Shown here in pieces: positions 1 to 64,000 of a DNA stretch of 64,000 nt. This stretch comes from a virus. Positions within the stretch are counted from its first letter, which is position 1; every line of letters starts with the position of its first letter. Location: the IMG/VR virus record IMGVR_UViG_3300012209_000006, positions 28,833-92,832 of that record, one strand, 5' to 3'. A program made the position numbers and the translations under genes. The notes under the pieces are model-generated. The model did not search any database. It was not told where the DNA came from and saw only the letters and a list, made by a program, of their open reading frames with translations.

Positions 1-1
1 G

Positions 2-244
2 CTGACCGAGAACATCGTGCAGGCTATCGCTCGAGATCTTCTGGTCGAAGGGCTGCTTAGGGCCGACGAGATAGGTATGAGAGTAGTTGCTCACGTTCAT
101 GACGAAATTATTTGTGAACAAGAAGATTCAGAACTCGCGCTGGGTTTAGACGACCTAATGTGGTGCATGTCGGCGCCTGTAGATTGGGCTCCTGGACTTC
201 CCCTTAAAGCAGGAGGATGGAGTGGAAAATATTACAAAAAGTAG
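2..244 (+). CDS. DNA polymerase, family A, C-terminal end (5' truncated by window)
   Basis: This is the last 80 residues of a family A (Pol I-type) replicative DNA polymerase; the gene enters from the left edge, open from base 2. The piece reads LTENIVQAIARDLL and then VAHVHDEIICE. The VHDE box is polymerase motif C, whose Asp is one of the two metal-binding catalytic residues. The tail (KAGGWSGKYYKK) matches the usual C-terminal end of phage Pol A proteins. The downstream HNH gene starts inside its last codons. I am sure of the family; size and exonuclease domain lie outside the window. Confidence 0.93.
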   Translation: MTENIVQAIARDLLVEGLLRADEIGMRVVAHVHDEIICEQEDSELALGLDDLMWCMSAPVDWAPGLPLKAGGWSGKYYKK

Positions 245-641
245 CGCTGAAAAAGCGAAATTGTGGAGGCAGGCAAACCCAGAAAAAGCTAGAGAAATTC
301 ATCGCAGACATGTAGAAAGAAATAGAGATAAAATTAACGCTAGAAACAGAGCCAGATACACTACCGACGGCCGTTGGGAAAAACAGCTTAGAGATCGTTT
401 TGATATGACGGCTGAGCAGTATTGGAATCTACACAACAAGCAAAATGGATTGTGTGCAATCTGCGGTAAGCCTCAGTGCGTAGGAACCAAATTAGACGTC
501 GATCACGACCACGTAACTGGAAAAGTCAGGGGTCTACTTTGTAGGCATTGTAACGCAGGAATAGGGATGCTAAAAGATAGCGTAGGTTTATTACTGCAGG
601 CTTTAAGATATTTGCTTGACAGCGGCTCTTCGTTGTGGTAA
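222..641 (+). CDS. HNH homing-type endonuclease, endonuclease VII family
   Basis: A 139-aa protein with a basic N-terminus (residues 1-50 rich in Lys/Arg) and a C-terminal zinc-binding HNH module: CAICGK, then LDVDHDHVTGKVRGLLCRHCN. This CxxC-DHDH-CxxC layout is the recombination endonuclease VII family, common as free-standing homing nucleases in phages. The start is GTG at 222, six bases after a strong AGGAGG (211-216); it overlaps the polymerase 3' end by 23 bases. Position directly behind the DNA polymerase is typical of nucleases that cut polymerase genes of related phages, but the target is inference. Confidence 0.88.
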   Translation: MENITKSSAEKAKLWRQANPEKAREIHRRHVERNRDKINARNRARYTTDGRWEKQLRDRFDMTAEQYWNLHNKQNGLCAICGKPQCVGTKLDVDHDHVTGKVRGLLCRHCNAGIGMLKDSVGLLLQALRYLLDSGSSLW

Positions 642-644
642 AGT
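616..644 (+). promoter_or_regulatory. sigma70-type promoter for the 662 operon
   Basis: TTGACA (616-621), a 17-base spacer and TAAAGT (639-644) form a near-consensus host sigma70 promoter. It overlaps the last codons of the HNH gene and ends 17 bases before the next start codon, so it probably restarts transcription for the recombination genes. Confidence 0.65.
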
Positions 645-661
645 CTCAAGAGTGAGGAAAC

Positions 662-1675
662 ATGACAAAGCTTGATCCAGTAGTCGTAACCGGAGATTTG
701 ATCCTGCTCGACCCAGAGCAGCGCGTCCAGTTCTATATCCAGACGTGCGAGTCTATGGGTCTGAATCCTCTGACGCGTCCTCTCCAGTATTTCGAGCAAA
801 TCGATCGCAACGGAAAACGTAATCTGATCCTGTACGCGCTCCGCGGCGCCTCGACGCAGCTGAGCAAGAAACACAATCTCAGTTCTACGATCGCGAATCA
901 GAACACCACGTTTTCGGGCGAAGTCGCGGTATTCGAAGCCACAGTCAAAGATCCGTCAGGGCGAACTGAATCCGCGATCGGTGTCGTATCCCTTAAAGGT
1001 TTGGTCGGCAAAGAATACGCAGACGCCATTATGGCAGCCCAGACGAAAGCAAAGCGTCGCGCAGTGCTGGACTTCGTTGGCTCCGGTCTTCTGGATGAAA
1101 CGGAAGTAGAAGGCATGCGTGGAGCCGTAGTCGAAGTTATGGATGCGGCCCTTGTGGGATATGTGCCCATTCCATCGGCACCGACAGTTAGCAACGCGCC
1201 GGCTACGGAGGTTATTTCAGCGCCGAATATCGATCCAAAAATAATCGAAGCCGGAAACGCGCTCACCAATCGCGCGGTTGAACAGCTTCAAGAGATGTTG
1301 AAAATAGCGGATCAGGTTTCAGGTTCGGCCCCCACGACGTCAATTACTCCGAAGTGTTTGACGATAGATTCTAAAATGGTCGGCGATTCATCACAGCCGA
1401 TCGAACCTTTTGTGCTGGAAGCACCTCCCTCAAAAGCAGACATGGACAAGATTACCGCGCGCCTTAACGTGTATCGTAGAGACGTCTTGCAACGCGGCGG
1501 TATGCGGCCTTCGAAGGGCTTCGGTATTGCGGCGAAGTGGGAGAAGTTCATGAGGAAGAAGGCTCCCAACAAATCAGTCGAAGAGTATAATACATTGCTC
1601 ACGCTCCTGGACGACACTCTCAAACAGGCGGGTGAAGGCGCTGTAGTGCACTTCATCGAACAGGATATCACTTGA
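662..1675 (+). CDS. Putative ssDNA-annealing / recombination protein (RecT-like phage family)
   Basis: 337 aa. The first 160 residues resemble phage proteins often placed with RecT/Rad52-like annealing functions: a MGLNPLTRPLQYF segment, a LILYALRGASTQL segment, then AQTKAKRRAVLDFVGSGLLD followed by ETEVEG. The C-terminal half is low in motifs. It has its own sigma70-like promoter and its TGA overlaps the TTG start of the helicase gene (TTGA), so the two are translationally coupled. Neighbouring helicase and PD-(D/E)XK nuclease genes support a recombination role. Family recognition is from memory of motif shape; biochemical function is inference. Confidence 0.6.
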   Translation: MTKLDPVVVTGDLILLDPEQRVQFYIQTCESMGLNPLTRPLQYFEQIDRNGKRNLILYALRGASTQLSKKHNLSSTIANQNTTFSGEVAVFEATVKDPSGRTESAIGVVSLKGLVGKEYADAIMAAQTKAKRRAVLDFVGSGLLDETEVEGMRGAVVEVMDAALVGYVPIPSAPTVSNAPATEVISAPNIDPKIIEAGNALTNRAVEQLQEMLKIADQVSGSAPTTSITPKCLTIDSKMVGDSSQPIEPFVLEAPPSKADMDKITARLNVYRRDVLQRGGMRPSKGFGIAAKWEKFMRKKAPNKSVEEYNTLLTLLDDTLKQAGEGAVVHFIEQDIT

Positions 1676-3564
1676 GTTTCCCGCTCAACCCCGAACAGCT
1701 TGAGGCCGTAAACTTTCGCGAAGGCTATGCTGTGGTTCAGTCCGGCCCCGGCTCAGGGAAAACGCGCACGACAGTAGAGCGCGTCCATTCCATCCTCGAA
1801 GAGGGCTATCCGCCAGACAATATTCTGGCACTGACCTTCACGCGCGAGGCCGCGCTCGAGATGGCCAAACGCGCAAAGCTTCCGGAGGACCAGAAAATAT
1901 TTCGAACGTTCCACAGCTTCTGCCTCGAACTCGTGCACCGAGAGCGGGACAAGCTTCCGTTCCAGCTTCTGCACGCACCGCCGGAGCCGGGACAGCAGCG
2001 AAAGCTTATCGGTACGCTGTGTCGCGAGAACCGTTTGGACTTCAAGGGTTTGGTTAGCTACATCTCGGCGATGAAGCGCAAAGGCTTGTCTACCGATGAA
2101 GCTATGGAAGAAGCTTTGGGCGCCAAGGGGCTTCATCTAGCGGTTGCGTACAAGAAGTATGAACTCAAGTGCCGCGAAGAAGGCTGGCTGGATTTCGATT
2201 CGATGCTGGTAGAGAGCGTCAAGCTGCTGGAAAACAATCCAGAAGTTTTGTCGCGTTGGCAATACAAGTTCGTGCTTGTGGACGAAGCCCAGGACACAGA
2301 CGACATTCAGTGGAAATTGGTTGAGCTACTTTCGAAGGAGAACAAAAATGTATTCGCTGTTGGAGACGAAGAACAACTAATCTACGCTTGGCGGGGGGCA
2401 CAGCCCAACGGACTTTCTAAGTTTGGCGAGCGCTTTCCTGGAAGCAGAACCATCTTTCTTTTCCGCAATTACCGTTCTACTAGGCAGATCGTGGAGTTTT
2501 GCAAGAAGTTTGCGCCTAAGAAAAGCGAGCTCATTGATCGTATGGTATCCGAAGTCGGTGATGGACCAGTTCCGGTTGTGCGCCTGTTTGGGTCCGACTC
2601 AGACGAAGCTTCAAAGATTCTTTCGTCCGTCGTGGAGCCCGAACGAACCGCAATTCTCACGCGCACGAACCGTCAGCTCTCGCGCTTCGAGAATGCGTGC
2701 ATTGATCGGGGAATTAAGTATAACCTGTTGGGGCGAAGTGGGTTTTGGGTTCAGCCAGAAGTAAAGTATCTTTTGGCATATGCCCAAGCTACAGAGTTTC
2801 CGTCCGACGCCGCGGTCAAGTCTATCATTCAATCTCCATACCGGGAGACGAAATATCTCAAGAAGAAAGACTTAATTTCTGCCCTGGACACTCACGCGAA
2901 GAGCGAGAAGGTTGTCACAGGTAAGTCTACGCCCTACATAAAGCTTATGACGGATCCGGCTATCTTGAGGCAGTTCACAGATCAGCAGTGTGACAACATC
3001 AAACGGGCGGCACAGTTCATTCGATCGTTCAGGCAGCCCGGCGTCACTCCTACGGCGGCGTTACAGAATACGCTTGACAGAGCAGACGTGAAGGTGTACT
3101 ATGAAACTGAGGAGGAAAGCGACGGAGACAACGACGCTATAGAAAACATCAATGAGCTTAGTAAAATTGCAACAAGATACAAAACAGTTCCAGAGTTCCT
3201 CGACTTCGCGAGAAAAGCTATTGCTGCCTCCCGTAAATCTAAGCAACCACGACTCACATTGTCCACTGTGCATCGGTCAAAAGGGAGAGAGTTCGACTTC
3301 GTTTTTGTTACAGGCATTAATGAAGGTATGTTCCCTCATAAAAAAGGTGATATAAACGAAGAGAAACGAATTTTTTATGTCGCTTGTACGAGGGCGGCAA
3401 AACGATTAACCGTTTCTTGTTTTGGGAAACCTTCCTGTTTTTTGGAGACGCTTTTAAATGAGAAAGAAAACAAGATTTGCGAGATTGTATCGGGCGAGAA
3501 ACAAAGCGAAGGGCCTGTGTGGGTGCGGTCGCAAGCCCTTCTTGGATTTGAAAACTTGTCCTAA
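1672..3564 (+). CDS. UvrD/PcrA-type superfamily 1 DNA helicase
   Basis: 630 aa, ATP-dependent 3'-5' DNA helicase. Motifs in order: Walker A GPGSGKT (about residues 25-31), motif Ia LALTFTREAA, FRTFHSF, Walker B LVDEAQD (202-208), motif III GDEEQLIYAWRGA (231-243), motif IV FRNYRST, motif V STVHRSKGREF and motif VI RIFYVACTRA near the C-terminus. Length is a little shorter than cellular UvrD. Start is a TTG overlapping the previous stop. The last 107 bases also encode the start of the next HNH gene, so the present C-terminus (after about residue 595) may have been replaced when that nuclease inserted. Confidence 0.92.
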   Translation: MSFPLNPEQLEAVNFREGYAVVQSGPGSGKTRTTVERVHSILEEGYPPDNILALTFTREAALEMAKRAKLPEDQKIFRTFHSFCLELVHRERDKLPFQLLHAPPEPGQQRKLIGTLCRENRLDFKGLVSYISAMKRKGLSTDEAMEEALGAKGLHLAVAYKKYELKCREEGWLDFDSMLVESVKLLENNPEVLSRWQYKFVLVDEAQDTDDIQWKLVELLSKENKNVFAVGDEEQLIYAWRGAQPNGLSKFGERFPGSRTIFLFRNYRSTRQIVEFCKKFAPKKSELIDRMVSEVGDGPVPVVRLFGSDSDEASKILSSVVEPERTAILTRTNRQLSRFENACIDRGIKYNLLGRSGFWVQPEVKYLLAYAQATEFPSDAAVKSIIQSPYRETKYLKKKDLISALDTHAKSEKVVTGKSTPYIKLMTDPAILRQFTDQQCDNIKRAAQFIRSFRQPGVTPTAALQNTLDRADVKVYYETEEESDGDNDAIENINELSKIATRYKTVPEFLDFARKAIAASRKSKQPRLTLSTVHRSKGREFDFVFVTGINEGMFPHKKGDINEEKRIFYVACTRAAKRLTVSCFGKPSCFLETLLNEKENKICEIVSGEKQSEGPVWVRSQALLGFENLS

Positions 3565-3967
3565 GTGCCTCGAATTTAATAAGGATCTCCGACGCAGATA
3601 CAGAAAAGCCGGACTATGCTGGTGTAGTAGACCTATAGATATTCCCGGATTTAAACATTGCTCGGTGTGCAGGGCAGCTGTTAACGCTATTACGCGGCAG
3701 ATGAAACTGGATGTCATAAAAGCTTATGGGGGTAAATGCAAATGTCCTGGAGGCTGTTCAGTTACGGAGATTGATTGGCTTACTATAGATCACATCGATG
3801 GCGGGGGCATTCGGCACAGGAAAGAGTTGAAAATGTTAGGACAAAGTTTCTATCGTTGGTTAAGAGATCATGGATTTCCTAAGAAAGAGTTTCGTTTGTT
3901 GTGTTATAATTGTAATATGTCTCGAGGACATTTAGGAAAATGCCCTCACGAAAGAGGTATTCACTAA
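3458..3967 (+). CDS. HNH endonuclease, zinc-finger type
   Basis: 169 aa. Two short Cys pairs at the N-terminus (GLCGCGRKP, CPKC; GLCWCSRP, CSVC) are followed by the HNH core: a Cys pair CKCPGGC, TIDHIDGGG, then LLCYNCNMSRGHLGKCPH. This is a free-standing phage HNH layout. It starts 107 bases inside the helicase gene in another reading frame, with ATG at 3458, and its stop overlaps the next ATG (TAATG). Base composition is more A/T rich than the helicase, which fits a mobile origin. Confidence 0.85.
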   Translation: MRKKTRFARLYRARNKAKGLCGCGRKPFLDLKTCPKCLEFNKDLRRRYRKAGLCWCSRPIDIPGFKHCSVCRAAVNAITRQMKLDVIKAYGGKCKCPGGCSVTEIDWLTIDHIDGGGIRHRKELKMLGQSFYRWLRDHGFPKKEFRLLCYNCNMSRGHLGKCPHERGIH

Positions 3968-5178
3968 TGGCCTTTCTTTATATAGACTCGTCTGGCGAAG
4001 AGCGTAACCGACACTCTTACAGTGCTGGTCTAGAGTTCGATCATTCCCCATTGAAATATTGGCTTCACCGCGTTATGGGTTGGCGCCAGAAGGATACCAA
4101 CGCCGCGCTTCTGTTTGGTCGTGCCCTCGAAGACGCCATTCAGTTTTACCATGAGACGAATCGTAGATCAGGTGAAGACGAGTTCATTCGCCTGTGGACG
4201 TTGGCGAAAGACAAGACTTTGGTTTACACGAAGAAGGAGGTGAGTTGGGAAAGTCTTCTTCGCGCGGGCCGGGAAATGATGCGCCTTTACGCGATACGGC
4301 AGCCATCTCTTCCGATTCCGATCGACACCATTTTTCAACGTGCGTTCGCCAAAGAGATCTTTCCAGGCAACGAGAAGTACGGCGGCATCGAGTTCTACGC
4401 CAAGTTAGATATGATTGCCTATGCGCCGCCAGATCATCCAATGCTCCCCAAGATGGAGTGGAAAGAATCCTACGGCTTGCTTCGGCCCGTGATCGTGGAC
4501 ATCAAAACGAGCGGCATCGATCTAGACGACACGTTCGGGATCGTCGGTCACGACCTGCAGCTGCGTACTTATGCTTGGGTGAAAGGCTCTTACGACGTCG
4601 CATTCCTGTGGTTTAAGAAGTGCGGGCACAAACTCAAGAAGGGCTGTAGCGTAACGCTGTTGGTTGATTCGGATCGATTCCTGGCCGGAGACGAGGCCGT
4701 GATTGCGTCCGTAGAAGGTGACAGTGCGTATCTCGTCGGCAACGACGATATGATTGAGGAAATGAGAAAGGCGCAGGGGTTCAGAGAAGGAACCAACTCT
4801 CTAGATACCACCAAGGCCGCCAAAGCCCGCGCCGCTGCGTGGCGTGAAGCCAACGCTGTGCTGGTGAAGGGTGAGAATATCACCCGGCAGCGGATGCAGT
4901 TCAGCGCTGCCCGCGTAGACCCTAAGAGCGCGGACGATGCAGGACAAATCGCGGCAGATCAGATCGTTCGTATCGTCAACGCCTGGGAAGCCAATCGGTG
5001 GACCAATACCTTCGGAGTGCGGTTCCCGCATGACGATCGTAAGGATCCTTATTTCAAAGCTTTTGTCTTGCGCGACAACGTATTTCGTGATAGTATGTTT
5101 GAGCAGAAAGCAGAAGAAGATTTGAACGATTATTTTGACGAGCCGGACGAGCTCAATGAGCCTGAGGAGGCTGAATAA
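3967..5178 (+). CDS. PD-(D/E)XK superfamily nuclease (RecB/Cas4-like)
   Basis: 403 aa. Key evidence is a core with LLFGRALEDAI near residue 45 and VIVDIKTSG near residue 177, matching the D-x-K catalytic signature of PD-(D/E)XK nucleases, followed by DLQLRTYAW like the QxxxY motif of RecB/Cas4-type members. The tail is acidic. I chose ATG 3967 because AAAGAGG sits 9 bases upstream and the ATG overlaps the previous TAA; an in-frame ATG at 3940 has no ribosome site. It probably acts with the helicase and annealing protein in DNA recombination or end processing. Confidence 0.82.
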   Translation: MAFLYIDSSGEERNRHSYSAGLEFDHSPLKYWLHRVMGWRQKDTNAALLFGRALEDAIQFYHETNRRSGEDEFIRLWTLAKDKTLVYTKKEVSWESLLRAGREMMRLYAIRQPSLPIPIDTIFQRAFAKEIFPGNEKYGGIEFYAKLDMIAYAPPDHPMLPKMEWKESYGLLRPVIVDIKTSGIDLDDTFGIVGHDLQLRTYAWVKGSYDVAFLWFKKCGHKLKKGCSVTLLVDSDRFLAGDEAVIASVEGDSAYLVGNDDMIEEMRKAQGFREGTNSLDTTKAAKARAAAWREANAVLVKGENITRQRMQFSAARVDPKSADDAGQIAADQIVRIVNAWEANRWTNTFGVRFPHDDRKDPYFKAFVLRDNVFRDSMFEQKAEEDLNDYFDEPDELNEPEEAE

Positions 5179-5741
5179 TGTTGGTTCGATGCAAGACTCA
5201 AGATTGCCCCCACGCAATAACTTTACCCGATGATCGGGCATCAAAAAGTTCTGTTTATGTTTGCTCGGAATGTTCTCGAATTGATTCCTCCGAGGATCTT
5301 CTTCATTTTCAGAATTATGCATTTGATCCGGAGCTAGGAACGCGCAAAACCCCTCGGCGAGGAGAAGTAGAAGCGCACAACGCCATAAACGGAAAAGGAT
5401 CTCATTTTAGTCGGAAGAGCTCGGGTTTTTCTGTCATACAAGTAAAGAAAGAAAATAGAACAACGCCAACACCCGAATGGGCCAAAACGAATGAAGGCAT
5501 TCAAAAAATTTTATTAACAGCTTTTCCGAAACTTCATGTTAACGCTTTGCAACGAAAACGGGCCGGTAGATGGGCACAAATCATTCAATTGTATTTTCGC
5601 GAAGGTTTGGTTTTTTCGGTGGTTGCCGAGGAATTGTTAGAGAAACCAAGAGCAATAGAGATGGTAATTCGTAGCATAATCTGGACATCAAAAGGTATGC
5701 GGGCTAACGGATCAGGGCCAAGAACCAGAATCGTGACGTAG
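5178..5741 (+). CDS. Hypothetical protein with N-terminal zinc-ribbon-like cysteines
   Basis: 187 aa, not recognised. The N-terminus has CKTQDCPH and CSECSR, spaced like a small zinc ribbon. The C-terminal 90 residues are mostly helical by composition (AQIIQLYFREGLVFSVVAEE) and could be a DNA-binding helix-turn-helix, but that is weak. Start ATG overlaps the previous TAA and follows GAGGAGG. Its last three codons (GTG ACG TAG) belong to the 31-bp repeat, so gene end and promoter-like repeat overlap. Confidence 0.7.
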   Translation: MLVRCKTQDCPHAITLPDDRASKSSVYVCSECSRIDSSEDLLHFQNYAFDPELGTRKTPRRGEVEAHNAINGKGSHFSRKSSGFSVIQVKKENRTTPTPEWAKTNEGIQKILLTAFPKLHVNALQRKRAGRWAQIIQLYFREGLVFSVVAEELLEKPRAIEMVIRSIIWTSKGMRANGSGPRTRIVT

Positions 5742-5762
5742 TTTTAAAGACATAATGGAGGG
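5732..5762 (+). promoter_or_regulatory. 31-bp perfect repeat, copy 1: putative phage promoter
   Basis: Bases 5732-5762 are identical to 8559-8589. The core reads TAGTTTTAAAGACATAAT followed by GGAGGG. There is no -35 box at sigma70 spacing. A long invariant block ending in an AT stretch then GGAGGG looks like promoters of T7-type single-subunit RNA polymerases, with initiation on the G run. No such polymerase gene is in this window, so the reading is inference. Copy 1 leads straight into a base-paired leader (5757-5826). Confidence 0.5.
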
Positions 5763-5826
5763 CAGGAATAGAGCCCTAAAGGAACCCACAAGCCGGCGTA
5801 GTTTAAGGTGCCGGGTTCCGCCCTCC
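5757..5826 (+). ncRNA. Structured RNA leader after promoter-like repeat
   Basis: Two nested stems share a continuous 3' strand: GGAGGGC (5757-5763) pairs with GCCCTCC (5820-5826), and GGAACCC (5781-5787) pairs with GGGTTCC (5813-5819). Alternative pairings exist: GGGC with GCCC at 5773-5776, and CCGGC (5793-5797) with GCCGG (5810-5814). It is 70 nt long, but has no T-arm or anticodon arm, so it is not a tRNA. TTTT follows at 5831. It could be a 5' stabiliser, an attenuator or a small RNA. Confidence 0.5.
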
Positions 5827-5843
5827 AACGTTTTAAGGAAAAC

Positions 5844-6284
5844 ATGTCGAAAGTCTTAGTCCATACATGCTATTCCATAGAGGCAGGCGACCCGAAGCCG
5901 ACGATATGTGCTTGTAGGAAGTTTGTTTCCAGCGCTGTATCAAAGAAGCTGTTGGCCGAGGGTTTGGCAGAGTACGTGCTTAAGTACGATCGCAAAGTAC
6001 CTTACCACTCTGGAACCGAAGTTTGCTTGGTGAACAGAAAGAAATCGACGCCCAGAGCCGCCACAATCGAAAAGGCTCACATTCTGAGAGCATATGTTGC
6101 AGGCGATTTGGAAGAGCAAGAGCGAATAAATGAGTACGGTCGAATGGCCAAAGATTTGAGAAATGGGATTACCAAACTTTACGACGACGCAGAACACCGC
6201 GCGGCCGAGAAGAAGTACCGCGGTCGGGACTACTCGATAGTCGACGGCGGAGATATGTTAAGGCCCCTGGAGGCTAAGCAATGA
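5844..6284 (+). CDS. Hypothetical protein
   Basis: 146 aa, not recognised. It has CYS-containing segments (HTCYSIEAGD, TICACRKF) near the N-terminus and a helical, charged C-terminal half (EEQERINEYGRMAKDLRNG). ATG 5844 follows TTTTAAGGAAAAC, giving an AAGGA ribosome site. It is the first gene after the structured leader and its stop overlaps the next start (ATGA), so it probably heads a transcription unit with 6281 and 6632. Confidence 0.7.
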   Translation: MSKVLVHTCYSIEAGDPKPTICACRKFVSSAVSKKLLAEGLAEYVLKYDRKVPYHSGTEVCLVNRKKSTPRAATIEKAHILRAYVAGDLEEQERINEYGRMAKDLRNGITKLYDDAEHRAAEKKYRGRDYSIVDGGDMLRPLEAKQ

Positions 6285-6616
6285 TCAAGATCAACGTATT
6301 GTCGCCGGCGCAGAAGGCCGTCGCGGCCGCGGTATTGAAGTTCCAAGAGGAATTCTATAATCGATCTTTCTCTGGTCGCAACCCAGAGCTCGGCAAGATG
6401 ATCAAGTGTGCGCAATGTGGACGGCGCCATAGGGATGCGGTCAAGCATGAGCTCATCAAGTATGCCGACAAGCCCGGGACACCAGAAGGCCAGAGCAACC
6501 CTATGGTCGCGGAGCCGAAGCATTTTCACGGCGTCGCCAACCCGTTCTGGCGTGCGAAGCCCGGAAAAAACATGTGGATTCCTGAGTTGAAAAAGTACGT
6601 CAATCTCACCCGATAG
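6281..6616 (+). CDS. Hypothetical protein with CxxC motif
   Basis: 111 aa, not recognised. One CAQCGRRH motif near residue 43 with a later HFHG could bind a metal. The C-terminus is basic and ends PELKKYVNLTR. It overlaps the previous gene by four bases (ATGA) and lies 15 bases upstream of the AAA+ ATPase gene. Confidence 0.7.
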   Translation: MIKINVLSPAQKAVAAAVLKFQEEFYNRSFSGRNPELGKMIKCAQCGRRHRDAVKHELIKYADKPGTPEGQSNPMVAEPKHFHGVANPFWRAKPGKNMWIPELKKYVNLTR

Positions 6617-6631
6617 GAAAGAGGAAACTCG

Positions 6632-7870
6632 ATGGGCCTGTTCAGCAAGACCAAACCTGTTACGAAGAGAATGGATGATACTCTCGTTTCGCCGGAAATT
6701 CAGAAGCTGGAGAATGAGCTTCTATCCCGCGTGATCGGGCAGGAAAGGGCGGTCAAACAGTTTGTTCGAATCCACGAGACCTATCTGTCTGGTCTTCGGC
6801 CCACAACCAAACCCATGCAGGTTCTTCTGTTCGTTGGGCCCACCGGCAGCGGTAAGACCCACGTTGCAGAAGTCTTCGCTGAATTAATGAACGTTACGTT
6901 AATCAAAGTGGACTGCGGTGAGTTTCAACAATCCCACGAAGTCGCGAAACTTCTGGGCTCCCCTCCAGGATACGTAGGGGCTGAAACAAAACCCAAGATC
7001 AATAAGAGTGTGGTTGAAGCCAAGTGGGGCAAAGGCGGCCCAGAGTACACTATAATTCTTTTTGATGAGATTGAGAAGGCCGACCCAGATTTTCATCAGT
7101 TGCTTCTGGGCATTATGGATCGCGGAATTCTGACGACCGGAAAGAATGAGACCGTCGATCTGACAAAAACTATCGTGATCATGACGTCGAACCTCGGTTC
7201 GCGAGAAGTGAAGAAGCTTTTGAAAGATCACGGCGGCTACGGGTTCGGAACAGCGAGCGAGAAAGACGACACAATTCTGGATGAAGATATTTATCACGCA
7301 TCGAAAGGTGCCGTGTCCAGGTTCTTTTCACCGGAGTTCTTCAACCGTATCGATCGCATGATCGTGTTCAGAACTCTGAACGAAGAGTCTCTTCGAAAAG
7401 TTTTGGAATCGGAATTGAAGCTGGTTCAGGATCGCGTTCTGAAAGCCAACAAATTTGTTGGTGTGGAAGTATCCGATCGCGGAAAGACTTTCTTGGTCGA
7501 AGAAGGGACAAGCAAAGAGTTTGGTGCTCGCGAGCTCAAGCGTACCATTGAGCGATTCTTGGTCTCGAAAATAACGAGAGCCCTTGTAACAGGGCAAGTA
7601 AAGAACGGAGATATCGTTATGGCGGACAAAGAGCCCGGGTCCAACGAAATGGTTTTGGACATCATTAAAGCTGTTTTGGAGATTCCGAAACCGAAAACAG
7701 AGGCTTTTACAGTCAGGCAGCCTGCGCGAGTCACAGTGGAGCCAGAACATCCCGGGTCTCGTAGACCGTATGAAGGTGTAATCAATGCAGGATATTGCGC
7801 GCGATGCGGATGGCGTTGGTATGATAAACATCTGTGTTTCGATCTGCTAGATTCCGGCAATATCCTGTGA
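6632..7870 (+). CDS. ClpA/ClpB-like AAA+ ATPase (single AAA domain)
   Basis: 412 aa AAA+ protein matching the second ATPase domain of ClpA/ClpB: Walker A GPTGSGKT (69-76), pore loop SPPGYVGAE (about 110-118), Walker B IILFDEIEKAD (141-151), sensor 1 IVIMTSNLGS (181-190), FNRIDRMIVF and the C-terminal small-domain motif EFGARELKRTIERF. It lacks the Clp N-domain, first AAA ring and middle domain. The last 40 residues add a short zinc-ribbon-like CARCGWRWYDKHLC. It may unfold proteins or remodel complexes; no partner protease gene is next to it. Confidence 0.88.
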   Translation: MGLFSKTKPVTKRMDDTLVSPEIQKLENELLSRVIGQERAVKQFVRIHETYLSGLRPTTKPMQVLLFVGPTGSGKTHVAEVFAELMNVTLIKVDCGEFQQSHEVAKLLGSPPGYVGAETKPKINKSVVEAKWGKGGPEYTIILFDEIEKADPDFHQLLLGIMDRGILTTGKNETVDLTKTIVIMTSNLGSREVKKLLKDHGGYGFGTASEKDDTILDEDIYHASKGAVSRFFSPEFFNRIDRMIVFRTLNEESLRKVLESELKLVQDRVLKANKFVGVEVSDRGKTFLVEEGTSKEFGARELKRTIERFLVSKITRALVTGQVKNGDIVMADKEPGSNEMVLDIIKAVLEIPKPKTEAFTVRQPARVTVEPEHPGSRRPYEGVINAGYCARCGWRWYDKHLCFDLLDSGNIL

Positions 7871-7939
7871 TTAGAATGTTCGTATTGCTTGTGATTCTTC
7901 ATGTTGGGTTTTGGGTTAGAGTTTATAGGAAGGTGATTT

Positions 7940-8479
7940 GTGGCAAATTTCGGAGACGTAGTAAACTGGGTTCTTCGTTTAGAAGACCGGACTCTGGCGG
8001 GAAAAACAGTTAACCTTGGTGACGGCGCCGGATGGACGCGCTTTGGTGTGACGTCGAAGAACAACCCTCAATTGCCCCCAACATTTTGGTGGGAAGCCCT
8101 TGGGCAAGCGCGAATGGCCAACGATGCCGCGCTTGAGGTTGCCAAGCGGTTCTATCACGAAAAGTACTGGATGCCCCTACACGGCACTCAGATCGTCACA
8201 GACGAGTTGGCAGCTACTCTGATGTCTTTCGCCGTGAACGACGGCCTGAGCGGCGCTGTGAAGCTTCTACAAGGCATCCTAGGGCTCACAGTCGACGGTT
8301 CCCTTGGGCCAAAAACCCTATCTGAACTACTAGCCAATGACACGCCCGAGACGGCCGCAAAGCTTCGTGACGCCCAAGAAAGCTTTTACGAACTAGTCGT
8401 TGCGAGAGACCAGAGCAAGCAGAGGTTCTTGGATGGCTGGCGATCTAGGGCCCAAGTTGTCTATCCGGATTTGCCGTAA
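7940..8479 (+). CDS. Endolysin, glycosyl hydrolase 108-type muramidase
   Basis: 179 aa. The N-terminal domain matches phage N-acetylmuramidases of the GH108 group: catalytic Glu at residue 15 (VLRLED), then DGAGWTRFGVTS (normally GGxTxxGI), VAKRFYHEKYW, and a C-terminal peptidoglycan-binding-like part with LLQGILGLTVDGSLGPKTL. It would cut peptidoglycan sugar chains for lysis. GTG start follows AGGAAGGTG. No signal peptide is visible, so it needs a holin, plausibly the 9452 product. Confidence 0.82.
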   Translation: MANFGDVVNWVLRLEDRTLAGKTVNLGDGAGWTRFGVTSKNNPQLPPTFWWEALGQARMANDAALEVAKRFYHEKYWMPLHGTQIVTDELAATLMSFAVNDGLSGAVKLLQGILGLTVDGSLGPKTLSELLANDTPETAAKLRDAQESFYELVVARDQSKQRFLDGWRSRAQVVYPDLP

Positions 8480-8558
8480 GTAATATTATACGGTAAACCT
8501 CTTGTTTTTATTAGGTTAGGCTGTAGGATGTTACTTTTTGTTACATAAAATTTGCCCG

Positions 8559-8589
8559 CGTGACGTAGTTTTAAAGACATAATGGAGGG
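8559..8589 (+). promoter_or_regulatory. 31-bp perfect repeat, copy 2: putative phage promoter
   Basis: Identical to 5732-5762, in an intergenic gap after the endolysin gene. The upstream 80 bases are very A/T rich (TAATATTATA, TTTTTGTTACA). The GGAGGG end also forms the ribosome site for the GTG at 8593, so transcripts starting there would have a very short leader. It would drive the zinc-ribbon, holin-like and packaging genes. Confidence 0.5.
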
Positions 8590-8592
8590 GAA

Positions 8593-8760
8593 GTGCGATA
8601 CATCTATCGTTGTGCCCAATGTGATGGGTCTGTTTCTAAGCCGTCCGTGTCTTCTGATAAGGAAGGCAAGTCAACCCATGGTCTCCACGGGTGGAAATGC
8701 GCTACCCACGGCCCGACGAAAGTCAAACGCTCTCTCGTCAAAGACGAAGAAAAAACTTAA
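8593..8760 (+). CDS. Small zinc-ribbon protein (55 aa)
   Basis: Starts GTG at 8593, four bases after GGAGG, and ends TAA at 8758-8760 overlapping the next ATG. The protein begins VRYIYRCAQCDG and later has WKCATHG, giving a C-x2-C plus C-x2-H metal-binding pattern like FmdB-type zinc ribbons. A longer ORF in another frame from 8582 covers the same bases but has no such motif. Function unknown. Confidence 0.6.
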   Translation: MRYIYRCAQCDGSVSKPSVSSDKEGKSTHGLHGWKCATHGPTKVKRSLVKDEEKT

Positions 8761-9302
8761 TGGATCGCGTTTGTAAAACGTGTGGCTTAGAAAAGCCTGA
8801 AGTAAGTTTAACAGCAAAGAAGCGGAGACTTTTGTGTTTTTCGTGTGAATATAAGAGCTCGGACAAAAAGAAAGCAAAAGCACGAAACAAAATCTGGAGA
8901 GACAATCAACCAGGAAGTTTTGATCTTCCAGGAAGATATGGAATAACACAGGACGACTACTTGTATATGTTGGAAAAACAAGGAGGAGTTTGTGCTATTT
9001 GTGGTAAGAAAAATAAAGCGACTAGCCGAAGAAAAAGACTTCATGTAGATCATGATCATAAAATTGGCGGCGCGGGAATTCGTGGTTTGTTGTGTAACTT
9101 ATGTAATGCATGGCTCGGGCGCATTGAAGACAACATCGAAGCCGTTTTGAGAGCTTTTGCTTACCTCAGGAGAATGCAATGCCCGTATATGAGTACCTTT
9201 GTGCATCTTGTGGAAAAAAGTTTGATAGAGTCAAATCTATCAAAATCTCTGATCGGCAGCGGGATTACGATATCTGCGCCTGCGGAAAAAGAGCTGAATT
9301 AA
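8760..9302 (+). CDS. HNH homing-type endonuclease, endonuclease VII family
   Basis: 180 aa. An N-terminal zinc motif (CKTCGL, LLCFSC) is followed by YGITQDDYLYMLEKQGGVC, AICGKK, LHVDHDHK and IRGLLCNLCNAWLG, the same core as the 222 gene. Start ATG overlaps the previous TAA. Its last 124 bases overlap the FmdB-type gene at 9179 in another frame; the nuclease is closed by the downstream gene rather than by its own end. The codon use is A/T rich compared with virion genes. Confidence 0.87.
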   Translation: MDRVCKTCGLEKPEVSLTAKKRRLLCFSCEYKSSDKKKAKARNKIWRDNQPGSFDLPGRYGITQDDYLYMLEKQGGVCAICGKKNKATSRRKRLHVDHDHKIGGAGIRGLLCNLCNAWLGRIEDNIEAVLRAFAYLRRMQCPYMSTFVHLVEKSLIESNLSKSLIGSGITISAPAEKELN

Positions 9303-9382
9303 CGGTTTCCCAAACCGGAGCACCAATTCTTGTCGGAGCAGGTTTTCACTGCAACGATTTTGGCGCTCCAACAAAAGCGTAA
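9179..9382 (+). CDS. FmdB-type zinc-ribbon protein
   Basis: 67 aa. MPVYEYLCASCGKKFDRVKS is the standard FmdB/regulatory zinc-ribbon opening (YxYxCxxCG), and the second Cys pair CACGK follows at about residue 33. These small proteins bind zinc and are thought to act as regulators. Start ATG 9179 sits inside the HNH gene, downstream of GGAG. A terminator follows. Confidence 0.78.
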   Translation: MPVYEYLCASCGKKFDRVKSIKISDRQRDYDICACGKRAELTVSQTGAPILVGAGFHCNDFGAPTKA

Positions 9383-9403
9383 TCGCTGATGCAAACCTAA
9401 TCG

Positions 9404-9440
9404 AAGGGCGGCTGTGCTAGCAGTCGCCCTTTTACTTTTG
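9404..9440 (+). terminator. Rho-independent terminator
   Basis: AAGGGCGGCTG (9404-9414), a six-base loop and CAGTCGCCCTT (9421-9431) make an 11-bp stem with one G-T pair, followed by TTTACTTTT. It closes the zinc-ribbon/HNH unit ahead of the virion module. Confidence 0.82.
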
Positions 9441-9451
9441 GAGTACCCCTC

Positions 9452-9724
9452 ATGGGTTTCTTCTCATCAATCCACAAACGTTTTCTTGAATTGGTTTGCG
9501 CCGATGACGGTAAGTTAAGCTTGTCGCGCGTCAGTCCGTTGGCCTCACTTGTATCTGTTATCGTGTGGGTCAGTTACGTAATTTACAAAAGCAATCCGCA
9601 CACGCTTCCAGATCTGACCGGCCCGGCGATCTTCACAGGATCAGGCGCCGCACATTATGGTATAGGGAAATATTTCAGCGCCAAGAAAGACGACGTAGAT
9701 CCTGATTCTAGCCCAAAGGTGTGA
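9452..9724 (+). CDS. Holin-like small membrane protein
   Basis: 90 aa. One clear membrane segment, PLASLVSVIVWVSYVIYKS (about 29-47), and a second weakly hydrophobic stretch (LTGPAIFTGSGAAHYGIG, 54-71), with a charged C-terminus ending KKDDVDPDSS. Size, topology and the position just after the lysis gene and before terminase fit a holin. No family motif proves it. Start ATG 9452 follows GGAG and the terminator. Confidence 0.5.
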   Translation: MGFFSSIHKRFLELVCADDGKLSLSRVSPLASLVSVIVWVSYVIYKSNPHTLPDLTGPAIFTGSGAAHYGIGKYFSAKKDDVDPDSSPKV

Positions 9725-9725
9725 C

Positions 9726-9911
9726 ATGCCCTTCAAATCGCGCGCGCAGCAAGGGTATCTTCACGCCCATCCCGAAATTCTTGGTGAAGAAAAATTAGCT
9801 GAATTCGACGCATCGTCGAAGGGTAAGAAACTCCCGGCTCGAAAGAAAAAGAGCCCGAAGAAAGAATCAAAGCCAGAAGTTCCGGTCGTTAGAATGAGAC
9901 ACACGGCTTAG
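9726..9911 (+). CDS. Small basic phage protein
   Basis: 61 aa. Opening MPFKSRAQQGYLHAHPEIL matches a conserved phage family of tiny proteins (KSxAQxxxxxAxP) often found near terminase or portal genes. The rest is Lys-rich (KKLPARKKKSPKKE). Role unknown; possibly nucleic-acid-associated in the capsid. Confidence 0.65.
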   Translation: MPFKSRAQQGYLHAHPEILGEEKLAEFDASSKGKKLPARKKKSPKKESKPEVPVVRMRHTA

Positions 9912-9930
9912 CCGCGTTGAGGACAAGACA

Positions 9931-10635
9931 ATGCCACAGCAAGAAGATCCGGTTAAGAAAGCTCTCGCGGAGAGCAAAAAGGTTTTAGAAGGCGCTGATA
10001 AATTTCAAAAGAGCGCCGGCGGCCCTATGCCCAAACCCCAGCCTAAACCGCAAGCCAAGGCTGTCGACGTGAAGCCTGCGAAGAAAGCTCCTTCCAGCGG
10101 CCTATTGGGCGAAGCCAGCGATGCCGCGAAAGGCATTGCGGAGAAAGCCAAGCAAGTCGATGAATACAATAAAGCCAATCCTGATCAGCCTTTGAAGCCT
10201 TACAAAGAAGGCGGAAAAGTCAGCAAGGACGGCCCCGGCATGCTTCACAAAGACGAAGTTGTTCTGCCCGCCGACGAAAAGAAAGCTGTGAAAGTTTTGA
10301 AGAGCAAGGCCAAGAACGTGATGGCCTCGGCGATGGAAGACGAGAAGGACGAGAAAGAAACTCCAGCCGAAGAGAAGAAAGAAGGAAAGGCCGGCGAAAA
10401 GAAAGAAGAGAAGAAGGCCGAGCACAAAGCCAAGAAATCGAAGGGCATCCACATCCGTCACGGCGCATCCGGCGGCTTCATCGCGAAGCACGACGCAATG
10501 CCTAAGGAAGACGGAAGCATGGGAGACATGGAAGAACACGTTCTCCCGAACAGAGCCGCGGTCCACGCTCACATTGATGAGCACATGGGCGACGGCGAGG
10601 ACCTCGCGGCCGCAGAAGGCGCGCCTCAGGAATAA
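9931..10635 (+). CDS. Lys/Glu-rich low-complexity protein
   Basis: 234 aa, mostly Ala/Lys/Glu repeats (EKKEGKAGEKKEEKKAEHKA). Two ordered patches: YKEGGKVSKDGPGMLHKDEV followed by VLP, and IHIRHGASGGFIAKHD. The EGG-x-V-x-KDG-x-x-HKDEVV patch recurs in shorter form in the 27312 gene (MHEGGLIEESGTY, KGEVVVPAKGHA), so the two share a small domain found in several phage structural clusters. It probably sits in the virion; function unknown. Confidence 0.7.
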   Translation: MPQQEDPVKKALAESKKVLEGADKFQKSAGGPMPKPQPKPQAKAVDVKPAKKAPSSGLLGEASDAAKGIAEKAKQVDEYNKANPDQPLKPYKEGGKVSKDGPGMLHKDEVVLPADEKKAVKVLKSKAKNVMASAMEDEKDEKETPAEEKKEGKAGEKKEEKKAEHKAKKSKGIHIRHGASGGFIAKHDAMPKEDGSMGDMEEHVLPNRAAVHAHIDEHMGDGEDLAAAEGAPQE

Positions 10636-10685
10636 ATCGAAGCACCAAGAACGGCTCGGATTGAGCTCTTCGAAGGTCACGAGTC

Positions 10686-12644
10686 ATGCAAGAGCCTACG
10701 TGGAATCCAGACTATCTGCTTAAGGAAGCGACTTCCATCGCGCACGCGCGTGGTGAAGTTCTTACCGTAAAGCATTTCTGGAGAGTGGCGGACCGCGATC
10801 TTCCGGGCGAAGCTCCGAAGGAAATGATGGACCTTGTAGCGCGGGCCAAGAATTATGTAGCATTGGATTTGGCCTTCACGCGTTACGCAGTTGACAAGAC
10901 GGACCCCGACGTGGCATCAGCTTTACGTCGCATTGAGATCCTAGGTCAGTGTCCGGACTCAACCAAGACCTTGGCGTTTCTGCAGTTCATGTGCAGAACG
11001 AACCTTCTGTTTCTTGGTCGAGAACTGTTCAACAAGGCTTTCACGTTTTACACGCACGCTCCTATATGTAACTTCTTCGTCCAGAAAGATCCGTCAAAGA
11101 AACTGGAAGATCAAGACGAAACAAAAGAGCGGCTGCTGCTGTATCCTCGCGGCAGTTTCAAGTCGACCATCGACGTAATTGATTGCGTTCAGTGGTTCAT
11201 AAATTTGCCTAATATCAGAATTCTGATTTTAGCCGCAGAAACTGGGCTGGCCACTTCTTTCATCGGCGAACTGAAAAACTATTTCTTCGTTCCCAAAGAA
11301 GCGGCCCCCACGAATTTTCAGAAATTGTTTCCTGAGTGGACGATTTCGTCCCGCACAGAAGGCGCAGAAGACCAGTTCATCTGCCCCAAGCGCGCGACAG
11401 GCGACGAGAAAAAGAAAGACCCATCAGCTTGGTCGGCCTCAATTCTGTCGAACCTTCCCGGATGGCACTGCGATTTGATGAAGGGCGACGATGTCGTCAA
11501 TGACAAGAACGCCGCGACACCAGCCCTAGTGGCAAAGGTGATTCGGAAGATTAACTTCGCCGAGTCCCTAGTAGACCCAGGCGGATTTAAAGACCTATTG
11601 GGAACTCCATACGCCGGCAATGACCTTTACGGTTTCACGGCGGAGAAAGCGGAGCATCCCGAGGATCTCAAGAAACTCGCGATACCGGCGCGCTGGCTCA
11701 GGCCAGAAGCGATCCACAAAGACGAACGCGATTGCACAGACGCGGATTGGGAACTTCTGTTTGAGTTCGACAAGACCGGCCGCAAGCGCCTAACAAATGA
11801 TTTCTTAAACAAGAAAAAGCGGAAGGACATTGGCATCTACCTTTCGCAGTACATGTTGAATTCGTCGGGAGCCAAGAAAGTAAAGTTTTCGCTGGAGCTT
11901 CTAGCGCAGCGAACGATTTCACTCGAGCAGCTTCCGCATCAACTCAGGTATTACATCTTCTGGGATTTCGCGTACGGCGCGGCCCAGGGCAATGATTACT
12001 CCGTCGGCGCCGTCATCGGCCTCGACAATGAGAATCGTGCGTACCTAGTTGAACTTTTCCGTGACCATTATCTTGACAGCGAGTTGGCGAGAGAGATCGT
12101 CTCTTCGTACCAGAAATATCAGCCTCGTATGGTTCTCATCGAGAACTCAAACGGAGCTCAGTTCCTGGAACAGACGATCCGTCGATATGCCGAAGAAGTG
12201 GGAATCTCTTATATTCCCCTGGACTTCTTCAAAGTCGATCGCTCACCAAACGCGAAGGCATCCCGAGTTGGGGCCTTACAGCCACTCCTCCTGGGAGGGC
12301 AGCTGTTCTTCATGAACACGGTTTCATACTTGGACGATCTCTATAAAGAGTTCAAGGATTTCGGAACCGCGGTCCACGACGATATTCCAGACGCTATCAG
12401 CCATTTCACTCGTGTGCTCCCGTCGGGAACCACGGAACCTGGAGGTCCAGGCGGGAAAGAGCGCCAAGAGAAATTCAATCGCATGTTGATGGAAAAGGAT
12501 TTCTACGACATGATCTTTCAGCAAGGCGACTACACACCGGTCGTTCCAGAGGCACCAATAGTTCCGGAATTCGGAACAGGTGAATCATCCGACAGCGATC
12601 TTTACGATCCCTACGGCATTCCAGGCTTCGGCCCAAAGAGATAA
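10686..12644 (+). CDS. Terminase large subunit
   Basis: 652 aa DNA-packaging motor ATPase/nuclease. ATPase: Walker-A-like YPRGSFKST (153-161), IRILILAAETGLA, and Walker B region LMKGDDVVND (about 264-273). Nuclease (RNase H fold): YIFWDFAYG with catalytic Asp, MVLIENSNG, and DDIPDAISHF near residue 585. The portal gene follows three bases downstream. No small terminase subunit is recognisable beside it. Confidence 0.93.
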   Translation: MQEPTWNPDYLLKEATSIAHARGEVLTVKHFWRVADRDLPGEAPKEMMDLVARAKNYVALDLAFTRYAVDKTDPDVASALRRIEILGQCPDSTKTLAFLQFMCRTNLLFLGRELFNKAFTFYTHAPICNFFVQKDPSKKLEDQDETKERLLLYPRGSFKSTIDVIDCVQWFINLPNIRILILAAETGLATSFIGELKNYFFVPKEAAPTNFQKLFPEWTISSRTEGAEDQFICPKRATGDEKKKDPSAWSASILSNLPGWHCDLMKGDDVVNDKNAATPALVAKVIRKINFAESLVDPGGFKDLLGTPYAGNDLYGFTAEKAEHPEDLKKLAIPARWLRPEAIHKDERDCTDADWELLFEFDKTGRKRLTNDFLNKKKRKDIGIYLSQYMLNSSGAKKVKFSLELLAQRTISLEQLPHQLRYYIFWDFAYGAAQGNDYSVGAVIGLDNENRAYLVELFRDHYLDSELAREIVSSYQKYQPRMVLIENSNGAQFLEQTIRRYAEEVGISYIPLDFFKVDRSPNAKASRVGALQPLLLGGQLFFMNTVSYLDDLYKEFKDFGTAVHDDIPDAISHFTRVLPSGTTEPGGPGGKERQEKFNRMLMEKDFYDMIFQQGDYTPVVPEAPIVPEFGTGESSDSDLYDPYGIPGFGPKR

Positions 12645-12647
12645 AAC

Positions 12648-14789
12648 ATGGCGTTGGTCCAAGAAATAGCCGGGACATCTACGACTGGCAACATCGCTTT
12701 CGCGGATGTCAAGAGCCCGTCAGAAGTCTCCGATGACGCTGCTCTGAAAATCGTTACCAGAGATGCGCAGTATACTCGTTCCTGGATCGAAAGCCGGTAC
12801 TTCAATATTCGATGGATCGAGATTGACCTTCTGTATCAATCGCCCCCAACGCTACGCGTTTGGGAAGGCACTTCGATGCCGAAGGCGAACATCGCCAAGT
12901 TCACGGTGGCAACGCACGTTAACGCCATCAACTCAAAATTGATCGGCGGACTTTTCTACGAAGAGCCTCCATTCAATTTGGTTCAGAAGTCAAGCATCAG
13001 CGCGGACACCGCGCGCGCAGTCGAGGAAGTTCTTTCGTACCAACTCGATGAGATGGGTTTCAAACAGGAAGTCAAGTACGGATTCTTTTCGTGCCTCCTG
13101 AACGGGACTGGAATTTGGAAGTGGGGCTGGAAGGATTATCATAGGACTGAGTGGGATTTCCAACCGCTCGAAGATCCTCAGGAATTTCCTGTAGATAATC
13201 CAGAGAAGCCCGGCGCGACAGAATCGGTTCCTACGCAGGATTCCGACCTATTCAAGATGAGCAAGGTCGATACGCTGGTATCTCATCCATTTTTTGAAAA
13301 CTGCGACATTCGTACGGTCCTAGTGGATCCCGGCTGCCGCGTTCCCGACATTCGCAAAGCCAAGTTTGTCATTCATGAATTCCCTGTAACCTTCCGCGAT
13401 TTGATGCGCATGAAGGACGAAGTTTATTACGACGAGAAGAATAACCCGATCTACCGTTACAATCTTCCAAGCGAAGACGAAATCAGATCGTGGTTTGAAA
13501 CACCCGAAGCAACATCACAAAGTATGTCTATCGGTGGTCAGAACATGACCTCCGGTCAGAACAACACTCAGTTCGTTCAACACGCGGCTCCGTTATTCGT
13601 TAAGACAACGGAAGATCCGCTAGATGAGCCTCTCATCATCCAAGAGCGTTGGGATAACGATAAGGTCATGACGGTTCTCGCCGGCAAGCGCCTTATTCGA
13701 AACGAGCCCAACCCATTCGGTTGCATACCGTTCTATTCGGTCAACTGGTGGATGATTCAGGATTGCTTCTGGGGTCTCGGCCTCGGAACAGCCCTGGGCG
13801 GCGAACAACGCCTCCAGCAAGGTTTCATCAACGCCGTTGCAGATATCGGCACCTTGGCGGCCAACCAACCGATCGTTCGGTCGCGCGGCGCCAACATCAA
13901 CACGCAGCAAGTTCGCGCACGTCTCGGCGGATTCATCGACGTAGACGGCGACGCCACGAAGGCGTTGCATCCCATGGACATTCCCAAGATTCAAGGGGAG
14001 TTGTTCCAAGTTGTTGCGGCTTCCGAAGCCAGAACAGAATCGACATCCGGCGCGAGCGAAATGCTCACGATGGGTTCGTCCAAGCCTAGCGGCCGCGGAT
14101 CCTCAATGGGTCGCACGGCGACAGGCGCTGGCAACTTGATGCAAGCAGCCGTCGATCGTATCGGCGGATTGGTTGAAGATTTCAACCGGCAAGTTTTGCA
14201 GCCGTGGTTGTGGCAGATGTATGACCTCAACCGGATGTTCTTGCCCCCTTCAGTCTATCGTGCAATTCTGAACGATTCTTTGAGCGGAAGCTTGAAGGCA
14301 ACGTTCCAAGAATTCATGAAGGCGAAAAAGGGAATCAAGACCTTCACAATTTTGGCAGGCAGCCATTTGGCGGCCCGTCAGCAGATGGCGCAGTCGATGC
14401 CACTCATCATGCAGTACTTCACGAATCCTGCTCTTGCAGGACAGATTGCAGACATCAACGGTGAATACATTTCCTACTCGGAATTGCTCCACATGTTGAC
14501 AGACGTTAGCGGTTGGGGAAGCTCTGCATATTATTCGATCTTCAAAAAACTCACACCGGAAATGAAGGCACAACGTGCCGCACAAAATCCGGCGGCCGCG
14601 AAGATGGCGGCGCAGAAAGCAAACAACGATCAGAAATTCGATCAGAAGTCACAGTTGCAATCGCAGCAGTGGACAGAGCGCGCGGCGGGAGATATCATCC
14701 GTCACTCTCTTGAGCAGGCGGGTTCATCCGAAGCAATACAAGGTACCCCAGGCGGTGCCGGCTTCGGAAGCGCCGAATTAGCAGGATAA
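12648..14789 (+). CDS. Portal protein
   Basis: 713 aa. Length, position between terminase and capsid genes, and composition fit a podovirus-type portal: early YFNIRWIEIDLLYQ segment, central RVPDIRKAKFVIHEFPVTFR, then NPFGCIPFYSVNWWMIQD and a helical wing (NAVADIGTLAANQPIVRSRG), ending in a Gln-rich tail. It would form the dodecameric ring through which DNA enters and leaves. Assigned from context and general shape rather than one diagnostic motif. Confidence 0.82.
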   Translation: MALVQEIAGTSTTGNIAFADVKSPSEVSDDAALKIVTRDAQYTRSWIESRYFNIRWIEIDLLYQSPPTLRVWEGTSMPKANIAKFTVATHVNAINSKLIGGLFYEEPPFNLVQKSSISADTARAVEEVLSYQLDEMGFKQEVKYGFFSCLLNGTGIWKWGWKDYHRTEWDFQPLEDPQEFPVDNPEKPGATESVPTQDSDLFKMSKVDTLVSHPFFENCDIRTVLVDPGCRVPDIRKAKFVIHEFPVTFRDLMRMKDEVYYDEKNNPIYRYNLPSEDEIRSWFETPEATSQSMSIGGQNMTSGQNNTQFVQHAAPLFVKTTEDPLDEPLIIQERWDNDKVMTVLAGKRLIRNEPNPFGCIPFYSVNWWMIQDCFWGLGLGTALGGEQRLQQGFINAVADIGTLAANQPIVRSRGANINTQQVRARLGGFIDVDGDATKALHPMDIPKIQGELFQVVAASEARTESTSGASEMLTMGSSKPSGRGSSMGRTATGAGNLMQAAVDRIGGLVEDFNRQVLQPWLWQMYDLNRMFLPPSVYRAILNDSLSGSLKATFQEFMKAKKGIKTFTILAGSHLAARQQMAQSMPLIMQYFTNPALAGQIADINGEYISYSELLHMLTDVSGWGSSAYYSIFKKLTPEMKAQRAAQNPAAAKMAAQKANNDQKFDQKSQLQSQQWTERAAGDIIRHSLEQAGSSEAIQGTPGGAGFGSAELAG

Positions 14790-14799
14790 GGAAAAGAAA

Positions 14800-15096
14800 A
14801 TGCCCAATCAACTTGCAGGACCCAATTATCAAATTGTTGGCATTATGCCGGTGTCGCTTAAGAACTCACAGCCCGGGCTACTTCCGAACCCCGGCGATCG
14901 CATCAGGATTTATGAAATCATTTCTACCGCAGCGTCCTTCACGTTGACCGACGGTGCCGCGTCTAACCCTGTTACTCTTTTGGCTGCGACTGCTGTTGGC
15001 TCGTGGTCATTCAATCCACCTCTTGAAGTAGCGGATTTTCAAATGACCGCATTCGCCGTCGCCCCTGGCGCCGTCGTAGACATTTTTGCAAGGTAA
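14800..15096 (+). CDS. Small structural protein, unknown
   Basis: 98 aa, beta-rich by composition: IRIYEIISTAASFTLTDG, SWSFNPPLEVADFQMTAFAV. Placed between portal and the triple-repeat protein. Could be a capsid decoration or minor head protein. Not recognised. Confidence 0.65.
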   Translation: MPNQLAGPNYQIVGIMPVSLKNSQPGLLPNPGDRIRIYEIISTAASFTLTDGAASNPVTLLAATAVGSWSFNPPLEVADFQMTAFAVAPGAVVDIFAR

Positions 15097-15110
15097 TTAC
15101 GGAGAAATAC

Positions 15111-16505
15111 ATGTCGCAACCAACATACGCATCAAGCACTGCCGAAGGTGGAAAGCTAGGAGCTCTCTTTTCTAGAGGATCTGGCGCCGGGAACTATTCT
15201 GTTGCTTCCCAGGCTAACTACACTATTCTTGATCCAGCGAATCTTAATGCGGGACAGAACCTGTTCGTCCCTGCGGGCTTCTGTGCCATCGTTAGCGCCG
15301 GAGGATCCGTGGGCACTCTTACAGCCGCTGTTCAGGCGTCTGTCGGACTGTTTGTCGACGGCGTCCTGGTGGTCGAACAACAGATCACTGGACCAGGCAC
15401 TTCGGTTGCCGCGACCTTAGCCAACTATTCTAACTTCGGGCTGAACTGGCTCATCAAGGGCGACAACAAGTATCACACTGTCACACTCGGCGCGCGCACC
15501 GCAAACGCCGCAGATGTGGTCTCCATCCTTAACGATGTGATCACACGCGCTCCGTACCTGATGGTCGAGATCACCCAGAACAGCTTTTTAGGTGCCAGCA
15601 CCTTCGCGTCTTCGATGTCTGAGGCGCAAGGCAAGCTCGGGGCCCAGATGGTTTTTGGCTCGGGTGCAGGCAATTACAGTTCTTCATCCAAGTCCTTCCA
15701 GCCGGTTGACGGCGGAGGCGGGCAGCTTACTGTAACGTCTTTGATCCCCAAGGGGTTCGTTCTTTTGATCGCTTCCGGCGGCGTTATCGGTTCTACGCAT
15801 GCCGGTGATTCTGTGGCTGTTGGTCTCTTGGTCGACGGCGTCCTAAAGACCGAGCAGGACATTGTTCCACACGGAACATCTCAGCTGTCTCCTTTCGGCC
15901 TCAGCTACGCAGTGTTCGGCGACGATAAGATTCACTCCGTCTCTCTAGCGTATCACACGCAGGGAGCCTCGGCCACGAATGTCACGATTGGAAACAACTC
16001 GGCTACTCACGCTCCTTTCATTCTAGCCGAACTCACGCAGTCCAACCTTACTGGACAGAATACAGACGCCAGTAGCTTGTCTGAAGGCGGAAAACTCGGT
16101 TGCACGTTCTTGTCCGGAGCAGGGACAGGAAATTACGTCACCAACAGCCAGTCGTACGTTAACGTTGATTCCAACTTGTTGTCTACGAACGTTATAGTTC
16201 CTGTTGGATACGTTCTATTAGTTTCCGCGAACGGCGTCGCCGGGACCGCTACTGCGGCCGCGGAAGTTAGCGTCGGCGTTTCTGTCGATGGAGTTCTTGC
16301 AGCTGAATCTATAAATGAAGGCGCAGCTGCTAATAATCTCGTCGGCTTTGACGTTCAATACATGATCGTCGGAGACGGAAAATCTCACACTGTCGCTATG
16401 GTATTTAGAACAAATGCCGCGGCAGATAACGCTGTTATCGGCAACAACATTGCCACCAATGTTCCATCTATGTTGCTGGAATTGACCCAATCAAATTTGA
16501 ACTAA
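15111..16505 (+). CDS. Three-repeat virion-like protein
   Basis: 464 aa made of three tandem repeats of about 155 residues. Each begins with SSxxEGGKLG (or SMSEAQGKLG), GSGAGNY, continues with a VPxGxxxLVSAxG block, VSVGLLVDGVL, and ends LxELTQSN/MVEITQ. Repeats diverge in loops but keep order. There is no signal peptide. It lies between portal and capsid genes, so a head decoration or vertex protein is likely; three linked copies could match a trimeric site. Function is inference. Confidence 0.72.
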   Translation: MSQPTYASSTAEGGKLGALFSRGSGAGNYSVASQANYTILDPANLNAGQNLFVPAGFCAIVSAGGSVGTLTAAVQASVGLFVDGVLVVEQQITGPGTSVAATLANYSNFGLNWLIKGDNKYHTVTLGARTANAADVVSILNDVITRAPYLMVEITQNSFLGASTFASSMSEAQGKLGAQMVFGSGAGNYSSSSKSFQPVDGGGGQLTVTSLIPKGFVLLIASGGVIGSTHAGDSVAVGLLVDGVLKTEQDIVPHGTSQLSPFGLSYAVFGDDKIHSVSLAYHTQGASATNVTIGNNSATHAPFILAELTQSNLTGQNTDASSLSEGGKLGCTFLSGAGTGNYVTNSQSYVNVDSNLLSTNVIVPVGYVLLVSANGVAGTATAAAEVSVGVSVDGVLAAESINEGAAANNLVGFDVQYMIVGDGKSHTVAMVFRTNAAADNAVIGNNIATNVPSMLLELTQSNLN

Positions 16506-16541
16506 CTCTTAGTGAAGCAGTGAACTCTTTGGAGGAATCCT

Positions 16542-16928
16542 ATGAGCGTATTAGAAGAATTCGAAACCGGGCCGGTGGAAGGGCTTAAGCCCATCGCCTT
16601 GCGCGATCCTAGATTTCTGGAGCTCACGCCCCAGGATAAGGTTACGCTGGCCCAGTTTAATAATTCGCCCGCTCATCAGGTGATGCTTAAATTGATGGCA
16701 GGAGAAGTCGAGAAAGCCGAAACGGATCATTTCAAGAAGTGGCAAGACGAGGCGCTCTTTGAGCGTAGCGGGCTTTTCGCGGTCGCTATGAGAGTTTTCT
16801 TGGAAAGACTGCAGGCAGAGATTCAACGCCAAGTCGAAGAATTTGCCGGCGAAGTTGATTTCATCAAGAAGCAGAAAGAAGTCTTGGAAACCTCTCCAGA
16901 AGAGCAGATCCTTCAAGAGTTCAAATAA
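16542..16928 (+). CDS. Hypothetical protein of head cluster
   Basis: 128 aa, largely helical: FLELTPQDKVTLAQFNNSPA, then a long amphipathic stretch FLERLQAEIQRQVEEFAGEV. It resembles unnamed proteins found between portal and scaffold in podovirus head clusters. Strong GGAGG lies 8 bases upstream. No function visible. Confidence 0.7.
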   Translation: MSVLEEFETGPVEGLKPIALRDPRFLELTPQDKVTLAQFNNSPAHQVMLKLMAGEVEKAETDHFKKWQDEALFERSGLFAVAMRVFLERLQAEIQRQVEEFAGEVDFIKKQKEVLETSPEEQILQEFK

Positions 16929-16937
16929 GGAGACAAT

Positions 16938-17105
16938 ATGACATTCGTAATCGCAATTTTTGTTTCGCTCGTTTTAGGTTTCGGGCTCGGCCGCATAAAA
17001 GATGCCGCCAAGCTAGCTACAGTTAAAGCCGAAGTATCCAAGGCTGAGAACGCCGTGTCTGCCGAAGTCAAGGCTGTCGTGGCAGCTATCAAAGCCAAGC
17101 TGTAA
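16938..17105 (+). CDS. Small membrane-anchored protein (55 aa)
   Basis: Starts ATG 16938 after AAGGAGAC. MTFVIAIFVSLVLGFGLGRI is a membrane segment; the rest is an Ala/Lys/Val-rich helix (AKLATVKAEVSKAENAVSAE) that could form a coiled coil. Such single-pass proteins occur in head clusters, but no family is recognised. Confidence 0.6.
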   Translation: MTFVIAIFVSLVLGFGLGRIKDAAKLATVKAEVSKAENAVSAEVKAVVAAIKAKL

Positions 17106-17112
17106 AAGTCGG

Positions 17113-17245
17113 GTGGCTCCCTCAAACCGAAAGGTGTCGTCAAGGCGTACCTTGAGCATCGTATTACAGGGGGCGAAAGACTAAATAAATTCCTCGGCTT
17201 GATCACCGAGGCTTAGACTTGAGGGAGAGCCCATACTCTCCCCAG
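17113..17245 (+). other. Structured intergenic region, possible RNA element
   Basis: CTCCCTCAA (near 17116-17124) can pair with TTGAGGGAG (near 17219-17227). Between them lie CAAGG-cgta-CCTTG and CCTCGG-8-CCGAGG hairpins. The GGGAGA arm of the outer stem can instead pair with TCTCCC just downstream, so two folds exclude each other. I see no group I core (no P7-like pair). It sits directly before a truncated HNH gene. Confidence 0.45.
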
Positions 17246-17471
17246 GTCGTTCTTATGGGAGAATCAAAATTGTTCTGGCGCGCTGGATAACACGGGCCAC
17301 GGTCTAGACCGAAAAGACAACGGATTAAAGCATCAGTATTTAAACGTGGTTCCGTGTTGCGGTAGATGCAACAGAATTAAAGGCGCCTATTTTACGTATG
17401 AGCAAATGATGTTGCTTGCTCCTCCGCTTCGAAAAATTCAACAATCTATTACGCCTCGGATTGAGGCCTAA
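17223..17471 (+). pseudogene. Truncated HNH endonuclease remnant
   Basis: Open frame without a start codon. It encodes LDNTGHGLDRKDNGLKHQYL then NVVPCCGRCNRIKGAYFTYE, the C-terminal half of a phage HNH nuclease (GLDRxDN, NVVPCCxxCNxxK). The usual first Cys pair (CxYCG) is degraded to NCSG and the N-terminal region is missing; in-frame stops at 17214 and 17220 precede it. It lies between the small membrane gene and the scaffold-like gene, next to the structured region, and looks like the fossil of an inserted homing element. Confidence 0.7.
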
Positions 17472-17481
17472 AGGTGGAATC

Positions 17482-18789
17482 ATGATTAACATTCAAGATC
17501 TAATTATTTCAGGAAAAGTACCTAGCAGCACCACAGCAGCAGACAACCGCTCGGGATACCCGAATGGTTGGCCGATTTTCGCGGACATTACGGAGCAGGT
17601 TAAGTACGACTGGAACAACCTTCCCTCCGATCGAGTTCGCATGTTGAAGAATGAAGCGACGTACAGGACAGCCCTAGAGGCTTTCTTGCTTGGACCAGCG
17701 CCCGTTGTATCCGTGGCCCCAGGCCCCGAGGTCACGTTGGCCCCTTCCGTCGAGGAAGAGCTCAACGCTGAGCCTCCGGTTCCTACGTCTGCGGAAGTCG
17801 TAGCAGATGCCGTCGTCGAGGAAGCAGTCGTGGTTCCGACGGAAGAGAACGAAGGGACAATTATTGATTATCCTTTCGGTTCGATCACCAAAGTTAAAGG
17901 CGGATGGGAAGCGCGCGTCGACAACAAAGATGGCTCCGGCGTCCAGGTTTTCAAAGGCAAGACGAAAGATGAATTGATCGGCAAGTTGCTGCAGTCAGCA
18001 GCACATGCCTCGGCGAAGATCCGCCAGCAGGAAACAGAACGGCAGCGTCTGATCGCAGACGAGCCGGCCGATATGGCTGTCGAGCGGAAGCGTTTGGCTC
18101 CCCGAAAGCTGACGGCAGATGAGCAGTTTGAGTTCGCCGAAGCGATCACTTCCGGCGATCCAACCAGAATTACCAAGGCGATGGCCAAGCGAGACGAGAT
18201 CGTTCTCGGCGGCTCCGTCGAGGAAGTCATCGGTCAAGTCAACCAGACTCGCGATGAACTAGAATTTGAATCGTACAAAGCAATCGCCAAAACGTTCATC
18301 AAGCAGAACCCTCAAGTTGTTTTCTCCAAGGAATTCGGAGACAAACTCGACGAGGTCATCGCCGAGAATAATTGGGCGTATACCGTACGCAATCTGAACA
18401 AAGCCCTCGTGATTCTGAAAGAGAAGAACGAGGTTGAATTAAAAGTTTCGACACCGGAAGTTGAGGCGGAATTACCCGTTCCGACTTCTGTCGCAGTTCC
18501 AGCAGTGGCCGCACCGGCTGTAAAGCCGGTTGCAGCGCCTGCTCCAAAGCCAGTGCCGCCTCAGCCTACCAAAAAGCAGATTGAGGAAAGGTTACGGCCC
18601 GGGTCCGCATCCACAGGGATATCGCCACGTCAAGCCAGTGTCCGGCAAGGCGCGGCGCCCTCTCCAGCAGTGGGGCTGACCGCCGAGGAATACAATAGAA
18701 TGTCTGTAAGCGAGACGCGTCGTAAGTACAAAACCGACTTGGGATTCAAGACGGCCGTCGACAAGCTGATTGCAGAAGGCAAGATCTAA
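17482..18789 (+). CDS. Scaffold-like head protein
   Basis: 435 aa directly upstream of the capsid gene, the usual place for the scaffold. N-terminus MINIQDLIISGKVPSS; residues 80-130 are a Pro/Glu/Val-rich linker; the middle is helical and charged (RQQETERQRLIADEPADMAV), followed by another Ala/Pro/Val linker (PAVAAPAVKPVAAPAPKP). ATG 17482 is preferred to an ATG at 17416 inside the HNH remnant because AAAGGTGG lies just upstream. Scaffold role is inferred from position and composition. Confidence 0.6.
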   Translation: MINIQDLIISGKVPSSTTAADNRSGYPNGWPIFADITEQVKYDWNNLPSDRVRMLKNEATYRTALEAFLLGPAPVVSVAPGPEVTLAPSVEEELNAEPPVPTSAEVVADAVVEEAVVVPTEENEGTIIDYPFGSITKVKGGWEARVDNKDGSGVQVFKGKTKDELIGKLLQSAAHASAKIRQQETERQRLIADEPADMAVERKRLAPRKLTADEQFEFAEAITSGDPTRITKAMAKRDEIVLGGSVEEVIGQVNQTRDELEFESYKAIAKTFIKQNPQVVFSKEFGDKLDEVIAENNWAYTVRNLNKALVILKEKNEVELKVSTPEVEAELPVPTSVAVPAVAAPAVKPVAAPAPKPVPPQPTKKQIEERLRPGSASTGISPRQASVRQGAAPSPAVGLTAEEYNRMSVSETRRKYKTDLGFKTAVDKLIAEGKI

Positions 18790-18828
18790 CGTAGACCGCG
18801 CAGTTTTTCACCAGGAAGTTAAACCTCC

Positions 18829-20720
18829 ATGTCTCTTGGATTTCCTGCTTCAAACGTCACCGGCAATTTGCCGCAGTCGACGGTCAAGTTCTATGACAAG
18901 CAATTCGTCGAGAACTTGAAGGCTGAGACGCCTTTCGTGCGTTGCGCGGAACGGCGTGATCTGCCTCTAAACAGCGGTAACCAGCTCGTGTTGTTCGAAT
19001 ACAACACGTTCGGTGCCAACACTTCACAAGCGACGGAAGGGACCCCGGGCGCAGGCATCATCGCCTCGCTCGTTTCCAACACGTCCACGATCGGTGAGTA
19101 CGCTGACTACGCTTCGTTCTCGAGTCTTGCTTTGGCAACCGCCATCGATGACACTCTTGCCAACGTCGCGAAGGAATTGTCTTACCGACTGGGCCAGTCT
19201 CTTTCGAACCTCGTTCGCTACAGCGTTGACGGCGCGTCCGCCATCGACTCGAACGTTCTCGTGCAGTTGGCAGCGGCTTCGAGCTCCAGCTTCACCTCCT
19301 TGTCCATCGGCACTATCCGCGCCGCGATTCAGTCTCTCGCCGGCCGTTCCGTGAAGCCTTTCATGGAAGCGAAAAAGCGGTTTGCCGGGATTAACAATTA
19401 CGCTATCGCGGCGTAACGGTCCCGGATCAACAATTTGACTATATCCGTTAACCTCTGCTATAATGGCAGACGAGACGGAGGGAAGAACCAATGAAAGTTT
19501 CTAATTGGCCGTATCTGGCCGGATTGATTGACGGCGAAGGTTGCCTTTCAATTTCTAAGCAAGTGAACAACTATCATAACAAAGGTCGTAATGATTACAT
19601 TCAATACGGCTTTCGTTTAAGTATAACGAACACTAGTTTAGAGTTGATGAAATATTTGATTGAACATTTTGGCGGCGTCTACTACACAAAGAGAACCAAC
19701 AGTGATAACTGGTGGAAAACTTCGTATGAGTGGAGGCCGAAAGGTAAGAACAACAACGAACGAGTTTTGTTGGCTGTTATTCCTTACATGGTAGTAAAAC
19801 GAGAGCAAGCTAAACTGGCTTTGCTTTATGTTAGACTTCCGGAACAAGATCCTGATAGCAGAGAAAAGCTATTTAATCAAATGCGACTCCTCAATCGAAA
19901 AGGTTCACCCCCAACGACTAATACGTCAAACGTTTCTACTGAAACGAAGATAGAGTCTGATCTCACGAGCGATCGTGAGTGTGCCCCTGTAGTGATACAG
20001 GACGCCTAAACACAAATACGTACACCCCTTCGCATGGGGCGACGCGATTAACGACACCTCTAACAACAGCCCGATCGATGTGCTCAAGCACACCTCTGAA
20101 GGCCTGATGCGAATGGAAGAGCTGCCTTCTGCCGACCTCACGGAAGTTTTCGAACTCCCGGGAACCGGCGTTGATTTCTTCCAGACGAATCTCGTCACCC
20201 AGACGTCGAACTATAAGACGACTGGCGCGACGGCTCTCCGTACCTACATCTTCGGTCGCGATGGCGTCATTGCTATCAACCTCGCGGGCCGCGGAGACAC
20301 AGCGTACGGCGACGGGAATTACCGCGGAATCAAATGCAACGTAGTCCAGAACGCGCCAATTAGCGTTTCGGATCCCGAAGGTTTGATCCCAGGATGGACC
20401 TCCTTGAAAAAAGCGGCTTGACCGCTTTATGGGGTGCCTCGACGAAAGTCGAATAGCACTAATCTTCTCTGATTGACTTGAACCCTGAAACGGGAACAAG
20501 GGGCAAGCGAAAGCAGCCTGAGAGACTAAGTGAGAAGACGGCCTTAGGGCCGAAGCGATAGTCCGATCTCATGTAAATAGAAAGCATGAGACGAGAACAG
20601 AAATGATTCTCGCAGACGAAAGTCTGGTAACAGTATGATAAAGTCCATTTCACGGTCACCCTTCCTCCTGATCCCACACAGCGCGTCCGCCTCATCGACG
20701 CTCTGTCCGGCATCAGCTAA
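18829..20720 (+). CDS. Major capsid protein, N4 gp56-like, split by two group I introns
   Basis: Three exons, proposed 18829-19347, 20005-20404 and 20638-20720, joining to about 333 aa. Exon 1 has capsid-like NSGNQLVLFEYNTF, TSQATEGTPGAG and STIGEYADYASFSS as in N4 gp56-family capsids. Exon 2 begins PKHKYVHPFAWGD and ends GLIPGWTS; exon 3 gives YKVHFTVTLPPDPTQRVRLI and DALSGIS. Reading exon 1 or 2 onward meets stop codons at 19414 and 20419. Intron 2 borders rest on P1 and P10 pairing and frame; the intron 1 3' border could be 20001 instead of 20004 (one extra Thr). Confidence 0.82.
19348..20004 (+). ncRNA. Group I intron 1 in capsid gene, with LAGLIDADG ORF
   Basis: Self-splicing intron of about 657 nt. 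P1: exon GGCCGT (19342-19347) with GCGGTT (19377-19382), placing a U-G wobble at the splice site. P2: CCGGGA/TCCCGG. P3: TTTGAC (19434-19439) with GTCAAA (19925-19930). P4/P5: CCGTT..GACGG enclosing CTGC/GCAG. P7: GACT (19916-19919) with AGTC (19954-19957). P8: CGTTTC-tact-GAAACG. P9: CTCACG/CGTGAG, and a last hairpin CCTGTA/TACAGG before the 3' end. The endonuclease ORF fills the P6-P7 space and runs through the 3' core. Confidence 0.83.
19435..19464 (+). promoter_or_regulatory. sigma70-type promoter inside intron 1
   Basis: TTGACT (19435-19440), an 18-base spacer and TATAAT (19459-19464) lie 27 bases before the LAGLIDADG start codon. The -35 box overlaps the P3 strand and the -10 box lies in the P5 loop, so the same bases serve transcription of the endonuclease and folding of the ribozyme. 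Confidence 0.6.
19491..20009 (+). CDS. LAGLIDADG homing endonuclease, intron-encoded
   Basis: 172 aa. PYLAGLIDGEGCLSIS (residues 7-22) is the defining motif, with the catalytic acidic residue in GEG. Only one copy is visible, so it should act as a homodimer. The rest fits the family: SNTSLELMKYLIEHFGG-like region, WRPKGKNNNERVLLAVIPYM. It starts ATG 19491 after GGAGGG. Its final 30 codons also form the P7-P3-P8-P9 part of the intron, and its stop (20007-20009) lies just past the proposed 3' splice site. It would cut intronless capsid genes to spread the intron. Confidence 0.88.
   Translation: MKVSNWPYLAGLIDGEGCLSISKQVNNYHNKGRNDYIQYGFRLSITNTSLELMKYLIEHFGGVYYTKRTNSDNWWKTSYEWRPKGKNNNERVLLAVIPYMVVKREQAKLALLYVRLPEQDPDSREKLFNQMRLLNRKGSPPTTNTSNVSTETKIESDLTSDRECAPVVIQDA
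20405..20637 (+). ncRNA. Group I intron 2 in capsid gene, no ORF
   Basis: 233-nt group I ribozyme. P1: exon TCCT (20401-20404) with GGGG (20431-20434), U-G at the splice site. P10: CTTTAT (20425-20430) with exon 3 ATAAAG (20638-20643), a perfect 6-bp match. P3: TCTTCTC (20463-20469) with GAGAAGA (20532-20538). P4/P5: CTTG/CAAG enclosing CCC/GGG. P6 with a GAAA loop. P7: GACTA (20524-20528) with TAGTC (20559-20563). P8: CGGCC-tta-GGGCCG. P9-type hairpins TCTCATG/CATGAGA, CGAGAA/TTCTCG and CAGAC-gaaa-GTCTG. All core helices are present. Confidence 0.92.
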
Positions 20721-20726
20721 ACCTTC

Positions 20727-20773
20727 GCTCGAGGGAATCGAGCATTGACTTCCGAGAATCAGCGGAGTATAAT
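20727..20773 (+). promoter_or_regulatory. Hairpin plus consensus sigma70 promoter before HNH gene
   Basis: GCTCGA-GGGAA-TCGAGC (20727-20743) follows the capsid stop but has no T run. Immediately after it TTGACT (20745-20750), exactly 17 bases and TATAAT (20768-20773) make a near-perfect host promoter, 67 bases before the HNH start codon. Confidence 0.72.
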
Positions 20774-20840
20774 ACTGATTAAGGGTTGTGGGGCGCGCCT
20801 CGAACGCGCCTCACTATCCGAACTCATTCGAGGTGAGTTA

Positions 20841-21458
20841 ATGATTGCACATCCTGAAAATATACGACTAGACGTATTAAGGCTGTTGAAAGATGGCAGA
20901 GGGTCAAAAGAAATTTCAACGCGCCTAGGTCTATCAGTTGGAGCCATAGAAGATTGGGCAGCAGCGTGGCGAAAAACTGGCGAGTTGAAAGCGTTTAAAC
21001 GACCAGGATCTGAATTTACGGCCGAAGCAAAACGGCTATCTAATGGATATTATAAAAGTATTCGCAAACGCTATTTGGGCATGAAGTGGTTGGATTACAT
21101 AGAAAAAAGGCATTTCGGATTTGCTAGCCCAGTAGAAGCAATACATTTTTATTTGGACGAACAAGGATCCCCTAGAGCGTGCGCCTATTGTGGGCGCCTT
21201 CCAATGAAAGATAAAGTGTGGGGTCTAGATCGTCTGGATTCCTCGATAGGCCACGTGCCTGGGAATTTGGTTCCGTGTTGTGGAAATCATCCAGAGAACC
21301 GGTTCATGTCTTGTCAAGTTAGCAAATCAAAATTCTCTTTATACGGATGGCTAGAAACAAACATTTCCAGATCATTAGGCCGCCCCGCTACAATCGATGA
21401 AACTCAAGCGCGTGTTAATCAAGTCGAAGCGCTGGCTCAAAAGTTTATTCGAGGGTGA
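20841..21458 (+). CDS. HNH homing-type endonuclease with helix-turn-helix N-terminus
   Basis: 205 aa. Residues 1-50 look like a helix-turn-helix (GRGSKEISTRLGLSVGAIED). The nuclease part is CAYCGRLPMKDKVWGLDRLD then NLVPCCGNHPENRF, matching the CxYC-GLDRxD-NVVPCC HNH type. ATG 20841 follows GAGGTGA; an in-frame TTG at 20745 coincides with the promoter -35 box and is unlikely to be used. It has its own promoter directly downstream of the capsid gene, so it may mobilise the ORF-less intron 2. That pairing is inference. Confidence 0.85.
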   Translation: MIAHPENIRLDVLRLLKDGRGSKEISTRLGLSVGAIEDWAAAWRKTGELKAFKRPGSEFTAEAKRLSNGYYKSIRKRYLGMKWLDYIEKRHFGFASPVEAIHFYLDEQGSPRACAYCGRLPMKDKVWGLDRLDSSIGHVPGNLVPCCGNHPENRFMSCQVSKSKFSLYGWLETNISRSLGRPATIDETQARVNQVEALAQKFIRG

Positions 21459-21515
21459 TTATCTGCCATCGTAAACCACTTCGATTCCAAACAAGTTTAG
21501 CAGTATAGGAAATAA

Positions 21516-24242
21516 ATGAGCAACCCCTTCACAGGACCGATTCCTCCTATCGCGCTCCCGGAAAACGTGCATAAAGTCTGGTTGTTTACTCAGAACGCGG
21601 ACGGCACAATGTCTCCCGGAACTTCTGGCGGCGGTGGGGGAGGCAACGTAAATATAACCGGAATAAACGGTTCGGCGCCTGCGTTATCGAACCCTCTTGC
21701 TGTAGAGTTATCTGACGGATCCAACGCGTTCGGTACTGTTATTAATCCCCTGAGCGTCAACGTTCTTTCTGGTGGCGGTTCTAATCCATCAGTAGGAACC
21801 ACAGGAGCGGCTGCGCCAACGTCTGCTACCGAGATGGGTATCATTGTTGCCGGTCTTTTGCAGGCCGTATCAGCTGCGAATCCCCTGCCTATTTCTGCGG
21901 CTAGCCTTCCTCTTCCTGCGTTGGCTGCAACCTCGACCAAGCAATCGGACGGAAGCCAGAAAACACAAGTAGTAGATGGTGCAGGAAACGTAATCGGAAG
22001 CACTGGTAACGCCCTAGACGTAAATATCAAGACGGGCATTTCCAACCCTTTGCCCGTATCGGCTACGCAAACCACTTCTCCTTGGGTTGTAGCAGGCAAC
22101 AGAACAAACAACAACGCGGCTCCCGACGGCGGGAATGCGGGGGTTCTTCCCTCTGTAGCCAACGCTGCTCCTCCAGCATACACAGAAGGCAATCTTGTTT
22201 TACAGTCTGCGGATTTGCAAGGCAGCACGCGCGTTACGCCCTCAGGTTTTCCTCAAATTGTTCAGAAGACTTCTAACACGTCTACTGGTTCCGTCGCCAG
22301 TTTGGCGAAAGCTTTTGCCAGCAATGTTTCTCGTAACTCTACTATTATCGTTGTTTGTGGTGTAGGAAACGGAACCACACCAACGGTCACCGACTCGGCC
22401 GGCAACACATACACGAATGACATCGTTAAGGCCAACGGCGCCGCGTTTAACATGGCAATATTCCACGCTATTAGCGCCACGGCCGGAGCAAATACCGTAA
22501 CTGTAAATAACGGCGGAACAGCTGCATCTATTGCGATGGAGATTTATGAAGTCGCCGGGCTGCTGACGTTAACCAACGTAGTTTTAGATGGCACGAACGG
22601 AAACACAGCAACAAGCGCCACGCCATCTACGAACTCGGCATCCGGCGCGTTAAATACAACCTTTCAGCAGACTCCTTATTGTTACGCCTTTGGCGGAATC
22701 GGCGTAGGAACCGCCGCGCAAACAATTACTATCACTGCCGGAACACAAGGCTTCGTAAACGATTCTGGACAATTGAATCCAACTACTCCTGCTGGATTAT
22801 TCAGCTTCGCGGCTGCCTCGGCTTTTTGCGCCATACCGCAACCGGTGACATTGGCTGGAACGATTACATCAGAGCCTTGGTCGGCTGTCGTAGCTCTTTA
22901 TAGGCCCGTGACAATGCCAGTCCAAGGCAATGTTCGGATGATGGTCAAATCTGGAACATCCAGTAGTGTGGTAGATTTTCCTGTAGCTGGTGTAGGAAAC
23001 GCTACAGACACGCTGAACGTTTCCTTGGTTGCTAGCAATTCTTCCTCCACCGGAGAAAACGTAAATATCAGAGCGCAATCGCCGGGCGGTGCAGGAGGAA
23101 ACGCTATACCTTCTTTTGCTATGGTTGCGGCAACCGGACCCGTAAGCCCAACAGGCACCACTAGCTCCGCTGTGATACGCACGCCTAATGTATGGCGTGG
23201 TTCTCAGTTTATCGCGGCGGGTCAGAATAATATTTGGGTTCCTCCGGCAACTAAGAAAGTTCGTTTGATGAATTATCAAATTGAAGTCGGGGAAGATGCT
23301 ACTTTATCTGGTGGTCCGTTACCGATCAATTTGTCTTTTTGCGAGAAACTTGGAACTTCAACAGGTGCGACCTTGGCCTACCCTGGCTTCGGTTATACGC
23401 ATCGCCTAGTTATTCCTGCCGCAGTATTGGCGACGTCTTATGACGGCTACATTTCTAACTGGATTAACCTTGGCAATGGTCAGTTATTGACGACCGCGGG
23501 TGCCGCTCTCCAGATGGGAATCATGGTTCCGCAGACAACTGGCGCAGTTAATCCTACGTGGACGATCGCCTCAAATCAATGGGAAGCTGCAACCGTCGGC
23601 TTTAAGACGAACGGCAATACTGGTAATTTCAAATTAATTCAGCAAACAAACGCTGTTGCGTCTGCGGCTTCAGTTGCTCTACCTGCTGTGCAATCTATTT
23701 CCGGTAACGCGATCTACGTAATTATCCGCATCACACGCGCGGTTGGTGGCGGCACACCGACTGTTGTAGTGACGGATACGGCCGGGAACACATACACCAA
23801 CTCCGCGTTTACGACCAACGCCACCGACAACGCCAACGGAAGTATAATTTTGATCGCTTCTTCTACAAACATCGTCGGCAACGCGGCCAACATAGTTACG
23901 GTAACGACTTCGGTGAACGCAGCTACTCAGCTTGAAGCCATCTATCTTGAGTACGCCGGCATGGGTTCTGTCGGAGTTGATGCCGCTTTGGTTGGTGTAA
24001 CCGGAAATAGCACGTCGCCTGCGTCAGGTAACTATACACCCGCAACTGCTGGAGACTTAATCTTTAGTTTCTTCGGAACTTCGGCTTCCATAGCTTCTCA
24101 GCCAACTGTTGGCTCTAACTTTAATATTCGCGGATCCCTGTTCAACGCAACGCAAGGATGCCTTGCCGTAGCCGATAACTTCGGAAACGGATCTTTAACT
24201 ACCGGCCTCGTGAACGTTGTGGTAGCTGGAACGGAGGAATAG
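21516..24242 (+). CDS. Large beta-rich virion protein with internal repeat
   Basis: 908 aa, Ala/Thr/Gly/Asn-rich, no Cys-rich or enzyme motif. Opening NPFTGPIPPIALPENVHKVW; a glycine linker near residue 35. A domain of about 170 residues occurs twice: near residues 255-340 (GTTPTVTDSAGNTYTND) and near 745-830 (GTPTVVVTDTAGNTYTN), each followed by an EIYEVAG/AIYLEYAG segment. This is typical of appendage or fibre proteins. Function is inferred from composition and position after the capsid gene. Confidence 0.65.
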   Translation: MSNPFTGPIPPIALPENVHKVWLFTQNADGTMSPGTSGGGGGGNVNITGINGSAPALSNPLAVELSDGSNAFGTVINPLSVNVLSGGGSNPSVGTTGAAAPTSATEMGIIVAGLLQAVSAANPLPISAASLPLPALAATSTKQSDGSQKTQVVDGAGNVIGSTGNALDVNIKTGISNPLPVSATQTTSPWVVAGNRTNNNAAPDGGNAGVLPSVANAAPPAYTEGNLVLQSADLQGSTRVTPSGFPQIVQKTSNTSTGSVASLAKAFASNVSRNSTIIVVCGVGNGTTPTVTDSAGNTYTNDIVKANGAAFNMAIFHAISATAGANTVTVNNGGTAASIAMEIYEVAGLLTLTNVVLDGTNGNTATSATPSTNSASGALNTTFQQTPYCYAFGGIGVGTAAQTITITAGTQGFVNDSGQLNPTTPAGLFSFAAASAFCAIPQPVTLAGTITSEPWSAVVALYRPVTMPVQGNVRMMVKSGTSSSVVDFPVAGVGNATDTLNVSLVASNSSSTGENVNIRAQSPGGAGGNAIPSFAMVAATGPVSPTGTTSSAVIRTPNVWRGSQFIAAGQNNIWVPPATKKVRLMNYQIEVGEDATLSGGPLPINLSFCEKLGTSTGATLAYPGFGYTHRLVIPAAVLATSYDGYISNWINLGNGQLLTTAGAALQMGIMVPQTTGAVNPTWTIASNQWEAATVGFKTNGNTGNFKLIQQTNAVASAASVALPAVQSISGNAIYVIIRITRAVGGGTPTVVVTDTAGNTYTNSAFTTNATDNANGSIILIASSTNIVGNAANIVTVTTSVNAATQLEAIYLEYAGMGSVGVDAALVGVTGNSTSPASGNYTPATAGDLIFSFFGTSASIASQPTVGSNFNIRGSLFNATQGCLAVADNFGNGSLTTGLVNVVVAGTEE

Positions 24243-24509
24243 ATGAGTCATGTTTACGTGGTTTCAAGCGCAACCTATATTCCCGGAGTACCGGGACCCG
24301 ACCCTCTGGTAACTATTGTAGGAACTGTCGACGGCATTGATGTCATAGTTCAAGTATGGCTGAGCAGCCTTCAGCAAGCCAAACAACTTGGAGGTCTTAC
24401 CGCGGTTAAGAATTTAGTAGCGCCGATAATGCTGGCTCAATCAATTGTAAATTCGCCGCCTACACCGACGGCGCCAGTTGAACTACCAACGGGAACATTC
24501 ACACAATAA
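24243..24509 (+). CDS. Small hypothetical protein
   Basis: 88 aa directly after the previous stop (TAG ATG). VYVVSSATYIPGVPGPDPLV, then VDGIDVIVQVWLSSLQQAKQ. Ends in a Pro/Thr-rich tail. Not recognised; likely a small virion partner of the 21516 product. Confidence 0.62.
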   Translation: MSHVYVVSSATYIPGVPGPDPLVTIVGTVDGIDVIVQVWLSSLQQAKQLGGLTAVKNLVAPIMLAQSIVNSPPTPTAPVELPTGTFTQ

Positions 24510-24522
24510 GGAAGGAATACCT

Positions 24523-25347
24523 ATGAGCACATACAAAAGCTCTTCGGCACCCGCTTTGTGCGGAACGTGCAATAAGACAGTTTGTAAGCATTTGTTTCCA
24601 GAAAGATTTACAAGTCAAGAAGTCGAGGAAGAGATTATTCCAGAAGTGGTAGAAGAAGATTTTATCCTCGAAGAAGAACGCGTAGACGAGCCGGCTCCGT
24701 ATATCCCTGGAATCAGAGACGCTGTTGCTGTAGCTCCTCAACCTAAAGGTCCTTCTATTGTTTACGGCCCCAAAGGCGACAAAGGAAATACTGGTGCTCC
24801 TGGTCCACGTGGTTTAGTGGGTCCTACAGGTCCCCGCGGCGAACGCGGAGAGCGTGGTCAACAAGGTGAACCCGGTCTTTCTAATATCCCAGGCCCTCAA
24901 GGTCCGACAGGTTTTACCGGCCCCAAAGGCGAGAAGGGGGAGAAAGGAGATACAGGGCCCAAAGGTGAGACTGGTTCGACCGGTCCCCATGGGTTACAAG
25001 GTCTTTCAGGGCGAGACGGTTTCAACGGCGAAAAAGGCGATCCTGGCCCCAAAGGCGAGAAAGGCGATCGTGGAGAACAAGGTCTTAGAGGTTTTCAAGG
25101 CGACCCAGGAAGAGATGGTCGCAACGGCGTAGACGGCAAAGACGGAAAGACGGGAGCTCCCGGACGCGACGGCATAAACGGTCGAGACGGAGAACGAGGC
25201 TCGACTGGTCCGCAAGGTGAGATAGGGCCTCAAGGCCCTACAGGAGTCAGGGGGCCGGCGGGCCCGATCGACGCCGCTATCGACGCGGCTGTCAAGGCTT
25301 CAATCACAGCAGTGCTTCAAGTATTGAAAGAAAAAGGAATTGTTTAG
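24523..25347 (+). CDS. Collagen-like protein
   Basis: 274 aa. Residues 1-75 include CGTCNKTVC and a Glu-rich stretch; from about residue 80 to 250 there are some 50 Gly-X-Y triplets (GPKGDKGNTGAPGPRGLVGP), with one short break at LSNI. The end is a short helix (AIDAAVKASITAVLQVLKEK) that may trimerise the stalk. Such proteins form rigid triple-helical fibre stalks in phages. ATG 24523 is used because AAGGAAG lies upstream; an in-frame ATG at 24478 overlaps the previous gene. Confidence 0.85.
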   Translation: MSTYKSSSAPALCGTCNKTVCKHLFPERFTSQEVEEEIIPEVVEEDFILEEERVDEPAPYIPGIRDAVAVAPQPKGPSIVYGPKGDKGNTGAPGPRGLVGPTGPRGERGERGQQGEPGLSNIPGPQGPTGFTGPKGEKGEKGDTGPKGETGSTGPHGLQGLSGRDGFNGEKGDPGPKGEKGDRGEQGLRGFQGDPGRDGRNGVDGKDGKTGAPGRDGINGRDGERGSTGPQGEIGPQGPTGVRGPAGPIDAAIDAAVKASITAVLQVLKEKGIV

Positions 25348-25431
25348 AAGTAAACACCGAACAGAGGATCCCGCAAGGGAACGGTGCAGCGTACGGTAAT
25401 GCTCTGGACTGAGCCGTTCGCGGAGAGCAAC

Positions 25432-26181
25432 ATGAAATTTCTTCGCGCATTATTGCTGACATCTCTTTTCGTTTTAGGGGTGCAACCCTCCGTAGCAGCA
25501 AACAAAAAGCATCAAAAAGCAGAGACCGCGACTTTCTTATTATATGGACGTTCGGCATCCGCCAACAGAGATCATGTTCCTATTTGCACGGCTTTTGTTT
25601 ATAAGAAAGTTTCCGATGGTTACAATTTGCTGACTGCCGGGCACTGCTTCGTGAATACGGGAGCGCCGGCAGACGTTCAATACTTCGTAGTGCCTGGGCA
25701 AGTGGTAGACGGCTCGTACAAAGGCGAAGACGTTGAGGTTTTAGGCGCGGTGGATGATGGCAAAATGGACGTTGCTGAACTTCATCTGAAAACTAATAAA
25801 AAGTATTCCGTACTTGAGCTGGACAACAAACTTCCTAAGATTGATGATAAAGTTTTCTTCGTCGGATATCCTGCCGTAGTCTCCCAGGTAGTTATGACCG
25901 GTCGAGTTGAAAGCGAAGTACTTCGAAGCAACGGTCCTCGCAATGATTGTGGTATTTGCGAAGGTCGAATCCTGGTACAAATAGGCGGGGCGGGTGGGGC
26001 CAGCGGTTCTCCCGTTATCAGCGAGAAGACAGGAAAAGTAGTTGGCATTCTAGAGGGTCACGCTTTCGAAAACGGTGTTTTAATTGTCCCGGCGTCCGAC
26101 GTTCATGTATATTTGTTACGAGCCACTTTACCGAAATACGTACCAGTAAAAAACGAATCAGGCGAGGGGGATCAGCCATGA
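25432..26181 (+). CDS. Secreted trypsin-like serine protease
   Basis: 249 aa. A signal peptide (MKFLRALLLTSLFVLGVQPS followed by VAA, residues 1-23) precedes a chymotrypsin-fold protease: His71 in LLTAGHCF, Asp113 in GKMDVAEL, and Ser191 in GGASGSPV. All three catalytic residues are present in order. It should act in the periplasm or outside the cell. A signal peptide argues against a prohead protease, which works in the cytoplasm. ATG 25432 is chosen because the signal peptide starts there; an in-frame ATG at 25402 would mask it. Confidence 0.82.
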   Translation: MKFLRALLLTSLFVLGVQPSVAANKKHQKAETATFLLYGRSASANRDHVPICTAFVYKKVSDGYNLLTAGHCFVNTGAPADVQYFVVPGQVVDGSYKGEDVEVLGAVDDGKMDVAELHLKTNKKYSVLELDNKLPKIDDKVFFVGYPAVVSQVVMTGRVESEVLRSNGPRNDCGICEGRILVQIGGAGGASGSPVISEKTGKVVGILEGHAFENGVLIVPASDVHVYLLRATLPKYVPVKNESGEGDQP

Positions 26182-26273
26182 TAATGCTGCTTCAATTAGG
26201 CTTGTATTTAGTAGTTGGATTTTTGTTTGGACTGGGATTCCACGTCTCAGGTAGATTGATCAATCGTAAGTAA
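26178..26273 (+). CDS. Tiny membrane protein (31 aa)
   Basis: MIMLLQLGLYLVVGFLFGLG followed by FHVSGRLINRK: one membrane helix with a positive C-terminus. The ATG overlaps the protease stop (ATGA), so translation is coupled. It may anchor or regulate the protease or act in lysis; unknown. Confidence 0.55.
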   Translation: MIMLLQLGLYLVVGFLFGLGFHVSGRLINRK

Positions 26274-26295
26274 AGCTTCCCCAGGAGGGAATCTC

Positions 26296-27030
26296 ATGGC
26301 TGATATCGGCAAAGCAAATATCGTTCGCAAAGCTCTTCCGACCAACGTACCTGACCACGTCAAGCGCAGGCTGATGGGAACATCGGCTGATTCGCGCGCG
26401 CCGTGGGAGACATGGCGGCAGGCTGATCCTCTAGCCAACTGCTCTCCGGAGCTCAAGCAAGAGATCGCTGAATACTCCCAGAAGCATCACGGGAAAACTT
26501 CCTCGTCCAATATCGAGGAACTCTGTCGGCAGAAAGAAATGTCGAAAGAGATGGTGAAGGAATACAAGTTTTACAATCAGGATGAACTGACGCGCGACGA
26601 CGCAACGAGAAAGGGTCGCACTCTTCATTGCCTGGAGTTTTTGAAACAGCTGGAGACCATTCGGCCGGCGTATCTGTCGGCGAACATCCAGAAAGGTCTG
26701 ACCGGTCTGGCTGTCTATCACCCAAAAGATGTTGTGGGCGAAGACGGCGTGGCTCGGCGCGTTGACTGGCATTACGTTTGCGGCGTCCAAGTCGGATACA
26801 TGTACGAATACTCCGTGCTCTATGTCGACGACAAAGGCCTGCCCCTGAACGAGAAGTGGCGCGGGTGGAGAACCGTTCTTCTCAGGTTGATTCAATTAGG
26901 TCATGTAACGGAAGAGCAAGCCCTCAGGGTTTTCGGTGAGCCGACCCCCGCGGGAGCCAAGCGGTATTTGGAGCAACTCTACTTCTGGCGCAATCGCAAC
27001 CGCGATGCTGGAGACAAAAAGGACGAGTAA
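26296..27030 (+). CDS. Hypothetical phage protein
   Basis: 244 aa, not recognised. Charged N-terminal half; middle YHPKDVVGEDGVARRVDWHY then VCGVQVGYMYEYSVLYVDDK; C-terminus EQLYFWRNRNRDAGDKKDE. GGAGGG precedes ATG 26296. It lacks a clear helix-turn-helix, so I do not call it a small terminase subunit. Confidence 0.65.
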   Translation: MADIGKANIVRKALPTNVPDHVKRRLMGTSADSRAPWETWRQADPLANCSPELKQEIAEYSQKHHGKTSSSNIEELCRQKEMSKEMVKEYKFYNQDELTRDDATRKGRTLHCLEFLKQLETIRPAYLSANIQKGLTGLAVYHPKDVVGEDGVARRVDWHYVCGVQVGYMYEYSVLYVDDKGLPLNEKWRGWRTVLLRLIQLGHVTEEQALRVFGEPTPAGAKRYLEQLYFWRNRNRDAGDKKDE

Positions 27031-27032
27031 TC

Positions 27033-27305
27033 GTGGCTAAACTCACTACAAACAGCGGCACAGTCAACTATCCGGCCAGCCATCAGTTGGGGATGAAAGT
27101 TCCCAAGGGCGGCGCAAGCTGTGCGTCTTGTAAATTCGTGAGTCAGGATTTGCTTAAGTGTGCGAACAGGCAGTTCGTCGTTTGGAACGGATCAAAATTC
27201 CTTCCGCAGAAAGCCGACGAATATTGTTGTGACCTGTACAAGATTAAACCAGCGGCGAAAGCCTCCGGCCCTATGTCCGCAGTATTGGCAGAACGCAAAG
27301 GATAA
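27033..27305 (+). CDS. Small cysteine protein
   Basis: 90 aa, GTG start. Cys pattern CASCKF, KCANRQF and YCCDLYK gives five cysteines in 40 residues, suitable for a metal or Fe-S site. Resembles small phage proteins of unknown role. It sits three bases after the previous stop. Confidence 0.62.
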   Translation: MAKLTTNSGTVNYPASHQLGMKVPKGGASCASCKFVSQDLLKCANRQFVVWNGSKFLPQKADEYCCDLYKIKPAAKASGPMSAVLAERKG

Positions 27306-27311
27306 ATTTGT

Positions 27312-27644
27312 ATGTCATTTAAATCTGTTCAAAAGAAGATCGCAAGCCAAGGCCACAGCATGGAAAGTGCTGGAGCCATTCTGGCTAGCGCATCCCGCCA
27401 CGCCAGCGCTGCCGCCAAACGCGCCAACCCCAAACTGAAAAGGGTGAAGGGCAAGATGCATGAAGGCGGATTGATCGAAGAGTCCGGCACTTACGAGATG
27501 GAAAAAGGCGAAGTAGTTGTTCCGGCCAAGGGACATGCCTACGAGCACCAGAACGTCGAAGCAATGCCCAACGGGCCCGAGGCACCATGTGCCGGACACT
27601 GGGAGATCGATGGCGGCTCCGTTAAGTTTGTCAAGAGCGAATAA
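27312..27644 (+). CDS. Small virion-like protein sharing a motif with 9931 product
   Basis: 110 aa. MSFKSVQKKIASQGHSMESA then a basic Ala-rich helix, then MHEGGLIEESGTYEMEKGEV and VVPAKGHAYEHQ. The EGG...KGEVVVP patch parallels EGGKVSKDG...HKDEVVLP in the 9931 product, pointing to a shared small phage domain. Its TAA overlaps the next ATG. Confidence 0.65.
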   Translation: MSFKSVQKKIASQGHSMESAGAILASASRHASAAAKRANPKLKRVKGKMHEGGLIEESGTYEMEKGEVVVPAKGHAYEHQNVEAMPNGPEAPCAGHWEIDGGSVKFVKSE

Positions 27645-27754
27645 TGTACACACGATTTCAAGAATGGTTGGAACGTCATCCTGCGATAGCTAACGTGCTT
27701 GGGTTTCCCCTTCTGATTTTGGGATTGATCTTAGATTCGATCAGGAACAAATAA
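27644..27754 (+). CDS. Tiny membrane protein (36 aa)
   Basis: MYTRFQEWLERHPAIANVLG then FPLLILGLILDSIRNK. A short N-terminal helix and one membrane segment. Start overlaps the previous stop (TAATG). Possible holin accessory; unknown. Confidence 0.55.
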   Translation: MYTRFQEWLERHPAIANVLGFPLLILGLILDSIRNK

Positions 27755-27766
27755 AGGAGAATGCCG

Positions 27767-28120
27767 ATGTTTGATCCACGAACTCTTCCCGGTGGAGATT
27801 TTTATTTCAACTTGGCATGCATGCTATGGTATGCAGCTATGGCGATCGATTGCGTTATAACTCGATGGGCACTCTGGTATTACGGCGGCCAAGAAAGAAA
27901 TAAGATCATGCGGTGGTTCACCGACAAAAATCATATATTCAGAACATTTCTTGATGGCGCCGTTCTTAGGCCGGCGATCATGTTTAGTTTCTTGTCCATA
28001 TGTCAATGGGGCGGATTTGTGGATAAGGCTCATTCTTATCTGCCTTTCGTGTTGGCAGCAGCTACTTCTTATTTTCCCATAAAGAATTACTTGGCTATTC
28101 GAAAAGCCAGAAAGAAATAA
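27767..28120 (+). CDS. Multi-pass membrane protein
   Basis: 117 aa with two or three hydrophobic segments: FNLACMLWYAAMAIDCVITR, RPAIMFSFLSICQWGGFV and YLPFVLAAATSYFPI. ATG 27767 has AAAGGAG at a 7-base distance; the ATG at 27761 is too close to it. Function unknown; it lies just upstream of tRNA-Asn. Confidence 0.62.
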   Translation: MFDPRTLPGGDFYFNLACMLWYAAMAIDCVITRWALWYYGGQERNKIMRWFTDKNHIFRTFLDGAVLRPAIMFSFLSICQWGGFVDKAHSYLPFVLAAATSYFPIKNYLAIRKARKK

Positions 28121-28210
28121 AATTTGGAGCGTGGTCCAATCGGTAGGACGCCTCACTGTTAATGAGGACGGTGAAGGTTCGAGTCCTTCCGCTCCAGCCA
28201 AAATTTGGAG
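28119..28210 (+). repeat. 11-bp direct repeat flanking tRNA-Asn
   Basis: AAAATTTGGAG occurs at 28119-28129 and 28200-28210, 81 bp apart, so the repeats bracket the tRNA gene; the first overlaps its 5' end by five bases. This could be the trace of cassette insertion of the tRNA, or chance in an A/T-rich spacer. Confidence 0.6.
28125..28200 (+). tRNA. tRNA-Asn (GTT)
   Basis: 76-nt cloverleaf: acceptor TGGAGCG/CGCTCCA (7 bp), D stem GTCC/GGAC, anticodon stem CCTCA/TGAGG with loop CTGTTAA (anticodon GTT, Asn), T stem GAAGG/CCTTC with loop TTCGAGT, discriminator G and an encoded CCA. All stems pair perfectly. Confidence 0.96.
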
Positions 28211-28222
28211 GATCGTTCAACA

Positions 28223-28318
28223 ATGTCAACGTTTAAGAAAGTCGCAAAAATCCTGATTACGATTCTCGTAGTGGCCGGAGTGATCGCCACAGTCATCGCA
28301 AAACTATCAGGTCAATAA
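28223..28318 (+). CDS. Tiny membrane protein (31 aa)
   Basis: MSTFKKVAKILITILVVAGV then IATVIAKLSGQ: a basic head and one membrane helix. TTGGAGG lies 12 bases upstream. Unknown role; similar in build to the 26178 and 27644 products. Confidence 0.55.
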   Translation: MSTFKKVAKILITILVVAGVIATVIAKLSGQ

Positions 28319-28403
28319 AGTTCGCTTGCAGTCGCGCCGCTGTCCTACTTAACGGGGGCTTTCGGGACAAACGGATGGACCGCAGGGGTAAGCTCCCACA
28401 AAT

Positions 28404-28484
28404 TTTGATATACAAAAGTATATCAAAGACGCCGAACGATATGTCTTTACATATCGACGCAACGTCACCAGCACGTACGCGTGC
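28404..28484 (+). promoter_or_regulatory. Three perfect inverted repeats in a leader region
   Basis: In the 180-base gap before the 28499 gene: TTTGATATAC-AAAA-GTATATCAAA (28404-28427), CGATATGT-CTTT-ACATATCG (28437-28456) and GCACG-TACG-CGTGC (28471-28484). Each has a four-base loop. They could be operator sites for a dimeric regulator or a series of leader hairpins. AAGGAG follows directly and precedes the start codon. Confidence 0.55.
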
Positions 28485-28498
28485 TAAGGAGAAACACA

Positions 28499-29152
28499 AT
28501 GAGCAGCAAAGTTATTGATCCCAATAAGAAAGTAGAAGCGGAATCGAATGATGGCGGACTCTCCGAGATCCCCGAAACGAAATCCGTCGAAGAGCTCGTT
28601 CCTGCAAAGGCGCGGCTCAAATCGCAGGCCGAGATCGACACAGAAATGACCTTGATCCGTCTGGAGACCGAGAAGCTTCGGCTCGAGAAGGAAAAGCTCG
28701 AACTCGAAAAATTGCGCAATGATGTCCTTGAGATCCGGCAGCAGCAAGAACAAGCCAGGGTTTCTCGAGATACCGTACAGGAATCTCTCGACTTCGCGCG
28801 TGAGAAGCGAATCTCTGATGAAACGCTCTGCACGCACATGAAGGGTGGCGACTCCGGTTCAATGATGAACGGTGGTCCTGCCCAGGGCAACGACGCGTCG
28901 AACTACGCCATGTTCCAACACACGCTGACCACGGGAGTCACCTTCCGTTTGTGTTCGCGCTGCGGAAAAACGTGGTTCCCCAAGGATCCAGATTACCGTT
29001 GGGCGATGTCTCGTCCGACTAGAAACAGCCCGAGCTCAGGCAGTCCGTCGCCTGGGCTGGTTAAGAATCCTAAATTCGTCCGTGTGGTGTCGGAAGTTCC
29101 TCATCGCGCGCGGCCAGTTCAGGAATACAACTACGAACAAGGGCAAGAGTAA
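28499..29152 (+). CDS. Coiled-coil protein with C-terminal zinc-finger
   Basis: 217 aa. Residues 45-100 are a strong coiled coil (LRLEKEKLELEKLRNDVLEI). The C-terminal half has a metal site formed by CTHMKGGD near residue 107 and LCSRCGKTWFP near 145. Proteins of this build recur in podovirus tail-proximal clusters. ATG 28499 follows AAGGAGAAAC. Role unknown. Confidence 0.68.
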   Translation: MSSKVIDPNKKVEAESNDGGLSEIPETKSVEELVPAKARLKSQAEIDTEMTLIRLETEKLRLEKEKLELEKLRNDVLEIRQQQEQARVSRDTVQESLDFAREKRISDETLCTHMKGGDSGSMMNGGPAQGNDASNYAMFQHTLTTGVTFRLCSRCGKTWFPKDPDYRWAMSRPTRNSPSSGSPSPGLVKNPKFVRVVSEVPHRARPVQEYNYEQGQE

Positions 29153-29161
29153 TTGCTTTAA

Positions 29162-29192
29162 ATTTGGGGAGGCCTTGTAAACCTCCCCAAAT
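29162..29192 (+). terminator. Hairpin terminator candidate
   Basis: ATTTGGGGAGG (29162-29172) pairs perfectly with CCTCCCCAAAT (29182-29192) across a nine-base loop. Only AATTTC follows instead of a long T run, so it may be a weak terminator or an mRNA-stabilising hairpin. Confidence 0.65.
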
Positions 29193-29218
29193 AATTTCAG
29201 TAATCTTAGGAAATAACG

Positions 29219-30277
29219 ATGGGAAATTCCACGACAAAATTGCAAGCGATCGTCGATTTTACGAGAACGTATCCGGATCTTTCCCCGGTTCTTTCTTCCG
29301 GAGGTTTCAGTTTGGAGCCGGCGTTAACAATCGCTAATGACGTCATGATCGCGATGCTTTCCCGGCCATTCAATTGGAAGTGGAATCGCACCCGCGTCCC
29401 TGTTTTCTACACGAATTCCTGGCAGCAAGACTACGCGTCGCTGACAGTCAATAATCTTTCCTGGCTCGAGTACGCCATCCTTATCGACATCAATTCGACC
29501 TCTGAGCCCAAAGACAAGTATCCTCTCGAAACAAACCGTGATCTGCCCGAAGCCTCCGTTCAATACGGCCGGCCGGGACAAGTCTGCTGGCTGCCCAACG
29601 ATCAGCTTATCTATGGCACTTGGGGCGGTTTGAACACTGGCGAGGGCTCTCAGCTCAACCCAGGTCCTGGAAGCGTCTACGGAGCTCTCCTGGGCGTTGT
29701 AGCCCAACCTAAGAACCCGTTACTACAGGTTCAGGATCCCAACGGGAATTTATGGGTTCTGTCAAATGCCCTGACTACCGGAGCAGTTCTAGGCAACACG
29801 CAGCCTGTGTGGCCCACCAACCCTGTATTCCCAACACCCACGAATCCCAATCAAGTCGCGACTACGGTCACAGACGGCACCGGCATCTGGACCGCCGTCA
29901 ACCCCAAAGGACAAGGCCTGCGCCTCAATCCTATCCCCTCACAGCAAGGAAAAGTTTGGCAAGCCCGCGTGTTCGGGCAGATGCGCGCCCCGATGTTCAC
30001 TTCTTTGAGCCAAACGATCGAACCGATTCCTGACGACTATGCCGCGTATTTCCGCCGCGGGTTCGTCGCCTATTCTTACATGCACTCGAAGGACAAACAG
30101 ATCCGCGCGAAGTTCCAAGATCAGCAAGCTCTCTGGGTCGCGTCTTTGCAGAACGCAATTCAGTCCGGCGATCGCGAGCGCGACAATACCGGACTTTATC
30201 CAACCGATGCTATTATGCCGGCGCCCGGCAGCACGTACTTGGGCCCCGCAAATCCGTTTTACCCAGGCGGCTACTGA
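29219..30277 (+). CDS. Connector/tail adaptor protein, paralog of 30960 gene
   Basis: 352 aa. N-terminal third aligns with the 30960 product: here FNWKWNRTRVPVFYTNSWQQ then DY, there FVWPWNRNTASFLTTVGKQD then Y, both followed by a LSWLEYA/FGYLETA segment. The insert near residues 155-240 is Pro-rich. The C-terminal part has PIPDDYAAYFRRGFVAYSYM. Two such paralogs before a large tail protein suggest head-tail adaptor or tail ring proteins; this is inference. Confidence 0.6.
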   Translation: MGNSTTKLQAIVDFTRTYPDLSPVLSSGGFSLEPALTIANDVMIAMLSRPFNWKWNRTRVPVFYTNSWQQDYASLTVNNLSWLEYAILIDINSTSEPKDKYPLETNRDLPEASVQYGRPGQVCWLPNDQLIYGTWGGLNTGEGSQLNPGPGSVYGALLGVVAQPKNPLLQVQDPNGNLWVLSNALTTGAVLGNTQPVWPTNPVFPTPTNPNQVATTVTDGTGIWTAVNPKGQGLRLNPIPSQQGKVWQARVFGQMRAPMFTSLSQTIEPIPDDYAAYFRRGFVAYSYMHSKDKQIRAKFQDQQALWVASLQNAIQSGDRERDNTGLYPTDAIMPAPGSTYLGPANPFYPGGY

Positions 30278-30332
30278 TGTATAATGCCGGATGGGAAAAT
30301 AGATTCCTAAAAACGGTTGCGTGGGGATAACA

Positions 30333-30950
30333 ATGCGTCGTCCACTTATTTATCTTGTCCGACATGGCTCCACAACTGATTCACACCTCAAAATCTTTCG
30401 AGGCCAGCGCGACTCCGCGTTGGATAAGAAGGGTTTCATCGACGCACATAACCTTCGAGAGTTTTTCGAGAAAAGAGAATGGCATCGAATTTTCTGCTCT
30501 GTCATGACCCGTGCCATTCAAACTGCTACGATCATCTGCGATGATCAGGCTGATTACCAGCCCGAGACCGTGGAAGGTCTCGAGCCTTGGAACATTGGAG
30601 CACTTACCGGTCTTCCCAAGAACGAAGAGAACATAAAGAAAATAGAATACTTCGATGAGCATATAACTGAAGCTCCCGAAGGCGGCGAATCGATCGAGCA
30701 GTTTCAAGAACGAATCTGGCCGTTGTTGGCAGAATTCATAGAGTTGGGCTGGAAGCAAGGAATTCCTTGCATCGTTATCGCCCACTCTTCGATCATTCAC
30801 TCCTTGAATCACCTTCTAGAAGGCAGAGACCACGACGAGATGGCTGTTAAGCCCGGCGGTGTCATAGAAGTTTATATGGAAGACGGCGAGATAAAACATA
30901 GGCCAATATTCAAGGCCGGACTCGACGATTCGTCCTTCCAGAAATCATAA
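30333..30950 (+). CDS. Histidine phosphatase (phosphoglycerate mutase-like)
   Basis: 205 aa, branch-1 histidine phosphatase. Phospho-acceptor His11 in LVRHGST, Arg60 in SVMTRAIQTA, acidic Glu84 in EGLEPWNIGALTG, and second catalytic His151 in VIAHSS. The active site is complete, so it should remove phosphate from a small molecule or protein. It is inserted between two paralogous connector genes. ATG 30333 follows GGGGAT; a GTG at 30321 is less likely. Confidence 0.87.
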   Translation: MRRPLIYLVRHGSTTDSHLKIFRGQRDSALDKKGFIDAHNLREFFEKREWHRIFCSVMTRAIQTATIICDDQADYQPETVEGLEPWNIGALTGLPKNEENIKKIEYFDEHITEAPEGGESIEQFQERIWPLLAEFIELGWKQGIPCIVIAHSSIIHSLNHLLEGRDHDEMAVKPGGVIEVYMEDGEIKHRPIFKAGLDDSSFQKS

Positions 30951-30959
30951 GGACATATC

Positions 30960-31898
30960 ATGGCGGCAACTAAAACTTTGCAAAATTCTATCGATTGGAT
31001 GCGCCCATTCTTAAATTGGGCTAACCTAACTATCGGTACGAATAACGAGCCGGCTTTCACGAGCGCGAATCAAGCGCTGCAGACTATCGTAGGCCCCCCA
31101 TTCGTGTGGCCTTGGAACCGTAACACTGCTTCATTCCTTACCACCGTTGGCAAGCAAGATTATAACGCGGCAATATCCGACTTCGGCTATTTGGAAACAG
31201 CCACGATCGAGCTCTGCGGAACCATCACAAGCGTCGTAACGAGCGGCACTGCGGCAGTCTATCACGCCATCAATGGATTCAGCAGCCTTCGCAACGGAGG
31301 AGTCGGCGAGGAAGTTGTCGTCACCGGTTGCACCACCTCAGCCCTCAACGGCACGTTCATACTCACCGCGGTATCTTCCACAACGTTCACGGTTGCGTCT
31401 ACTGTCTCGGCCGGTACTGAATCGGAATCTGGAGCTCTAGCAGTTGCTGGGCCTTCCGTTCAGCTGGAATTGAAGTGGGGATCGCTGTCAGAAGATCGCG
31501 CCAAGGATCGCCCGACATACATCGCGACACAGGAGTCTGACGAGAGCGGAACATCTTTCGTGTTTCGTTTGATGCCCGTCCCTGAACAGAACTATCGCGT
31601 CAACCTTACGTATCAGGTTGCGCCTACGCCTTTTGCGCACGTCTCAGACACCTGGGGAATTCCTGATCAATTGCAGTACATCTACAATTACTTTTTCGCG
31701 TTCTTCATGTTCGATTACTTCGATGATCCTAGAGCGCGCGCGTATCGTCAGCTGGCTGTAGCGGCTCTCCTTGCCCGTCAGTCCGGCCTGAACGCCACTG
31801 ATCGCAACCTGTTCCTCGGGAACTGGCTGCCGATCATGAGAGAAGAAACAGATAGTCAAGCCGGCGAAAATCAAGCGATTCAGGGGCGCGGAATCTAA
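30960..31898 (+). CDS. Connector/tail adaptor protein, paralog of 29219 gene
   Basis: 312 aa. Shares the N-terminal WNR...QDY block with the 29219 product. An Ig-like/beta insert (TTFTVASTVSAGTESESGAL) is followed by a helical C-terminus (YDIQLQ-type: DQLQYIYNYFFAFFMFDYFD; RQLAVAALLARQSG). Stop overlaps the next start (TAATG). Likely forms a ring between portal and tail; inferred from order. Confidence 0.62.
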   Translation: MAATKTLQNSIDWMRPFLNWANLTIGTNNEPAFTSANQALQTIVGPPFVWPWNRNTASFLTTVGKQDYNAAISDFGYLETATIELCGTITSVVTSGTAAVYHAINGFSSLRNGGVGEEVVVTGCTTSALNGTFILTAVSSTTFTVASTVSAGTESESGALAVAGPSVQLELKWGSLSEDRAKDRPTYIATQESDESGTSFVFRLMPVPEQNYRVNLTYQVAPTPFAHVSDTWGIPDQLQYIYNYFFAFFMFDYFDDPRARAYRQLAVAALLARQSGLNATDRNLFLGNWLPIMREETDSQAGENQAIQGRGI

Positions 31899-34800
31899 TG
31901 AGTCAGAACCTAATTCAAGCACAAGGTGGGGGCCCGCAAAAACCTACTCGCTTCGTTAGCCTGTTCACGTCTAGGTTCCTCACTGGACTTTATACGAACC
32001 GGTCACTGCTGCGCGGCCCTCTCCAAACCTTGTATTCGGACTTCTATCATCTTGGCGCCACAGATGCGCTGGCCGATGGATTGAACTCTGAGCTATCGAT
32101 CAGGCAGACAATGATCCGCCGACCGGGTAATCCGAAATTTTCCACGCAACAGACGGCCGCGGCAGTCGATTTCTTCTACGCTTTCCACAAGTCCGACGGC
32201 ACCATCTCTGTTATCGCGGATAGCGCTACAGATGTCGAAGTCGTTACGCCTACCACAATTACATCCATCTTCACTAAGTCGACTGGTGCGGGCCAAGGAT
32301 ATCTTCAAGGCATAAACAAAACTCTCTACATCGCTGATGGTCTCGATCTCGTCAAGTATATTCCTGGTACGACCAATCCCGACACAGGCAAGTCTATTTG
32401 GAATCTCGGCGGCGCTGCCCCCACAACTGCGCCCACGCTATCAGTCACGCTCACAGGTTCTGCTGGTACGCAATGGGCCGCTAACACCGTTTTCACAACG
32501 ATGGGTTTGATCTACGATAGCGGCACTGATACGATGCAGCAGCTATACACCGTCAATGCCGACGGCACGAACCCATCCTCTCAATTCGGCACGTCCGGAA
32601 ACGGGCAGCCTGTATGGGCACAAAACTATCTTGGCGTGACGGTCGACGGTACAGTTCATTGGACTAATTACGGCGAAATTCTTCTCTGGCAACCTAGCCA
32701 TACCTACGCTGGCGGCGATCCTATTTTCGATCCAGGCACCGGCTGCGTATTCATCGCGTCACACAACTACAACGTCCAGTCTGGTTCCGTGTATCCTAGC
32801 TTCACGTCCACGCTTGGTATATCCGGAGCGCGCGTCACTGAATCCACCGGAGCCCGCTGGGAAAATATCGGGAAAGTTGAAGACTGGACAAATACGAATC
32901 CCACTTGCATACGTCTATGGCAGACAAGCAAGACCTATTTGCACTATGATCCTCCCATCAACGGTTCCGGAGGCGGAGATCCTACAAACATAAACTGCGC
33001 CACCGTAGAGCCAAACGGAAATCTTCCTTCCACTCCAGATAGTCCTGTATTTTTGCAAGCAGCAACAACGGCCGGCACTACCGCCTCGACGGCTACGGCT
33101 CCGTCTTGGGGTACTACAGTCGGCGCTCTAACTCAAGATGGTCAACTTGGCTACGTGAGTTTGGGTAAAGGAACGTGGGTCGCCAATACAGCGTACGCGG
33201 GATGGACTCCTGGTGGGCTGTTCTCAGCGGTTAAGGACGCGAATGGAAACTTCCAAGTCGCTATCGTAACTGGTACCAGCGGCGCTCTCGTCCCAGGAAC
33301 ATCTGACGTTCTTACGGCGGCCGGTAATGCTTCTGGCGGACACACCACATACACTGGAACATTCCCCATCGCGTTCACTGTGGGAGCTCCCGTCACAATC
33401 GCCGGCTTCTCGACCAGCGCGAATAACGGAAAATTCCAAGTCGTATCCTGCAACGCGACCACTCTCGTAACTACTAACTCCGCCGGAGTCGCAGAGACCC
33501 ACGCCGGAACTGCGGTTTACAATCCGTGGGGTACTTCCTACGGCGCGCAGATCATTGAAGGAACTGTTACCTGGACTTGCGTCGGCGCGGCGTCTCCTAG
33601 CTGGTCGGCCGCCACTAAATGGTATCTGCCTGCGATCGGATTCGTTCCTCCTTCTGCGTCTCAACAATTTGGCGGCGCGGCAGTCATAGATTCGAACGGT
33701 GTCAATCAGTTTGTAATCTCTTCCGGCAAAAGCGGAGGCAGCGCACCGACGTGGCAAGCGATTGGCTCCAACACCACAGACAATGGCATTACATGGTACG
33801 CCGTATCTTCGTTCACTGCTGCAGGATTCTCCTGGACGTCTGGACACGGATGGTGTTACGCGTTCAAAGCGCGCACAACGACGGACGTGAGCGTTACGGA
33901 CGCCCCTCCGCTGCAGATTCCCGGCACCAACTCTCCCAACGTGCTTGGGCCCTTAGGGACTCCAACGGGCTGCGGTGATGGCTCAGTATCAACCGCATCG
34001 CCCGTCGCGCAGATCACAGGAGCGAATACTGGCGCTCAGGTTTTGATTTCTGGCCTCGGCTCTTCTGATCCTCAGTATGACACGATTATGGTTTTCAGAT
34101 CTGCCGATGGTTTCGGTGCGAGCGGTCCTTACTTGTTCCTTACGGAACTTGCTATGCCTCCGCGGCTAGCCAACGGTCAGCCGGGAACTTGGAGCATCAT
34201 CGACTTCATGCCGGATGACGCGACCAATCTTCTACCAGGATTGGACACCGGAACTACGGCTCCGATCAATCATGTGAACGATCCTCCTCCGGGACAATTC
34301 GGCTCTACGAATTTCGTTCCTTCTGCTGCGGATCCAACAGTCGCGCTGGCGGACTCGGCTCTCAAAGGAATCGTTTATCACCAAGGGCGCATGTGGGGTT
34401 TCATCGGAAACAACGTGTTTGCTTCCGGCGGTCCGGATACAGATCCAGGCAACGGCTTCACTGCATGGCCTCCTGCGCAAGCCTTCCCGTTCAGCAGTAA
34501 TGTTACGCGTTTGATTCCTACGGCGACGGCTCTGCTTGTATTCTTGACCACGGACACTTATTTGATTGGCGGCGGCCCCGCAATAACCGATTATTACTCA
34601 CAGCTTCTCGCCCCAGGCGTTGGCCTCCTGTCGTGGAACGCCGTCACGATGGTGCTCGGTCTCCCGTATTTGTTTTCATCAGACCGTCAATTTATCAGTA
34701 TCGATCCTAGCGGTGGCTTCACGCGCATCGGGCATCCTATTGGGGACAAGCTTAGTCAATTCAGTCCATTGACTGCATACGTAACGTATCATAGCTTCGG

Positions 34801-35455
34801 CGACCAAGAACATGCGCTTTTCATTTCAGACGGTTCGACTCAATGGTATCGTTGCGACCCCTACCCGACTCCGGACAGTCAATTAACTGGACCGATATGG
34901 AGTCCGAAAGCTACGATCAGCGGCGGATTCAAAGCCATCAATTCGATCGAGACTTCTCCAGGCACAAGACAGCTTCTTATTGGGCCCACGTCTGCGGGAT
35001 TCATCCTAGCGCGCGATTCGACTTTCACGACGTTCGTGGATAACACGAGTCCGTACGAATCAAACTTCGTGATGGGTAATATCGTCCTGGCGCATTCGGG
35101 CCAGATGGCTGAATGCAACTTCATTCAGGCTGACTTCTCGCAAGTCGGAACACAACCTATAGTTTCGGTTCTATTCGACGAACTGGGAGCAACTAACGGC
35201 GCGGCATTCGAAACTATCTCCAACACTTTTGTGTCTGATCCTCCGAAGCTGTTCGGGCCAACGGCAGTGCCAAAAACGTTGTGGATGAACAGATACTATT
35301 TTGGATCAACCACCCCGGCAAATGGAGGCGACCAAACGCCCGTTGCTGCATGGTGTAAATCGATGCAGATCAAAATAGATTTTGGAGCAGCGGATACCGT
35401 GCAGAACGAACTACTGGCGTTCACCATAAACGGGGCTCTTTATCAGGAGAAATAG
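31898..35455 (+). CDS. Large tail protein (tail tube/nozzle-like)
   Basis: 1185 aa. N-terminus FVSLFTSRFLTGLYTNRSLL suits a podovirus tail tube/nozzle protein. The middle (about 190-670) has repeats of the form W-x-x-x-x-x-Y...G...W (LLWQPSHTYAGGDPIFDPGT; VTWTCVGAASPSWSAATKWY). The C-terminal third has propeller-like segments (KGIVYHQGRMWGFIGNNVFA). No lytic domain is visible. Its TAG overlaps the next GTG start. Confidence 0.62.
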   Translation: MSQNLIQAQGGGPQKPTRFVSLFTSRFLTGLYTNRSLLRGPLQTLYSDFYHLGATDALADGLNSELSIRQTMIRRPGNPKFSTQQTAAAVDFFYAFHKSDGTISVIADSATDVEVVTPTTITSIFTKSTGAGQGYLQGINKTLYIADGLDLVKYIPGTTNPDTGKSIWNLGGAAPTTAPTLSVTLTGSAGTQWAANTVFTTMGLIYDSGTDTMQQLYTVNADGTNPSSQFGTSGNGQPVWAQNYLGVTVDGTVHWTNYGEILLWQPSHTYAGGDPIFDPGTGCVFIASHNYNVQSGSVYPSFTSTLGISGARVTESTGARWENIGKVEDWTNTNPTCIRLWQTSKTYLHYDPPINGSGGGDPTNINCATVEPNGNLPSTPDSPVFLQAATTAGTTASTATAPSWGTTVGALTQDGQLGYVSLGKGTWVANTAYAGWTPGGLFSAVKDANGNFQVAIVTGTSGALVPGTSDVLTAAGNASGGHTTYTGTFPIAFTVGAPVTIAGFSTSANNGKFQVVSCNATTLVTTNSAGVAETHAGTAVYNPWGTSYGAQIIEGTVTWTCVGAASPSWSAATKWYLPAIGFVPPSASQQFGGAAVIDSNGVNQFVISSGKSGGSAPTWQAIGSNTTDNGITWYAVSSFTAAGFSWTSGHGWCYAFKARTTTDVSVTDAPPLQIPGTNSPNVLGPLGTPTGCGDGSVSTASPVAQITGANTGAQVLISGLGSSDPQYDTIMVFRSADGFGASGPYLFLTELAMPPRLANGQPGTWSIIDFMPDDATNLLPGLDTGTTAPINHVNDPPPGQFGSTNFVPSAADPTVALADSALKGIVYHQGRMWGFIGNNVFASGGPDTDPGNGFTAWPPAQAFPFSSNVTRLIPTATALLVFLTTDTYLIGGGPAITDYYSQLLAPGVGLLSWNAVTMVLGLPYLFSSDRQFISIDPSGGFTRIGHPIGDKLSQFSPLTAYVTYHSFGDQEHALFISDGSTQWYRCDPYPTPDSQLTGPIWSPKATISGGFKAINSIETSPGTRQLLIGPTSAGFILARDSTFTTFVDNTSPYESNFVMGNIVLAHSGQMAECNFIQADFSQVGTQPIVSVLFDELGATNGAAFETISNTFVSDPPKLFGPTAVPKTLWMNRYYFGSTTPANGGDQTPVAAWCKSMQIKIDFGAADTVQNELLAFTINGALYQEK

Positions 35456-37227
35456 TGGCCACTCTTAAAGAAACCCTACAGAAACCTAGCAACATTGGGG
35501 ATTTGATTAACACTCTTATGTCCCAACCTGCTCCGGCCGTGGTGCCTCGCGAGCAGCCCGGTCTTGCTACGGGATCTTTGGGCCCAGCGCCTGCCGTCTT
35601 CACGACAGATTACGATCGTGTACGTCAGTGGATGCGCCCCGGAACTTCTCAGAACCGATTTCCGCCGCTCCCTACGAAAGCGAATCCTCAACTGAACGCT
35701 GCGGCTTCGTCCGTAACAAAGAACGTGATCACGCAAACTGTTACGCCGCCCGCGATCGACGATGATGATATCATAGTCAATCCGCAAACAGGGGTAAACT
35801 ACACCGTTCAGCAAAGCGACTACAACAAACTGATTTCGATAGCTAATGCTGCGGGCGGAACTATTTTTCTTCCACCCGTCACGGGCTCGGTTGGAGTTTC
35901 TGTGAACAATAAAAGCGGCACATCACCGTTTTTATTTAATTCCGGTAACACTACGTTTGACATGACCGGTTTGACAGGCACTAGCACGGCTACTGTAACA
36001 GTGACTGGAAAAGACATAAATGCAGGAGATTTTCTTTTCCTCTTTATTCGCAATCACGGAAGTCCATCTCCTAGTGGCGTATCCGGCGTCTCGATGACGG
36101 ACACAATTAATGGCCCGTGGTCAGTAATAGCGAACGTAACTCTTAATGACGTTGGAGTATCTAACGATCGGATCAGTTTATTTGGTATTCAAGTTGCCTC
36201 CACTATCTCTGTAGGCACAACATTTAGCGTGACCACAGCCGCCACATACGTAGGAGTAGGGCAAAATCCAGGCGAAAATATCCTGTGGAATATGACAGGA
36301 TTAAAAAACCTAAGCCAAAAAGTCGCGGCGTCAGGCCTAGTTACAGGAGGCAAATTTTCTAGCGGAGGGCTCACCTCGTCAAGTGCATCTACTTTTATAA
36401 GCTGCGCGGAAAACGATAACGGCGCCTTAAGTACAGGTATACCAGAAGGATCGTGGACAAACATTCTGACTAGTTCGAACATAGTCGGAGTAAACTTCAG
36501 ATCTGCTATTTTAGGTAATATAAACGATATTTATGACAATAGTTCCTCTGGTAATTTTTATGGCGATTTATTGACTACTTTTATTGAGCTTGCGCCAACG
36601 GATATTGCTAAACTATCCGGAGATTTTTTCTGCTACATTCAGAATACCGGTCTGGGAAGCTACGCCGTCAAATCTTCCATCAATCTAGATGGATCCTCGT
36701 CGTCCATAACTTTGACGACAGGCCAAGGGGCGCTGTTCGTCTACAGCCCCGAACTTAATGGTTGGTTCACTGAGCGCGGAATGAGCGGAGGCGCAGTCGA
36801 TGTAGATTTTTATCAAACGGTTCAACAAGCCGGGGTCAATAAAACCCAAGAAAATAAACTAAATTTCTTGGGCCCTATAACAGCTACAGACAACGCTGGA
36901 AATGGATCGACAGACATAGCAGTGCCAGATGTCGTTGGTGATTCTGGATCGGGCGGCGTTCATGGATTGGTTCCTGCCCCCGCTGCAGGAGACACTGCAG
37001 CAAATAAATTCTTAAAGGCTAGCGGTAGTTTCGCTACGCCACCTATAATGGTGGGTGATTCTGGGTCTGGCGGAACAGCGGGATACGTTCCCGCCGCTCC
37101 TGCCGGATCAAATGCAGCGGGAGATTTTCTATCTGCTGGCGGAAGTTTTGTGAATCCGGGAACCAACCCGGCATCGTTTAACACAGGTCTCGCATACGCG
37201 ATAGCGGCAGGCTACGCACTAGGATAA
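35455..37227 (+). CDS. Tail fibre-like protein
   Basis: 590 aa, GTG start. N-terminal 130 residues are Pro/Gln-rich and may attach to the tail; the centre is beta-rich with an Asn/Gly/Thr bias. Near the C-terminus VVGDSGSGGVHGLVPAPAAG and MVGDSGSGGTAGYVPAAPAG are two copies of a repeat common at the ends of phage fibres, each followed by an FLxAxGSF segment. Probably a host-contact appendage. Confidence 0.68.
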   Translation: MATLKETLQKPSNIGDLINTLMSQPAPAVVPREQPGLATGSLGPAPAVFTTDYDRVRQWMRPGTSQNRFPPLPTKANPQLNAAASSVTKNVITQTVTPPAIDDDDIIVNPQTGVNYTVQQSDYNKLISIANAAGGTIFLPPVTGSVGVSVNNKSGTSPFLFNSGNTTFDMTGLTGTSTATVTVTGKDINAGDFLFLFIRNHGSPSPSGVSGVSMTDTINGPWSVIANVTLNDVGVSNDRISLFGIQVASTISVGTTFSVTTAATYVGVGQNPGENILWNMTGLKNLSQKVAASGLVTGGKFSSGGLTSSSASTFISCAENDNGALSTGIPEGSWTNILTSSNIVGVNFRSAILGNINDIYDNSSSGNFYGDLLTTFIELAPTDIAKLSGDFFCYIQNTGLGSYAVKSSINLDGSSSSITLTTGQGALFVYSPELNGWFTERGMSGGAVDVDFYQTVQQAGVNKTQENKLNFLGPITATDNAGNGSTDIAVPDVVGDSGSGGVHGLVPAPAAGDTAANKFLKASGSFATPPIMVGDSGSGGTAGYVPAAPAGSNAAGDFLSAGGSFVNPGTNPASFNTGLAYAIAAGYALG

Positions 37228-37230
37228 AAC

Positions 37231-37656
37231 ATGGCAAACAACTCACCTATTTTCTCGAAGGCCGGAGACGTCAGTTCTAACAATGGAACTGGGATGGCCC
37301 CCACTCTCACTACTGGTTCAAACACGTATGATGGAACAAACGGAAACGCTGCGCTTGTTTATACCTCGGGTGCGGGCGGTTTCATTCAACGCCTTCGATT
37401 CAAAGCTATCGGCACGAACGTTGCGACAGTCGCTCGTATTTTTCTAAACAACGGCAGCTCGGCTGGAACAGCGACTAACAATAGCTTTTATGGAGAAATT
37501 TCTTTGCCTGCTACAACAGCTTCTGCGGTAGCCGCGACCATCGAAGAAGATTACATTATGAATATCGCTATACCAACCGGCTTCAGAATTTACGCATTGC
37601 TAGCTACGACTGTGGCCGCCGGGTGGGTTGTTACGCCGGTCGCAGGCCAGTACTAA
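37231..37656 (+). CDS. Small virion-associated protein
   Basis: 141 aa, beta-rich (GTNVATVARIFLNNGSSAGT; TIEEDYIMNIAIPTGFRIYA). Ends GWVVTPVAGQY. Similar short proteins follow fibre genes in several phages. Not recognised further. Confidence 0.6.
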   Translation: MANNSPIFSKAGDVSSNNGTGMAPTLTTGSNTYDGTNGNAALVYTSGAGGFIQRLRFKAIGTNVATVARIFLNNGSSAGTATNNSFYGEISLPATTASAVAATIEEDYIMNIAIPTGFRIYALLATTVAAGWVVTPVAGQY

Positions 37657-37679
37657 AAATTTTGAAAAGGAGATATAAA

Positions 37680-37799
37680 ATGAGGACAAAAACTCTTGGT
37701 GGCTTTGCGTATGGCGCTCCGCCGCGCGGTGGATTAACTGCTGCTGATCAAGCTTGGTTTGTTACTGGCGAATTATCTTTTAGCGTTGAGGAGGATTAA
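37680..37799 (+). CDS. Tiny protein (39 aa)
   Basis: MRTKTLGGFAYGAPPRGGLT followed by AADQAWFVTGELSFSVEED. AAGGAGATATAAA precedes ATG 37680 and the TAA overlaps the next ATG. It lies between two appendage genes; possible small fibre partner. Confidence 0.5.
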   Translation: MRTKTLGGFAYGAPPRGGLTAADQAWFVTGELSFSVEED

Positions 37800-38770
37800 T
37801 GTTAGATTTTTTCAATCTCCCAAACAATGAGAGAGCGCCAAACACGGACATTCAAATGTTCACTGGCGCTGGAACAAACTCAGGTTCTAGTCCTAATCTT
37901 GTTGATGTACATGAGTGGAAAAAGCCTCGCGGAATTACGATGATGCACATAGTGTGTATCGGTGCAGGCGGCGGCGGCGGTGGTGGTGTAACTGGCGCGG
38001 TAGGTGTTAGTAAAGCAGGCGGTGGCGGCGGTGGGAGTGGGGCGTTATCGACTCTTTTGATTCCTGCTGTTTATCTCCCCGATAAACTTTATGTGTTACC
38101 AGGAAACGGCGGCAAGGGCGGCGCGGCGGGTGTGAATGGAACAACAGGCTCAACGTCTCTTGTGATGCTTTTTCCTGAGTCTAACTTTATCGACGACAAT
38201 ATTCTCATTAACTCCAGCAACTCTGGAACAGCTACAGCTAACGGTGGGTCCGCTGGAGCAACAACGACAGGCGGGGCTGGCGGTACGGGAATGGTCGCGT
38301 CGACTTCTTCGCATGCGCGTTGGTCGCAACTCGGTTTATACAACTCTTTTACCGGCTCCAACGGTACCAGTGGCGGAAACTCTGGCGTTGGAGGCACAAA
38401 TTTTGCATACGTATCAGGTAATGCATTTGTGATGCCAGGAACCGGAGGCGGCGGTTCTACCTCTGGCGCCCCAACAACGAGTGGCGGAATAGTAACCTTC
38501 TCAAGCCAGATTCAAGGTCCGGTTGCAGAAGCTAAGTCGGCAGCGGCGGGCCCCGGCGCAATTAGTGGAAGCGGCGGCTATGTGTTGAAAGCACCAAGTT
38601 TGCCATTTTTTGTGTATGGTGGTCTCGGCGCCGGCGGCGCGGACGCTGCGGTTGGTGCTATGGGCGGAAACGGAGTTTATGGCTCTGGCGGCGGAGGCGG
38701 AGGCAGCGGTACTACAGGTGGGCCCGGCGGCGACGGTGGAGCAGGAATCGTTATTATAACATGCTGGTAA
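37799..38770 (+). CDS. Glycine-rich tail/adhesin-like protein
   Basis: 323 aa. N-terminal 55 residues include VHEWKKPRGITMMHIVCIGA; the rest has polyglycine blocks (GAGGGGGGGV; AGGGGGGSGALS; GGGGGSGTTGGPGGDGGAGI) between short beta segments. This is the look of phage glycine-rich tip proteins that carry variable host-range loops. The end GIVIITCW is typical of the family. Role is inference. Confidence 0.68.
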   Translation: MLDFFNLPNNERAPNTDIQMFTGAGTNSGSSPNLVDVHEWKKPRGITMMHIVCIGAGGGGGGGVTGAVGVSKAGGGGGGSGALSTLLIPAVYLPDKLYVLPGNGGKGGAAGVNGTTGSTSLVMLFPESNFIDDNILINSSNSGTATANGGSAGATTTGGAGGTGMVASTSSHARWSQLGLYNSFTGSNGTSGGNSGVGGTNFAYVSGNAFVMPGTGGGGSTSGAPTTSGGIVTFSSQIQGPVAEAKSAAAGPGAISGSGGYVLKAPSLPFFVYGGLGAGGADAAVGAMGGNGVYGSGGGGGGSGTTGGPGGDGGAGIVIITCW

Positions 38771-38783
38771 AGGAAAAATAGCA

Positions 38784-39143
38784 ATGGCACCGACAGAGAA
38801 GTTACTACGTGAGATCATCGCCGGTCAGGCGGTTCTCGTAACAGAAGTCAAGACACTCAACGTGAGATTGTTCGGGGGCGACGGCCAAAAAGGCGTTGTC
38901 CCTATCTTATTCGAGAAAAACGAAAAACTCGATCAAGACATACAAGACACTAAAGACAAAATCACCGTCGAGATAGGTAAATTGCACGAAGCAGAGATCA
39001 AACCAGTTCAGATCAAAGTTGCTGATCTGGAAAACAAATCTTCTAACTTGGCGTGGAAGCTTGGCAGTGTATCTGCAGTCGGCGGATCCATTCTAGGCGC
39101 GGCTATAGCGGCGGCTGCGAAGAGATTGTTCGGAGTGCACTAA
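38784..39143 (+). CDS. XhlA/holin-like protein with C-terminal membrane segment
   Basis: 119 aa. Helical, charged middle (EKLDQDIQDTKDKITVEIGK; VADLENKSSNLAWKLGSVSA) and a C-terminal hydrophobic helix (VGGSILGAAIAAAAKRLFG). Helix plus end anchor resembles XhlA-type lysis accessory proteins. Alternatively a tail-associated membrane anchor. Confidence 0.5.
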   Translation: MAPTEKLLREIIAGQAVLVTEVKTLNVRLFGGDGQKGVVPILFEKNEKLDQDIQDTKDKITVEIGKLHEAEIKPVQIKVADLENKSSNLAWKLGSVSAVGGSILGAAIAAAAKRLFGVH

Positions 39144-39562
39144 TGAATGTCACAATCCGTGAAGCCAACGAATCAGATTTGCCTCGCCTATCCAAATGGA
39201 TCGCCGAAGATTCTTGCCCTCAGCATCACGGCGTGGATCCACGGTGGTGGATTACAAATAGTTTTTCAGAAGAGAAGCCGATGGGTACTCGCAGCCTAGC
39301 CGTCGAAACTCCCGGCGGAGTCGTCTTCTACTTGAAGCTCGAGAATGTTATGCGTTGCTACATCCAGTTCCCTCCGGATGTTGAGCGCGACAAAGAAGTC
39401 ACCGCTCTGGCTCTAAAGCGGGCGTTCCTAGAAATTTCAGCCGGAGCTAAACACCTCGGCTATCACGAGATGATCTTTGACTCTCAGTCACAAGGCCTCG
39501 TGAATCTGTTCACAAAGTTTGGATTTAAAGAAGCACAGGACAACTTTCTGGTGAGGTTATAG
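39143..39562 (+). CDS. GNAT-like acetyltransferase
   Basis: 139 aa. VTIREANESDLPRLSKWIAE is a GNAT-type opening; the end LVNLFTKFGFKEAQDNFLVR matches the GNAT motif B (LxxFxxKxGF). The acetyl-CoA loop is not canonical. Such proteins occur beside internal virion protein genes in T7-like phages. Start overlaps the previous TAA. Confidence 0.6.
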   Translation: MNVTIREANESDLPRLSKWIAEDSCPQHHGVDPRWWITNSFSEEKPMGTRSLAVETPGGVVFYLKLENVMRCYIQFPPDVERDKEVTALALKRAFLEISAGAKHLGYHEMIFDSQSQGLVNLFTKFGFKEAQDNFLVRL

Positions 39563-39564
39563 AA

Positions 39565-40566
39565 ATGAACGACACTTTCAAATACGTAGGCAAGTCCTAC
39601 AAGAACTGCGACCCGAGCGGTGCGCAGCAAGCCGCCCTCAAGGCCTCACAGACCATGGAGAGCACGTTGGCTAGTTCTTACAAAACGGTCTTCGGCATCG
39701 GGTCTAAGCTGTACAGCTCATTGAAGAGCGGGTACGACAAGATCATCAACACTACGCACGGGATGACTTCCGAGGAATTGGCTGCCCGCCGTTCCGAAGT
39801 CTCCAACCGCGCGGCTGCGTCGGAGAAATCCGTACAGCGTTCGATCGGACAGCGAGCCGCTATGACTGGCGCCGTCCCTGGCGTCGAGTCTGGCATCGTT
39901 CAGTCCGAGCGCGCCCAAGCTGCGACGGAGATTCAATCTAAAGCCGCTCAACAGCAGGCTGATATCACGGGCGAAGATTACGCTACAGGCCGCAAGGAGC
40001 GCGACATTGCTATGGGGGCCGAGGCAAAGCTTCCCGGCGAAGTGTTCTCTCCGTCTACAGAAATTGCTGGCGCTGATATCGCCGCGCAAAAGAACGTGGA
40101 AGAGCAAGCCAATGCTAATGAGCAAGCCTCGTCCTCGTGGATGGGTATGGTCGGTGGTCTGGCTAGTGCAGGTATTGGTTTGGCTGGCGACCTCTGCGTT
40201 GACCTAGGTACTTTGATTCTCATGGGAGATAATACCGAAAAGCGCGCAGATGAAATTAAGATCGGCGATAAGGTTTGGGGATTCGATGGACCCGAAGCAG
40301 TCAAAAGTCTCATCGTTTCTACGCAGCCTCGAGTCAAAGTTATTCTCGACAACGACTACGAAGTTGTGGTCAGTTCTTCACACACTTTCCTTTCACCTAT
40401 AGGTGGATACATTGAGGCTGCCGCTTCTCTCAATAGATATCTACGCACCGACGATGCTTGGAATAAGGTGGTAAAGATTGAAGTTATGGGGCCGGGCGAA
40501 GTCGTCATGATCAAGCTGACAGGCTTGCACGGATACATTAGTAACGGAATTTGGTCGCTGGAGTAA
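39565..40566 (+). CDS. Internal virion-like protein with C-terminal Hint (intein-like) domain
   Basis: 333 aa. Residues 1-205 are helical, Ala/Gln/Ser-rich with a hydrophobic stretch MVGGLASAGIGLAG, as in T7 gp14-type internal proteins. From Cys211 a Hint domain starts: CVDLGTLILMGDNTEKRADE then IKIGDKVWGF (block A), VVVSSSHTFLS with His273 (block B), and a last strand LTGLHGYISNGIWSLE. It lacks the HN-Cys end of a splicing intein, so only N-terminal cleavage at Leu210/Cys211 would be expected. Confidence 0.75.
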   Translation: MNDTFKYVGKSYKNCDPSGAQQAALKASQTMESTLASSYKTVFGIGSKLYSSLKSGYDKIINTTHGMTSEELAARRSEVSNRAAASEKSVQRSIGQRAAMTGAVPGVESGIVQSERAQAATEIQSKAAQQQADITGEDYATGRKERDIAMGAEAKLPGEVFSPSTEIAGADIAAQKNVEEQANANEQASSSWMGMVGGLASAGIGLAGDLCVDLGTLILMGDNTEKRADEIKIGDKVWGFDGPEAVKSLIVSTQPRVKVILDNDYEVVVSSSHTFLSPIGGYIEAAASLNRYLRTDDAWNKVVKIEVMGPGEVVMIKLTGLHGYISNGIWSLE

Positions 40567-40577
40567 AGGAGAAGGTT

Positions 40578-40991
40578 ATGGCTAACATTAAGCGAATTGA
40601 AGCCCTCGCCGATGGGATTGCTTTTCTTAATAAGATGTATGATCCGACATCGGATAGTTTCCAACTTAGGAATCCCGGTCTGTCACGAGCTTACTCGTAC
40701 AGACATCTGGGAGAAGTTGACAACAAGGGACGCCGCATTTTCACTTCGTTGATCGGTGGGTACAGATTTTTAATCCAAGATCTCGAGTGGAAATGTTCAG
40801 GCAACACCAGAGCGAAAGGTTACAACGGGAAACTAAGCTCATCGAACACGCTGAGCGATCTTCTCAAGTCTTTCAATCTGGATCGCATTGAAGATGGAAA
40901 TGTTTTCATGCTAATAGATTTTTTGAACAAAGCATTACCTGGGGTCGAAATCAACGCCCAGACTCAACTCAGTTTCTTCCTGGAGAATTAA
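40578..40991 (+). CDS. Hypothetical protein after Hint-containing gene
   Basis: 137 aa. MANIKRIEALADGIAFLNKM, then GLSRAYSYRHLGEVDNKGRR, C-terminus FLNKALPGVEINAQTQLSFF. ATG 40578 follows AAAGGAGAAGG. Not recognised. It sits between two internal virion-like genes. Confidence 0.62.
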   Translation: MANIKRIEALADGIAFLNKMYDPTSDSFQLRNPGLSRAYSYRHLGEVDNKGRRIFTSLIGGYRFLIQDLEWKCSGNTRAKGYNGKLSSSNTLSDLLKSFNLDRIEDGNVFMLIDFLNKALPGVEINAQTQLSFFLEN

Positions 40992-40992
40992 G

Positions 40993-42945
40993 ATGGCCGA
41001 AGACACAAAACCTATAGTTCCCATTCAAACGGGAAACAATCCGGGAGACGCTCCCGACATAAACGCGCCATCCACTACGGCGAACGTTCCGCCTAGCGCG
41101 CCTGGGGCTCCGGCGACTCCGTCCCAGCCTGCCGCACCCGCTGCGCCAGATAAGCCTGGATTCTTCAGCAACGTCGAGCAAGGGTCCAAGCATGTTCTCG
41201 GCGATATTTTCCAGACGCTTGCTGGCGGAAAGAAGAAGGAATGGGTTCAAACAGATAAGGGTCCGGTCGCCCAATACCGCGACTTGAAACCCGGCGAGAT
41301 GGCTCGCGGAATTCTTGCTGCGGCTCTAACAGGTCTCGCATCCGGCTATGATCCCGCCAACCGCGGGCGTGGACCGGCTATGTCTGCGGCATTCTCCGCC
41401 GGCTTTAAAGGCGAAGAGGAAGCTAAGAATGAGAAGGCTGGTAAGGAAGAAAAAGAAGCTCAGCAACAATTTCAGAACGAGGGCGTCGCGCAAGAACGAA
41501 TGCTAGCCCTGCACAGGGACGCACGCGATCAGCAACGTTCGCTAGAACAATCTTCCGAACACGTAAAAATCATGCAGGAAACCGATCAGCGAATCGCCAG
41601 AAACGAAGTAGACTCGCAGCACACCGCGTTTGAGTGGGACGCCAAACAAGAAGCTCACATGCAAGATTTGAAGAATTTGGGCGCGACTCCTATCATGGTG
41701 AACGGCAAACCTCTCGAGTTCACCAATCATAACGATGCTGTGGCTTGGGCTAATGCGCATCCCGATCAGGCGGTGCGTCCAGGAAATTTCGATACCACAT
41801 ATGAACAAGATCCTACAACCGGACGATGGTCCGTATGGCAGAAACCTAAGGACAGAAACCGCCCGCAGTGGATGGGTGTTGCCGTCGACAGCGAAGGCAA
41901 TCCCGTTCGCGACAAAGACGGAAAGATGACGATCGACAAAGCCCGCCCATTCTACGGAATGGATGGCAGACCTGCAATTCCGGCCGAGCGTATGACTCCT
42001 CAAGAGTTCTATGATCGTAATGAGAAGACCATCGATATGCGGTCCAAGCGTCTACTCAACGAAGCCAAGGCGGAAGAGTTGTCGCAGATGCGATTGGACA
42101 GAAAAGAAAAACTCGAGAAAGATCAGAGCATGAAAATTGCCCGTCAGCATTTGGATTCGACAAATGGCGACATGAACGCCACAGACAAGAATGGTAATCT
42201 TGTTCTAACAGAATCGGACAGAGACGTGCTTATGCACGAACTCAGAAATGACCATTCGTACTACGGCGCCATCATGGATAGCGGAATAAAAGAACTGCAA
42301 AACATGACGACCGATGATCCCAACCGCGCCAAGATTCAAAGCTTGGTTGACAACGCCCGTAGCATGCTCGGGCAAGAGATGTATCGCCAAGCTATGTTCG
42401 AGCAAACACCTAACAACGTGGAAGTTATTGCGCAGCGCGTCAGCAAGAAACTCATGGATCCTAAGACCGGTAAAGTCGACATGGACGCCGTCAAGAAAGA
42501 GCTCGGGCCAGACATTCCGAAACCCCTTGTGGATAAGGTTCTTGACAGAATCAAGGAAGGCAACAAGGTTCAAGCCGTTCAACAGACTCCAGATGCATTG
42601 GCGCAGAAGGGACTTAAGTTGGCCAACATATCTTTCAGCGGCCCGACTCTTCTGGCTATGCAAAATGCTGGATTGTCTTTGGACGATATCGGAAACAAAA
42701 TCAGACCAGAAATCAACGCTCTAAAAACTACTCAAGAGCGCGCTGAATACATCAACAAATTGAATGTCCCACAACCGGTCAAAGATGAACTTCTTAAATC
42801 GTCTGCCTCGACCGAGAAGACAGTAGTTAACAAAACGCCGGTGATGAGTCCGCAGGGGCAAATCTTTTACGCAACCGACGAACAACTAACGCAGGCACTC
42901 GCGGCCGGCGGTGTAATCGTACCAGAGCCAACCGCGAAAAAGTAA
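40993..42945 (+). CDS. Internal virion-like protein (650 aa)
   Basis: 650 aa. Pro/Ala-rich start, hydrophobic patch MARGILAAALTGLASGYDPA near 100-120, and long helical charged stretches (NEKAGKEEKEAQQQFQNEGV; LLNEAKAEELSQMRLDRKEK). Position and composition match the T7 gp15-type ejection protein slot. No enzyme motif seen. Confidence 0.62.
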   Translation: MAEDTKPIVPIQTGNNPGDAPDINAPSTTANVPPSAPGAPATPSQPAAPAAPDKPGFFSNVEQGSKHVLGDIFQTLAGGKKKEWVQTDKGPVAQYRDLKPGEMARGILAAALTGLASGYDPANRGRGPAMSAAFSAGFKGEEEAKNEKAGKEEKEAQQQFQNEGVAQERMLALHRDARDQQRSLEQSSEHVKIMQETDQRIARNEVDSQHTAFEWDAKQEAHMQDLKNLGATPIMVNGKPLEFTNHNDAVAWANAHPDQAVRPGNFDTTYEQDPTTGRWSVWQKPKDRNRPQWMGVAVDSEGNPVRDKDGKMTIDKARPFYGMDGRPAIPAERMTPQEFYDRNEKTIDMRSKRLLNEAKAEELSQMRLDRKEKLEKDQSMKIARQHLDSTNGDMNATDKNGNLVLTESDRDVLMHELRNDHSYYGAIMDSGIKELQNMTTDDPNRAKIQSLVDNARSMLGQEMYRQAMFEQTPNNVEVIAQRVSKKLMDPKTGKVDMDAVKKELGPDIPKPLVDKVLDRIKEGNKVQAVQQTPDALAQKGLKLANISFSGPTLLAMQNAGLSLDDIGNKIRPEINALKTTQERAEYINKLNVPQPVKDELLKSSASTEKTVVNKTPVMSPQGQIFYATDEQLTQALAAGGVIVPEPTAKK

Positions 42946-42956
42946 AAGGATAGATC

Positions 42957-45900
42957 ATGCCAGACTTCAATTGGAGTCAACTCGAACGAGCCGATACGCC
43001 TGCTGGAGCCCCTCCAGCCACCGAGCCGGCATCCGGTCAACCGTCTAGCAGCGGTTTTGATTGGAGCAAACTCGAGTCAGCACCGGGTGCGCCTGCAGGC
43101 GGCGCATCCGCGGCCGGTACGCCCCAGTCAGATATCTGGAGCGAGCTATCTAAAACCGCGGAAGCAGAGAAGCCAGCGTCTGTCGCCAATCCGGTTCCGA
43201 GTACGGACATCTGGAATAAGATGGAGCCGATTGATGATCCAAGAAACGTAACCGATCGCTACGCTCAGACTGCGGACACCCGCGGTCTCAGCGCAGACGA
43301 ACGCGCGTACGGAAATTCAGATCCCGAGAAGATGGAGGATGAGCCGTGGTACAGCAAGGCGTGGGAGTGGATGAACTCTCCGCTTTACGATCTACATAAG
43401 TGGGGGACTCGTGAAGGTGCCGGTCAATTCGAACGTGGAGTTGAATCAGGTCTAGAGGATATCGGGTCAGGTTTTCTTACCCCGCTGCAGTTGGGTTTGA
43501 CGTTAGCCACGTTCGGCGGTGGCGCGGTAGAAGGTGCAGGTCTAAGCGTTTTGCGTAGCATCGGCGTTAACGAAGTCGCAGCGCCGATCGTAGCGCGCGC
43601 AGCCAAGGGCTTGATGACCGCTGGATTCTCTATAGACATGTTGCACGGCTTGATGACTCAGTCTCCAGAATTCCTGGACGCACTCAAGGATGGAGACATC
43701 GAGACAGCAACCCGCTTGGGAACAAACATGCTGGCTACCGGCGTAATGTTGCGTGAAGGTTTGAAACACGGCATTGAAGACGGGAAGGCTGTCAAGGAGT
43801 ATATCAACAAGAAGAACGGCACGGTCACAGATCATTTGAAACTTTCAGCTGAACTGGCTGGCAAGTATGACGAAGCCAAGAGCATGGGCAACGATTCTGC
43901 CCGCACCAAGATGGAAGCCATAGCGACTCAGCTGAAAGAAGCTGGCGTCGATAACAAGACGACGGAAGCTGGCATCCGCCACTACATGACCCAGGACGGA
44001 GAAGTCAGCCGAATCCAGAAGATGATCGGGATAGCGGAAGGAACTATCCGGCCCCGCGAATACACAGCCGAAGAGAGCGCGCAGATTGAGAAGGGCGCCG
44101 AACTTCGCAAGTGGGCCAGCGAAAGCGGACCCGTTGTATTGAACTCTGACGGCTCACCGCGCACGTTGTATCTAACTGACAGCGCGGAAGGCACGCACCA
44201 ACTCGGGCAGACGTTGTCGTACGCCGGAGATCCTGCGGACGCGCACTACGTCCAGATGAAGAAACCCTACACGTTCGACAGCGAGGAAGCCATGAAGGCT
44301 TTTGTCAAACGCGTCGGAGACAGTGCAGGTCTTACGGACCCTAAGGAAGCCCAGGTCGCTGCAGTTCACGAATTGGAAAGCAAAGGCAACGACGGCATCG
44401 TATACAAGGGTGATGACGGAACCGCCAAGGTTATCACGTTCCACGACGAACAGTATCGTCCCGTAGAAGAATTCAAGAAGGCCGCAGATGCCGCGTGGAA
44501 CCGCGAGCACGTTTATGCCGCGGTTGATTCGCAGTTCGCAGATCAGATCCGCAACGCCGGCCTCAAGAGCCCGCGCCGGAAAGAGATGCGTTACTACGCC
44601 ACGGCGGACGAAGCCCTTAAGAACGCAGTGCTGCCCGAGAGCGGAAACGCGAAGGACGTGAAAGTCTATTCGGTGCCGCGCGCAGAAGTTGAGCAAGGCA
44701 TCCGCGAAGACCTGACGCAGAAAGCCGGACCCACAGAAGCGGGCCCGCGCGAATTGGTCAAAGATACCGTCCCTGACAGCGACCTAGTCACCAGCCGCAC
44801 GCACATGCCCGGACACGAGCTCGAGATTAACGAAGAAGGGAAGCTGACCGGTCGTTCTACCCCGCTGCGCCCTGTAGGTGCCGAGGATATGCCGGGTGAT
44901 AATTCTCGCTTCGTCAACTCCTACACACCGGAAGAGAAACAGGAACTGATCAACGGCATGAAGGCCGCCCTGAGTCTAACGGACAATCAGAAAGCTGTAG
45001 CAAAAACGCTGCGCCAGTTGTACGACCAATCGTTCCAGAAGGCGTGGGAGCACGGCCTAATCCGCCAGTGGGTTGAGTCCTACCATCCGCAAGCTTGGGC
45101 TAGCGAAGACAGCAGCATGTGGAATACTTTGTTCGGCAAGAATACTGAGAAAGTTACCAGCGGCACGATGAACGAATTGCGTAACGACACCAATGCCGGG
45201 CACTTTGATACCAACGTTAACCAAGCTAAACACCGCGCATTCCAAACAGAATTCCAGGGCATCATGGCCGGTGAGAAGTTCAAGTCCGATGACTTGTCCA
45301 TGCACGCGTTCAATCACGTGCGCGCCATCGAAAGCGCCATCGCAGGTCGAGAGTTCGTCGACGGACTGCGCGCCAGATCCCTCAAAGCCACCGATGGCAG
45401 ACCCGCCGCGGTATTGGCTGGCACGACTCGAGTGATGGGTGGAGATACCGGCAACCCCGCGATCGCGATCAGCCCACGATCGATTAAAGCTATCCACATT
45501 TCCCCTGAGAAAATCCAAGCGATGCGCGAAGGAATCAACCCGCGCACAAACATGACAGATTTGGAGGAAGGTCTCCAGAACGGGACAATCGAAAGACTGC
45601 CTTGGACAATCGACGTCGAAGGTCCGGACGGCCCCCGTAAGGAGAACGCCTACGCGTATTCTACAGAAGGCTATGTCTCGATCGATCATCCGTCGATGCG
45701 TGGGTGGGGCTACTCCGGTCACGATACCGCGGGAGCGCCTGCTATCATGCACGGCAACATTATGGTTCATCCTGACTTCGCGACAGAAGTCCGCCGCGTT
45801 GTAGGCGCCGAGAAGTCTGTTGTCCGCGAGAGCAAGATCCTAAGCGGTATCAACGTTGCGGCCGGCGAAGCTAAGGGCCTGCTGCTATCCATCTCGCCTT

Positions 45901-47231
45901 TCCACATCGTGCAGGAAGGTCTGCGCGCTGCGATGGTCGGCATCAACCCACTGCGCTTCGATCACATCGATATCAACTCGAATCCGGATCTCCAGATCGG
46001 CGTGAAGAATGGTCTCGTGCGAAAGGACTACCGCGCCAAGGACAAGTTCTCAACAGGCTATGCCAGCCACTCCAAACTGATCAGCGCCATACCCGGGCTG
46101 AACAGAATGCAGGGCGCAATGCAAGATTTCCTGTTTGATAAATACATACCCGGCCTAAAGGATCGCGCCTATCTAAAAATGTACGAAGAGATGCGGGCTC
46201 AACATCCTCAACTGTCTGCGGACGAAGCTTCGTCCAGAACCGCGGATATGACCAACGATATTTTCGGCGGACAGAACTGGCGCAAGCTAGGCGTCTCGAC
46301 GTCGCAGCAAGACTTCGCACGTATGGCTGCGCTGGCTCCCGATTGGTTGTTATCAGAAGTCCGCATGCTTGGTCGCGCCGCTGGTCTCATGGACAAAGAG
46401 TCCGGAGCCATGTCACGCAAGATGATGGCGAAGCAGGTCGCCGGATTGTGGATAGCCGCTCGCGTTCTTAATATGTTATCTACCGGACAGATGCACAACG
46501 AAGCTCCGTTCGGAGTCGCCAGCAAGAACGACAAAGGCGAAGAGAAGGTCTACTCGATTCGTACTCTTCCTACTGACTTGATGCATGTCATCAGCGACCC
46601 GTCACAGTTCATCGCCAACCGCGTCAACCCTCTTACCGTTCGTCCTTCCGTCGAGTTTCTTACGGGACGCGACGCCATGGGGCGCAAGGCTACGTGGGAT
46701 ACACAGGCTAGTGACTTGGTTCGTAACGTCGTACCGATCGCCGGACAGAATCTAATCCGCGGCGGTGAGATGAGCGGAATCGATCAGATAACGAAGGCCG
46801 CCGGCGCCACAATCTACAAATACAGAACGAGGGCCGAAAAGCTGGCGCAGGAATACGCTTCGGATCGCATGCCATCAGGGCCTGTGAATCCAGAGAACCT
46901 CGCCAAGCACCAAGAAGATATCCGCCTAGAGGACGCCCTTCGTAAGGGCACGATCGCACGCGGGGATTTGCTGCAGAAGGTTTCCAAGCGGCGCGCGGAT
47001 GAGATTATTCGCCGCGCACCTATGTCTCCGCTGCAGGCGCGATTCGATCGACTGCCGTTGTCCGAGTCCGTCAACGTTTGGGATTCGTCTACGCCGTCCG
47101 AGAAAGATCAGCTGAAAACTTTGCTGTGGAAGAAACGCCAGGAGTTCATCAAGCAGCACTCTGTCAGAGAACGTGAGTCAGACCCTACGTGGCGCAAGCT
47201 GCAAAGTATCTACGCTGATATCAGGAGATAA
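42957..47231 (+). CDS. Giant internal virion-like protein (1424 aa) with ART-like segment
   Basis: 1424 aa, in the T7 gp16-like slot. Two near-identical DWS/NWS peptides open it (FNWSQLE, FDWSKLE). Near residues 390-510 VVLNSDGSPRTLYLTDSAEG and GNDGIVYKGDDGTAKVITFH then DEQYRPV look like a degenerate ADP-ribosyltransferase module of polyvalent proteins (NxDGxPxxxYxxD ... DGIVYK). Helical regions with possible membrane contacts (LLLSISPFHIVQEGLRAAMV) occupy the later half. I see no transglycosylase signature. Probably ejected with DNA into the host. Confidence 0.62.
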   Translation: MPDFNWSQLERADTPAGAPPATEPASGQPSSSGFDWSKLESAPGAPAGGASAAGTPQSDIWSELSKTAEAEKPASVANPVPSTDIWNKMEPIDDPRNVTDRYAQTADTRGLSADERAYGNSDPEKMEDEPWYSKAWEWMNSPLYDLHKWGTREGAGQFERGVESGLEDIGSGFLTPLQLGLTLATFGGGAVEGAGLSVLRSIGVNEVAAPIVARAAKGLMTAGFSIDMLHGLMTQSPEFLDALKDGDIETATRLGTNMLATGVMLREGLKHGIEDGKAVKEYINKKNGTVTDHLKLSAELAGKYDEAKSMGNDSARTKMEAIATQLKEAGVDNKTTEAGIRHYMTQDGEVSRIQKMIGIAEGTIRPREYTAEESAQIEKGAELRKWASESGPVVLNSDGSPRTLYLTDSAEGTHQLGQTLSYAGDPADAHYVQMKKPYTFDSEEAMKAFVKRVGDSAGLTDPKEAQVAAVHELESKGNDGIVYKGDDGTAKVITFHDEQYRPVEEFKKAADAAWNREHVYAAVDSQFADQIRNAGLKSPRRKEMRYYATADEALKNAVLPESGNAKDVKVYSVPRAEVEQGIREDLTQKAGPTEAGPRELVKDTVPDSDLVTSRTHMPGHELEINEEGKLTGRSTPLRPVGAEDMPGDNSRFVNSYTPEEKQELINGMKAALSLTDNQKAVAKTLRQLYDQSFQKAWEHGLIRQWVESYHPQAWASEDSSMWNTLFGKNTEKVTSGTMNELRNDTNAGHFDTNVNQAKHRAFQTEFQGIMAGEKFKSDDLSMHAFNHVRAIESAIAGREFVDGLRARSLKATDGRPAAVLAGTTRVMGGDTGNPAIAISPRSIKAIHISPEKIQAMREGINPRTNMTDLEEGLQNGTIERLPWTIDVEGPDGPRKENAYAYSTEGYVSIDHPSMRGWGYSGHDTAGAPAIMHGNIMVHPDFATEVRRVVGAEKSVVRESKILSGINVAAGEAKGLLLSISPFHIVQEGLRAAMVGINPLRFDHIDINSNPDLQIGVKNGLVRKDYRAKDKFSTGYASHSKLISAIPGLNRMQGAMQDFLFDKYIPGLKDRAYLKMYEEMRAQHPQLSADEASSRTADMTNDIFGGQNWRKLGVSTSQQDFARMAALAPDWLLSEVRMLGRAAGLMDKESGAMSRKMMAKQVAGLWIAARVLNMLSTGQMHNEAPFGVASKNDKGEEKVYSIRTLPTDLMHVISDPSQFIANRVNPLTVRPSVEFLTGRDAMGRKATWDTQASDLVRNVVPIAGQNLIRGGEMSGIDQITKAAGATIYKYRTRAEKLAQEYASDRMPSGPVNPENLAKHQEDIRLEDALRKGTIARGDLLQKVSKRRADEIIRRAPMSPLQARFDRLPLSESVNVWDSSTPSEKDQLKTLLWKKRQEFIKQHSVRERESDPTWRKLQSIYADIRR

Positions 47232-47233
47232 CA

Positions 47234-47467
47234 ATGGAGCTGAGACACTGTAGTCGATGCAATAAATTAGTAGACGAGGACGGAAGTGACGAGCCTCGCG
47301 GAATGACTGCGGGCTATTACTACGTTCGTTTTTCGTGGAGTGAATTTGCAAATCCCGGAGAAGTATTTATTTGCGATGAATGCATGTGGAAAGATCCGAG
47401 ATACATAGCACTATACGGAGTGCAAACATGGATACCATGCGTTGCCCCATCTGTAAAGCCGCAATAG
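47234..47467 (+). CDS. Small zinc-ribbon protein
   Basis: 77 aa. CSRCNKL near residue 7 and CDECMWK near residue 48 form a two-pair zinc ribbon. Overlaps the next small gene by 40 bases. Role unknown. Confidence 0.6.
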   Translation: MELRHCSRCNKLVDEDGSDEPRGMTAGYYYVRFSWSEFANPGEVFICDECMWKDPRYIALYGVQTWIPCVAPSVKPQ

Positions 47468-47574
47468 ATCGACAGAAGCATGAAGACAGGTTTGTATGCT
47501 CGTGCGGTTGGAAGTCCAACCAGCCGGGCGATAAGATCCCGCCACGACAGACGTCGGGCGCGAAGGAGTTTTAA
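47428..47574 (+). CDS. Small zinc-ribbon protein (48 aa)
   Basis: MDTMRCPICKAAIDRQKHED then RFVCSCGWKSNQ: a compact C-x2-C ... C-x-C zinc ribbon. It begins inside the 47234 gene in another frame and is followed by the hydrolase gene one base later. Unknown role. Confidence 0.55.
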   Translation: MDTMRCPICKAAIDRQKHEDRFVCSCGWKSNQPGDKIPPRQTSGAKEF

Positions 47575-47575
47575 A

Positions 47576-47989
47576 ATGGTTCCTAGTGATTATGTTGTTT
47601 CTCAATTAGCGAATATTATGTGGAATGAATCCCACGAGGACTTGCTATTGGGTATGACTCTGTGCGGGCTCGTGGTTCGAAACCGCCAGCTTGCCGGATG
47701 GGAAGACGGGCAATGGCTGCGTCTGATTCAGAAGCACGACACATACCGTTTCGATAATGCGGAGCCGCGGGTGATGAAGTTGGGGGACCCCCACCACGAT
47801 CAGATGTTCCGCCGCTGCTTGGCTACGGCTGAGAACATTTATGCTGGACGCGAGCGGGATATTACGGAAGGGGCTTTGTGGTACGGACGCCTGAATGAAT
47901 GCTCAGAACAATTCAAAGAAAAGATCGTACGGCAGATGGCGAACCACCCAATGATAGCCACCATCGGCCGCAACGCCTGCTTCAAATAA
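47576..47989 (+). CDS. SleB-like cell-wall hydrolase
   Basis: 137 aa. The order matches SleB-type lytic enzymes: IMWNESHEDLLLGMTLCGLV (with the conserved Glu), VVRNRQLAGWEDGQWLRLIQ, TAENIYAGRERDITEGALWY and a final MIATIGRNACFK (usually GxHxFY). It should cut peptidoglycan; there is no signal peptide, so it may be virion-borne, or a second endolysin. ATG 47576 follows AAGGAG. Confidence 0.68.
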   Translation: MVPSDYVVSQLANIMWNESHEDLLLGMTLCGLVVRNRQLAGWEDGQWLRLIQKHDTYRFDNAEPRVMKLGDPHHDQMFRRCLATAENIYAGRERDITEGALWYGRLNECSEQFKEKIVRQMANHPMIATIGRNACFK

Positions 47990-47993
47990 TTCT

Positions 47994-48056
47994 TCAATAA
48001 TTCAAATTTCTCACGTCGAACGCAGTAACGCAGACTTCAAATTTTTCGTATGCCAT
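47994..48056 (-). CDS. Possible 20-aa peptide at the end of the leftward array
   Basis: MAYEKFEVCVTAFDVRNLNY, preceded by GTGAGGAGATTTT, a strong ribosome site. It is the last possible gene before the convergent virion module (ends 47989). Short, so uncertain. Confidence 0.35.
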   Translation of the reverse strand: MAYEKFEVCVTAFDVRNLNY

Positions 48057-48065
48057 AAAATCTCC

Positions 48066-48293
48066 TCACTTAGCTACTATTCTCATAACCCACATTTGGC
48101 CCAACGAATAGCCGCGACGTTTCTCTCGCGTTTTTTGCCGGCGAATTGCGTTCTTGGCCGCTTGGTAGGTTTTAAACAAAGACGGCCCTGTATTACTGCT
48201 GGCAAAGAAGAGCGCCCATATTTTCAAGTCGGCTTTGTTGGCCGCTGTCTGCATGGGCCGTCCATTTTGTAAAACCATGTAATGAATGGTCAT
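48066..48293 (-). CDS. Small hypothetical protein
   Basis: 75 aa: MTIHYMVLQNGRPMQTAANK, SLFKTYQAAKNAIRRQKTRE. Basic C-terminal half. AAGGAG lies about 15 bases before the start. Not recognised. Confidence 0.6.
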   Translation of the reverse strand: MTIHYMVLQNGRPMQTAANKADLKIWALFFASSNTGPSLFKTYQAAKNAIRRQKTREKRRGYSLGQMWVMRIVAK

Positions 48294-48297
48294 GATA

Positions 48298-48336
48298 TTA
48301 AAGTTCTCCTTGAGCTTTTTGTCTACTATTTTCCAT
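48298..48336 (-). CDS. Possible 12-aa leader peptide
   Basis: MENSRQKAQGEL, started by the duplicated GTGAGGAGATTTTATG block and ending five bases before the 48293 start. It could couple translation to the next gene. Very short; uncertain. Confidence 0.3.
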   Translation of the reverse strand: MENSRQKAQGEL

Positions 48337-48508
48337 AAAATCTCCTCACTCTGATTTCCAGTCTATCGCAATCCACCTGCAGTTGTCTACGTCTGTATCG
48401 CGCCAGCATGGGGCCTAACAGCCCCTCGGCGTCCTGCCTGTTGTATGCGTCTACGCGCGCCTGCAGTGCCGCGATATCTTCCCGAAGCTCCTGTTCGATC
48501 GTCGTCAT
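48326..48508 (-). CDS. Small helical protein
   Basis: 60 aa: MTTIEQELREDIAALQARVD, then RYRRRQLQVDCDRLEIRVRR. Charged helix, possible coiled coil. Overlaps the upstream gene by four bases. Confidence 0.6.
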   Translation of the reverse strand: MTTIEQELREDIAALQARVDAYNRQDAEGLLGPMLARYRRRQLQVDCDRLEIRVRRFYGK

Positions 48509-48885
48509 TTGTATTTATCCTGCAGAGCCGTAGCTTGTTCTTTTGCCCGCTCTTCGCCGTCGGGGCCGAAATACGATATAACGGAGCCGGTAGGCGTCAC
48601 TACATCCCACCAACCTGGGAAGTGCTTGTCCTGTCCCACCACGACGTTTCCGTACCACTGCACTGGCGGCCTGAGGGATTCTAGCTTCCTCAGCCTTATC
48701 TTGTGGCTCATATCTTCCGGCCGCTTCTGGACATGTTTGAACGCGTCAATCAAGTTGTTTAGAGAACTGAGAGGCGCCGTCAGCGCGGGCTTCTCCGGCT
48801 TCGGTTGCTCCGTAGTTTTAGGCTCCGCGTGGAGCTCCTTCCAGCGCTTCTGTATTTCCTCGATCTTTTCTTCCAACGTTTTCAT
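48505..48885 (-). CDS. Hypothetical protein
   Basis: 126 aa. Helical Lys/Glu-rich N-terminus (MKTLEEKIEEIQKRWKELHA), Pro-rich linker, then WYGNVVVGQDKHFPGWWDVV. ATG overlaps the ASCH stop (ATGA), which fixes this start over the longer frame. Not recognised. Confidence 0.65.
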   Translation of the reverse strand: MKTLEEKIEEIQKRWKELHAEPKTTEQPKPEKPALTAPLSSLNNLIDAFKHVQKRPEDMSHKIRLRKLESLRPPVQWYGNVVVGQDKHFPGWWDVVTPTGSVISYFGPDGEERAKEQATALQDKYK

Positions 48886-49310
48886 AGAGTTTCCGTCGTA
48901 GTGCCAGCCTTGTTCCAAGCCAAACCTTTGTGAGACTTCTTGTCATCCCAATCCCAAAAACCTTGATGACCTTTCGCTAGGAGGGGAATCTGAAACTTGA
49001 TAATGTTGGACAAGGGGTAGCCATACCGGCCCGGCGTAAAATCTCCGTATTCGTCCACGAAATATTCTTTGCCCTCTTTGTTGCGCTCGAAATGAATCAA
49101 GCCTTGTTTTGTAGCCACACCGAGAACTGCGCCTGTAGGAATGGTGTCAGGATTGTACCCGAAGCGAATACACGCCTCGCGATCTACCTTAAGCCCGGCA
49201 TGAATTGCCACAAGCCCGTCGAAGTACCAAGGCATAGGCCGAGTCTCTATGATCTTTCGACCATCAACGATCAGCGATGCCCAGGGTTGCCACAGTGTCA
49301 ATGCTTTCAT
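48882..49310 (-). CDS. ASCH-domain protein
   Basis: 142 aa. MKALTLWQPWASLIVDGRKI followed by IETRPMPW and VAIHAG is the hallmark opening of ASCH/PUA-fold proteins, which bind RNA or act on modified nucleosides. GAVLGVATKQGLIHF and the C-terminal FWDWDD fit. In phages these are common near tRNA and RNA-ligase genes. Exact substrate unknown. Confidence 0.85.
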   Translation of the reverse strand: MKALTLWQPWASLIVDGRKIIETRPMPWYFDGLVAIHAGLKVDREACIRFGYNPDTIPTGAVLGVATKQGLIHFERNKEGKEYFVDEYGDFTPGRYGYPLSNIIKFQIPLLAKGHQGFWDWDDKKSHKGLAWNKAGTTTETL

Positions 49311-49323
49311 TTTGCTCCTTGCC

Positions 49324-49530
49324 TTATCTCCAAGTAGGGTGTAATCTTTTCGTCACACAACTTGCCTTCCGAGTCATAGAACTTCCCTTCAATCGCTTGT
49401 CGTCTTCTAACAACAGTTTGTTTATCTCGCTGAGAAGAATGTACTCATTTAATCCACTACCAGCCAGATAAAACTCACTGTGAGAAGAATTGTTAATTGC
49501 TCGTCTCAATTGAGATAAAGTTAGCTTCAT
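49324..49530 (-). CDS. Small hypothetical protein
   Basis: 68 aa: MKLTLSQLRRAINNSSHSEF, GLNEYILLSEINKLLLEDDK, basic tail. Four-base overlap with the upstream gene. Not recognised. Confidence 0.6.
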   Translation of the reverse strand: MKLTLSQLRRAINNSSHSEFYLAGSGLNEYILLSEINKLLLEDDKRLKGSSMTRKASCVTKRLHPTWR

Positions 49531-49997
49531 GCTATTTCTCCATTCACCAATTTCTTGAGCTCTTCTTCCGCAGTCGCCTTACCTGCAGACGCCATCGTAA
49601 GCTTGGCCTCTTCACGAAGTAGATCGGACTTGATCCTCTCCACGATCGCTACATACTTAGCGTATTCCATAGTCGCCTTGGCGTAGGCGGCGGCTGCACG
49701 CATAACCTTGGATGCACGAGAATCATCCGTCGGTAGAGCGTCGAAACACACTTCGTGAAATTGCGGCGTCGGATTACTGGTCGAAGTAGGAAAGGTAATG
49801 CCAGAAATGGTTGCTACCGGCGTCCACTTCTCGATGTCTTCTGTATCGACAGGCTCGGGAGTGCTCAGCCCTTCGATGTTTGGCGGAGCCACTATCCGAT
49901 CTTTGGCCTTGTCGGGGTCCGACACAATTCTCTTCGGCTTGGCGAACTGGCAGGCCAAGCAGTCTGTTACACCGTGTGCTTCACATTTGTCTCTCAT
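49527..49997 (-). CDS. Hypothetical protein with N-terminal cysteines
   Basis: 156 aa. CEAHGVTDCLACQF gives a possible metal site; the C-terminal half is an Ala-rich helix (YAKATMEYAKYVAIVERIKS). Overlaps the RNA ligase stop by four bases. Unknown role. Confidence 0.6.
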   Translation of the reverse strand: MRDKCEAHGVTDCLACQFAKPKRIVSDPDKAKDRIVAPPNIEGLSTPEPVDTEDIEKWTPVATISGITFPTSTSNPTPQFHEVCFDALPTDDSRASKVMRAAAAYAKATMEYAKYVAIVERIKSDLLREEAKLTMASAGKATAEEELKKLVNGEIA

Positions 49998-51187
49998 TTG
50001 CTATCCTTTTCCAAGAACGTGTTTGATACTAGCTTAAGCTGGACCCGGCCGATGCTTCGGTCCGTTCTCTCTGGCACTGCCTTGATCACTACGCCTTCTC
50101 GAATGTGCTTGGCTCCCGCGACATTAGATCGCCCTTCTACAAGATTTTTAATCGTATCAAAATCAAACCCGCCATCGCAGACCAGCGGCACCGAGTGGTC
50201 TAGGAGAACGTTGTAGTCGTTGGAGTCATACGAAGTAAACATAGGATCATCTACTTCGACCCACTTACCGTCCGGAGTGCGGACGTCGAACAAGAAGAAT
50301 CTTACCACATCTTTGGTCCCATAGTCAAATCCTTTTTGCGTAGGCACGATCTCGCCGTACAGAGTGTAGCCTGGGTACATACGGCACCAGGGTTCGATCC
50401 ATGTGTTGTCTTTCAGGGCCCGGCGCCACGCGCAGGTAGAGGCCTCGGCCTTCCATAGGTTGCGGGAGCCGGCAAACATCTTGTCCTTGCCGAAGAAGCC
50501 GCCCTTGCGGAAAGTGTATCGAGCGTTGGAGCCATGAATCTTTTCGGTGACCCGCACGCGCTCGCCTGGGACGAAAGCGTTCATGTACTTTTTCAAGTTG
50601 TCCACGTCGTAGGTCGGCACGCCTTCGGGACCGCGGGACTCGCGACGCTCACCGCTGAGCCAACCTTTTATGAAGGAGATCCATCCGCGGAACGAGCGAG
50701 GCAGACCCTTCCTGCCGTTCCCTCCGGTCGCCAGCGTGTAGGCTTCGCCGGGCTCGGGCGGATTATAGTGCTCGATACCTAGGATCTCAGAGACATCGTC
50801 ACCCACCGTGACTTCATCATATTTGTTTTTTCTTACGTCGAGGACGGTCGCGTAGGACTTGGTTACTTGATCTCCGTCAGGCAGAGGCATGAGAACACCT
50901 TCGCTCCATTCGCCGCGAAGCTTCTTGGCTGTGATGCGACGCTTCCTTGCCGGAGTGCCGCCTTCAAATGTGGCGTTGCCCCACAGGAAAGCAAACTCAG
51001 GCCGGTCTGGTACCACGGAGTCGGGCGGCACGTAGTATGCCAGATCTCCAACCTTGAACTGTCCCTTGCCTACGACAGCTTGGAAGCCTTCGATGGGAAT
51101 GATCTCGAGTTTGTCCGCGTTGCCGTGAGGCAACACCTGCTCGATTCGGATTACATCTACACGATGATGCGCTGGTTTATCGTTCAC
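49994..51187 (-). CDS. RNA ligase, Rnl5/DraRnl-like
   Basis: 397 aa from GTG 51187 (after CGGGAG; overlaps the previous TAG). An N-terminal OB-like domain (VIRIEQVLPHGNADKLEIIP; LAYYVPPDSVVPDRPEF) precedes the nucleotidyltransferase domain: motif I EKIHGSNARY with lysine about 216, motif III LYGEIV, motif IV REGVVIKAV and motif V QLKLVSN. The OB-first order is the Deinococcus-type Rnl5 layout. It would join nicked RNA, plausibly repairing tRNAs cut by host defence; that role is inference. Confidence 0.82.
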   Translation of the reverse strand: MNDKPAHHRVDVIRIEQVLPHGNADKLEIIPIEGFQAVVGKGQFKVGDLAYYVPPDSVVPDRPEFAFLWGNATFEGGTPARKRRITAKKLRGEWSEGVLMPLPDGDQVTKSYATVLDVRKNKYDEVTVGDDVSEILGIEHYNPPEPGEAYTLATGGNGRKGLPRSFRGWISFIKGWLSGERRESRGPEGVPTYDVDNLKKYMNAFVPGERVRVTEKIHGSNARYTFRKGGFFGKDKMFAGSRNLWKAEASTCAWRRALKDNTWIEPWCRMYPGYTLYGEIVPTQKGFDYGTKDVVRFFLFDVRTPDGKWVEVDDPMFTSYDSNDYNVLLDHSVPLVCDGGFDFDTIKNLVEGRSNVAGAKHIREGVVIKAVPERTDRSIGRVQLKLVSNTFLEKDSK

Positions 51188-51402
51188 TATTTTCTCCCGC
51201 ATTCTTTTTCGCACCGCATGGCACACATGTTCTCTTCGCTGCACTGCCGCGAGCAAATCTGTTTGTGACAGTGACAGATCTTGCAATCTGGAAGCTGCGA
51301 TTGCTGTGGTTCCTTTTTGCCAGCCACAATAAATAGAGCTCCAATTATAACTAATATCACAAAAAACGTTGCTACTTTGCCGGACTCTTTCTCGCTGTTC
51401 AT
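51187..51402 (-). CDS. Cys-rich membrane protein
   Basis: 71 aa. One membrane helix (ATFFVILVIIGALFIVAG) then a cysteine cluster: CKICHCHKQICSRQCSEENM and CAMRCEKECGRK, nine cysteines in about 35 residues, pointing to a metal or disulfide knot. ATG 51402 follows AAAGGAGAG. Function unknown. Confidence 0.62.
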   Translation of the reverse strand: MNSEKESGKVATFFVILVIIGALFIVAGKKEPQQSQLPDCKICHCHKQICSRQCSEENMCAMRCEKECGRK

Positions 51403-52331
51403 TCGCTCTCCTTTGGAACTTCGAACCCGAGACCGGCGCGCGTAGCCCACTGCCTGCGGAGTGCCACGTTTTCGGCCATCTTCGAATAGCGATCGGTGAT
51501 GGCGGCGCCTGTGTGCCCTACCCAATACCTGAGAATGTCTTCCGGCACTCCGACCTCGCGAAGCTGCGTGATGCGGAATCGTCTAAAGGAATGGAACCCA
51601 TGAATCCCTAGGGGGCCTAAGCTATCAGTCCTGACTCGGCTCTCCCAGAGTGGCTTGCCTGTATTGGTAGCGAATAACAGCTGCCCAATACCTGCTACTC
51701 CTAACTTAAGGGTACACAACATGTTGTTGAGTTTGGGATGCAGATCGATCTCCCGAACCGCGGTTGTCGTCTTGGGCGCCTGCTCCTTACCCTGCCAAAT
51801 GCTCGTACGGACCGATATGACGGCCCGATCTGGATTCCAGGCTGTATGAAGGCCGTCTTCCCCAAAACGCACCGCCAGCGCCTCCCCTATGCGCAGGCCG
51901 GTACCTGCAAGCATCGCGTAGAACTTTGAATACCGTTCGTCCCTCATTGCCGCCTGCAGTCCATCGACCGACACGACCGGCTGGCTCTGCTTACCCATGG
52001 GGGGTAGGTCAATGAAGGTGTTGTTCCATATTTTGGGGAACCGGGGCTGACCGTCTTCGTTCAGGGCAGACAGAACGATCTGCTTGACCAAAATGACGAT
52101 GTTCTTAACTGTCGATGGAGACAAACTCTTGCCAACCAGGACATCCACGAAATCTTTCATGCTCTTGCTGCCAAAACCTTCGAGGCTTTGAGTCCCGATA
52201 GTCGGAGAGATCCAATTCCTAGTCCACGAAGAATACATCCGTATCGTGGCGGGCTTCGCCGGGTTGCGGCGGCGCGTAGCCATCCACTGCAGGAACGTCT
52301 CCGACTGTTCCGCGACTGTCGGGCTTATCAT
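51399..52331 (-). CDS. Tyrosine recombinase / integrase
   Basis: 310 aa. N-terminal SAM-like core-binding domain (about 10-95), then the catalytic domain with Arg147 (GTGLRIGEAL), Lys187, His247-x-x-Arg250 (HSFRRF), His273 (YWVGHTG) and Tyr282 (TDRYSKM): a full catalytic set. It could integrate or resolve DNA. No repressor, excisionase or obvious attP lies next to it. Overlaps both neighbours by four bases. Confidence 0.9.
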   Translation of the reverse strand: MISPTVAEQSETFLQWMATRRRNPAKPATIRMYSSWTRNWISPTIGTQSLEGFGSKSMKDFVDVLVGKSLSPSTVKNIVILVKQIVLSALNEDGQPRFPKIWNNTFIDLPPMGKQSQPVVSVDGLQAAMRDERYSKFYAMLAGTGLRIGEALAVRFGEDGLHTAWNPDRAVISVRTSIWQGKEQAPKTTTAVREIDLHPKLNNMLCTLKLGVAGIGQLLFATNTGKPLWESRVRTDSLGPLGIHGFHSFRRFRITQLREVGVPEDILRYWVGHTGAAITDRYSKMAENVALRRQWATRAGLGFEVPKESE

Positions 52332-53092
52332 CGATCCCTTCCCAGGCGCATCCTAATATCCGCGTCGCCCATGCTGTCTCCTGTTCCGTCGGGTTCACAC
52401 CAGCCTTTGTCTTCGCGATAATCGAGGGAGCCACCGTAGACTTTCTCTTCTTGGTCTGCTGACATCTTAACACCTGGGCAGTCTGTAGGCAGAGAACCTT
52501 CCGCTCCGCCGCAGACGGAGCACAGGAACAGATTGCATAGATTACAGCCGTAGGGCTGTCCACACTTACCGTTGCAGGTAGCGCGCGTATGTTTCATGAC
52601 AGTGGGCCCTCCATGAACCCAAGCACGCCGAAGCAAGCGGGAAACGCATTTGCAATGAACCACGAAAGGACGGTCAGTTTCGACTCTCTGTGAAACTAGG
52701 TGGAACTTGTTCTCTATTTTCTTGCCGCAAACGTAGCAAGAAATTTGCAACGCCGGTCGCTTAGGCCCGCAAGAATTTACAATAAGCGCGGGCGGCTCTT
52801 CTCTTGCTGTAGCGAGACGTTCATTAATAAGCCTTACCATCTCTTTCTTGTAATCATGCACTGTCCGAGCGGGAGAATTTGCTTGACAGGAGAATCGCTC
52901 AAACTCCTCTACTGTGAGCTTAGCTGGCGCAGCGAGCTTTTCCGCTTCCCGGTCGACGGTTTCTCGAATAATTCGAGCGTTCTCGATGTTCGTATTACCG
53001 TAGGCAAAGCTCCGGCGCTGCTCCTCTTTCTGTTCGGGAGACAGTTTTACATTTTTCGCCTTGTCCAGCAGCTCGTTGAGTTTCTTATCCAT
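52328..53092 (-). CDS. Cysteine-rich protein with zinc sites
   Basis: 254 aa. N-terminal 70 residues are charged helices; the middle has SCYVCGKKIE and VVHCKCV; the C-terminal third has CNGKCGQPYGCNLCNLFLCS then VCGGAEGSLPTDCPG. The AEGSLPTDCPG signature recurs in many phage hypothetical proteins. At least three metal sites are likely. ATG 53092 follows AGGAAGG. Confidence 0.65.
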   Translation of the reverse strand: MDKKLNELLDKAKNVKLSPEQKEEQRRSFAYGNTNIENARIIRETVDREAEKLAAPAKLTVEEFERFSCQANSPARTVHDYKKEMVRLINERLATAREEPPALIVNSCGPKRPALQISCYVCGKKIENKFHLVSQRVETDRPFVVHCKCVSRLLRRAWVHGGPTVMKHTRATCNGKCGQPYGCNLCNLFLCSVCGGAEGSLPTDCPGVKMSADQEEKVYGGSLDYREDKGWCEPDGTGDSMGDADIRMRLGRDR

Positions 53093-53107
53093 TTGCAAAC
53101 CTTCCTG

Positions 53108-54868
53108 TTATTTTTTCTCTTTTACTGAGCCCACACATGATACTAACACATCCGATGGTAGTTGTCTATGGTAAAGTTTGATCATCTTCAAACCGATCGC
53201 AAACATCTTTTCCGATAGCGAAGTCTTCTCGGCCAGAATCTTCCCGAACCGGGTATCTCGTTTGTTGAAGCCGCGCCCATCCAACTCCTCGGCTCCATCA
53301 CACATTCTGGACAAAAGGCGCAGGCCAGTAAGGACTGCCTGCTCTTGTTCATCCGTGAAGCTTCGTTTGACTACGTCTGGTTCCGGTTTTTCCCAACAAT
53401 CGTGAATCGTGTTTACGTATCCATCTGCTACCAATTTTGCTTCCAACTCTCGCATCTGCTTCTGACCGTTGACTAGCTGCGCTGTCATTTGATCGACGGT
53501 GCCGCCGTACGTTTGGTTGCGCATATCGTTCTTGATGGCGCGTCGAACATAAGATTCTTCGCCCGGCTTGAAGCCGCCGACCAACATGCCGCGAAACTGA
53601 TTTATACATTCTTCGACTTTGAACTCTGGCGCCACATTGGGGTCCTTGACGGCGTCCAGAGCGCAGTCTATGACCTCCTGTTTGTCGATAATTATCTGGG
53701 CCATGCGTTCATCCAACGAACCCTCGAGAACTAGGTGGCGGACGAAGACGGTGTCTTGCTGTCCGATACGGTGACAACGGTCTTCGGCTTGCGTGACGTT
53801 GCCTGGGACCCAATCCAGTTCACCGAAGATGACAGTTGAAGAAGCAGTGAGCGTGATGCCAACACCAGCGGCTCGTATAGTCCCAATAAATACTTTGCAA
53901 GTTTGATCCGTCTGGAATTTGTCAACAGCCGCTTGCCGATCTTCGTTTGAAGTCCGACCGTCAATAGCAACAGCGGAATCCCCAAAGGCATTACGCAAAG
54001 CGTCGACCACTTCATTATGGTGGACAAAGACGCAGAGCTTATCTTCTTCCTCAAGTACTTCATTGATGTGGTCAACGATGAAAGGAATCTTGGCGATGGC
54101 GACTGCTTTTCGCACCAGCGACATTTCAGCGAATGCGGGTGTTTCAAAGTCTCCGTCTTTGATAGTTTGTGAGTAATCGTCATAGGCTTGTTTTTCTTTC
54201 TCGAGAATATCCTCTAGACCGTCTGATTCAAGAACCAAAACCTGCCGGCGCTTGGGTGGGAGCTCCTTTAACACATCTGCCTTCAAGCGGCGTACCATGC
54301 ACGTTGCCCGCAGGCGCTCCTGCAAGTCGTCCAAGTTAGACGCGCCGCTGAAATCCCAACCGAACCGAGTCTGGAACGCGTTGCAATATTTTCTGGCATA
54401 TGCCATGAAGTTCTTTTCGAAGCCCGGGGCCAAGGAGTTGAGCAAGGGCCAGAGCTCCTTCGGGCGGTTGACAATCGGCGTGCCTGTAAGAAATAGGCGA
54501 CGACCGGCCTGGATAGGCTTGATCTCCGCGCGTTCTTTCCAAGCCGTGCAGCCTAGGACTTCGACAGTGCGACCAGCCTTAGGGTTCTTGAGATAGTGAG
54601 CTTCATCGACGATCAACACGTCCCATTTGTTCTCGCGAATTTGAACCCGGAACTTGCGTAGCAATTCGTAGTTGACGATTACGACGTCTGCGACGGGCCA
54701 CGCTTTTTGCCCCGACTGGATTACCGCGACTGTGGAGCCTTTCGTGTTCCACTTGTTCCACTCGCGTTGCCAGTTAAGTTTAAGGGACGCCGGGCACACA
54801 ATCAATGCAGTTCTAGCTGTCGGAACCGCGTTGTAAATTCCCACCGCCTGTATAGTTTTGCCGGTCAA
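53108..54868 (-). CDS. SNF2-family helicase, C-terminal part of a broken gene
   Basis: 586 aa from a TTG. Motifs: GKTIQAVGIYNA (second half of Walker A), LIVCPASLKLNWQREW (Ia), IVDEAHYLKN (II), LFLTGTPIVNRP (III), and helicase C-terminal domain motifs IGTIRAAGVGITLTASS (V) and QAEDRCHRIGQQ (VI). All but the first motif is intact. The usual DEMGLGKT box is interrupted: the upstream frame ends DEMGL-stop and this one begins TGKT. A five-base TGACC insertion would explain it. It cannot be a full helicase without the 54865 and 55000 parts. Confidence 0.8.
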   Translation of the reverse strand: MTGKTIQAVGIYNAVPTARTALIVCPASLKLNWQREWNKWNTKGSTVAVIQSGQKAWPVADVVIVNYELLRKFRVQIRENKWDVLIVDEAHYLKNPKAGRTVEVLGCTAWKERAEIKPIQAGRRLFLTGTPIVNRPKELWPLLNSLAPGFEKNFMAYARKYCNAFQTRFGWDFSGASNLDDLQERLRATCMVRRLKADVLKELPPKRRQVLVLESDGLEDILEKEKQAYDDYSQTIKDGDFETPAFAEMSLVRKAVAIAKIPFIVDHINEVLEEEDKLCVFVHHNEVVDALRNAFGDSAVAIDGRTSNEDRQAAVDKFQTDQTCKVFIGTIRAAGVGITLTASSTVIFGELDWVPGNVTQAEDRCHRIGQQDTVFVRHLVLEGSLDERMAQIIIDKQEVIDCALDAVKDPNVAPEFKVEECINQFRGMLVGGFKPGEESYVRRAIKNDMRNQTYGGTVDQMTAQLVNGQKQMRELEAKLVADGYVNTIHDCWEKPEPDVVKRSFTDEQEQAVLTGLRLLSRMCDGAEELDGRGFNKRDTRFGKILAEKTSLSEKMFAIGLKMIKLYHRQLPSDVLVSCVGSVKEKK

Positions 54869-54942
54869 AGCCCCATCTCGTCGGCGATAAGAACACCGCC
54901 GACAAGATGGGTTCGCCTATCTTGAGAAGTTTCAGCCTGCAT
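54865..54942 (-). pseudogene. Middle fragment of SNF2 helicase (25 aa)
   Basis: MQAETSQDRRTHLVGGVLIA followed by DEMGL and TGA. LVGGVLIADEMGL is the strand before Walker A of SNF2 helicases. GAGAGGAG precedes its ATG, and its TGA overlaps the TTG of the C-terminal part, so translation could restart. Bases 54943-54999 separate it from the N-terminal part and hold a run of ten A. Confidence 0.7.
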
Positions 54943-54999
54943 GTTTCTCCTCTCTTCGTAATTTTTTTTTTCCCAACGTTTAAGTTAAACACAAAGATT

Positions 55000-55347
55000 T
55001 CATTTCAAATCTCCAAACGCTCGCAACGCATACGCTATACCTGCTTTTTGGTAACCTAGATATGCCAGCCCTTTCGGGCACGGAATATCTATGTTGCTGT
55101 CTGACGCCCTAGAAGTTTCAATAAACGCTTGACGAGCGTTCTCGTATTCTTCAAATTTCGCTTTGGCTTCTGGAGTGATGCTAGGCTGAATAGGTCGGAG
55201 ACCTGCGAGTCGCTGAGTGGCAGGATCACAGTACCATACTTTCTTTTCTCCGTCCCACTTGAAGCCGCATTTCTTGAGAGTTTCTTTGTTGTCGTAGGTA
55301 TCTTTCCCTTCTACCTGGAAGCGATCATTCTGCCATACGATTCGCAT
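55000..55347 (-). CDS. SNF2-family helicase, N-terminal part of a broken gene
   Basis: 115 aa. MRIVWQNDRFQVEGKDTYDN is a HARP-like accessory segment; the end GLAYLGYQKAGIAYALRAFG is the Q-motif region that normally leads directly into LVGGVLIADEMGLGKT. The frame stops at GDLK, about 90 bases short of that sequence. Overlaps the 55311 gene by 37 bases. Confidence 0.72.
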   Translation of the reverse strand: MRIVWQNDRFQVEGKDTYDNKETLKKCGFKWDGEKKVWYCDPATQRLAGLRPIQPSITPEAKAKFEEYENARQAFIETSRASDSNIDIPCPKGLAYLGYQKAGIAYALRAFGDLK

Positions 55348-55604
55348 TCGACCTTCCTTCCATAAGGTGCAAATAGTGCCACACGAGTGCGCGGCTTGCG
55401 CACGTATTCGGTTAGTGAGCCAGGAACAATCCGGCCGCCATAAGACATCAGGGGGTGAGCCTCGAAGCCGGTGCGTGAAAGCCTGTACTGATACTGGATC
55501 GTGTTCTTCAAATCGTCCACCGGGTTCATCCGCGACGGAAGCCGCGGAGGAAACAGGTTGGACAGAATGCGCTCGAGAAAATTTCCTTCGCTGATATTAA
55601 ACAT
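55311..55604 (-). CDS. Hypothetical protein
   Basis: 97 aa. MFNISEGNFLERILSNLFPP, then YQYRLSRTGFEAHPLMSYGG. Basic C-terminus. Overlaps genes at both ends. Not recognised. Confidence 0.55.
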   Translation of the reverse strand: MFNISEGNFLERILSNLFPPRLPSRMNPVDDLKNTIQYQYRLSRTGFEAHPLMSYGGRIVPGSLTEYVRKPRTRVALFAPYGRKVECESYGRMIASR

Positions 55605-55785
55605 TAGGGCGCACCTTCTCCGCCACCTTCTGCCACACCGCGAACGGCGTCTTGGCTGAGCAGCTTACCGCACCGACGCCTTGGGGAAATCGCGTGAAGA
55701 AACGGATGATCTCGACTTCTGGGCCATCGGCAGCCTTTTTGTCCGCCGCCATTCCGTTCAACAAGTCCAAATACGTGAAATTCAT
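55597..55785 (-). CDS. Small hypothetical protein
   Basis: 62 aa: MNFTYLDLLNGMAADKKAAD, IRFFTRFPQGVGAVSCSAKT. First gene after tRNA-His in the leftward direction. Not recognised. Confidence 0.58.
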   Translation of the reverse strand: MNFTYLDLLNGMAADKKAADGPEVEIIRFFTRFPQGVGAVSCSAKTPFAVWQKVAEKVRPNV

Positions 55786-55804
55786 GTGTTTTCCTTTTAT
55801 TTTG

Positions 55805-55879
55805 GGGTGACCCCCGGGATTCGAACCCGGATATCCGGTGCCACAGACCGGCGCTCTAACCGTTGAGCTAAGGCCACCC
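55805..55879 (-). tRNA. tRNA-His (GTG)
   Basis: Minus-strand cloverleaf with the extra 5' G (-1) typical of tRNA-His. Acceptor GGTGGCC/GGTCACC with one G-U pair, D stem GCTC/GAGC, anticodon stem CCGGT/ACCGG with loop CTGTGGC (anticodon GTG), T stem CCGGG/CCCGG with loop TTCGAAT, discriminator C. The 3' end continues CAAA, so CCA is not fully encoded. Confidence 0.95.
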
Positions 55880-55883
55880 TCAG

Positions 55884-55913
55884 ATTTTACTACAATCGTT
55901 CTCTAGTTGTCAA
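55884..55913 (-). promoter_or_regulatory. sigma70 promoter for tRNA-His
   Basis: TTGACA (55913-55908), an 18-base spacer and TAAAAT (55889-55884) on the minus strand end five bases before the tRNA 5' end. The -35 box overlaps the end of the 55903 gene. Confidence 0.7.
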
Positions 55914-56124
55914 GCGATAAATCTCCAACAAACGCTGCCCACTTTTCGTCTTCCGTGTGGATTATGGACGTGGCACCTGTCGTGCCGTCGATCTCGGGCT
56001 CCCACAGAATGTATGTGGTCTTGCCCCGTCGAACAATTGTACCATGATCGTATCCGATATCAGGCCGCATATCCAGTTTCACTTTGGTGCCCTCAGGGAG
56101 GGCGGCTAGTTCTTGAAGTGTCAT
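55903..56124 (-). CDS. Small hypothetical protein
   Basis: 73 aa: MTLQELAALPEGTKVKLDMR, DIGYDHGTIVRRGKTTYILW. SH3-like beta pattern (short beta barrel) is plausible. Overlaps the upstream stop by four bases. Unknown. Confidence 0.6.
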   Translation of the reverse strand: MTLQELAALPEGTKVKLDMRPDIGYDHGTIVRRGKTTYILWEPEIDGTTGATSIIHTEDEKWAAFVGDLSLDN

Positions 56125-56486
56125 GCATAGTCCTCCGGGTTGAACTTCGAAATGATTTTGTCCAGATTAGTGGAGTAATCGGAAACTACATCGATATCGT
56201 TGCCGAGCACGAAGTATACCCAACCTGTACCGGACAAATGCTGAGGTTCAGTAAAATGAACAGTTGCTTCATCTAAGTTAAATAGAAGTTCCATGACTGC
56301 TTTCTTTGAACGAACAGCTGTTTCTTCATCCCCGTCATCCACCACGCGTGGTTCTACACCGCACGATTCTAGGTGTTTCAAGAAGTTCCACACGATGCGG
56401 CGTTCGCGCACCACATGTACGGGAATTGGTTCGTCCTTGTGCAATCCTTTGTCGATATTCAGCCTGGGTGCATTTTCTATCTTCAT
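56121..56486 (-). CDS. Hypothetical protein
   Basis: 121 aa: IPVHVVRERRIVWNFLKHLE, VVDDGDEETAVRSKKAVMEL, then a beta-rich end GTGWVYFVLGNDIDVVSDYS. Not recognised. Confidence 0.6.
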   Translation of the reverse strand: MKIENAPRLNIDKGLHKDEPIPVHVVRERRIVWNFLKHLESCGVEPRVVDDGDEETAVRSKKAVMELLFNLDEATVHFTEPQHLSGTGWVYFVLGNDIDVVSDYSTNLDKIISKFNPEDYA

Positions 56487-56692
56487 ACGTGAACCTCCAC
56501 TGATTCGGAACCTTCAAACAAATCAAGCAATACTTCGGCTTGCGATGCTTGACGACGGAATATTTCTGCTAAATCGATTGAATGCTTCTTCAAAGACGGA
56601 TTAATGCAAACGTTTGAATTCTCCCGAAACTTCTCTGCCGCAACCCGCAGGGATGTTTCCAACAAATACTTTTGATCGGCTGTTAAATACAT
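56483..56692 (-). CDS. Small helical protein
   Basis: 69 aa: MYLTADQKYLLETSLRVAAE, KKHSIDLAEIFRRQASQAEV. All helical by composition. Ends four bases into the next gene. Unknown. Confidence 0.6.
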   Translation of the reverse strand: MYLTADQKYLLETSLRVAAEKFRENSNVCINPSLKKHSIDLAEIFRRQASQAEVLLDLFEGSESVEVHV

Positions 56693-56884
56693 TCAGCTGA
56701 CCTCCACCTTCTCGAGCTCCTTGAGATTGTGGCTGGAGTTCTCAGCCCAACCTTGAGGCCCGCCGTGGTCGAAAATAATCCCGACATTGGGTGTGGTTTT
56801 GTGACGATATCCATTCTTCCTTTCGACCAGAATGACGGTCCCTAGACCGTATTTCTTGTGACGTATTCGTGTGCCTTCGATCAT
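56693..56884 (-). CDS. Small KOW/SH3-like protein
   Basis: 63 aa: MIEGTRIRHKKYGLGTVILV, then NVGIIFDHGGPQGWAEN. The IRHKKYGLGTV pattern is like SH3/KOW-type modules found in small nucleic-acid-binding proteins. AAAGGAG precedes the start. Inference only. Confidence 0.58.
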   Translation of the reverse strand: MIEGTRIRHKKYGLGTVILVERKNGYRHKTTPNVGIIFDHGGPQGWAENSSHNLKELEKVEVS

Positions 56885-56894
56885 TGTTTCTCCT

Positions 56895-57176
56895 TTAGTT
56901 TGAGGGATAAGCTACCGACCACGTCGAGCGAAATGCTGGACGCCATTGCAATTTGGAGCCGCGACGAAATTTATTGCCGTTTAGGATAAAAGTCCGTTCG
57001 TAGTCGAGGCCGTACACAATAAGTTGTCCATCCTGTTTACCATCTGCATCCAGGACGGGCTCATTGCCGCTGAACTTCACAACCTGCCGCTCGAGCTCGT
57101 TGCCGTTGGCGCGCAGGTCTTCATACATCCGATCGCGCGCCGCCTTGTCTGTCGTGGTGATGACTTCCATGCTCAT
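56895..57176 (-). CDS. Hypothetical protein
   Basis: 93 aa: MSMEVITTTDKAARDRMYED, GKQDGQLIVYGLDYERTFIL. Two start codons six bases apart (57176, 57170). Overlaps the upstream stop. Not recognised. Confidence 0.6.
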   Translation of the reverse strand: MSMEVITTTDKAARDRMYEDLRANGNELERQVVKFSGNEPVLDADGKQDGQLIVYGLDYERTFILNGNKFRRGSKLQWRPAFRSTWSVAYPSN

Positions 57177-57415
57177 GCTAATCTCCTTTTCTTGGGCAGA
57201 AGCCTGAACGCTCTACGACTGAAATACCACTGATTCACTGTGGCAGAAAACCGATCTGTAATGCCGTAATGACCTTCGTTCCAGTCTTTCAACTTGACGC
57301 AATAATATATAACCTCCTCATCTTTGAACTCCTTGACAACGGTACCTGTTTTTCCCAAAGAGCCCGTGCTGTCTTCCTCATTCACAATCTTGATTCGTCG
57401 ATTCAGAATGCTCAT
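57173..57415 (-). CDS. Small hypothetical protein
   Basis: 80 aa from ATG 57415, which overlaps the upstream stop (ATGA). MSILNRRIKIVNEEDSTGSL, VIYYCVKLKDWNEGHYGITD. Beta-rich; unknown. Confidence 0.58.
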   Translation of the reverse strand: MSILNRRIKIVNEEDSTGSLGKTGTVVKEFKDEEVIYYCVKLKDWNEGHYGITDRFSATVNQWYFSRRAFRLLPKKRRLA

Positions 57416-57639
57416 GCCGCCTTCCTTTCCCAATGCGCTGGAATGATAGCCAAAACTTCTGCATCTGTCAATAGCCCGAGTTCCTCAACTGTACCTGTTA
57501 AACTGCTAGGCACCCACACCTGCTTGCCTCTTTTCGCGTTCGTTTCGTGCCGCAGCTTCTCAAACTTCTCTCGCATACCGGGATTTTTGCGCTCCCGGTG
57601 TGGAGTCGTTCTTTCTTTCACCGCTTTAACCGTTGCCAT
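57412..57639 (-). CDS. Small basic protein
   Basis: 75 aa from ATG 57639, chosen for AAGGAGGATAAGA directly upstream. MATVKAVKERTTPHRERKNP then basic helices and TGTVEELGLLTDAEVLAIIP. Could bind nucleic acid. Unknown. Confidence 0.6.
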   Translation of the reverse strand: MATVKAVKERTTPHRERKNPGMREKFEKLRHETNAKRGKQVWVPSSLTGTVEELGLLTDAEVLAIIPAHWERKAA

Positions 57640-57784
57640 TCTTATCCTCCTTGACTGCTTTTTTCGCGCAAGCCCAACAAGCGGGTTGCCATTCGTTTTT
57701 GTCATCCTTTAATGCATAACCGTGCTCTTCTTTGTGACAGAAAAAACATTTCACTTCGCCGGGTTCGGTCCACTTTGCGCTCAT
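57626..57784 (-). CDS. Small zinc-binding protein (52 aa)
   Basis: MSAKWTEPGEVKCFFCHKEE, then WQPACWACAKKAVKEDKNGN. CFFC-H and CWAC form a four-ligand zinc site. ATG 57784 overlaps the upstream TGA (ATGA) and its end overlaps the next start, so it belongs to the operon. Confidence 0.65.
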   Translation of the reverse strand: MSAKWTEPGEVKCFFCHKEEHGYALKDDKNEWQPACWACAKKAVKEDKNGNG

Positions 57785-58104
57785 TTGTTTCCTTTCGGTT
57801 TAGCAAACAACTGCGTGGCCGGGGGCCAAGTCAGAATGTCCGGATCCGAGTGTTCGTTGCCGAGCTCCAACAGAATCAACACCCGAGCATCGGGCACGTA
57901 CTTGTGTTGCCACCCATGCTCGAGCGCTATCTGCTCGAGAGTTGCTCGCGTCTGTGTCCAGGTCTTGCCGGGCTCATACCCATGTGCGTCAAGGACTTGC
58001 TGAATCTGTTTGACGCGTTTCGGGTCTGGCTGCAGCTGCTTAGCCTCCACAGAAAGTGTAGAGGCTAGCAGGAGGAAAGTCAAGATTACTTTAGTACTAT
58101 GCAT
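57781..58104 (-). CDS. Secreted small protein with signal peptide
   Basis: 107 aa. MHSTKVILTFLLLASTLSVE followed by A is a signal peptide. The mature part (KRVKQIQQVLDAHGYEPGKT; LEQIALEHGWQHKYVPDARV) is helical with spaced hydrophobics. It would act in the periplasm; unknown role. Confidence 0.62.
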   Translation of the reverse strand: MHSTKVILTFLLLASTLSVEAKQLQPDPKRVKQIQQVLDAHGYEPGKTWTQTRATLEQIALEHGWQHKYVPDARVLILLELGNEHSDPDILTWPPATQLFAKPKGNK

Positions 58105-58316
58105 GTATCCACGTAGTCTTGAACGTGCTCAAGTTTAACGTCGCGGCCATAATCGCACGAGATGGCGAGATCTTGGATGCCGTCCTGCATGAGGTCAAGC
58201 CCAATACCCAAAGCGTTCTCTATTCCTTTCTCCGCATCCCATCGATCGAGCTGAGCCTGCACAGCTTGCTGCAGATATGGAAGAACCGCGGCTTTCTGCT
58301 TCTTTGTTAGCTTCAT
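58086..58316 (-). CDS. Small hypothetical protein
   Basis: 76 aa from ATG 58316 (after AAGGAGACAGC). MKLTKKQKAAVLPYLQQAVQ, then DGIQDLAISCDYGRDVKLEH. Not recognised. Confidence 0.58.
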   Translation of the reverse strand: MKLTKKQKAAVLPYLQQAVQAQLDRWDAEKGIENALGIGLDLMQDGIQDLAISCDYGRDVKLEHVQDYVDTCIVLK

Positions 58317-58329
58317 GCTGTCTCCTTTT

Positions 58330-58479
58330 TTATTGTCTGTTTCCCGCAAACACAAACACTCCAACGATAAACGCAGTGCAAGCAGCCCAACACCCAAACA
58401 AGCAAATAGCTCCGATTGTTGCGAGCAGGCCGACGAAAGCAAGCACACCAACCCACTCGGGTGTTTCTTCGGTTTTCAT
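58330..58479 (-). CDS. Small membrane protein (49 aa)
   Basis: MKTEETPEWVGVLAFVGLLA then TIGAICLFGCWAACTAFIVG: two closely spaced membrane segments. ATG 58479 overlaps the upstream stop (ATGA), preferred to the longer frame. Unknown. Confidence 0.58.
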   Translation of the reverse strand: MKTEETPEWVGVLAFVGLLATIGAICLFGCWAACTAFIVGVFVFAGNRQ

Positions 58480-58700
58480 GTCGTCTCCGGGTCGTTCACG
58501 ATGCGTGGCTGCGTTACCCGAACCTCGAGCCCTGACGTCAGAACATCGAAGCGCTGCTTGCGGTCTAGACCTTTCCAAAACTCCTTAACTGCTCTACTCA
58601 CCGCGATAGACAAGCTCGTGGCGGTCTTGGTGAAGGATCGGCCAATTCCCGGGCCTTGCCTACGGTCTGTGAAGCTACATCGAACGTTGAATGTTTTCAT
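58476..58700 (-). CDS. Small hypothetical protein
   Basis: 74 aa: MKTFNVRCSFTDRRQGPGIG, SLSIAVSRAVKEFWKGLDRK. Overlaps its neighbour by four bases and the 58675 gene by 26. Not recognised. Confidence 0.56.
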   Translation of the reverse strand: MKTFNVRCSFTDRRQGPGIGRSFTKTATSLSIAVSRAVKEFWKGLDRKQRFDVLTSGLEVRVTQPRIVNDPETT

Positions 58701-58815
58701 TGAGCTCCTTTGCGATATCTTGAGTCATGTTGAGTTCGCAGTGAATGCAGAACCCTGTCAACTTCTCTTCGCCTTCCAGTTCACCTTCACACATAATGCA
58801 GAATTCAGTTTCCAT
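58675..58815 (-). CDS. Small zinc-ribbon protein (46 aa)
   Basis: METEFCIMCEGELEGEEKLT then GFCIHCELNMTQDIAKELNE: CIMC and CIHC make a zinc ribbon. ATG 58815 follows AAAGGAGCAAC and lies inside the end of the 58805 gene. Confidence 0.62.
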   Translation of the reverse strand: METEFCIMCEGELEGEEKLTGFCIHCELNMTQDIAKELNENIQRSM

Positions 58816-58981
58816 GTTGCTCCTTTTGATAGGATATTTGTCCTGCGAGATAACCGCGAGAATATTCCTGCTGAGATTCTGACTCCGAAGAAAAAGAAAC
58901 ACTAGCATATTTATTTGTGCGCCCAAAGGAAGCGTCTACTTTTCCGTTCTTGAAGCCCTGTGCCCAAGCCTCTCTATCCAA
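58805..58981 (-). CDS. Small hypothetical protein (58 aa)
   Basis: Starts at TTG 58981 after AAAGG. MDREAWAQGFKNGKVDASFG, then YSRGYLAGQISYQKEQ. AWxQGFxNG...SRGYLAGQ is typical of a small phage family of unknown role. No ATG is available upstream before an in-frame stop. Confidence 0.55.
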   Translation of the reverse strand: MDREAWAQGFKNGKVDASFGRTNKYASVSFSSESESQQEYSRGYLAGQISYQKEQHGN

Positions 58982-58995
58982 TTGACCTTTCGATT

Positions 58996-59100
58996 GGCGT
59001 GACTTGAACTATAAGCCCGGGTCTCCGCATCTGCCCGAACTTCCGAGCATGCGGTGTATCCATTGCCCTAACTACAGTGTGGCCCTCATGAGTCTCTGGA
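58996..59100 (-). other. tRNA-like / structured element, degenerate
   Basis: Minus strand. CCGCAT/ATGCGG brackets GCTCG-gaagtt-CGGGC, giving a long hairpin, and TAGTTCAAGTC downstream resembles a T-arm. But the T stem and acceptor do not pair and the anticodon loop would be 18-20 nt. It may be a decayed tRNA or another RNA. It fills the gap between the 58805 and 59140 genes. Confidence 0.35.
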
Positions 59101-59139
59101 CTCACCCGACCGCGGTAGAAGTCAATCCTGTAGCGCTGT

Positions 59140-59364
59140 TTAGGCACTTAATAGCTCCTGTTCTGACTCATTAGTTAGGTCAGTCGCTATTTCCGTTAAA
59201 TCCCGAGACAAAATTGCATGCGCGGCAATAACATATGGCCGCATTGTGCAGATAAACTCTTCTGCTTTTTCCTCGGAATCAGCTAAAATAAAATCTCGAA
59301 ACCATCGCTGCTCATCCATCTCATAACTTATAACTAAATATCTACTTTTACTTGCTTTTGACAT
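59140..59364 (-). CDS. Small hypothetical protein
   Basis: 74 aa: MSKASKSRYLVISYEMDEQR, EEKAEEFICTMRPYVIAAHA. Acidic C-terminus. Unknown. Confidence 0.58.
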   Translation of the reverse strand: MSKASKSRYLVISYEMDEQRWFRDFILADSEEKAEEFICTMRPYVIAAHAILSRDLTEIATDLTNESEQELLSA

Positions 59365-59452
59365 TTTGTTCCTCCCTTGCTAGACGTTGTGCGTTCTCTT
59401 CTCGCGTTGGCATAGACAGATATCGTCGTCTCCTATTGGGAAGGGTTTCCCG

Positions 59453-59477
59453 GCAAGCCCCCTCGGTGAAGGGGCTT
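59453..59477 (-). terminator. Hairpin downstream of 59488 gene
   Basis: CAAGCCCC and GGGGCTTG pair perfectly (8 bp) around a nine-base loop, just after the end of the 59488 gene in the leftward direction. No T run follows; could be a weak terminator or processing site. Confidence 0.5.
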
Positions 59478-59487
59478 GACATGAACA

Positions 59488-59757
59488 CTACTGTTTCTTT
59501 CGAAGAACTTCTGTCACGGTCTCCCTGCCGTCCCGCATAGCGCGCTTAATATATGCATACGTGTTAGGCAGGTGGCGTTTGATATACGCGAAGGCTTCGG
59601 GCCTGTTGTCGAAATACTCCTTCACATCTTGCGGTCCTTCGGTTTCGAGCACATCATAATCCACAACTTCGTACTCGATCCCTTTTTGTGGCTGCTCGGC
59701 GTCCAAATCTACCACTGCCTGAACGATACCGCCCTCAACGAATACGACTATGTTCAT
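59488..59757 (-). CDS. Small acidic hypothetical protein
   Basis: 89 aa: MNIVVFVEGGIVQAVVDLDA, VLETEGPQDVKEYFDNRPEA. Seen in phages as unnamed small proteins beginning NIVVFVEGG. Overlaps its neighbour by four bases. Confidence 0.62.
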   Translation of the reverse strand: MNIVVFVEGGIVQAVVDLDAEQPQKGIEYEVVDYDVLETEGPQDVKEYFDNRPEAFAYIKRHLPNTYAYIKRAMRDGRETVTEVLRKKQ

Positions 59758-59969
59758 GCTTCCTCCACTTCTGTAAGCTCTGCGTCAAGATGGTCAAAAC
59801 CGCTGGATTCGTAGCTAACTTCTCCCTTGGCATTCAATTCGAACGCTTGCTTAATTGCGTCCTCTTCGCAGCTTGCTTCCACCTCTACGATTGCCCACAT
59901 TACTGTAGGCAAATTCAAACGAACGTTGTATGGCTTCATGATGCTTTTCCGTGTTAACTTTTTCTTCAT
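59754..59969 (-). CDS. Small hypothetical protein
   Basis: 71 aa from ATG 59969 (AAAGGAGACAGC upstream). MKKKLTRKSIMKPYNVRLNL, VMWAIVEVEASCEEDAIKQA. Beta-helix mix, acidic C-terminus. Unknown. Confidence 0.6.
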   Translation of the reverse strand: MKKKLTRKSIMKPYNVRLNLPTVMWAIVEVEASCEEDAIKQAFELNAKGEVSYESSGFDHLDAELTEVEEA

Positions 59970-60250
59970 GCTGTCTCCTTTGTAAATTCTTCGAACTTGG
60001 TTGCACGAATATGATCGCAAGCTTTCTGAGCTTGGCTGATTGCACTAATCAACATCATTGCCAGCGGTGGGCCCACCAGCAAACCGCTAACACCACGTAC
60101 AGCGATAGCGTCGAACGCTTCTGGGCCCCAAAGAAGACCCATTCTGTCCAGAGCTATTTGAGCTTTCGACAGCGTTAGTTTCAAACGCTCAGGACGAATC
60201 AGGTCATGCAGATATCCTACATGGTCGAAATCAGGTTGGTACTGTTCCAT
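59966..60250 (-). CDS. Hypothetical protein
   Basis: 94 aa from ATG 60250. MEQYQPDFDHVGYLHDLIRP, LLWGPEAFDAIAVRGVSGLL. GAAAGGAGTACAAGC precedes it. First gene downstream of intercistronic element copy a, 105 bases away. Unknown. Confidence 0.6.
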   Translation of the reverse strand: MEQYQPDFDHVGYLHDLIRPERLKLTLSKAQIALDRMGLLWGPEAFDAIAVRGVSGLLVGPPLAMMLISAISQAQKACDHIRATKFEEFTKETA

Positions 60251-60354
60251 GCTTGTACTCCTTTCTCGAATTTTGGGAATACACTCTCCGCGCATTCGTC
60301 TAGCCTAGAGAAATTCTTCTCTTGCGCCACTGGTACTAGCCAAGCCCTTGACAG

Positions 60355-60402
60355 AGTGTATCCCGTTGGGCTCACTCAAAGAATGAGCCCTAGCGAAACA
60401 CT
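60355..60402 (-). promoter_or_regulatory. Intercistronic element, copy a
   Basis: Minus strand: AGTGTTTCGCTA, hairpin GGGCTCA/TGAGCCC, then GGGATACACT. It begins at the TGA of the 60402 gene. The AGTGT end can pair with ACACT. A further match GGGAATACACTCT (plus 60275-60287) can pair with the 3' half of this copy (AGAGTGTATCCC, plus 60353-60364), giving an alternative long hairpin. Confidence 0.75.
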
Positions 60403-60914
60403 CAGCCTTTATGCTCTACATTTTCGAAAGCTTTGGAGATTGCGCGGCTGCGGAACCCGTAGGCCAGTAACTCAGTCCGCAGTTCTGCAAGCTGATTATT
60501 TTCTTCTTCTTTGATGTAGCCTTCTTCGGAATCTGACTCAATTCCCCAAAGTCCGCCGGAGTGAATCTTCTGAACAACCTGAGTCTTTGGGTTCCACACT
60601 TCGGCTTCGGCGACTACACCAATAAAACACCAGTCTCCGCGATTGAGAGACTCCATGCGTTCATAGTCTTGACGGACATACTTGCGGACTTGCTCTGCGG
60701 TATACTCCGGCAGGACTTGGCCGTTGTTGTCTACGTAGTTAAAGCTCGGATTGAAATAGCGGTACTCGTTTCGCCCTATCGCCGAGTCACGATAGATAGA
60801 GAACTCGGAAGTAGACCGTTGACTATACTCCCCGAGCCACGATGTGTCGGGAGATTCGTCGATCATTCTTTTAATTGTGATTTTCAGGATGCGTTTACCA
60901 GTTCGCTTTTTCAT
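60402..60914 (-). CDS. Hypothetical protein
   Basis: 170 aa: MKKRTGKRILKITIKRMIDE, YTAEQVRKYVRQDYERMESL, GLWGIESDSEEGYIKEEENN. Looks like a small phage protein family with a GLWGIESD patch; function unknown. Preceded by element copy b and ending in copy a. Confidence 0.65.
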   Translation of the reverse strand: MKKRTGKRILKITIKRMIDESPDTSWLGEYSQRSTSEFSIYRDSAIGRNEYRYFNPSFNYVDNNGQVLPEYTAEQVRKYVRQDYERMESLNRGDWCFIGVVAEAEVWNPKTQVVQKIHSGGLWGIESDSEEGYIKEEENNQLAELRTELLAYGFRSRAISKAFENVEHKG

Positions 60915-60940
60915 GGTTACGTCTTTCCTCTTTTTCTGGG

Positions 60941-60985
60941 AGTGTATCCCATTGGGCTCACCAAGATGAGCCCTAGCGAAACACT
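60941..60985 (-). promoter_or_regulatory. Intercistronic element, copy b
   Basis: Minus strand: AGTGTTTCGCTA, GGGCTCA-6-TGAGCCC, AATGGGATACACT, then CCCA. Starts one base after the first base of the TAG of the 60984 gene, ends 26 bases before the 60914 start. GGGA...TCCC can form a local hairpin that competes with AGTGT/ACACT. Confidence 0.78.
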
Positions 60986-61133
60986 ATCGTTTTGGTTGTG
61001 GCGCGTGAACAACGTTGTAGCAAGCTGTCCCTTCTCCACCACAATTTAAGCATTGTCCGCCTTTGGGCCCCCACGTAATATCGGACGTTGTACACGGTCT
61101 AGGGGGAATACATAACTTTTCTAGTTTTTCCAT
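60984..61133 (-). CDS. Small Cys protein (49 aa)
   Basis: MEKLEKLCIPPRPCTTSDIT then WGPKGGQCLNCGGEGTACYN. CLNC plus another two cysteines suggest a metal site. The AAGGAG in the end of the upstream gene serves as ribosome site (AAGGAGTAGTGTATG). Confidence 0.58.
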   Translation of the reverse strand: MEKLEKLCIPPRPCTTSDITWGPKGGQCLNCGGEGTACYNVVHAPQPKR

Positions 61134-61136
61134 ACA

Positions 61137-61388
61137 CTACTCCTTTCCAAAAAGTTGAAGAACAGCATCGTAGGCGTCCAACATTGCGTCCAAGTGCGAA
61201 GCGTAATCTTCAAACGGACCTGCAGGGTAGCCGTTGGATGCTGTAGCTTCTAATGCATCTAATTGACTCTCTATCTCTACTGCATCGTCGCCTTGCAAGT
61301 AAACGTTAGCCCTATCGTGCAACCGAACAATCAGAGCATTGCCGAATCTGTCTGTTTGCACTCTGTACTTGTGTCCTGTTCGAACCAT
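61137..61388 (-). CDS. Hypothetical protein
   Basis: 83 aa from ATG 61388. MVRTGHKYRVQTDRFGNALI, DAVEIESQLDALEATASNGY, ending LQLFGKE. Preceded by GGAAAGGAGTAGTGTA, the same block that ends it, so this gene is flanked by matching junctions. Confidence 0.6.
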   Translation of the reverse strand: MVRTGHKYRVQTDRFGNALIVRLHDRANVYLQGDDAVEIESQLDALEATASNGYPAGPFEDYASHLDAMLDAYDAVLQLFGKE

Positions 61389-61392
61389 TACA

Positions 61393-61539
61393 CTACTCCT
61401 TTCCAGCGTAGAAACACTGCGAATCAACGAAAGCTTTGTCAAACCGAGCCCTACTCGGCGGCCAAGCTAACACTCTCAAAACTGTGAGCGCTAGGCTTGG
61501 ACGCTGCATGAGCAACAAAAACATGGTGAGTGTTCGCAT
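61393..61539 (-). CDS. Small hypothetical protein (48 aa)
   Basis: MRTLTMFLLLMQRPSLALTV, then WPPSRARFDKAFVDSQCFYA ending GKE. ATG 61539 follows GAAGGGGAAGTGT. Ends with GGAAAGGAGTAG like the 61137 gene. Hydrophobic N-terminus. Moderate confidence because short. Confidence 0.45.
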   Translation of the reverse strand: MRTLTMFLLLMQRPSLALTVLRVLAWPPSRARFDKAFVDSQCFYAGKE

Positions 61540-61581
61540 ACACTTCCCCTTCTATCCTGTTGAATGGCGCAGGGTGCCCCA

Positions 61582-61881
61582 TTAGTACCAGCAATGCGGC
61601 CACAAACCCCAATCACCTTGCTCGCTACGTCCCCAAGAATGCTCTGCTACAGGGTACGTTTCGTTCATGAAATCATCAGCTTCATCTTCCATTTCGTTTG
61701 CAAACTCATATCCTGCAAGAGATTCAGGCAGCGGATTCTGCGGATCATCATCTTGTACGTCGAAACCGTGTGATTCGCAGAATTCTATGATAGCGTCAAC
61801 GGCGTAGACGCCGCGTGCGCCATCAACGTAGCAGCCTGCATCCTTGGCAGAATACGATGGCGTTTGTTTTGTGAATGCCAT
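61582..61881 (-). CDS. Acidic hypothetical protein
   Basis: 99 aa: MAFTKQTPSYSAKDAGCYVD, ANEMEDEADDFMNETYPVAE, ending WGLWPHCWY. Pattern (GxYVDxARGxY...WG..E.GDWGLWP) is seen in unnamed phage proteins. Preceded by element copy c. Confidence 0.65.
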   Translation of the reverse strand: MAFTKQTPSYSAKDAGCYVDGARGVYAVDAIIEFCESHGFDVQDDDPQNPLPESLAGYEFANEMEDEADDFMNETYPVAEHSWGRSEQGDWGLWPHCWY

Positions 61882-61900
61882 GAGTATTCTCCTGAGGCAA

Positions 61901-61950
61901 AGTGTGCCCCACTGTGCTCATAGTTGTGGTATGAGCACTAGCGATACACT
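61901..61950 (-). promoter_or_regulatory. Intercistronic element, copy c
   Basis: Minus strand: AGTGTATCGCTA, hairpin GTGCTCATA/TATGAGCAC (9 bp) with a 7-base loop, then CAGTGGGGCACACT. Starts directly after the TAA of the 61951 gene and ends 19 bases before the 61881 start. The stem differs from copies a/b in both arms but pairing is kept. Confidence 0.78.
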
Positions 61951-62115
61951 TTATTCTCCGATTGAGTCTTTGCCTTGCTCTGCCGGATTCAGGCCCGGCT
62001 CTGCTTGTGGAACATCGGGCAGCGCATCATAGTCTAACACGCGCCATGCACCGGAGGGTGACACGATGTAGTTTCTATCTGAGGCTTGAATGATTGTGCC
62101 CACTGGATATTGCAT
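61951..62115 (-). CDS. Small hypothetical protein (54 aa)
   Basis: MQYPVGTIIQASDRNYIVSP, SGAWRVLDYDALPDVPQAEP. ATG 62115 follows AAAGGAGATTCT. A longer frame upstream overlaps element copy d and is not used. Unknown. Confidence 0.6.
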   Translation of the reverse strand: MQYPVGTIIQASDRNYIVSPSGAWRVLDYDALPDVPQAEPGLNPAEQGKDSIGE

Positions 62116-62131
62116 AGAATCTCCTTTGGGG

Positions 62132-62194
62132 AGTGTATCCCATAATGCCCACTGCAAGCGGTAAGCGGTAAGCAGTGAGCAGCAGCGAAACACT
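62132..62194 (-). promoter_or_regulatory. Intercistronic element, copy d (long stem)
   Basis: Minus strand: AGTGTTTCGCTG, arms GCTCACTGC and GCAGTGGGC (one mismatch) around a longer loop with GCTTACC repeats, then TATGGGATACACT. Begins one base after the TAA of the 62196 gene; ends 16 bases before the 62115 start. Confidence 0.74.
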
Positions 62195-62195
62195 C

Positions 62196-62381
62196 TTACT
62201 CGAATCCTGGCCCGTTGATTGTGGTAATCCAACGTTCTCGTCTAGCTTTGGACTTCAGTTGCGTCTTGAGCCGTGCTCCTAGATACCAGTTACGAATAAT
62301 CATGAAAGGAATCGCAAGCTCAAGCAAAAGGAATGCCGTCGTTGCAAAGAAAAACCCATAGTACAGAATGAGTTTTAGCAT
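62196..62381 (-). CDS. Small membrane protein
   Basis: 61 aa from ATG 62381. MLKLILYYGFFFATTAFLLL then ELAIPFMIIRNW: a long hydrophobic stretch (one or two helices), basic tail RLKTQLKSKARRERW. AAAGGATAAC precedes it. Confidence 0.6.
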   Translation of the reverse strand: MLKLILYYGFFFATTAFLLLELAIPFMIIRNWYLGARLKTQLKSKARRERWITTINGPGFE

Positions 62382-62382
62382 G

Positions 62383-62469
62383 TTATCCTTTCTTGGCATC
62401 AATCTTTTCTACCAGTTTATTTTCGATAGACTTGTCCCCGTACATCTTGTTTCGTAGTCGGGCATTCAC
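62383..62469 (-). CDS. Tiny protein (28 aa)
   Basis: MNARLRNKMYGDKSIENKLV then EKIDAKKG. GTG 62469 follows AAGGAG at six bases. It is the first gene after element copy e. Short; moderate confidence from the ribosome site and tight coupling to the 62381 gene. Confidence 0.45.
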   Translation of the reverse strand: MNARLRNKMYGDKSIENKLVEKIDAKKG

Positions 62470-62492
62470 AGTATTCTCCTTCTAAGTTTGGG

Positions 62493-62542
62493 AGTGTATC
62501 CCACTTCGCTCACGATTGTGGCGTGAGCGATAGCGATGCACT
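62493..62542 (-). promoter_or_regulatory. Intercistronic element, copy e
   Basis: Minus strand: AGTGCATCGCTA, hairpin TCGCTCACG/CGTGAGCGA (9 bp) with a 7-base loop sharing CCACAA with copy c, then AGTGGGATACACT and CCC. Starts directly after the TAG of the 62543 gene and ends 23 bases before the 62469 start. Confidence 0.78.
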
Positions 62543-62731
62543 CTACTGGTAGCGTCTTTCCCTCTCCATGTCGGATTCTTCCTCCAAGATGCCTTGTAGA
62601 TATTCCATTTCATCTTCGCAAACAAGGTCTTGCTCGAAAGCTTGCTGCAAAGATTCAATCGCGCGCTGACTACACTCGCCGGCCCTAATCTCAGCCGAGA
62701 TAGCAGCGAACATTTCGGGATGCGTTTTCAT
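62543..62731 (-). CDS. Small acidic hypothetical protein
   Basis: 62 aa from ATG 62731 (GGGAGAGTACC upstream). MKTHPEMFAAISAEIRAGEC, EYLQGILEEESDMERERRYQ. Helical, acidic. A 7-bp hairpin (GAGTTGG/CCAACTC, 62750-62768) lies before it. Confidence 0.6.
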   Translation of the reverse strand: MKTHPEMFAAISAEIRAGECSQRAIESLQQAFEQDLVCEDEMEYLQGILEEESDMERERRYQ

Positions 62732-62782
62732 GGTACTCTCCCTATGCTTGAGTTGGTTCGCCCAACTCGACATGAGCGTAGC

Positions 62783-62923
62783 TTACACTACGCCCATAGC
62801 GTGGTAGGCGATGTAGGAATGGTTCTGGCAGTTCTGGCACGGAGTATTGAGAACTCCAACCAACGTCCTGCTCTTATTCAAGACGTTGGGTGTTGCCCTC
62901 AAGGAGATGCGTTCCCAGTTCAT
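62783..62923 (-). CDS. Small protein with Cys pair (46 aa)
   Basis: MNWERISLRATPNVLNKSRT then LVGVLNTPCQNCQNHSYIAY. C-x2-C plus His could bind metal. No good ribosome site is visible before ATG 62923, so this is tentative. Confidence 0.4.
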   Translation of the reverse strand: MNWERISLRATPNVLNKSRTLVGVLNTPCQNCQNHSYIAYHAMGVV

Positions 62924-62941
62924 GAAGTAAACTGGGCCGGT

Positions 62942-62960
62942 GGCGCTACAATCTAGCGCC
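62942..62960 (-). terminator. Hairpin after 62972 gene
   Basis: GGCGCTA/TAGCGCC (7 bp, extendable by one pair) around a five-base loop, 12 bases after the stop of the 62972 gene in the leftward direction. No T run; may be a processing or stabilising hairpin. Confidence 0.5.
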
Positions 62961-62971
62961 CTAGGCTCAAG

Positions 62972-63256
62972 TTACTTGCTGTCCTGACCTTGGAAAAGCT
63001 TGGAATCGTTGGCGAGAATGAAAGCCTCAAGCTCGCCGCTCTTGACAGTGGCGATAACACGTGCCCACTGCTTTTTAGTCAAGGTGACGGGGAAACGGCC
63101 TAGGCAGTAGTGTGAAATACCACCCTTGGCAGTGACCTTGAGCTTGCTGCCTTCGTTGGCCGCCTTGCGTTCCAGTTCCGCGATACGTGCCTTCAATTCG
63201 TCGTACGTGGGAGCCTTAACCGTATCCGTGACAACAGTAGTAGGTTGAGTATACAT
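62972..63256 (-). CDS. Hypothetical protein, first gene of leftward array
   Basis: 94 aa from ATG 63256 (AGGAAGTACC upstream). MYTQPTTVVTDTVKAPTYDE, helix LKARIAELERKAAN, then ISHYCLGRFPVTLTKKQWAR and a C-terminal FILANDSKLFQ. The VTLTKKQWxRV region resembles small phage proteins of unknown role. Confidence 0.64.
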   Translation of the reverse strand: MYTQPTTVVTDTVKAPTYDELKARIAELERKAANEGSKLKVTAKGGISHYCLGRFPVTLTKKQWARVIATVKSGELEAFILANDSKLFQGQDSK

Positions 63257-64000
63257 GGTACTTCCTTCTGCCCGATAGGGCAATTAGAATTGACGTTCAT
63301 TTTCCAATGTACGTCTTAGAACGGGCAGTCTAGTGGAACTGCCCGCTCGCGTCGTGCATTGTACTGGACATTGCGTTACGTCCTATTCTCACCCGTAGCT
63401 AGGCTACGGCAGTGACAGTTCTTCCCTACTACGTACGGCCTATAGTGCGCGAGTACGCCTCAGTTCTCTGCCTAGGGTTCGCATTTCGCCAACATACTTC
63501 GCTGGCTCCCCTATGTAGAATTGCCTACACTACGCGCGTGTAACAGTCTGGGTCGTCGCCACTCGACAGGCTCGCCGGAGACACTACGCTTCGCAGTGTT
63601 TAGGACTTGGCAAACAGACGGGCTGTGTCCTTCGTCGTTACCCTAGTCAGTGTGTCAGTCTACGCTGTCCCGTCCTACGGTCTCTGTGTCAGGCGATATG
63701 CCCGGCTGGTACCACGGAGCGTATACTCTCTGCTAGAATCCACGAGTTAGCTTCATTGCGCGGCCTAGTTTGCTGTTCGCGGGCTCTTCCGGCTGGCTGC
63801 TTGCCGGTCTTTCTTGCTGCGAACGGCCTTGCATAGTGCATGCGCTTGGCCAAACCGTAACCCGCTGAAAACAAACGATGTAACAAAATTACCCCGACAC
63901 TTTTTGTCTGTTTCATTTTGTTACAAACGGGTGCAAGTCCTTTATTTTCTTACGCGTGCGCGGGTGACCAAAAATGCGGCCATTTGTGACAGTTTTTGGC
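63257..64000. promoter_or_regulatory. Mostly non-coding control region with inverted repeats
   Basis: About 740 bases upstream of the leftward array. It contains CGGGCAGT/ACTGCCCG (63322-63345), an exact 11-bp inverted repeat TGTAACAAAAT (63879-63889) / ATTTTGTTACA (63915-63925), and A/T-rich DNA to the edge. I see no clear sigma70 promoter. A 75-aa minus-strand frame (63689-63916) begins inside the right arm of the inverted repeat but lacks a ribosome site, so I do not call it. The region probably holds early leftward promoters or the operator of a regulator. Confidence 0.5.

Follow-up and report, generated by a model that had tools for sequence, protein, structure and literature searches.

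The operon and its elements

The window, the whole stretch of 64,000 nucleotides that was analysed, is the final 64 kb of a 92,832-base IMG/VR viral contig (IMGVR_UViG_3300012209_000006; G000), which is probably a complete circular assembly since a 123-bp direct repeat is present at the contig ends. The structural genes are distantly akin to those of the Tunturiibacter phage Tunturi_3, with 30% identity for the terminase, 34% for the portal and 65-67% for the major head protein. Toward the end of the window, five copies of a hairpin element (a to e) are spread through an operon on the minus strand whose genes are very small and have no confident family match; the features are listed below in window coordinates.

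60355..60402, minus strand: element copy a, starting on the TGA of gene 60402-60914; its 5' arm is AGTGTTTCGCT at 60392-60402 and its 3' arm CGGGATACACT at 60355-60365
60402..60914, minus strand: 170-aa gene between copies b and a, function unassigned
60941..60985, minus strand: element copy b, overlapping the TAG of gene 60984-61133, with an SD-preceded ATG at 60914 next
60984..61133, minus strand: 49-aa gene upstream of copy b, no family match
61137..61388, minus strand: 83-aa gene, no element directly behind it in the window
61582..61881, minus strand: 99-aa gene downstream of copy c, no family match
61901..61950, minus strand: element copy c, abutting the TAA of gene 61951-62115; the next ATG is at 61881
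61951..62115, minus strand: 54-aa gene between copies d and c, no family match
62132..62194, minus strand: element copy d, with the longest terminal loop of the five, 1 base past the TAA of gene 62196-62381; the next ATG is at 62115
62196..62381, minus strand: 61-aa gene between copies e and d, no family match
62493..62542, minus strand: element copy e, abutting the TAG of gene 62543-62731 and followed by a GTG start at 62469 (28 codons), then by gene 62196-62381
62543..62731, minus strand: 62-aa gene upstream of copy e, no family match

All five minus-strand copies listed in an earlier note on this DNA are present; they are genuine and far exceed chance expectation. When the full 92,832-base contig is searched with a covariance model, the same five and no others are recovered, each at an E value of 1e-12 or better, apart from weak matches that mirror the element on the other strand. 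The element is 45-63 nt long and has an outer stem of GAGTGT/ACACTC, the flanking G and C being present in most copies and replaced by A and T in copy c. Past the outer stem there is a mismatch at the next position (in most copies), two pairs, a G-G mismatch, a single C-G pair and a small internal loop; the inner stem that follows has 8-10 pairs and varies among copies in both sequence and loop. The shared frame that had been described, AGTGTwTCGCTr..rTGGGATACACT, holds overall, with departures in copy e (AGTGC), copy a (CGGGATACACT) and copy c (TGGGGCACACT).

The elements sit on the coding strand, and TAA, TAG and TGA are all used as the upstream stop. Relative to the first base of copies a-e the stop codons end at offsets +1, +2, 0, -1 and 0, in keeping with the earlier statement that each copy starts at or within two bases of a stop; the next SD-preceded start follows 104, 26, 19, 16 and 23 bases after the element, and the 16-26 bases that had been given for copies b-e hold.

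Further copies and related families

Scans of viral contigs revealed two more copies with the same outer box, one in G003 (L005) and one in G001 (L016); together with the five from the window contig these same-box copies (n=7) are termed family A. The copy in G001 has an inner stem that is wholly different in sequence yet paired, and an ortholog of the window gene 61137-61388 lies immediately upstream of it. Searching for this 83-aa gene turned up G002. At the corresponding junction this genome has another box, GATTGCCTTGC..CAATC, which defines family B and is found in three viral genomes (G002, G005 and L327). G002 contains four family B copies (B1 to B4), each at a stop codon; a fifth lies in G005 (L278), and a degenerate scan for this family gave at least one true match, L278, among the matches listed. 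When a model built from family A only was run unfiltered over 3 kb of G002, the four family B copies ranked 1, 2, 3 and 6, which indicates that families A and B are a single structural family. Family C, with the box GTTTGyAGTG..GGGTrCAAAC, has two copies in L336, the first of them 11 bases past the stop codon of a 60402-60914 ortholog; its plan is the same (G-G mismatch, one pair, 2x2 loop, variable inner stem), and one outer pair is changed on both sides between the two copies, being C-G in one and T-A in the other. The total scope is 12 aligned copies of families A and B, two of family C and two from L327, on seven viral contigs.

Placement is preserved across the aligned set: all 12 copies from families A and B are intergenic at a stop codon on the sense strand, the stop ending anywhere from 6 bases ahead of the element to 2 bases inside it, so that no copy lies inside coding sequence, which the earlier note had named as evidence against its proposal. 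An SD-preceded start is found no more than 38 bases downstream in 11 of the 12; in copies B2 and B3 the SD falls within the 3' arm.

Wider searches added little to this set. In a scan for the pattern across 84,980 genomes of bacteria and archaea all of the matches listed looked like chance, and model R3 gave no match in 297 Acidobacteriota genomes and four Tunturi phages, a result from which absence does not follow. A relaxed scan for more family A copies returned weak matches and nothing convincing; L142 was rejected as a family A copy, as it sits inside a terminase gene. No additional family emerged when G001, G003 and Tunturi_3 were searched for repeats anchored at stop codons, and no elements were found near the other orthologs of the 170-aa gene in L333, L335 and L337.

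Covariation

Inner arms that change together had been read by eye as covariation, and the seven family A copies bear this out: in a plain MAFFT alignment both members are changed in 5 of 8 inner-stem pairs, pairing holds in 97.3% of cells, and the covariation score is reached by 0 of 500 shuffles. For the outer stem, families A and B were aligned in the same manner (12 copies, several from one genome); here 5 of 9 pairs are changed on both sides with 94.4% of cells paired, and the score of 0.396 against 0.221 in shuffles is again reached by 0 of 500. Shuffle counts are not probabilities; the shuffle control ignores relatedness, and several copies share one genome. An alignment of A and B to a joint model, which is itself fitted to the structure, has 12 of 17 pairs changed on both sides and 97.1% paired. 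Slid controls were far lower in all three tests, and covariation became stronger with the added copies, not lost. Judged from these alignments, both stems covary across families, and the composite hairpin structure is well supported.

Gene exchange at the elements

L327 is closely related to G002, with 92% identity in one nearby gene, and the two differ in what lies between their elements. The order in G002 is gene X, B1, a 194-aa gene, B2, a 77-aa gene, B3, a 142-aa gene and B4, while L327 has gene X, a chimeric B1/B2 element, a gene of the 170-aa type and B4. The B2 body is identical at 54 of 54 bases between the two genomes and B4 at 58 of 60, yet the neighbouring genes differ on either side; between its two elements L327 has an ortholog (56% identical) of the window gene 60402-60914. 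The combination of near-identical elements, different flanking genes and an ortholog of a window gene inside argues that genes were exchanged at the elements, in agreement with the suggestion in the earlier note that they mark gene cassettes. At the left junction of L327 the upstream flank of B1 is joined to the B2 body within the shared 11-nt 5' arm; in the comparison of G002 with L327 breakpoints fall at the 5' arm and also at the 3' edge, with no single fixed point. As read from the sequences, it is well supported that the elements mark cassette boundaries and that exchange breakpoints lie in the elements or at their edges; the seam is seen clearly in this one genome pair, which amounts to one clear exchange event.

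Two window genes recur beside elements elsewhere. A second ortholog of 60402-60914, in L336, has a family C element behind it. The 83-aa gene is common to three unrelated genomes and adjoins elements in two: its orthologs are 75-81% identical in G001 and G002, two otherwise unrelated phages, with a family A element after it in G001 and family B elements flanking it in G002. Recent transfer of this gene between the phages was rejected, the DNA identity being only 70-77%. In L327 the gene of the 170-aa type is preceded by CACACTCC and followed by TAG-AGTG; these look like remnants of family A arms, mutation being an alternative.

G001 and G002 carry 127-bp terminal repeats and are probably complete, and neither has a match to a tyrosine or serine recombinase; PF00589 has no match in G001, G002 and G003, and a sub-threshold match in the window contig. 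Annealing or homologous recombination on short repeats would fit better than a dedicated recombinase, because crossovers are found at both edges and no recombinase match is present in G001 and G002. The route of exchange may have been ordinary or single-strand-annealing recombination on short repeated sequence.

Comparison with known systems

The earlier note knew of no named family with this pattern, and Rfam 15 likewise has no match for the 12 copies even at E<=1; at the gathering score its only matches in the window are two tRNAs elsewhere. The closest system in effect is that of the PeSL (promoter early stem-loop) cassettes, reportedly treated in Arbiol 2010 and Comeau 2014. PeSL cassettes of T4-type phages consist of an early promoter and a stem-loop, are repeated between genes of variable phage regions and are implicated in modular gene shuffling (PMC4503421). 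The likeness is that modules are exchanged at stem-loops, as seen here between G002 and L327. The PeSLs so described carry a promoter, whereas no promoter-like site overlaps the present elements in a consensus scan; the present element is further distinguished by its tie to an upstream stop, its two-part stem and its variable inner arm. The element is an undescribed structured RNA acting as a shuffling seam, a role already known from PeSLs.

The SAS/ESAS repeats are known from cluster K mycobacteriophages (PMC3203893) and cluster EF Microbacterium phages (PMC7302621); SAS is a 13-base GGGATA....CCC motif which, with inverted repeats, is found between genes in the non-structural genome half (PMC3203893, PMC7302621). 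The GGGATACACTCCC of the element resembles GGGATAGGAGCCC; however, SAS lies 3-7 bases before start codons, at the SD, while GGGATACACTCCC ends about 12 or more bases before the starts in the window copies and is absent from families B and C. ESAS arms read TTGACATGCATACAG.. and have no sequence relation to the elements when the Anaya ESAS is compared directly; the 17-bp ESAS inverted repeat consensus was not found in the elements, and model R2 has no match in L162, a stretch of Anaya. The SAS/ESAS authors report little support for RNA pairing, whereas pairing is strongly supported in the present elements.

Integron attC sites (PMC2727003) are similar in having conserved ends, a variable terminal structure and a place at cassette boundaries, but the arms of the elements read GAGTGT..ACACTC, GATTG..CAATC and GTTTGyA..TrCAAAC and hold no AAC/GTT R''/R' boxes (PMC2727003). 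Identity with attC is excluded by these boundary boxes. The RNase III sites of phage T7 are interrupted hairpins lying between genes, and in a comparison of size and shape only they are similar in size to the present hairpin. Cleavage of the T7 R1.1 substrate at a single bond yields pieces of 47 and 13 nt (PMC4858673). Unlike the T7 signals, the present arms are conserved in sequence, repeated at several junctions and common to unrelated phages.

RNA-level role and alternative explanations

Several conventional roles were rejected. The elements lack a U-tract and none is among the terminator-like sites, which argues against an intrinsic terminator. No sigma-70-like site overlaps them in a consensus scan, though host promoters may differ, and only 2 promoter-like sites are present in 58000-64000, fewer than in shuffles; a promoter was rejected. 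Recoding (SECIS, readthrough) and translational bypassing were rejected on the use of TGA, TAG and TAA alike, and the stop-to-start distance, which takes all three phases, also counts against them. The RNA-level roles that remain would be processing, which the earlier note had also raised as a possibility, 3'-end protection and protein binding.

The preferred reading, considered to have about an even chance of being correct, is a structured intercistronic RNA element, placed among small accessory genes of phage operons, that likely acts as a processing or 3'-end-protecting hairpin and doubles as a recombination seam. Processing or 3'-end protection is favoured as the RNA-level function because the predicted fold forms an interrupted duplex of about 20 bp, lies directly behind stop codons and has a freely varying inner arm. 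The duplex could be cut by host RNase III or a phage nuclease, or alternatively it could block 3' exonucleases; it is only shape and position that would point to RNase III or an exonuclease. Each small gene would in this way receive an insulated message end just behind its stop codon, and a newly swapped-in gene might thereby be expressed independently of its neighbours. The SD in the 3' arm of B2 and B3 counts against a purely processing role for every copy.

A dedicated recombination site, with the hairpin recognised as folded single-stranded DNA in the manner of attC and cassette insertion and excision as its main job, would account for the conserved boundary boxes, the variable terminal structure, the place behind a stop, the fixed orientation and the gene exchange at the elements, and a tyrosine recombinase candidate is present at 51399-52331 of the window phage; it is nevertheless considered unlikely, as the probably complete G001 and G002 have no recombinase match, the AAC/GTT boxes that define the attC boundary (PMC2727003) are missing, and the breakpoints do not share one fixed point. 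Only slightly less doubtful is a broader proposal, in which lineage-specific intercistronic hairpins sharing this fold would be a widespread, dedicated cassette boundary in many unrelated phages, insulating messages and serving as a gene-trading site recognised by its folded structure. It is also improbable that the element is bound by a phage or host RNA-binding regulator coordinating the small-gene operon: the conserved internal loop with its G-G mismatch and the outer box, repeated at several genes of one operon, would suit such a protein, but no candidate is common to the genomes, and in a whole-contig comparison G000 shares almost no genes with G001 and G002. A double-stranded DNA operator, as proposed for the mycobacteriophage ESAS repeats, is the least probable of these explanations and is given very little credence; the outer arms are indeed imperfect inverted repeats (AGTGTwTCsCw), yet the half-sites differ in a fixed way (TCGCT vs TCCCA), the covarying hairpin spacer is not explained by duplex binding, and no sigma-70-like promoter overlaps the elements.

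The earlier note had also raised a translation switch, in which GGGA pairs with the following TCCC in a fold that excludes the main one; in the form considered here, a terminating ribosome would open the outer stem, refold the 3' arm and control translation starts on the following gene. A ribosome positioned on the stop codon would have the 11-nt 5' arm within its footprint, and the outer stem takes in stop-codon bases. The alternative hairpin can be drawn in copies b, d and e as had been claimed, but in wider sequence context it is the predicted lowest-energy fold only in b; with the 5' arm blocked it is predicted in copies b and e and in those of G001 and G003. It is not present in a, c and families B and C, and as a general switch the exclusive fold does not stand. 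Predicted SD accessibility with the 5' arm blocked rises clearly in one of the 12 copies (B3, from 0.18 to 0.80) and barely changes or falls in the other 11; the SD lies outside the stem in most copies, and a hidden ribosome site is found in few. A translation-coupled switch is held to have a slim chance and is weakly supported, the exclusive fold not being conserved.

Phage genomes are mosaic, but the points where small accessory genes change hands can seldom be seen; in this case the seam is readable. Present in several environmental phages that are otherwise unrelated, the element may both shape phage messages and mark places of gene exchange, which makes it testable how phages swap small genes without breaking expression and gives a search model for cassette-borne accessory genes in uncultured phages.

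Interruption of the major head protein gene

In the window, the gene for the major head protein is in two parts, both of which match the major head protein of Tunturi_3, a Tunturiibacter phage distantly related in its structural genes; the insert that separates them holds a LAGLIDADG endonuclease ORF:

18829-19416 (+), major head protein gene, part 1 (65% match)
19491-20009, LAGLIDADG endonuclease ORF
20080-20421 (+), major head protein gene, part 2 (67% match)

The insert also contains a sub-gathering match to a group I intron at 19768-19979 (25.6 bits, E 4e-4), and is a probable group I intron carrying a homing endonuclease. Further along, collagen-like Gly-X-Y repeats (24766-25195, +) lie in what is probably a tail or fibre gene.

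Repeats and a further hairpin

Two repeats are candidate regulatory sites:

5732-5762 and 8559-8589 (+), exact 31-base repeat CGTGACGTAGTTTTAAAGACATAATGGAGGG
63879-63925, inverted repeat TGTAACAAAA..TTTTGTTACA

The 31-base repeat may be a phage promoter or regulatory site; no third copy was found at up to 3 mismatches to its last 21 bases. The inverted repeat, close to the contig end and upstream of the minus-strand operon, is possibly an operator; a TGTTACA..TGTAACA stretch is present in G001, another phage genome with a family A element. In L336, a viral stretch with two family C elements, a stable composite hairpin (1612, +; -26.0 kcal/mol) stands immediately 3' of a stop codon and lies close by both copies; it could be a further variant.

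Nuclease, recombinase and ligase genes

The window encodes the following enzymes:

8691-9302 (+), endonuclease VII-like (Pfam PF02945)
49994-51286 (-), RNA ligase
51399-52331 (-), divergent tyrosine recombinase (Pfam match below cut-off)

By window coordinates, the recombinase and ligase genes are upstream of the small-gene region. Similarity to the Tunturi_3 endonuclease VII marks further genes in the whole contig, in its own coordinates (15708-16274, 19866-20660 and 29054-29473); this one genome has several endonuclease VII-like genes. Enzymes of this type cut branched DNA, and it is conceivable that these genes are linked with the hairpin seams at which small genes are exchanged.
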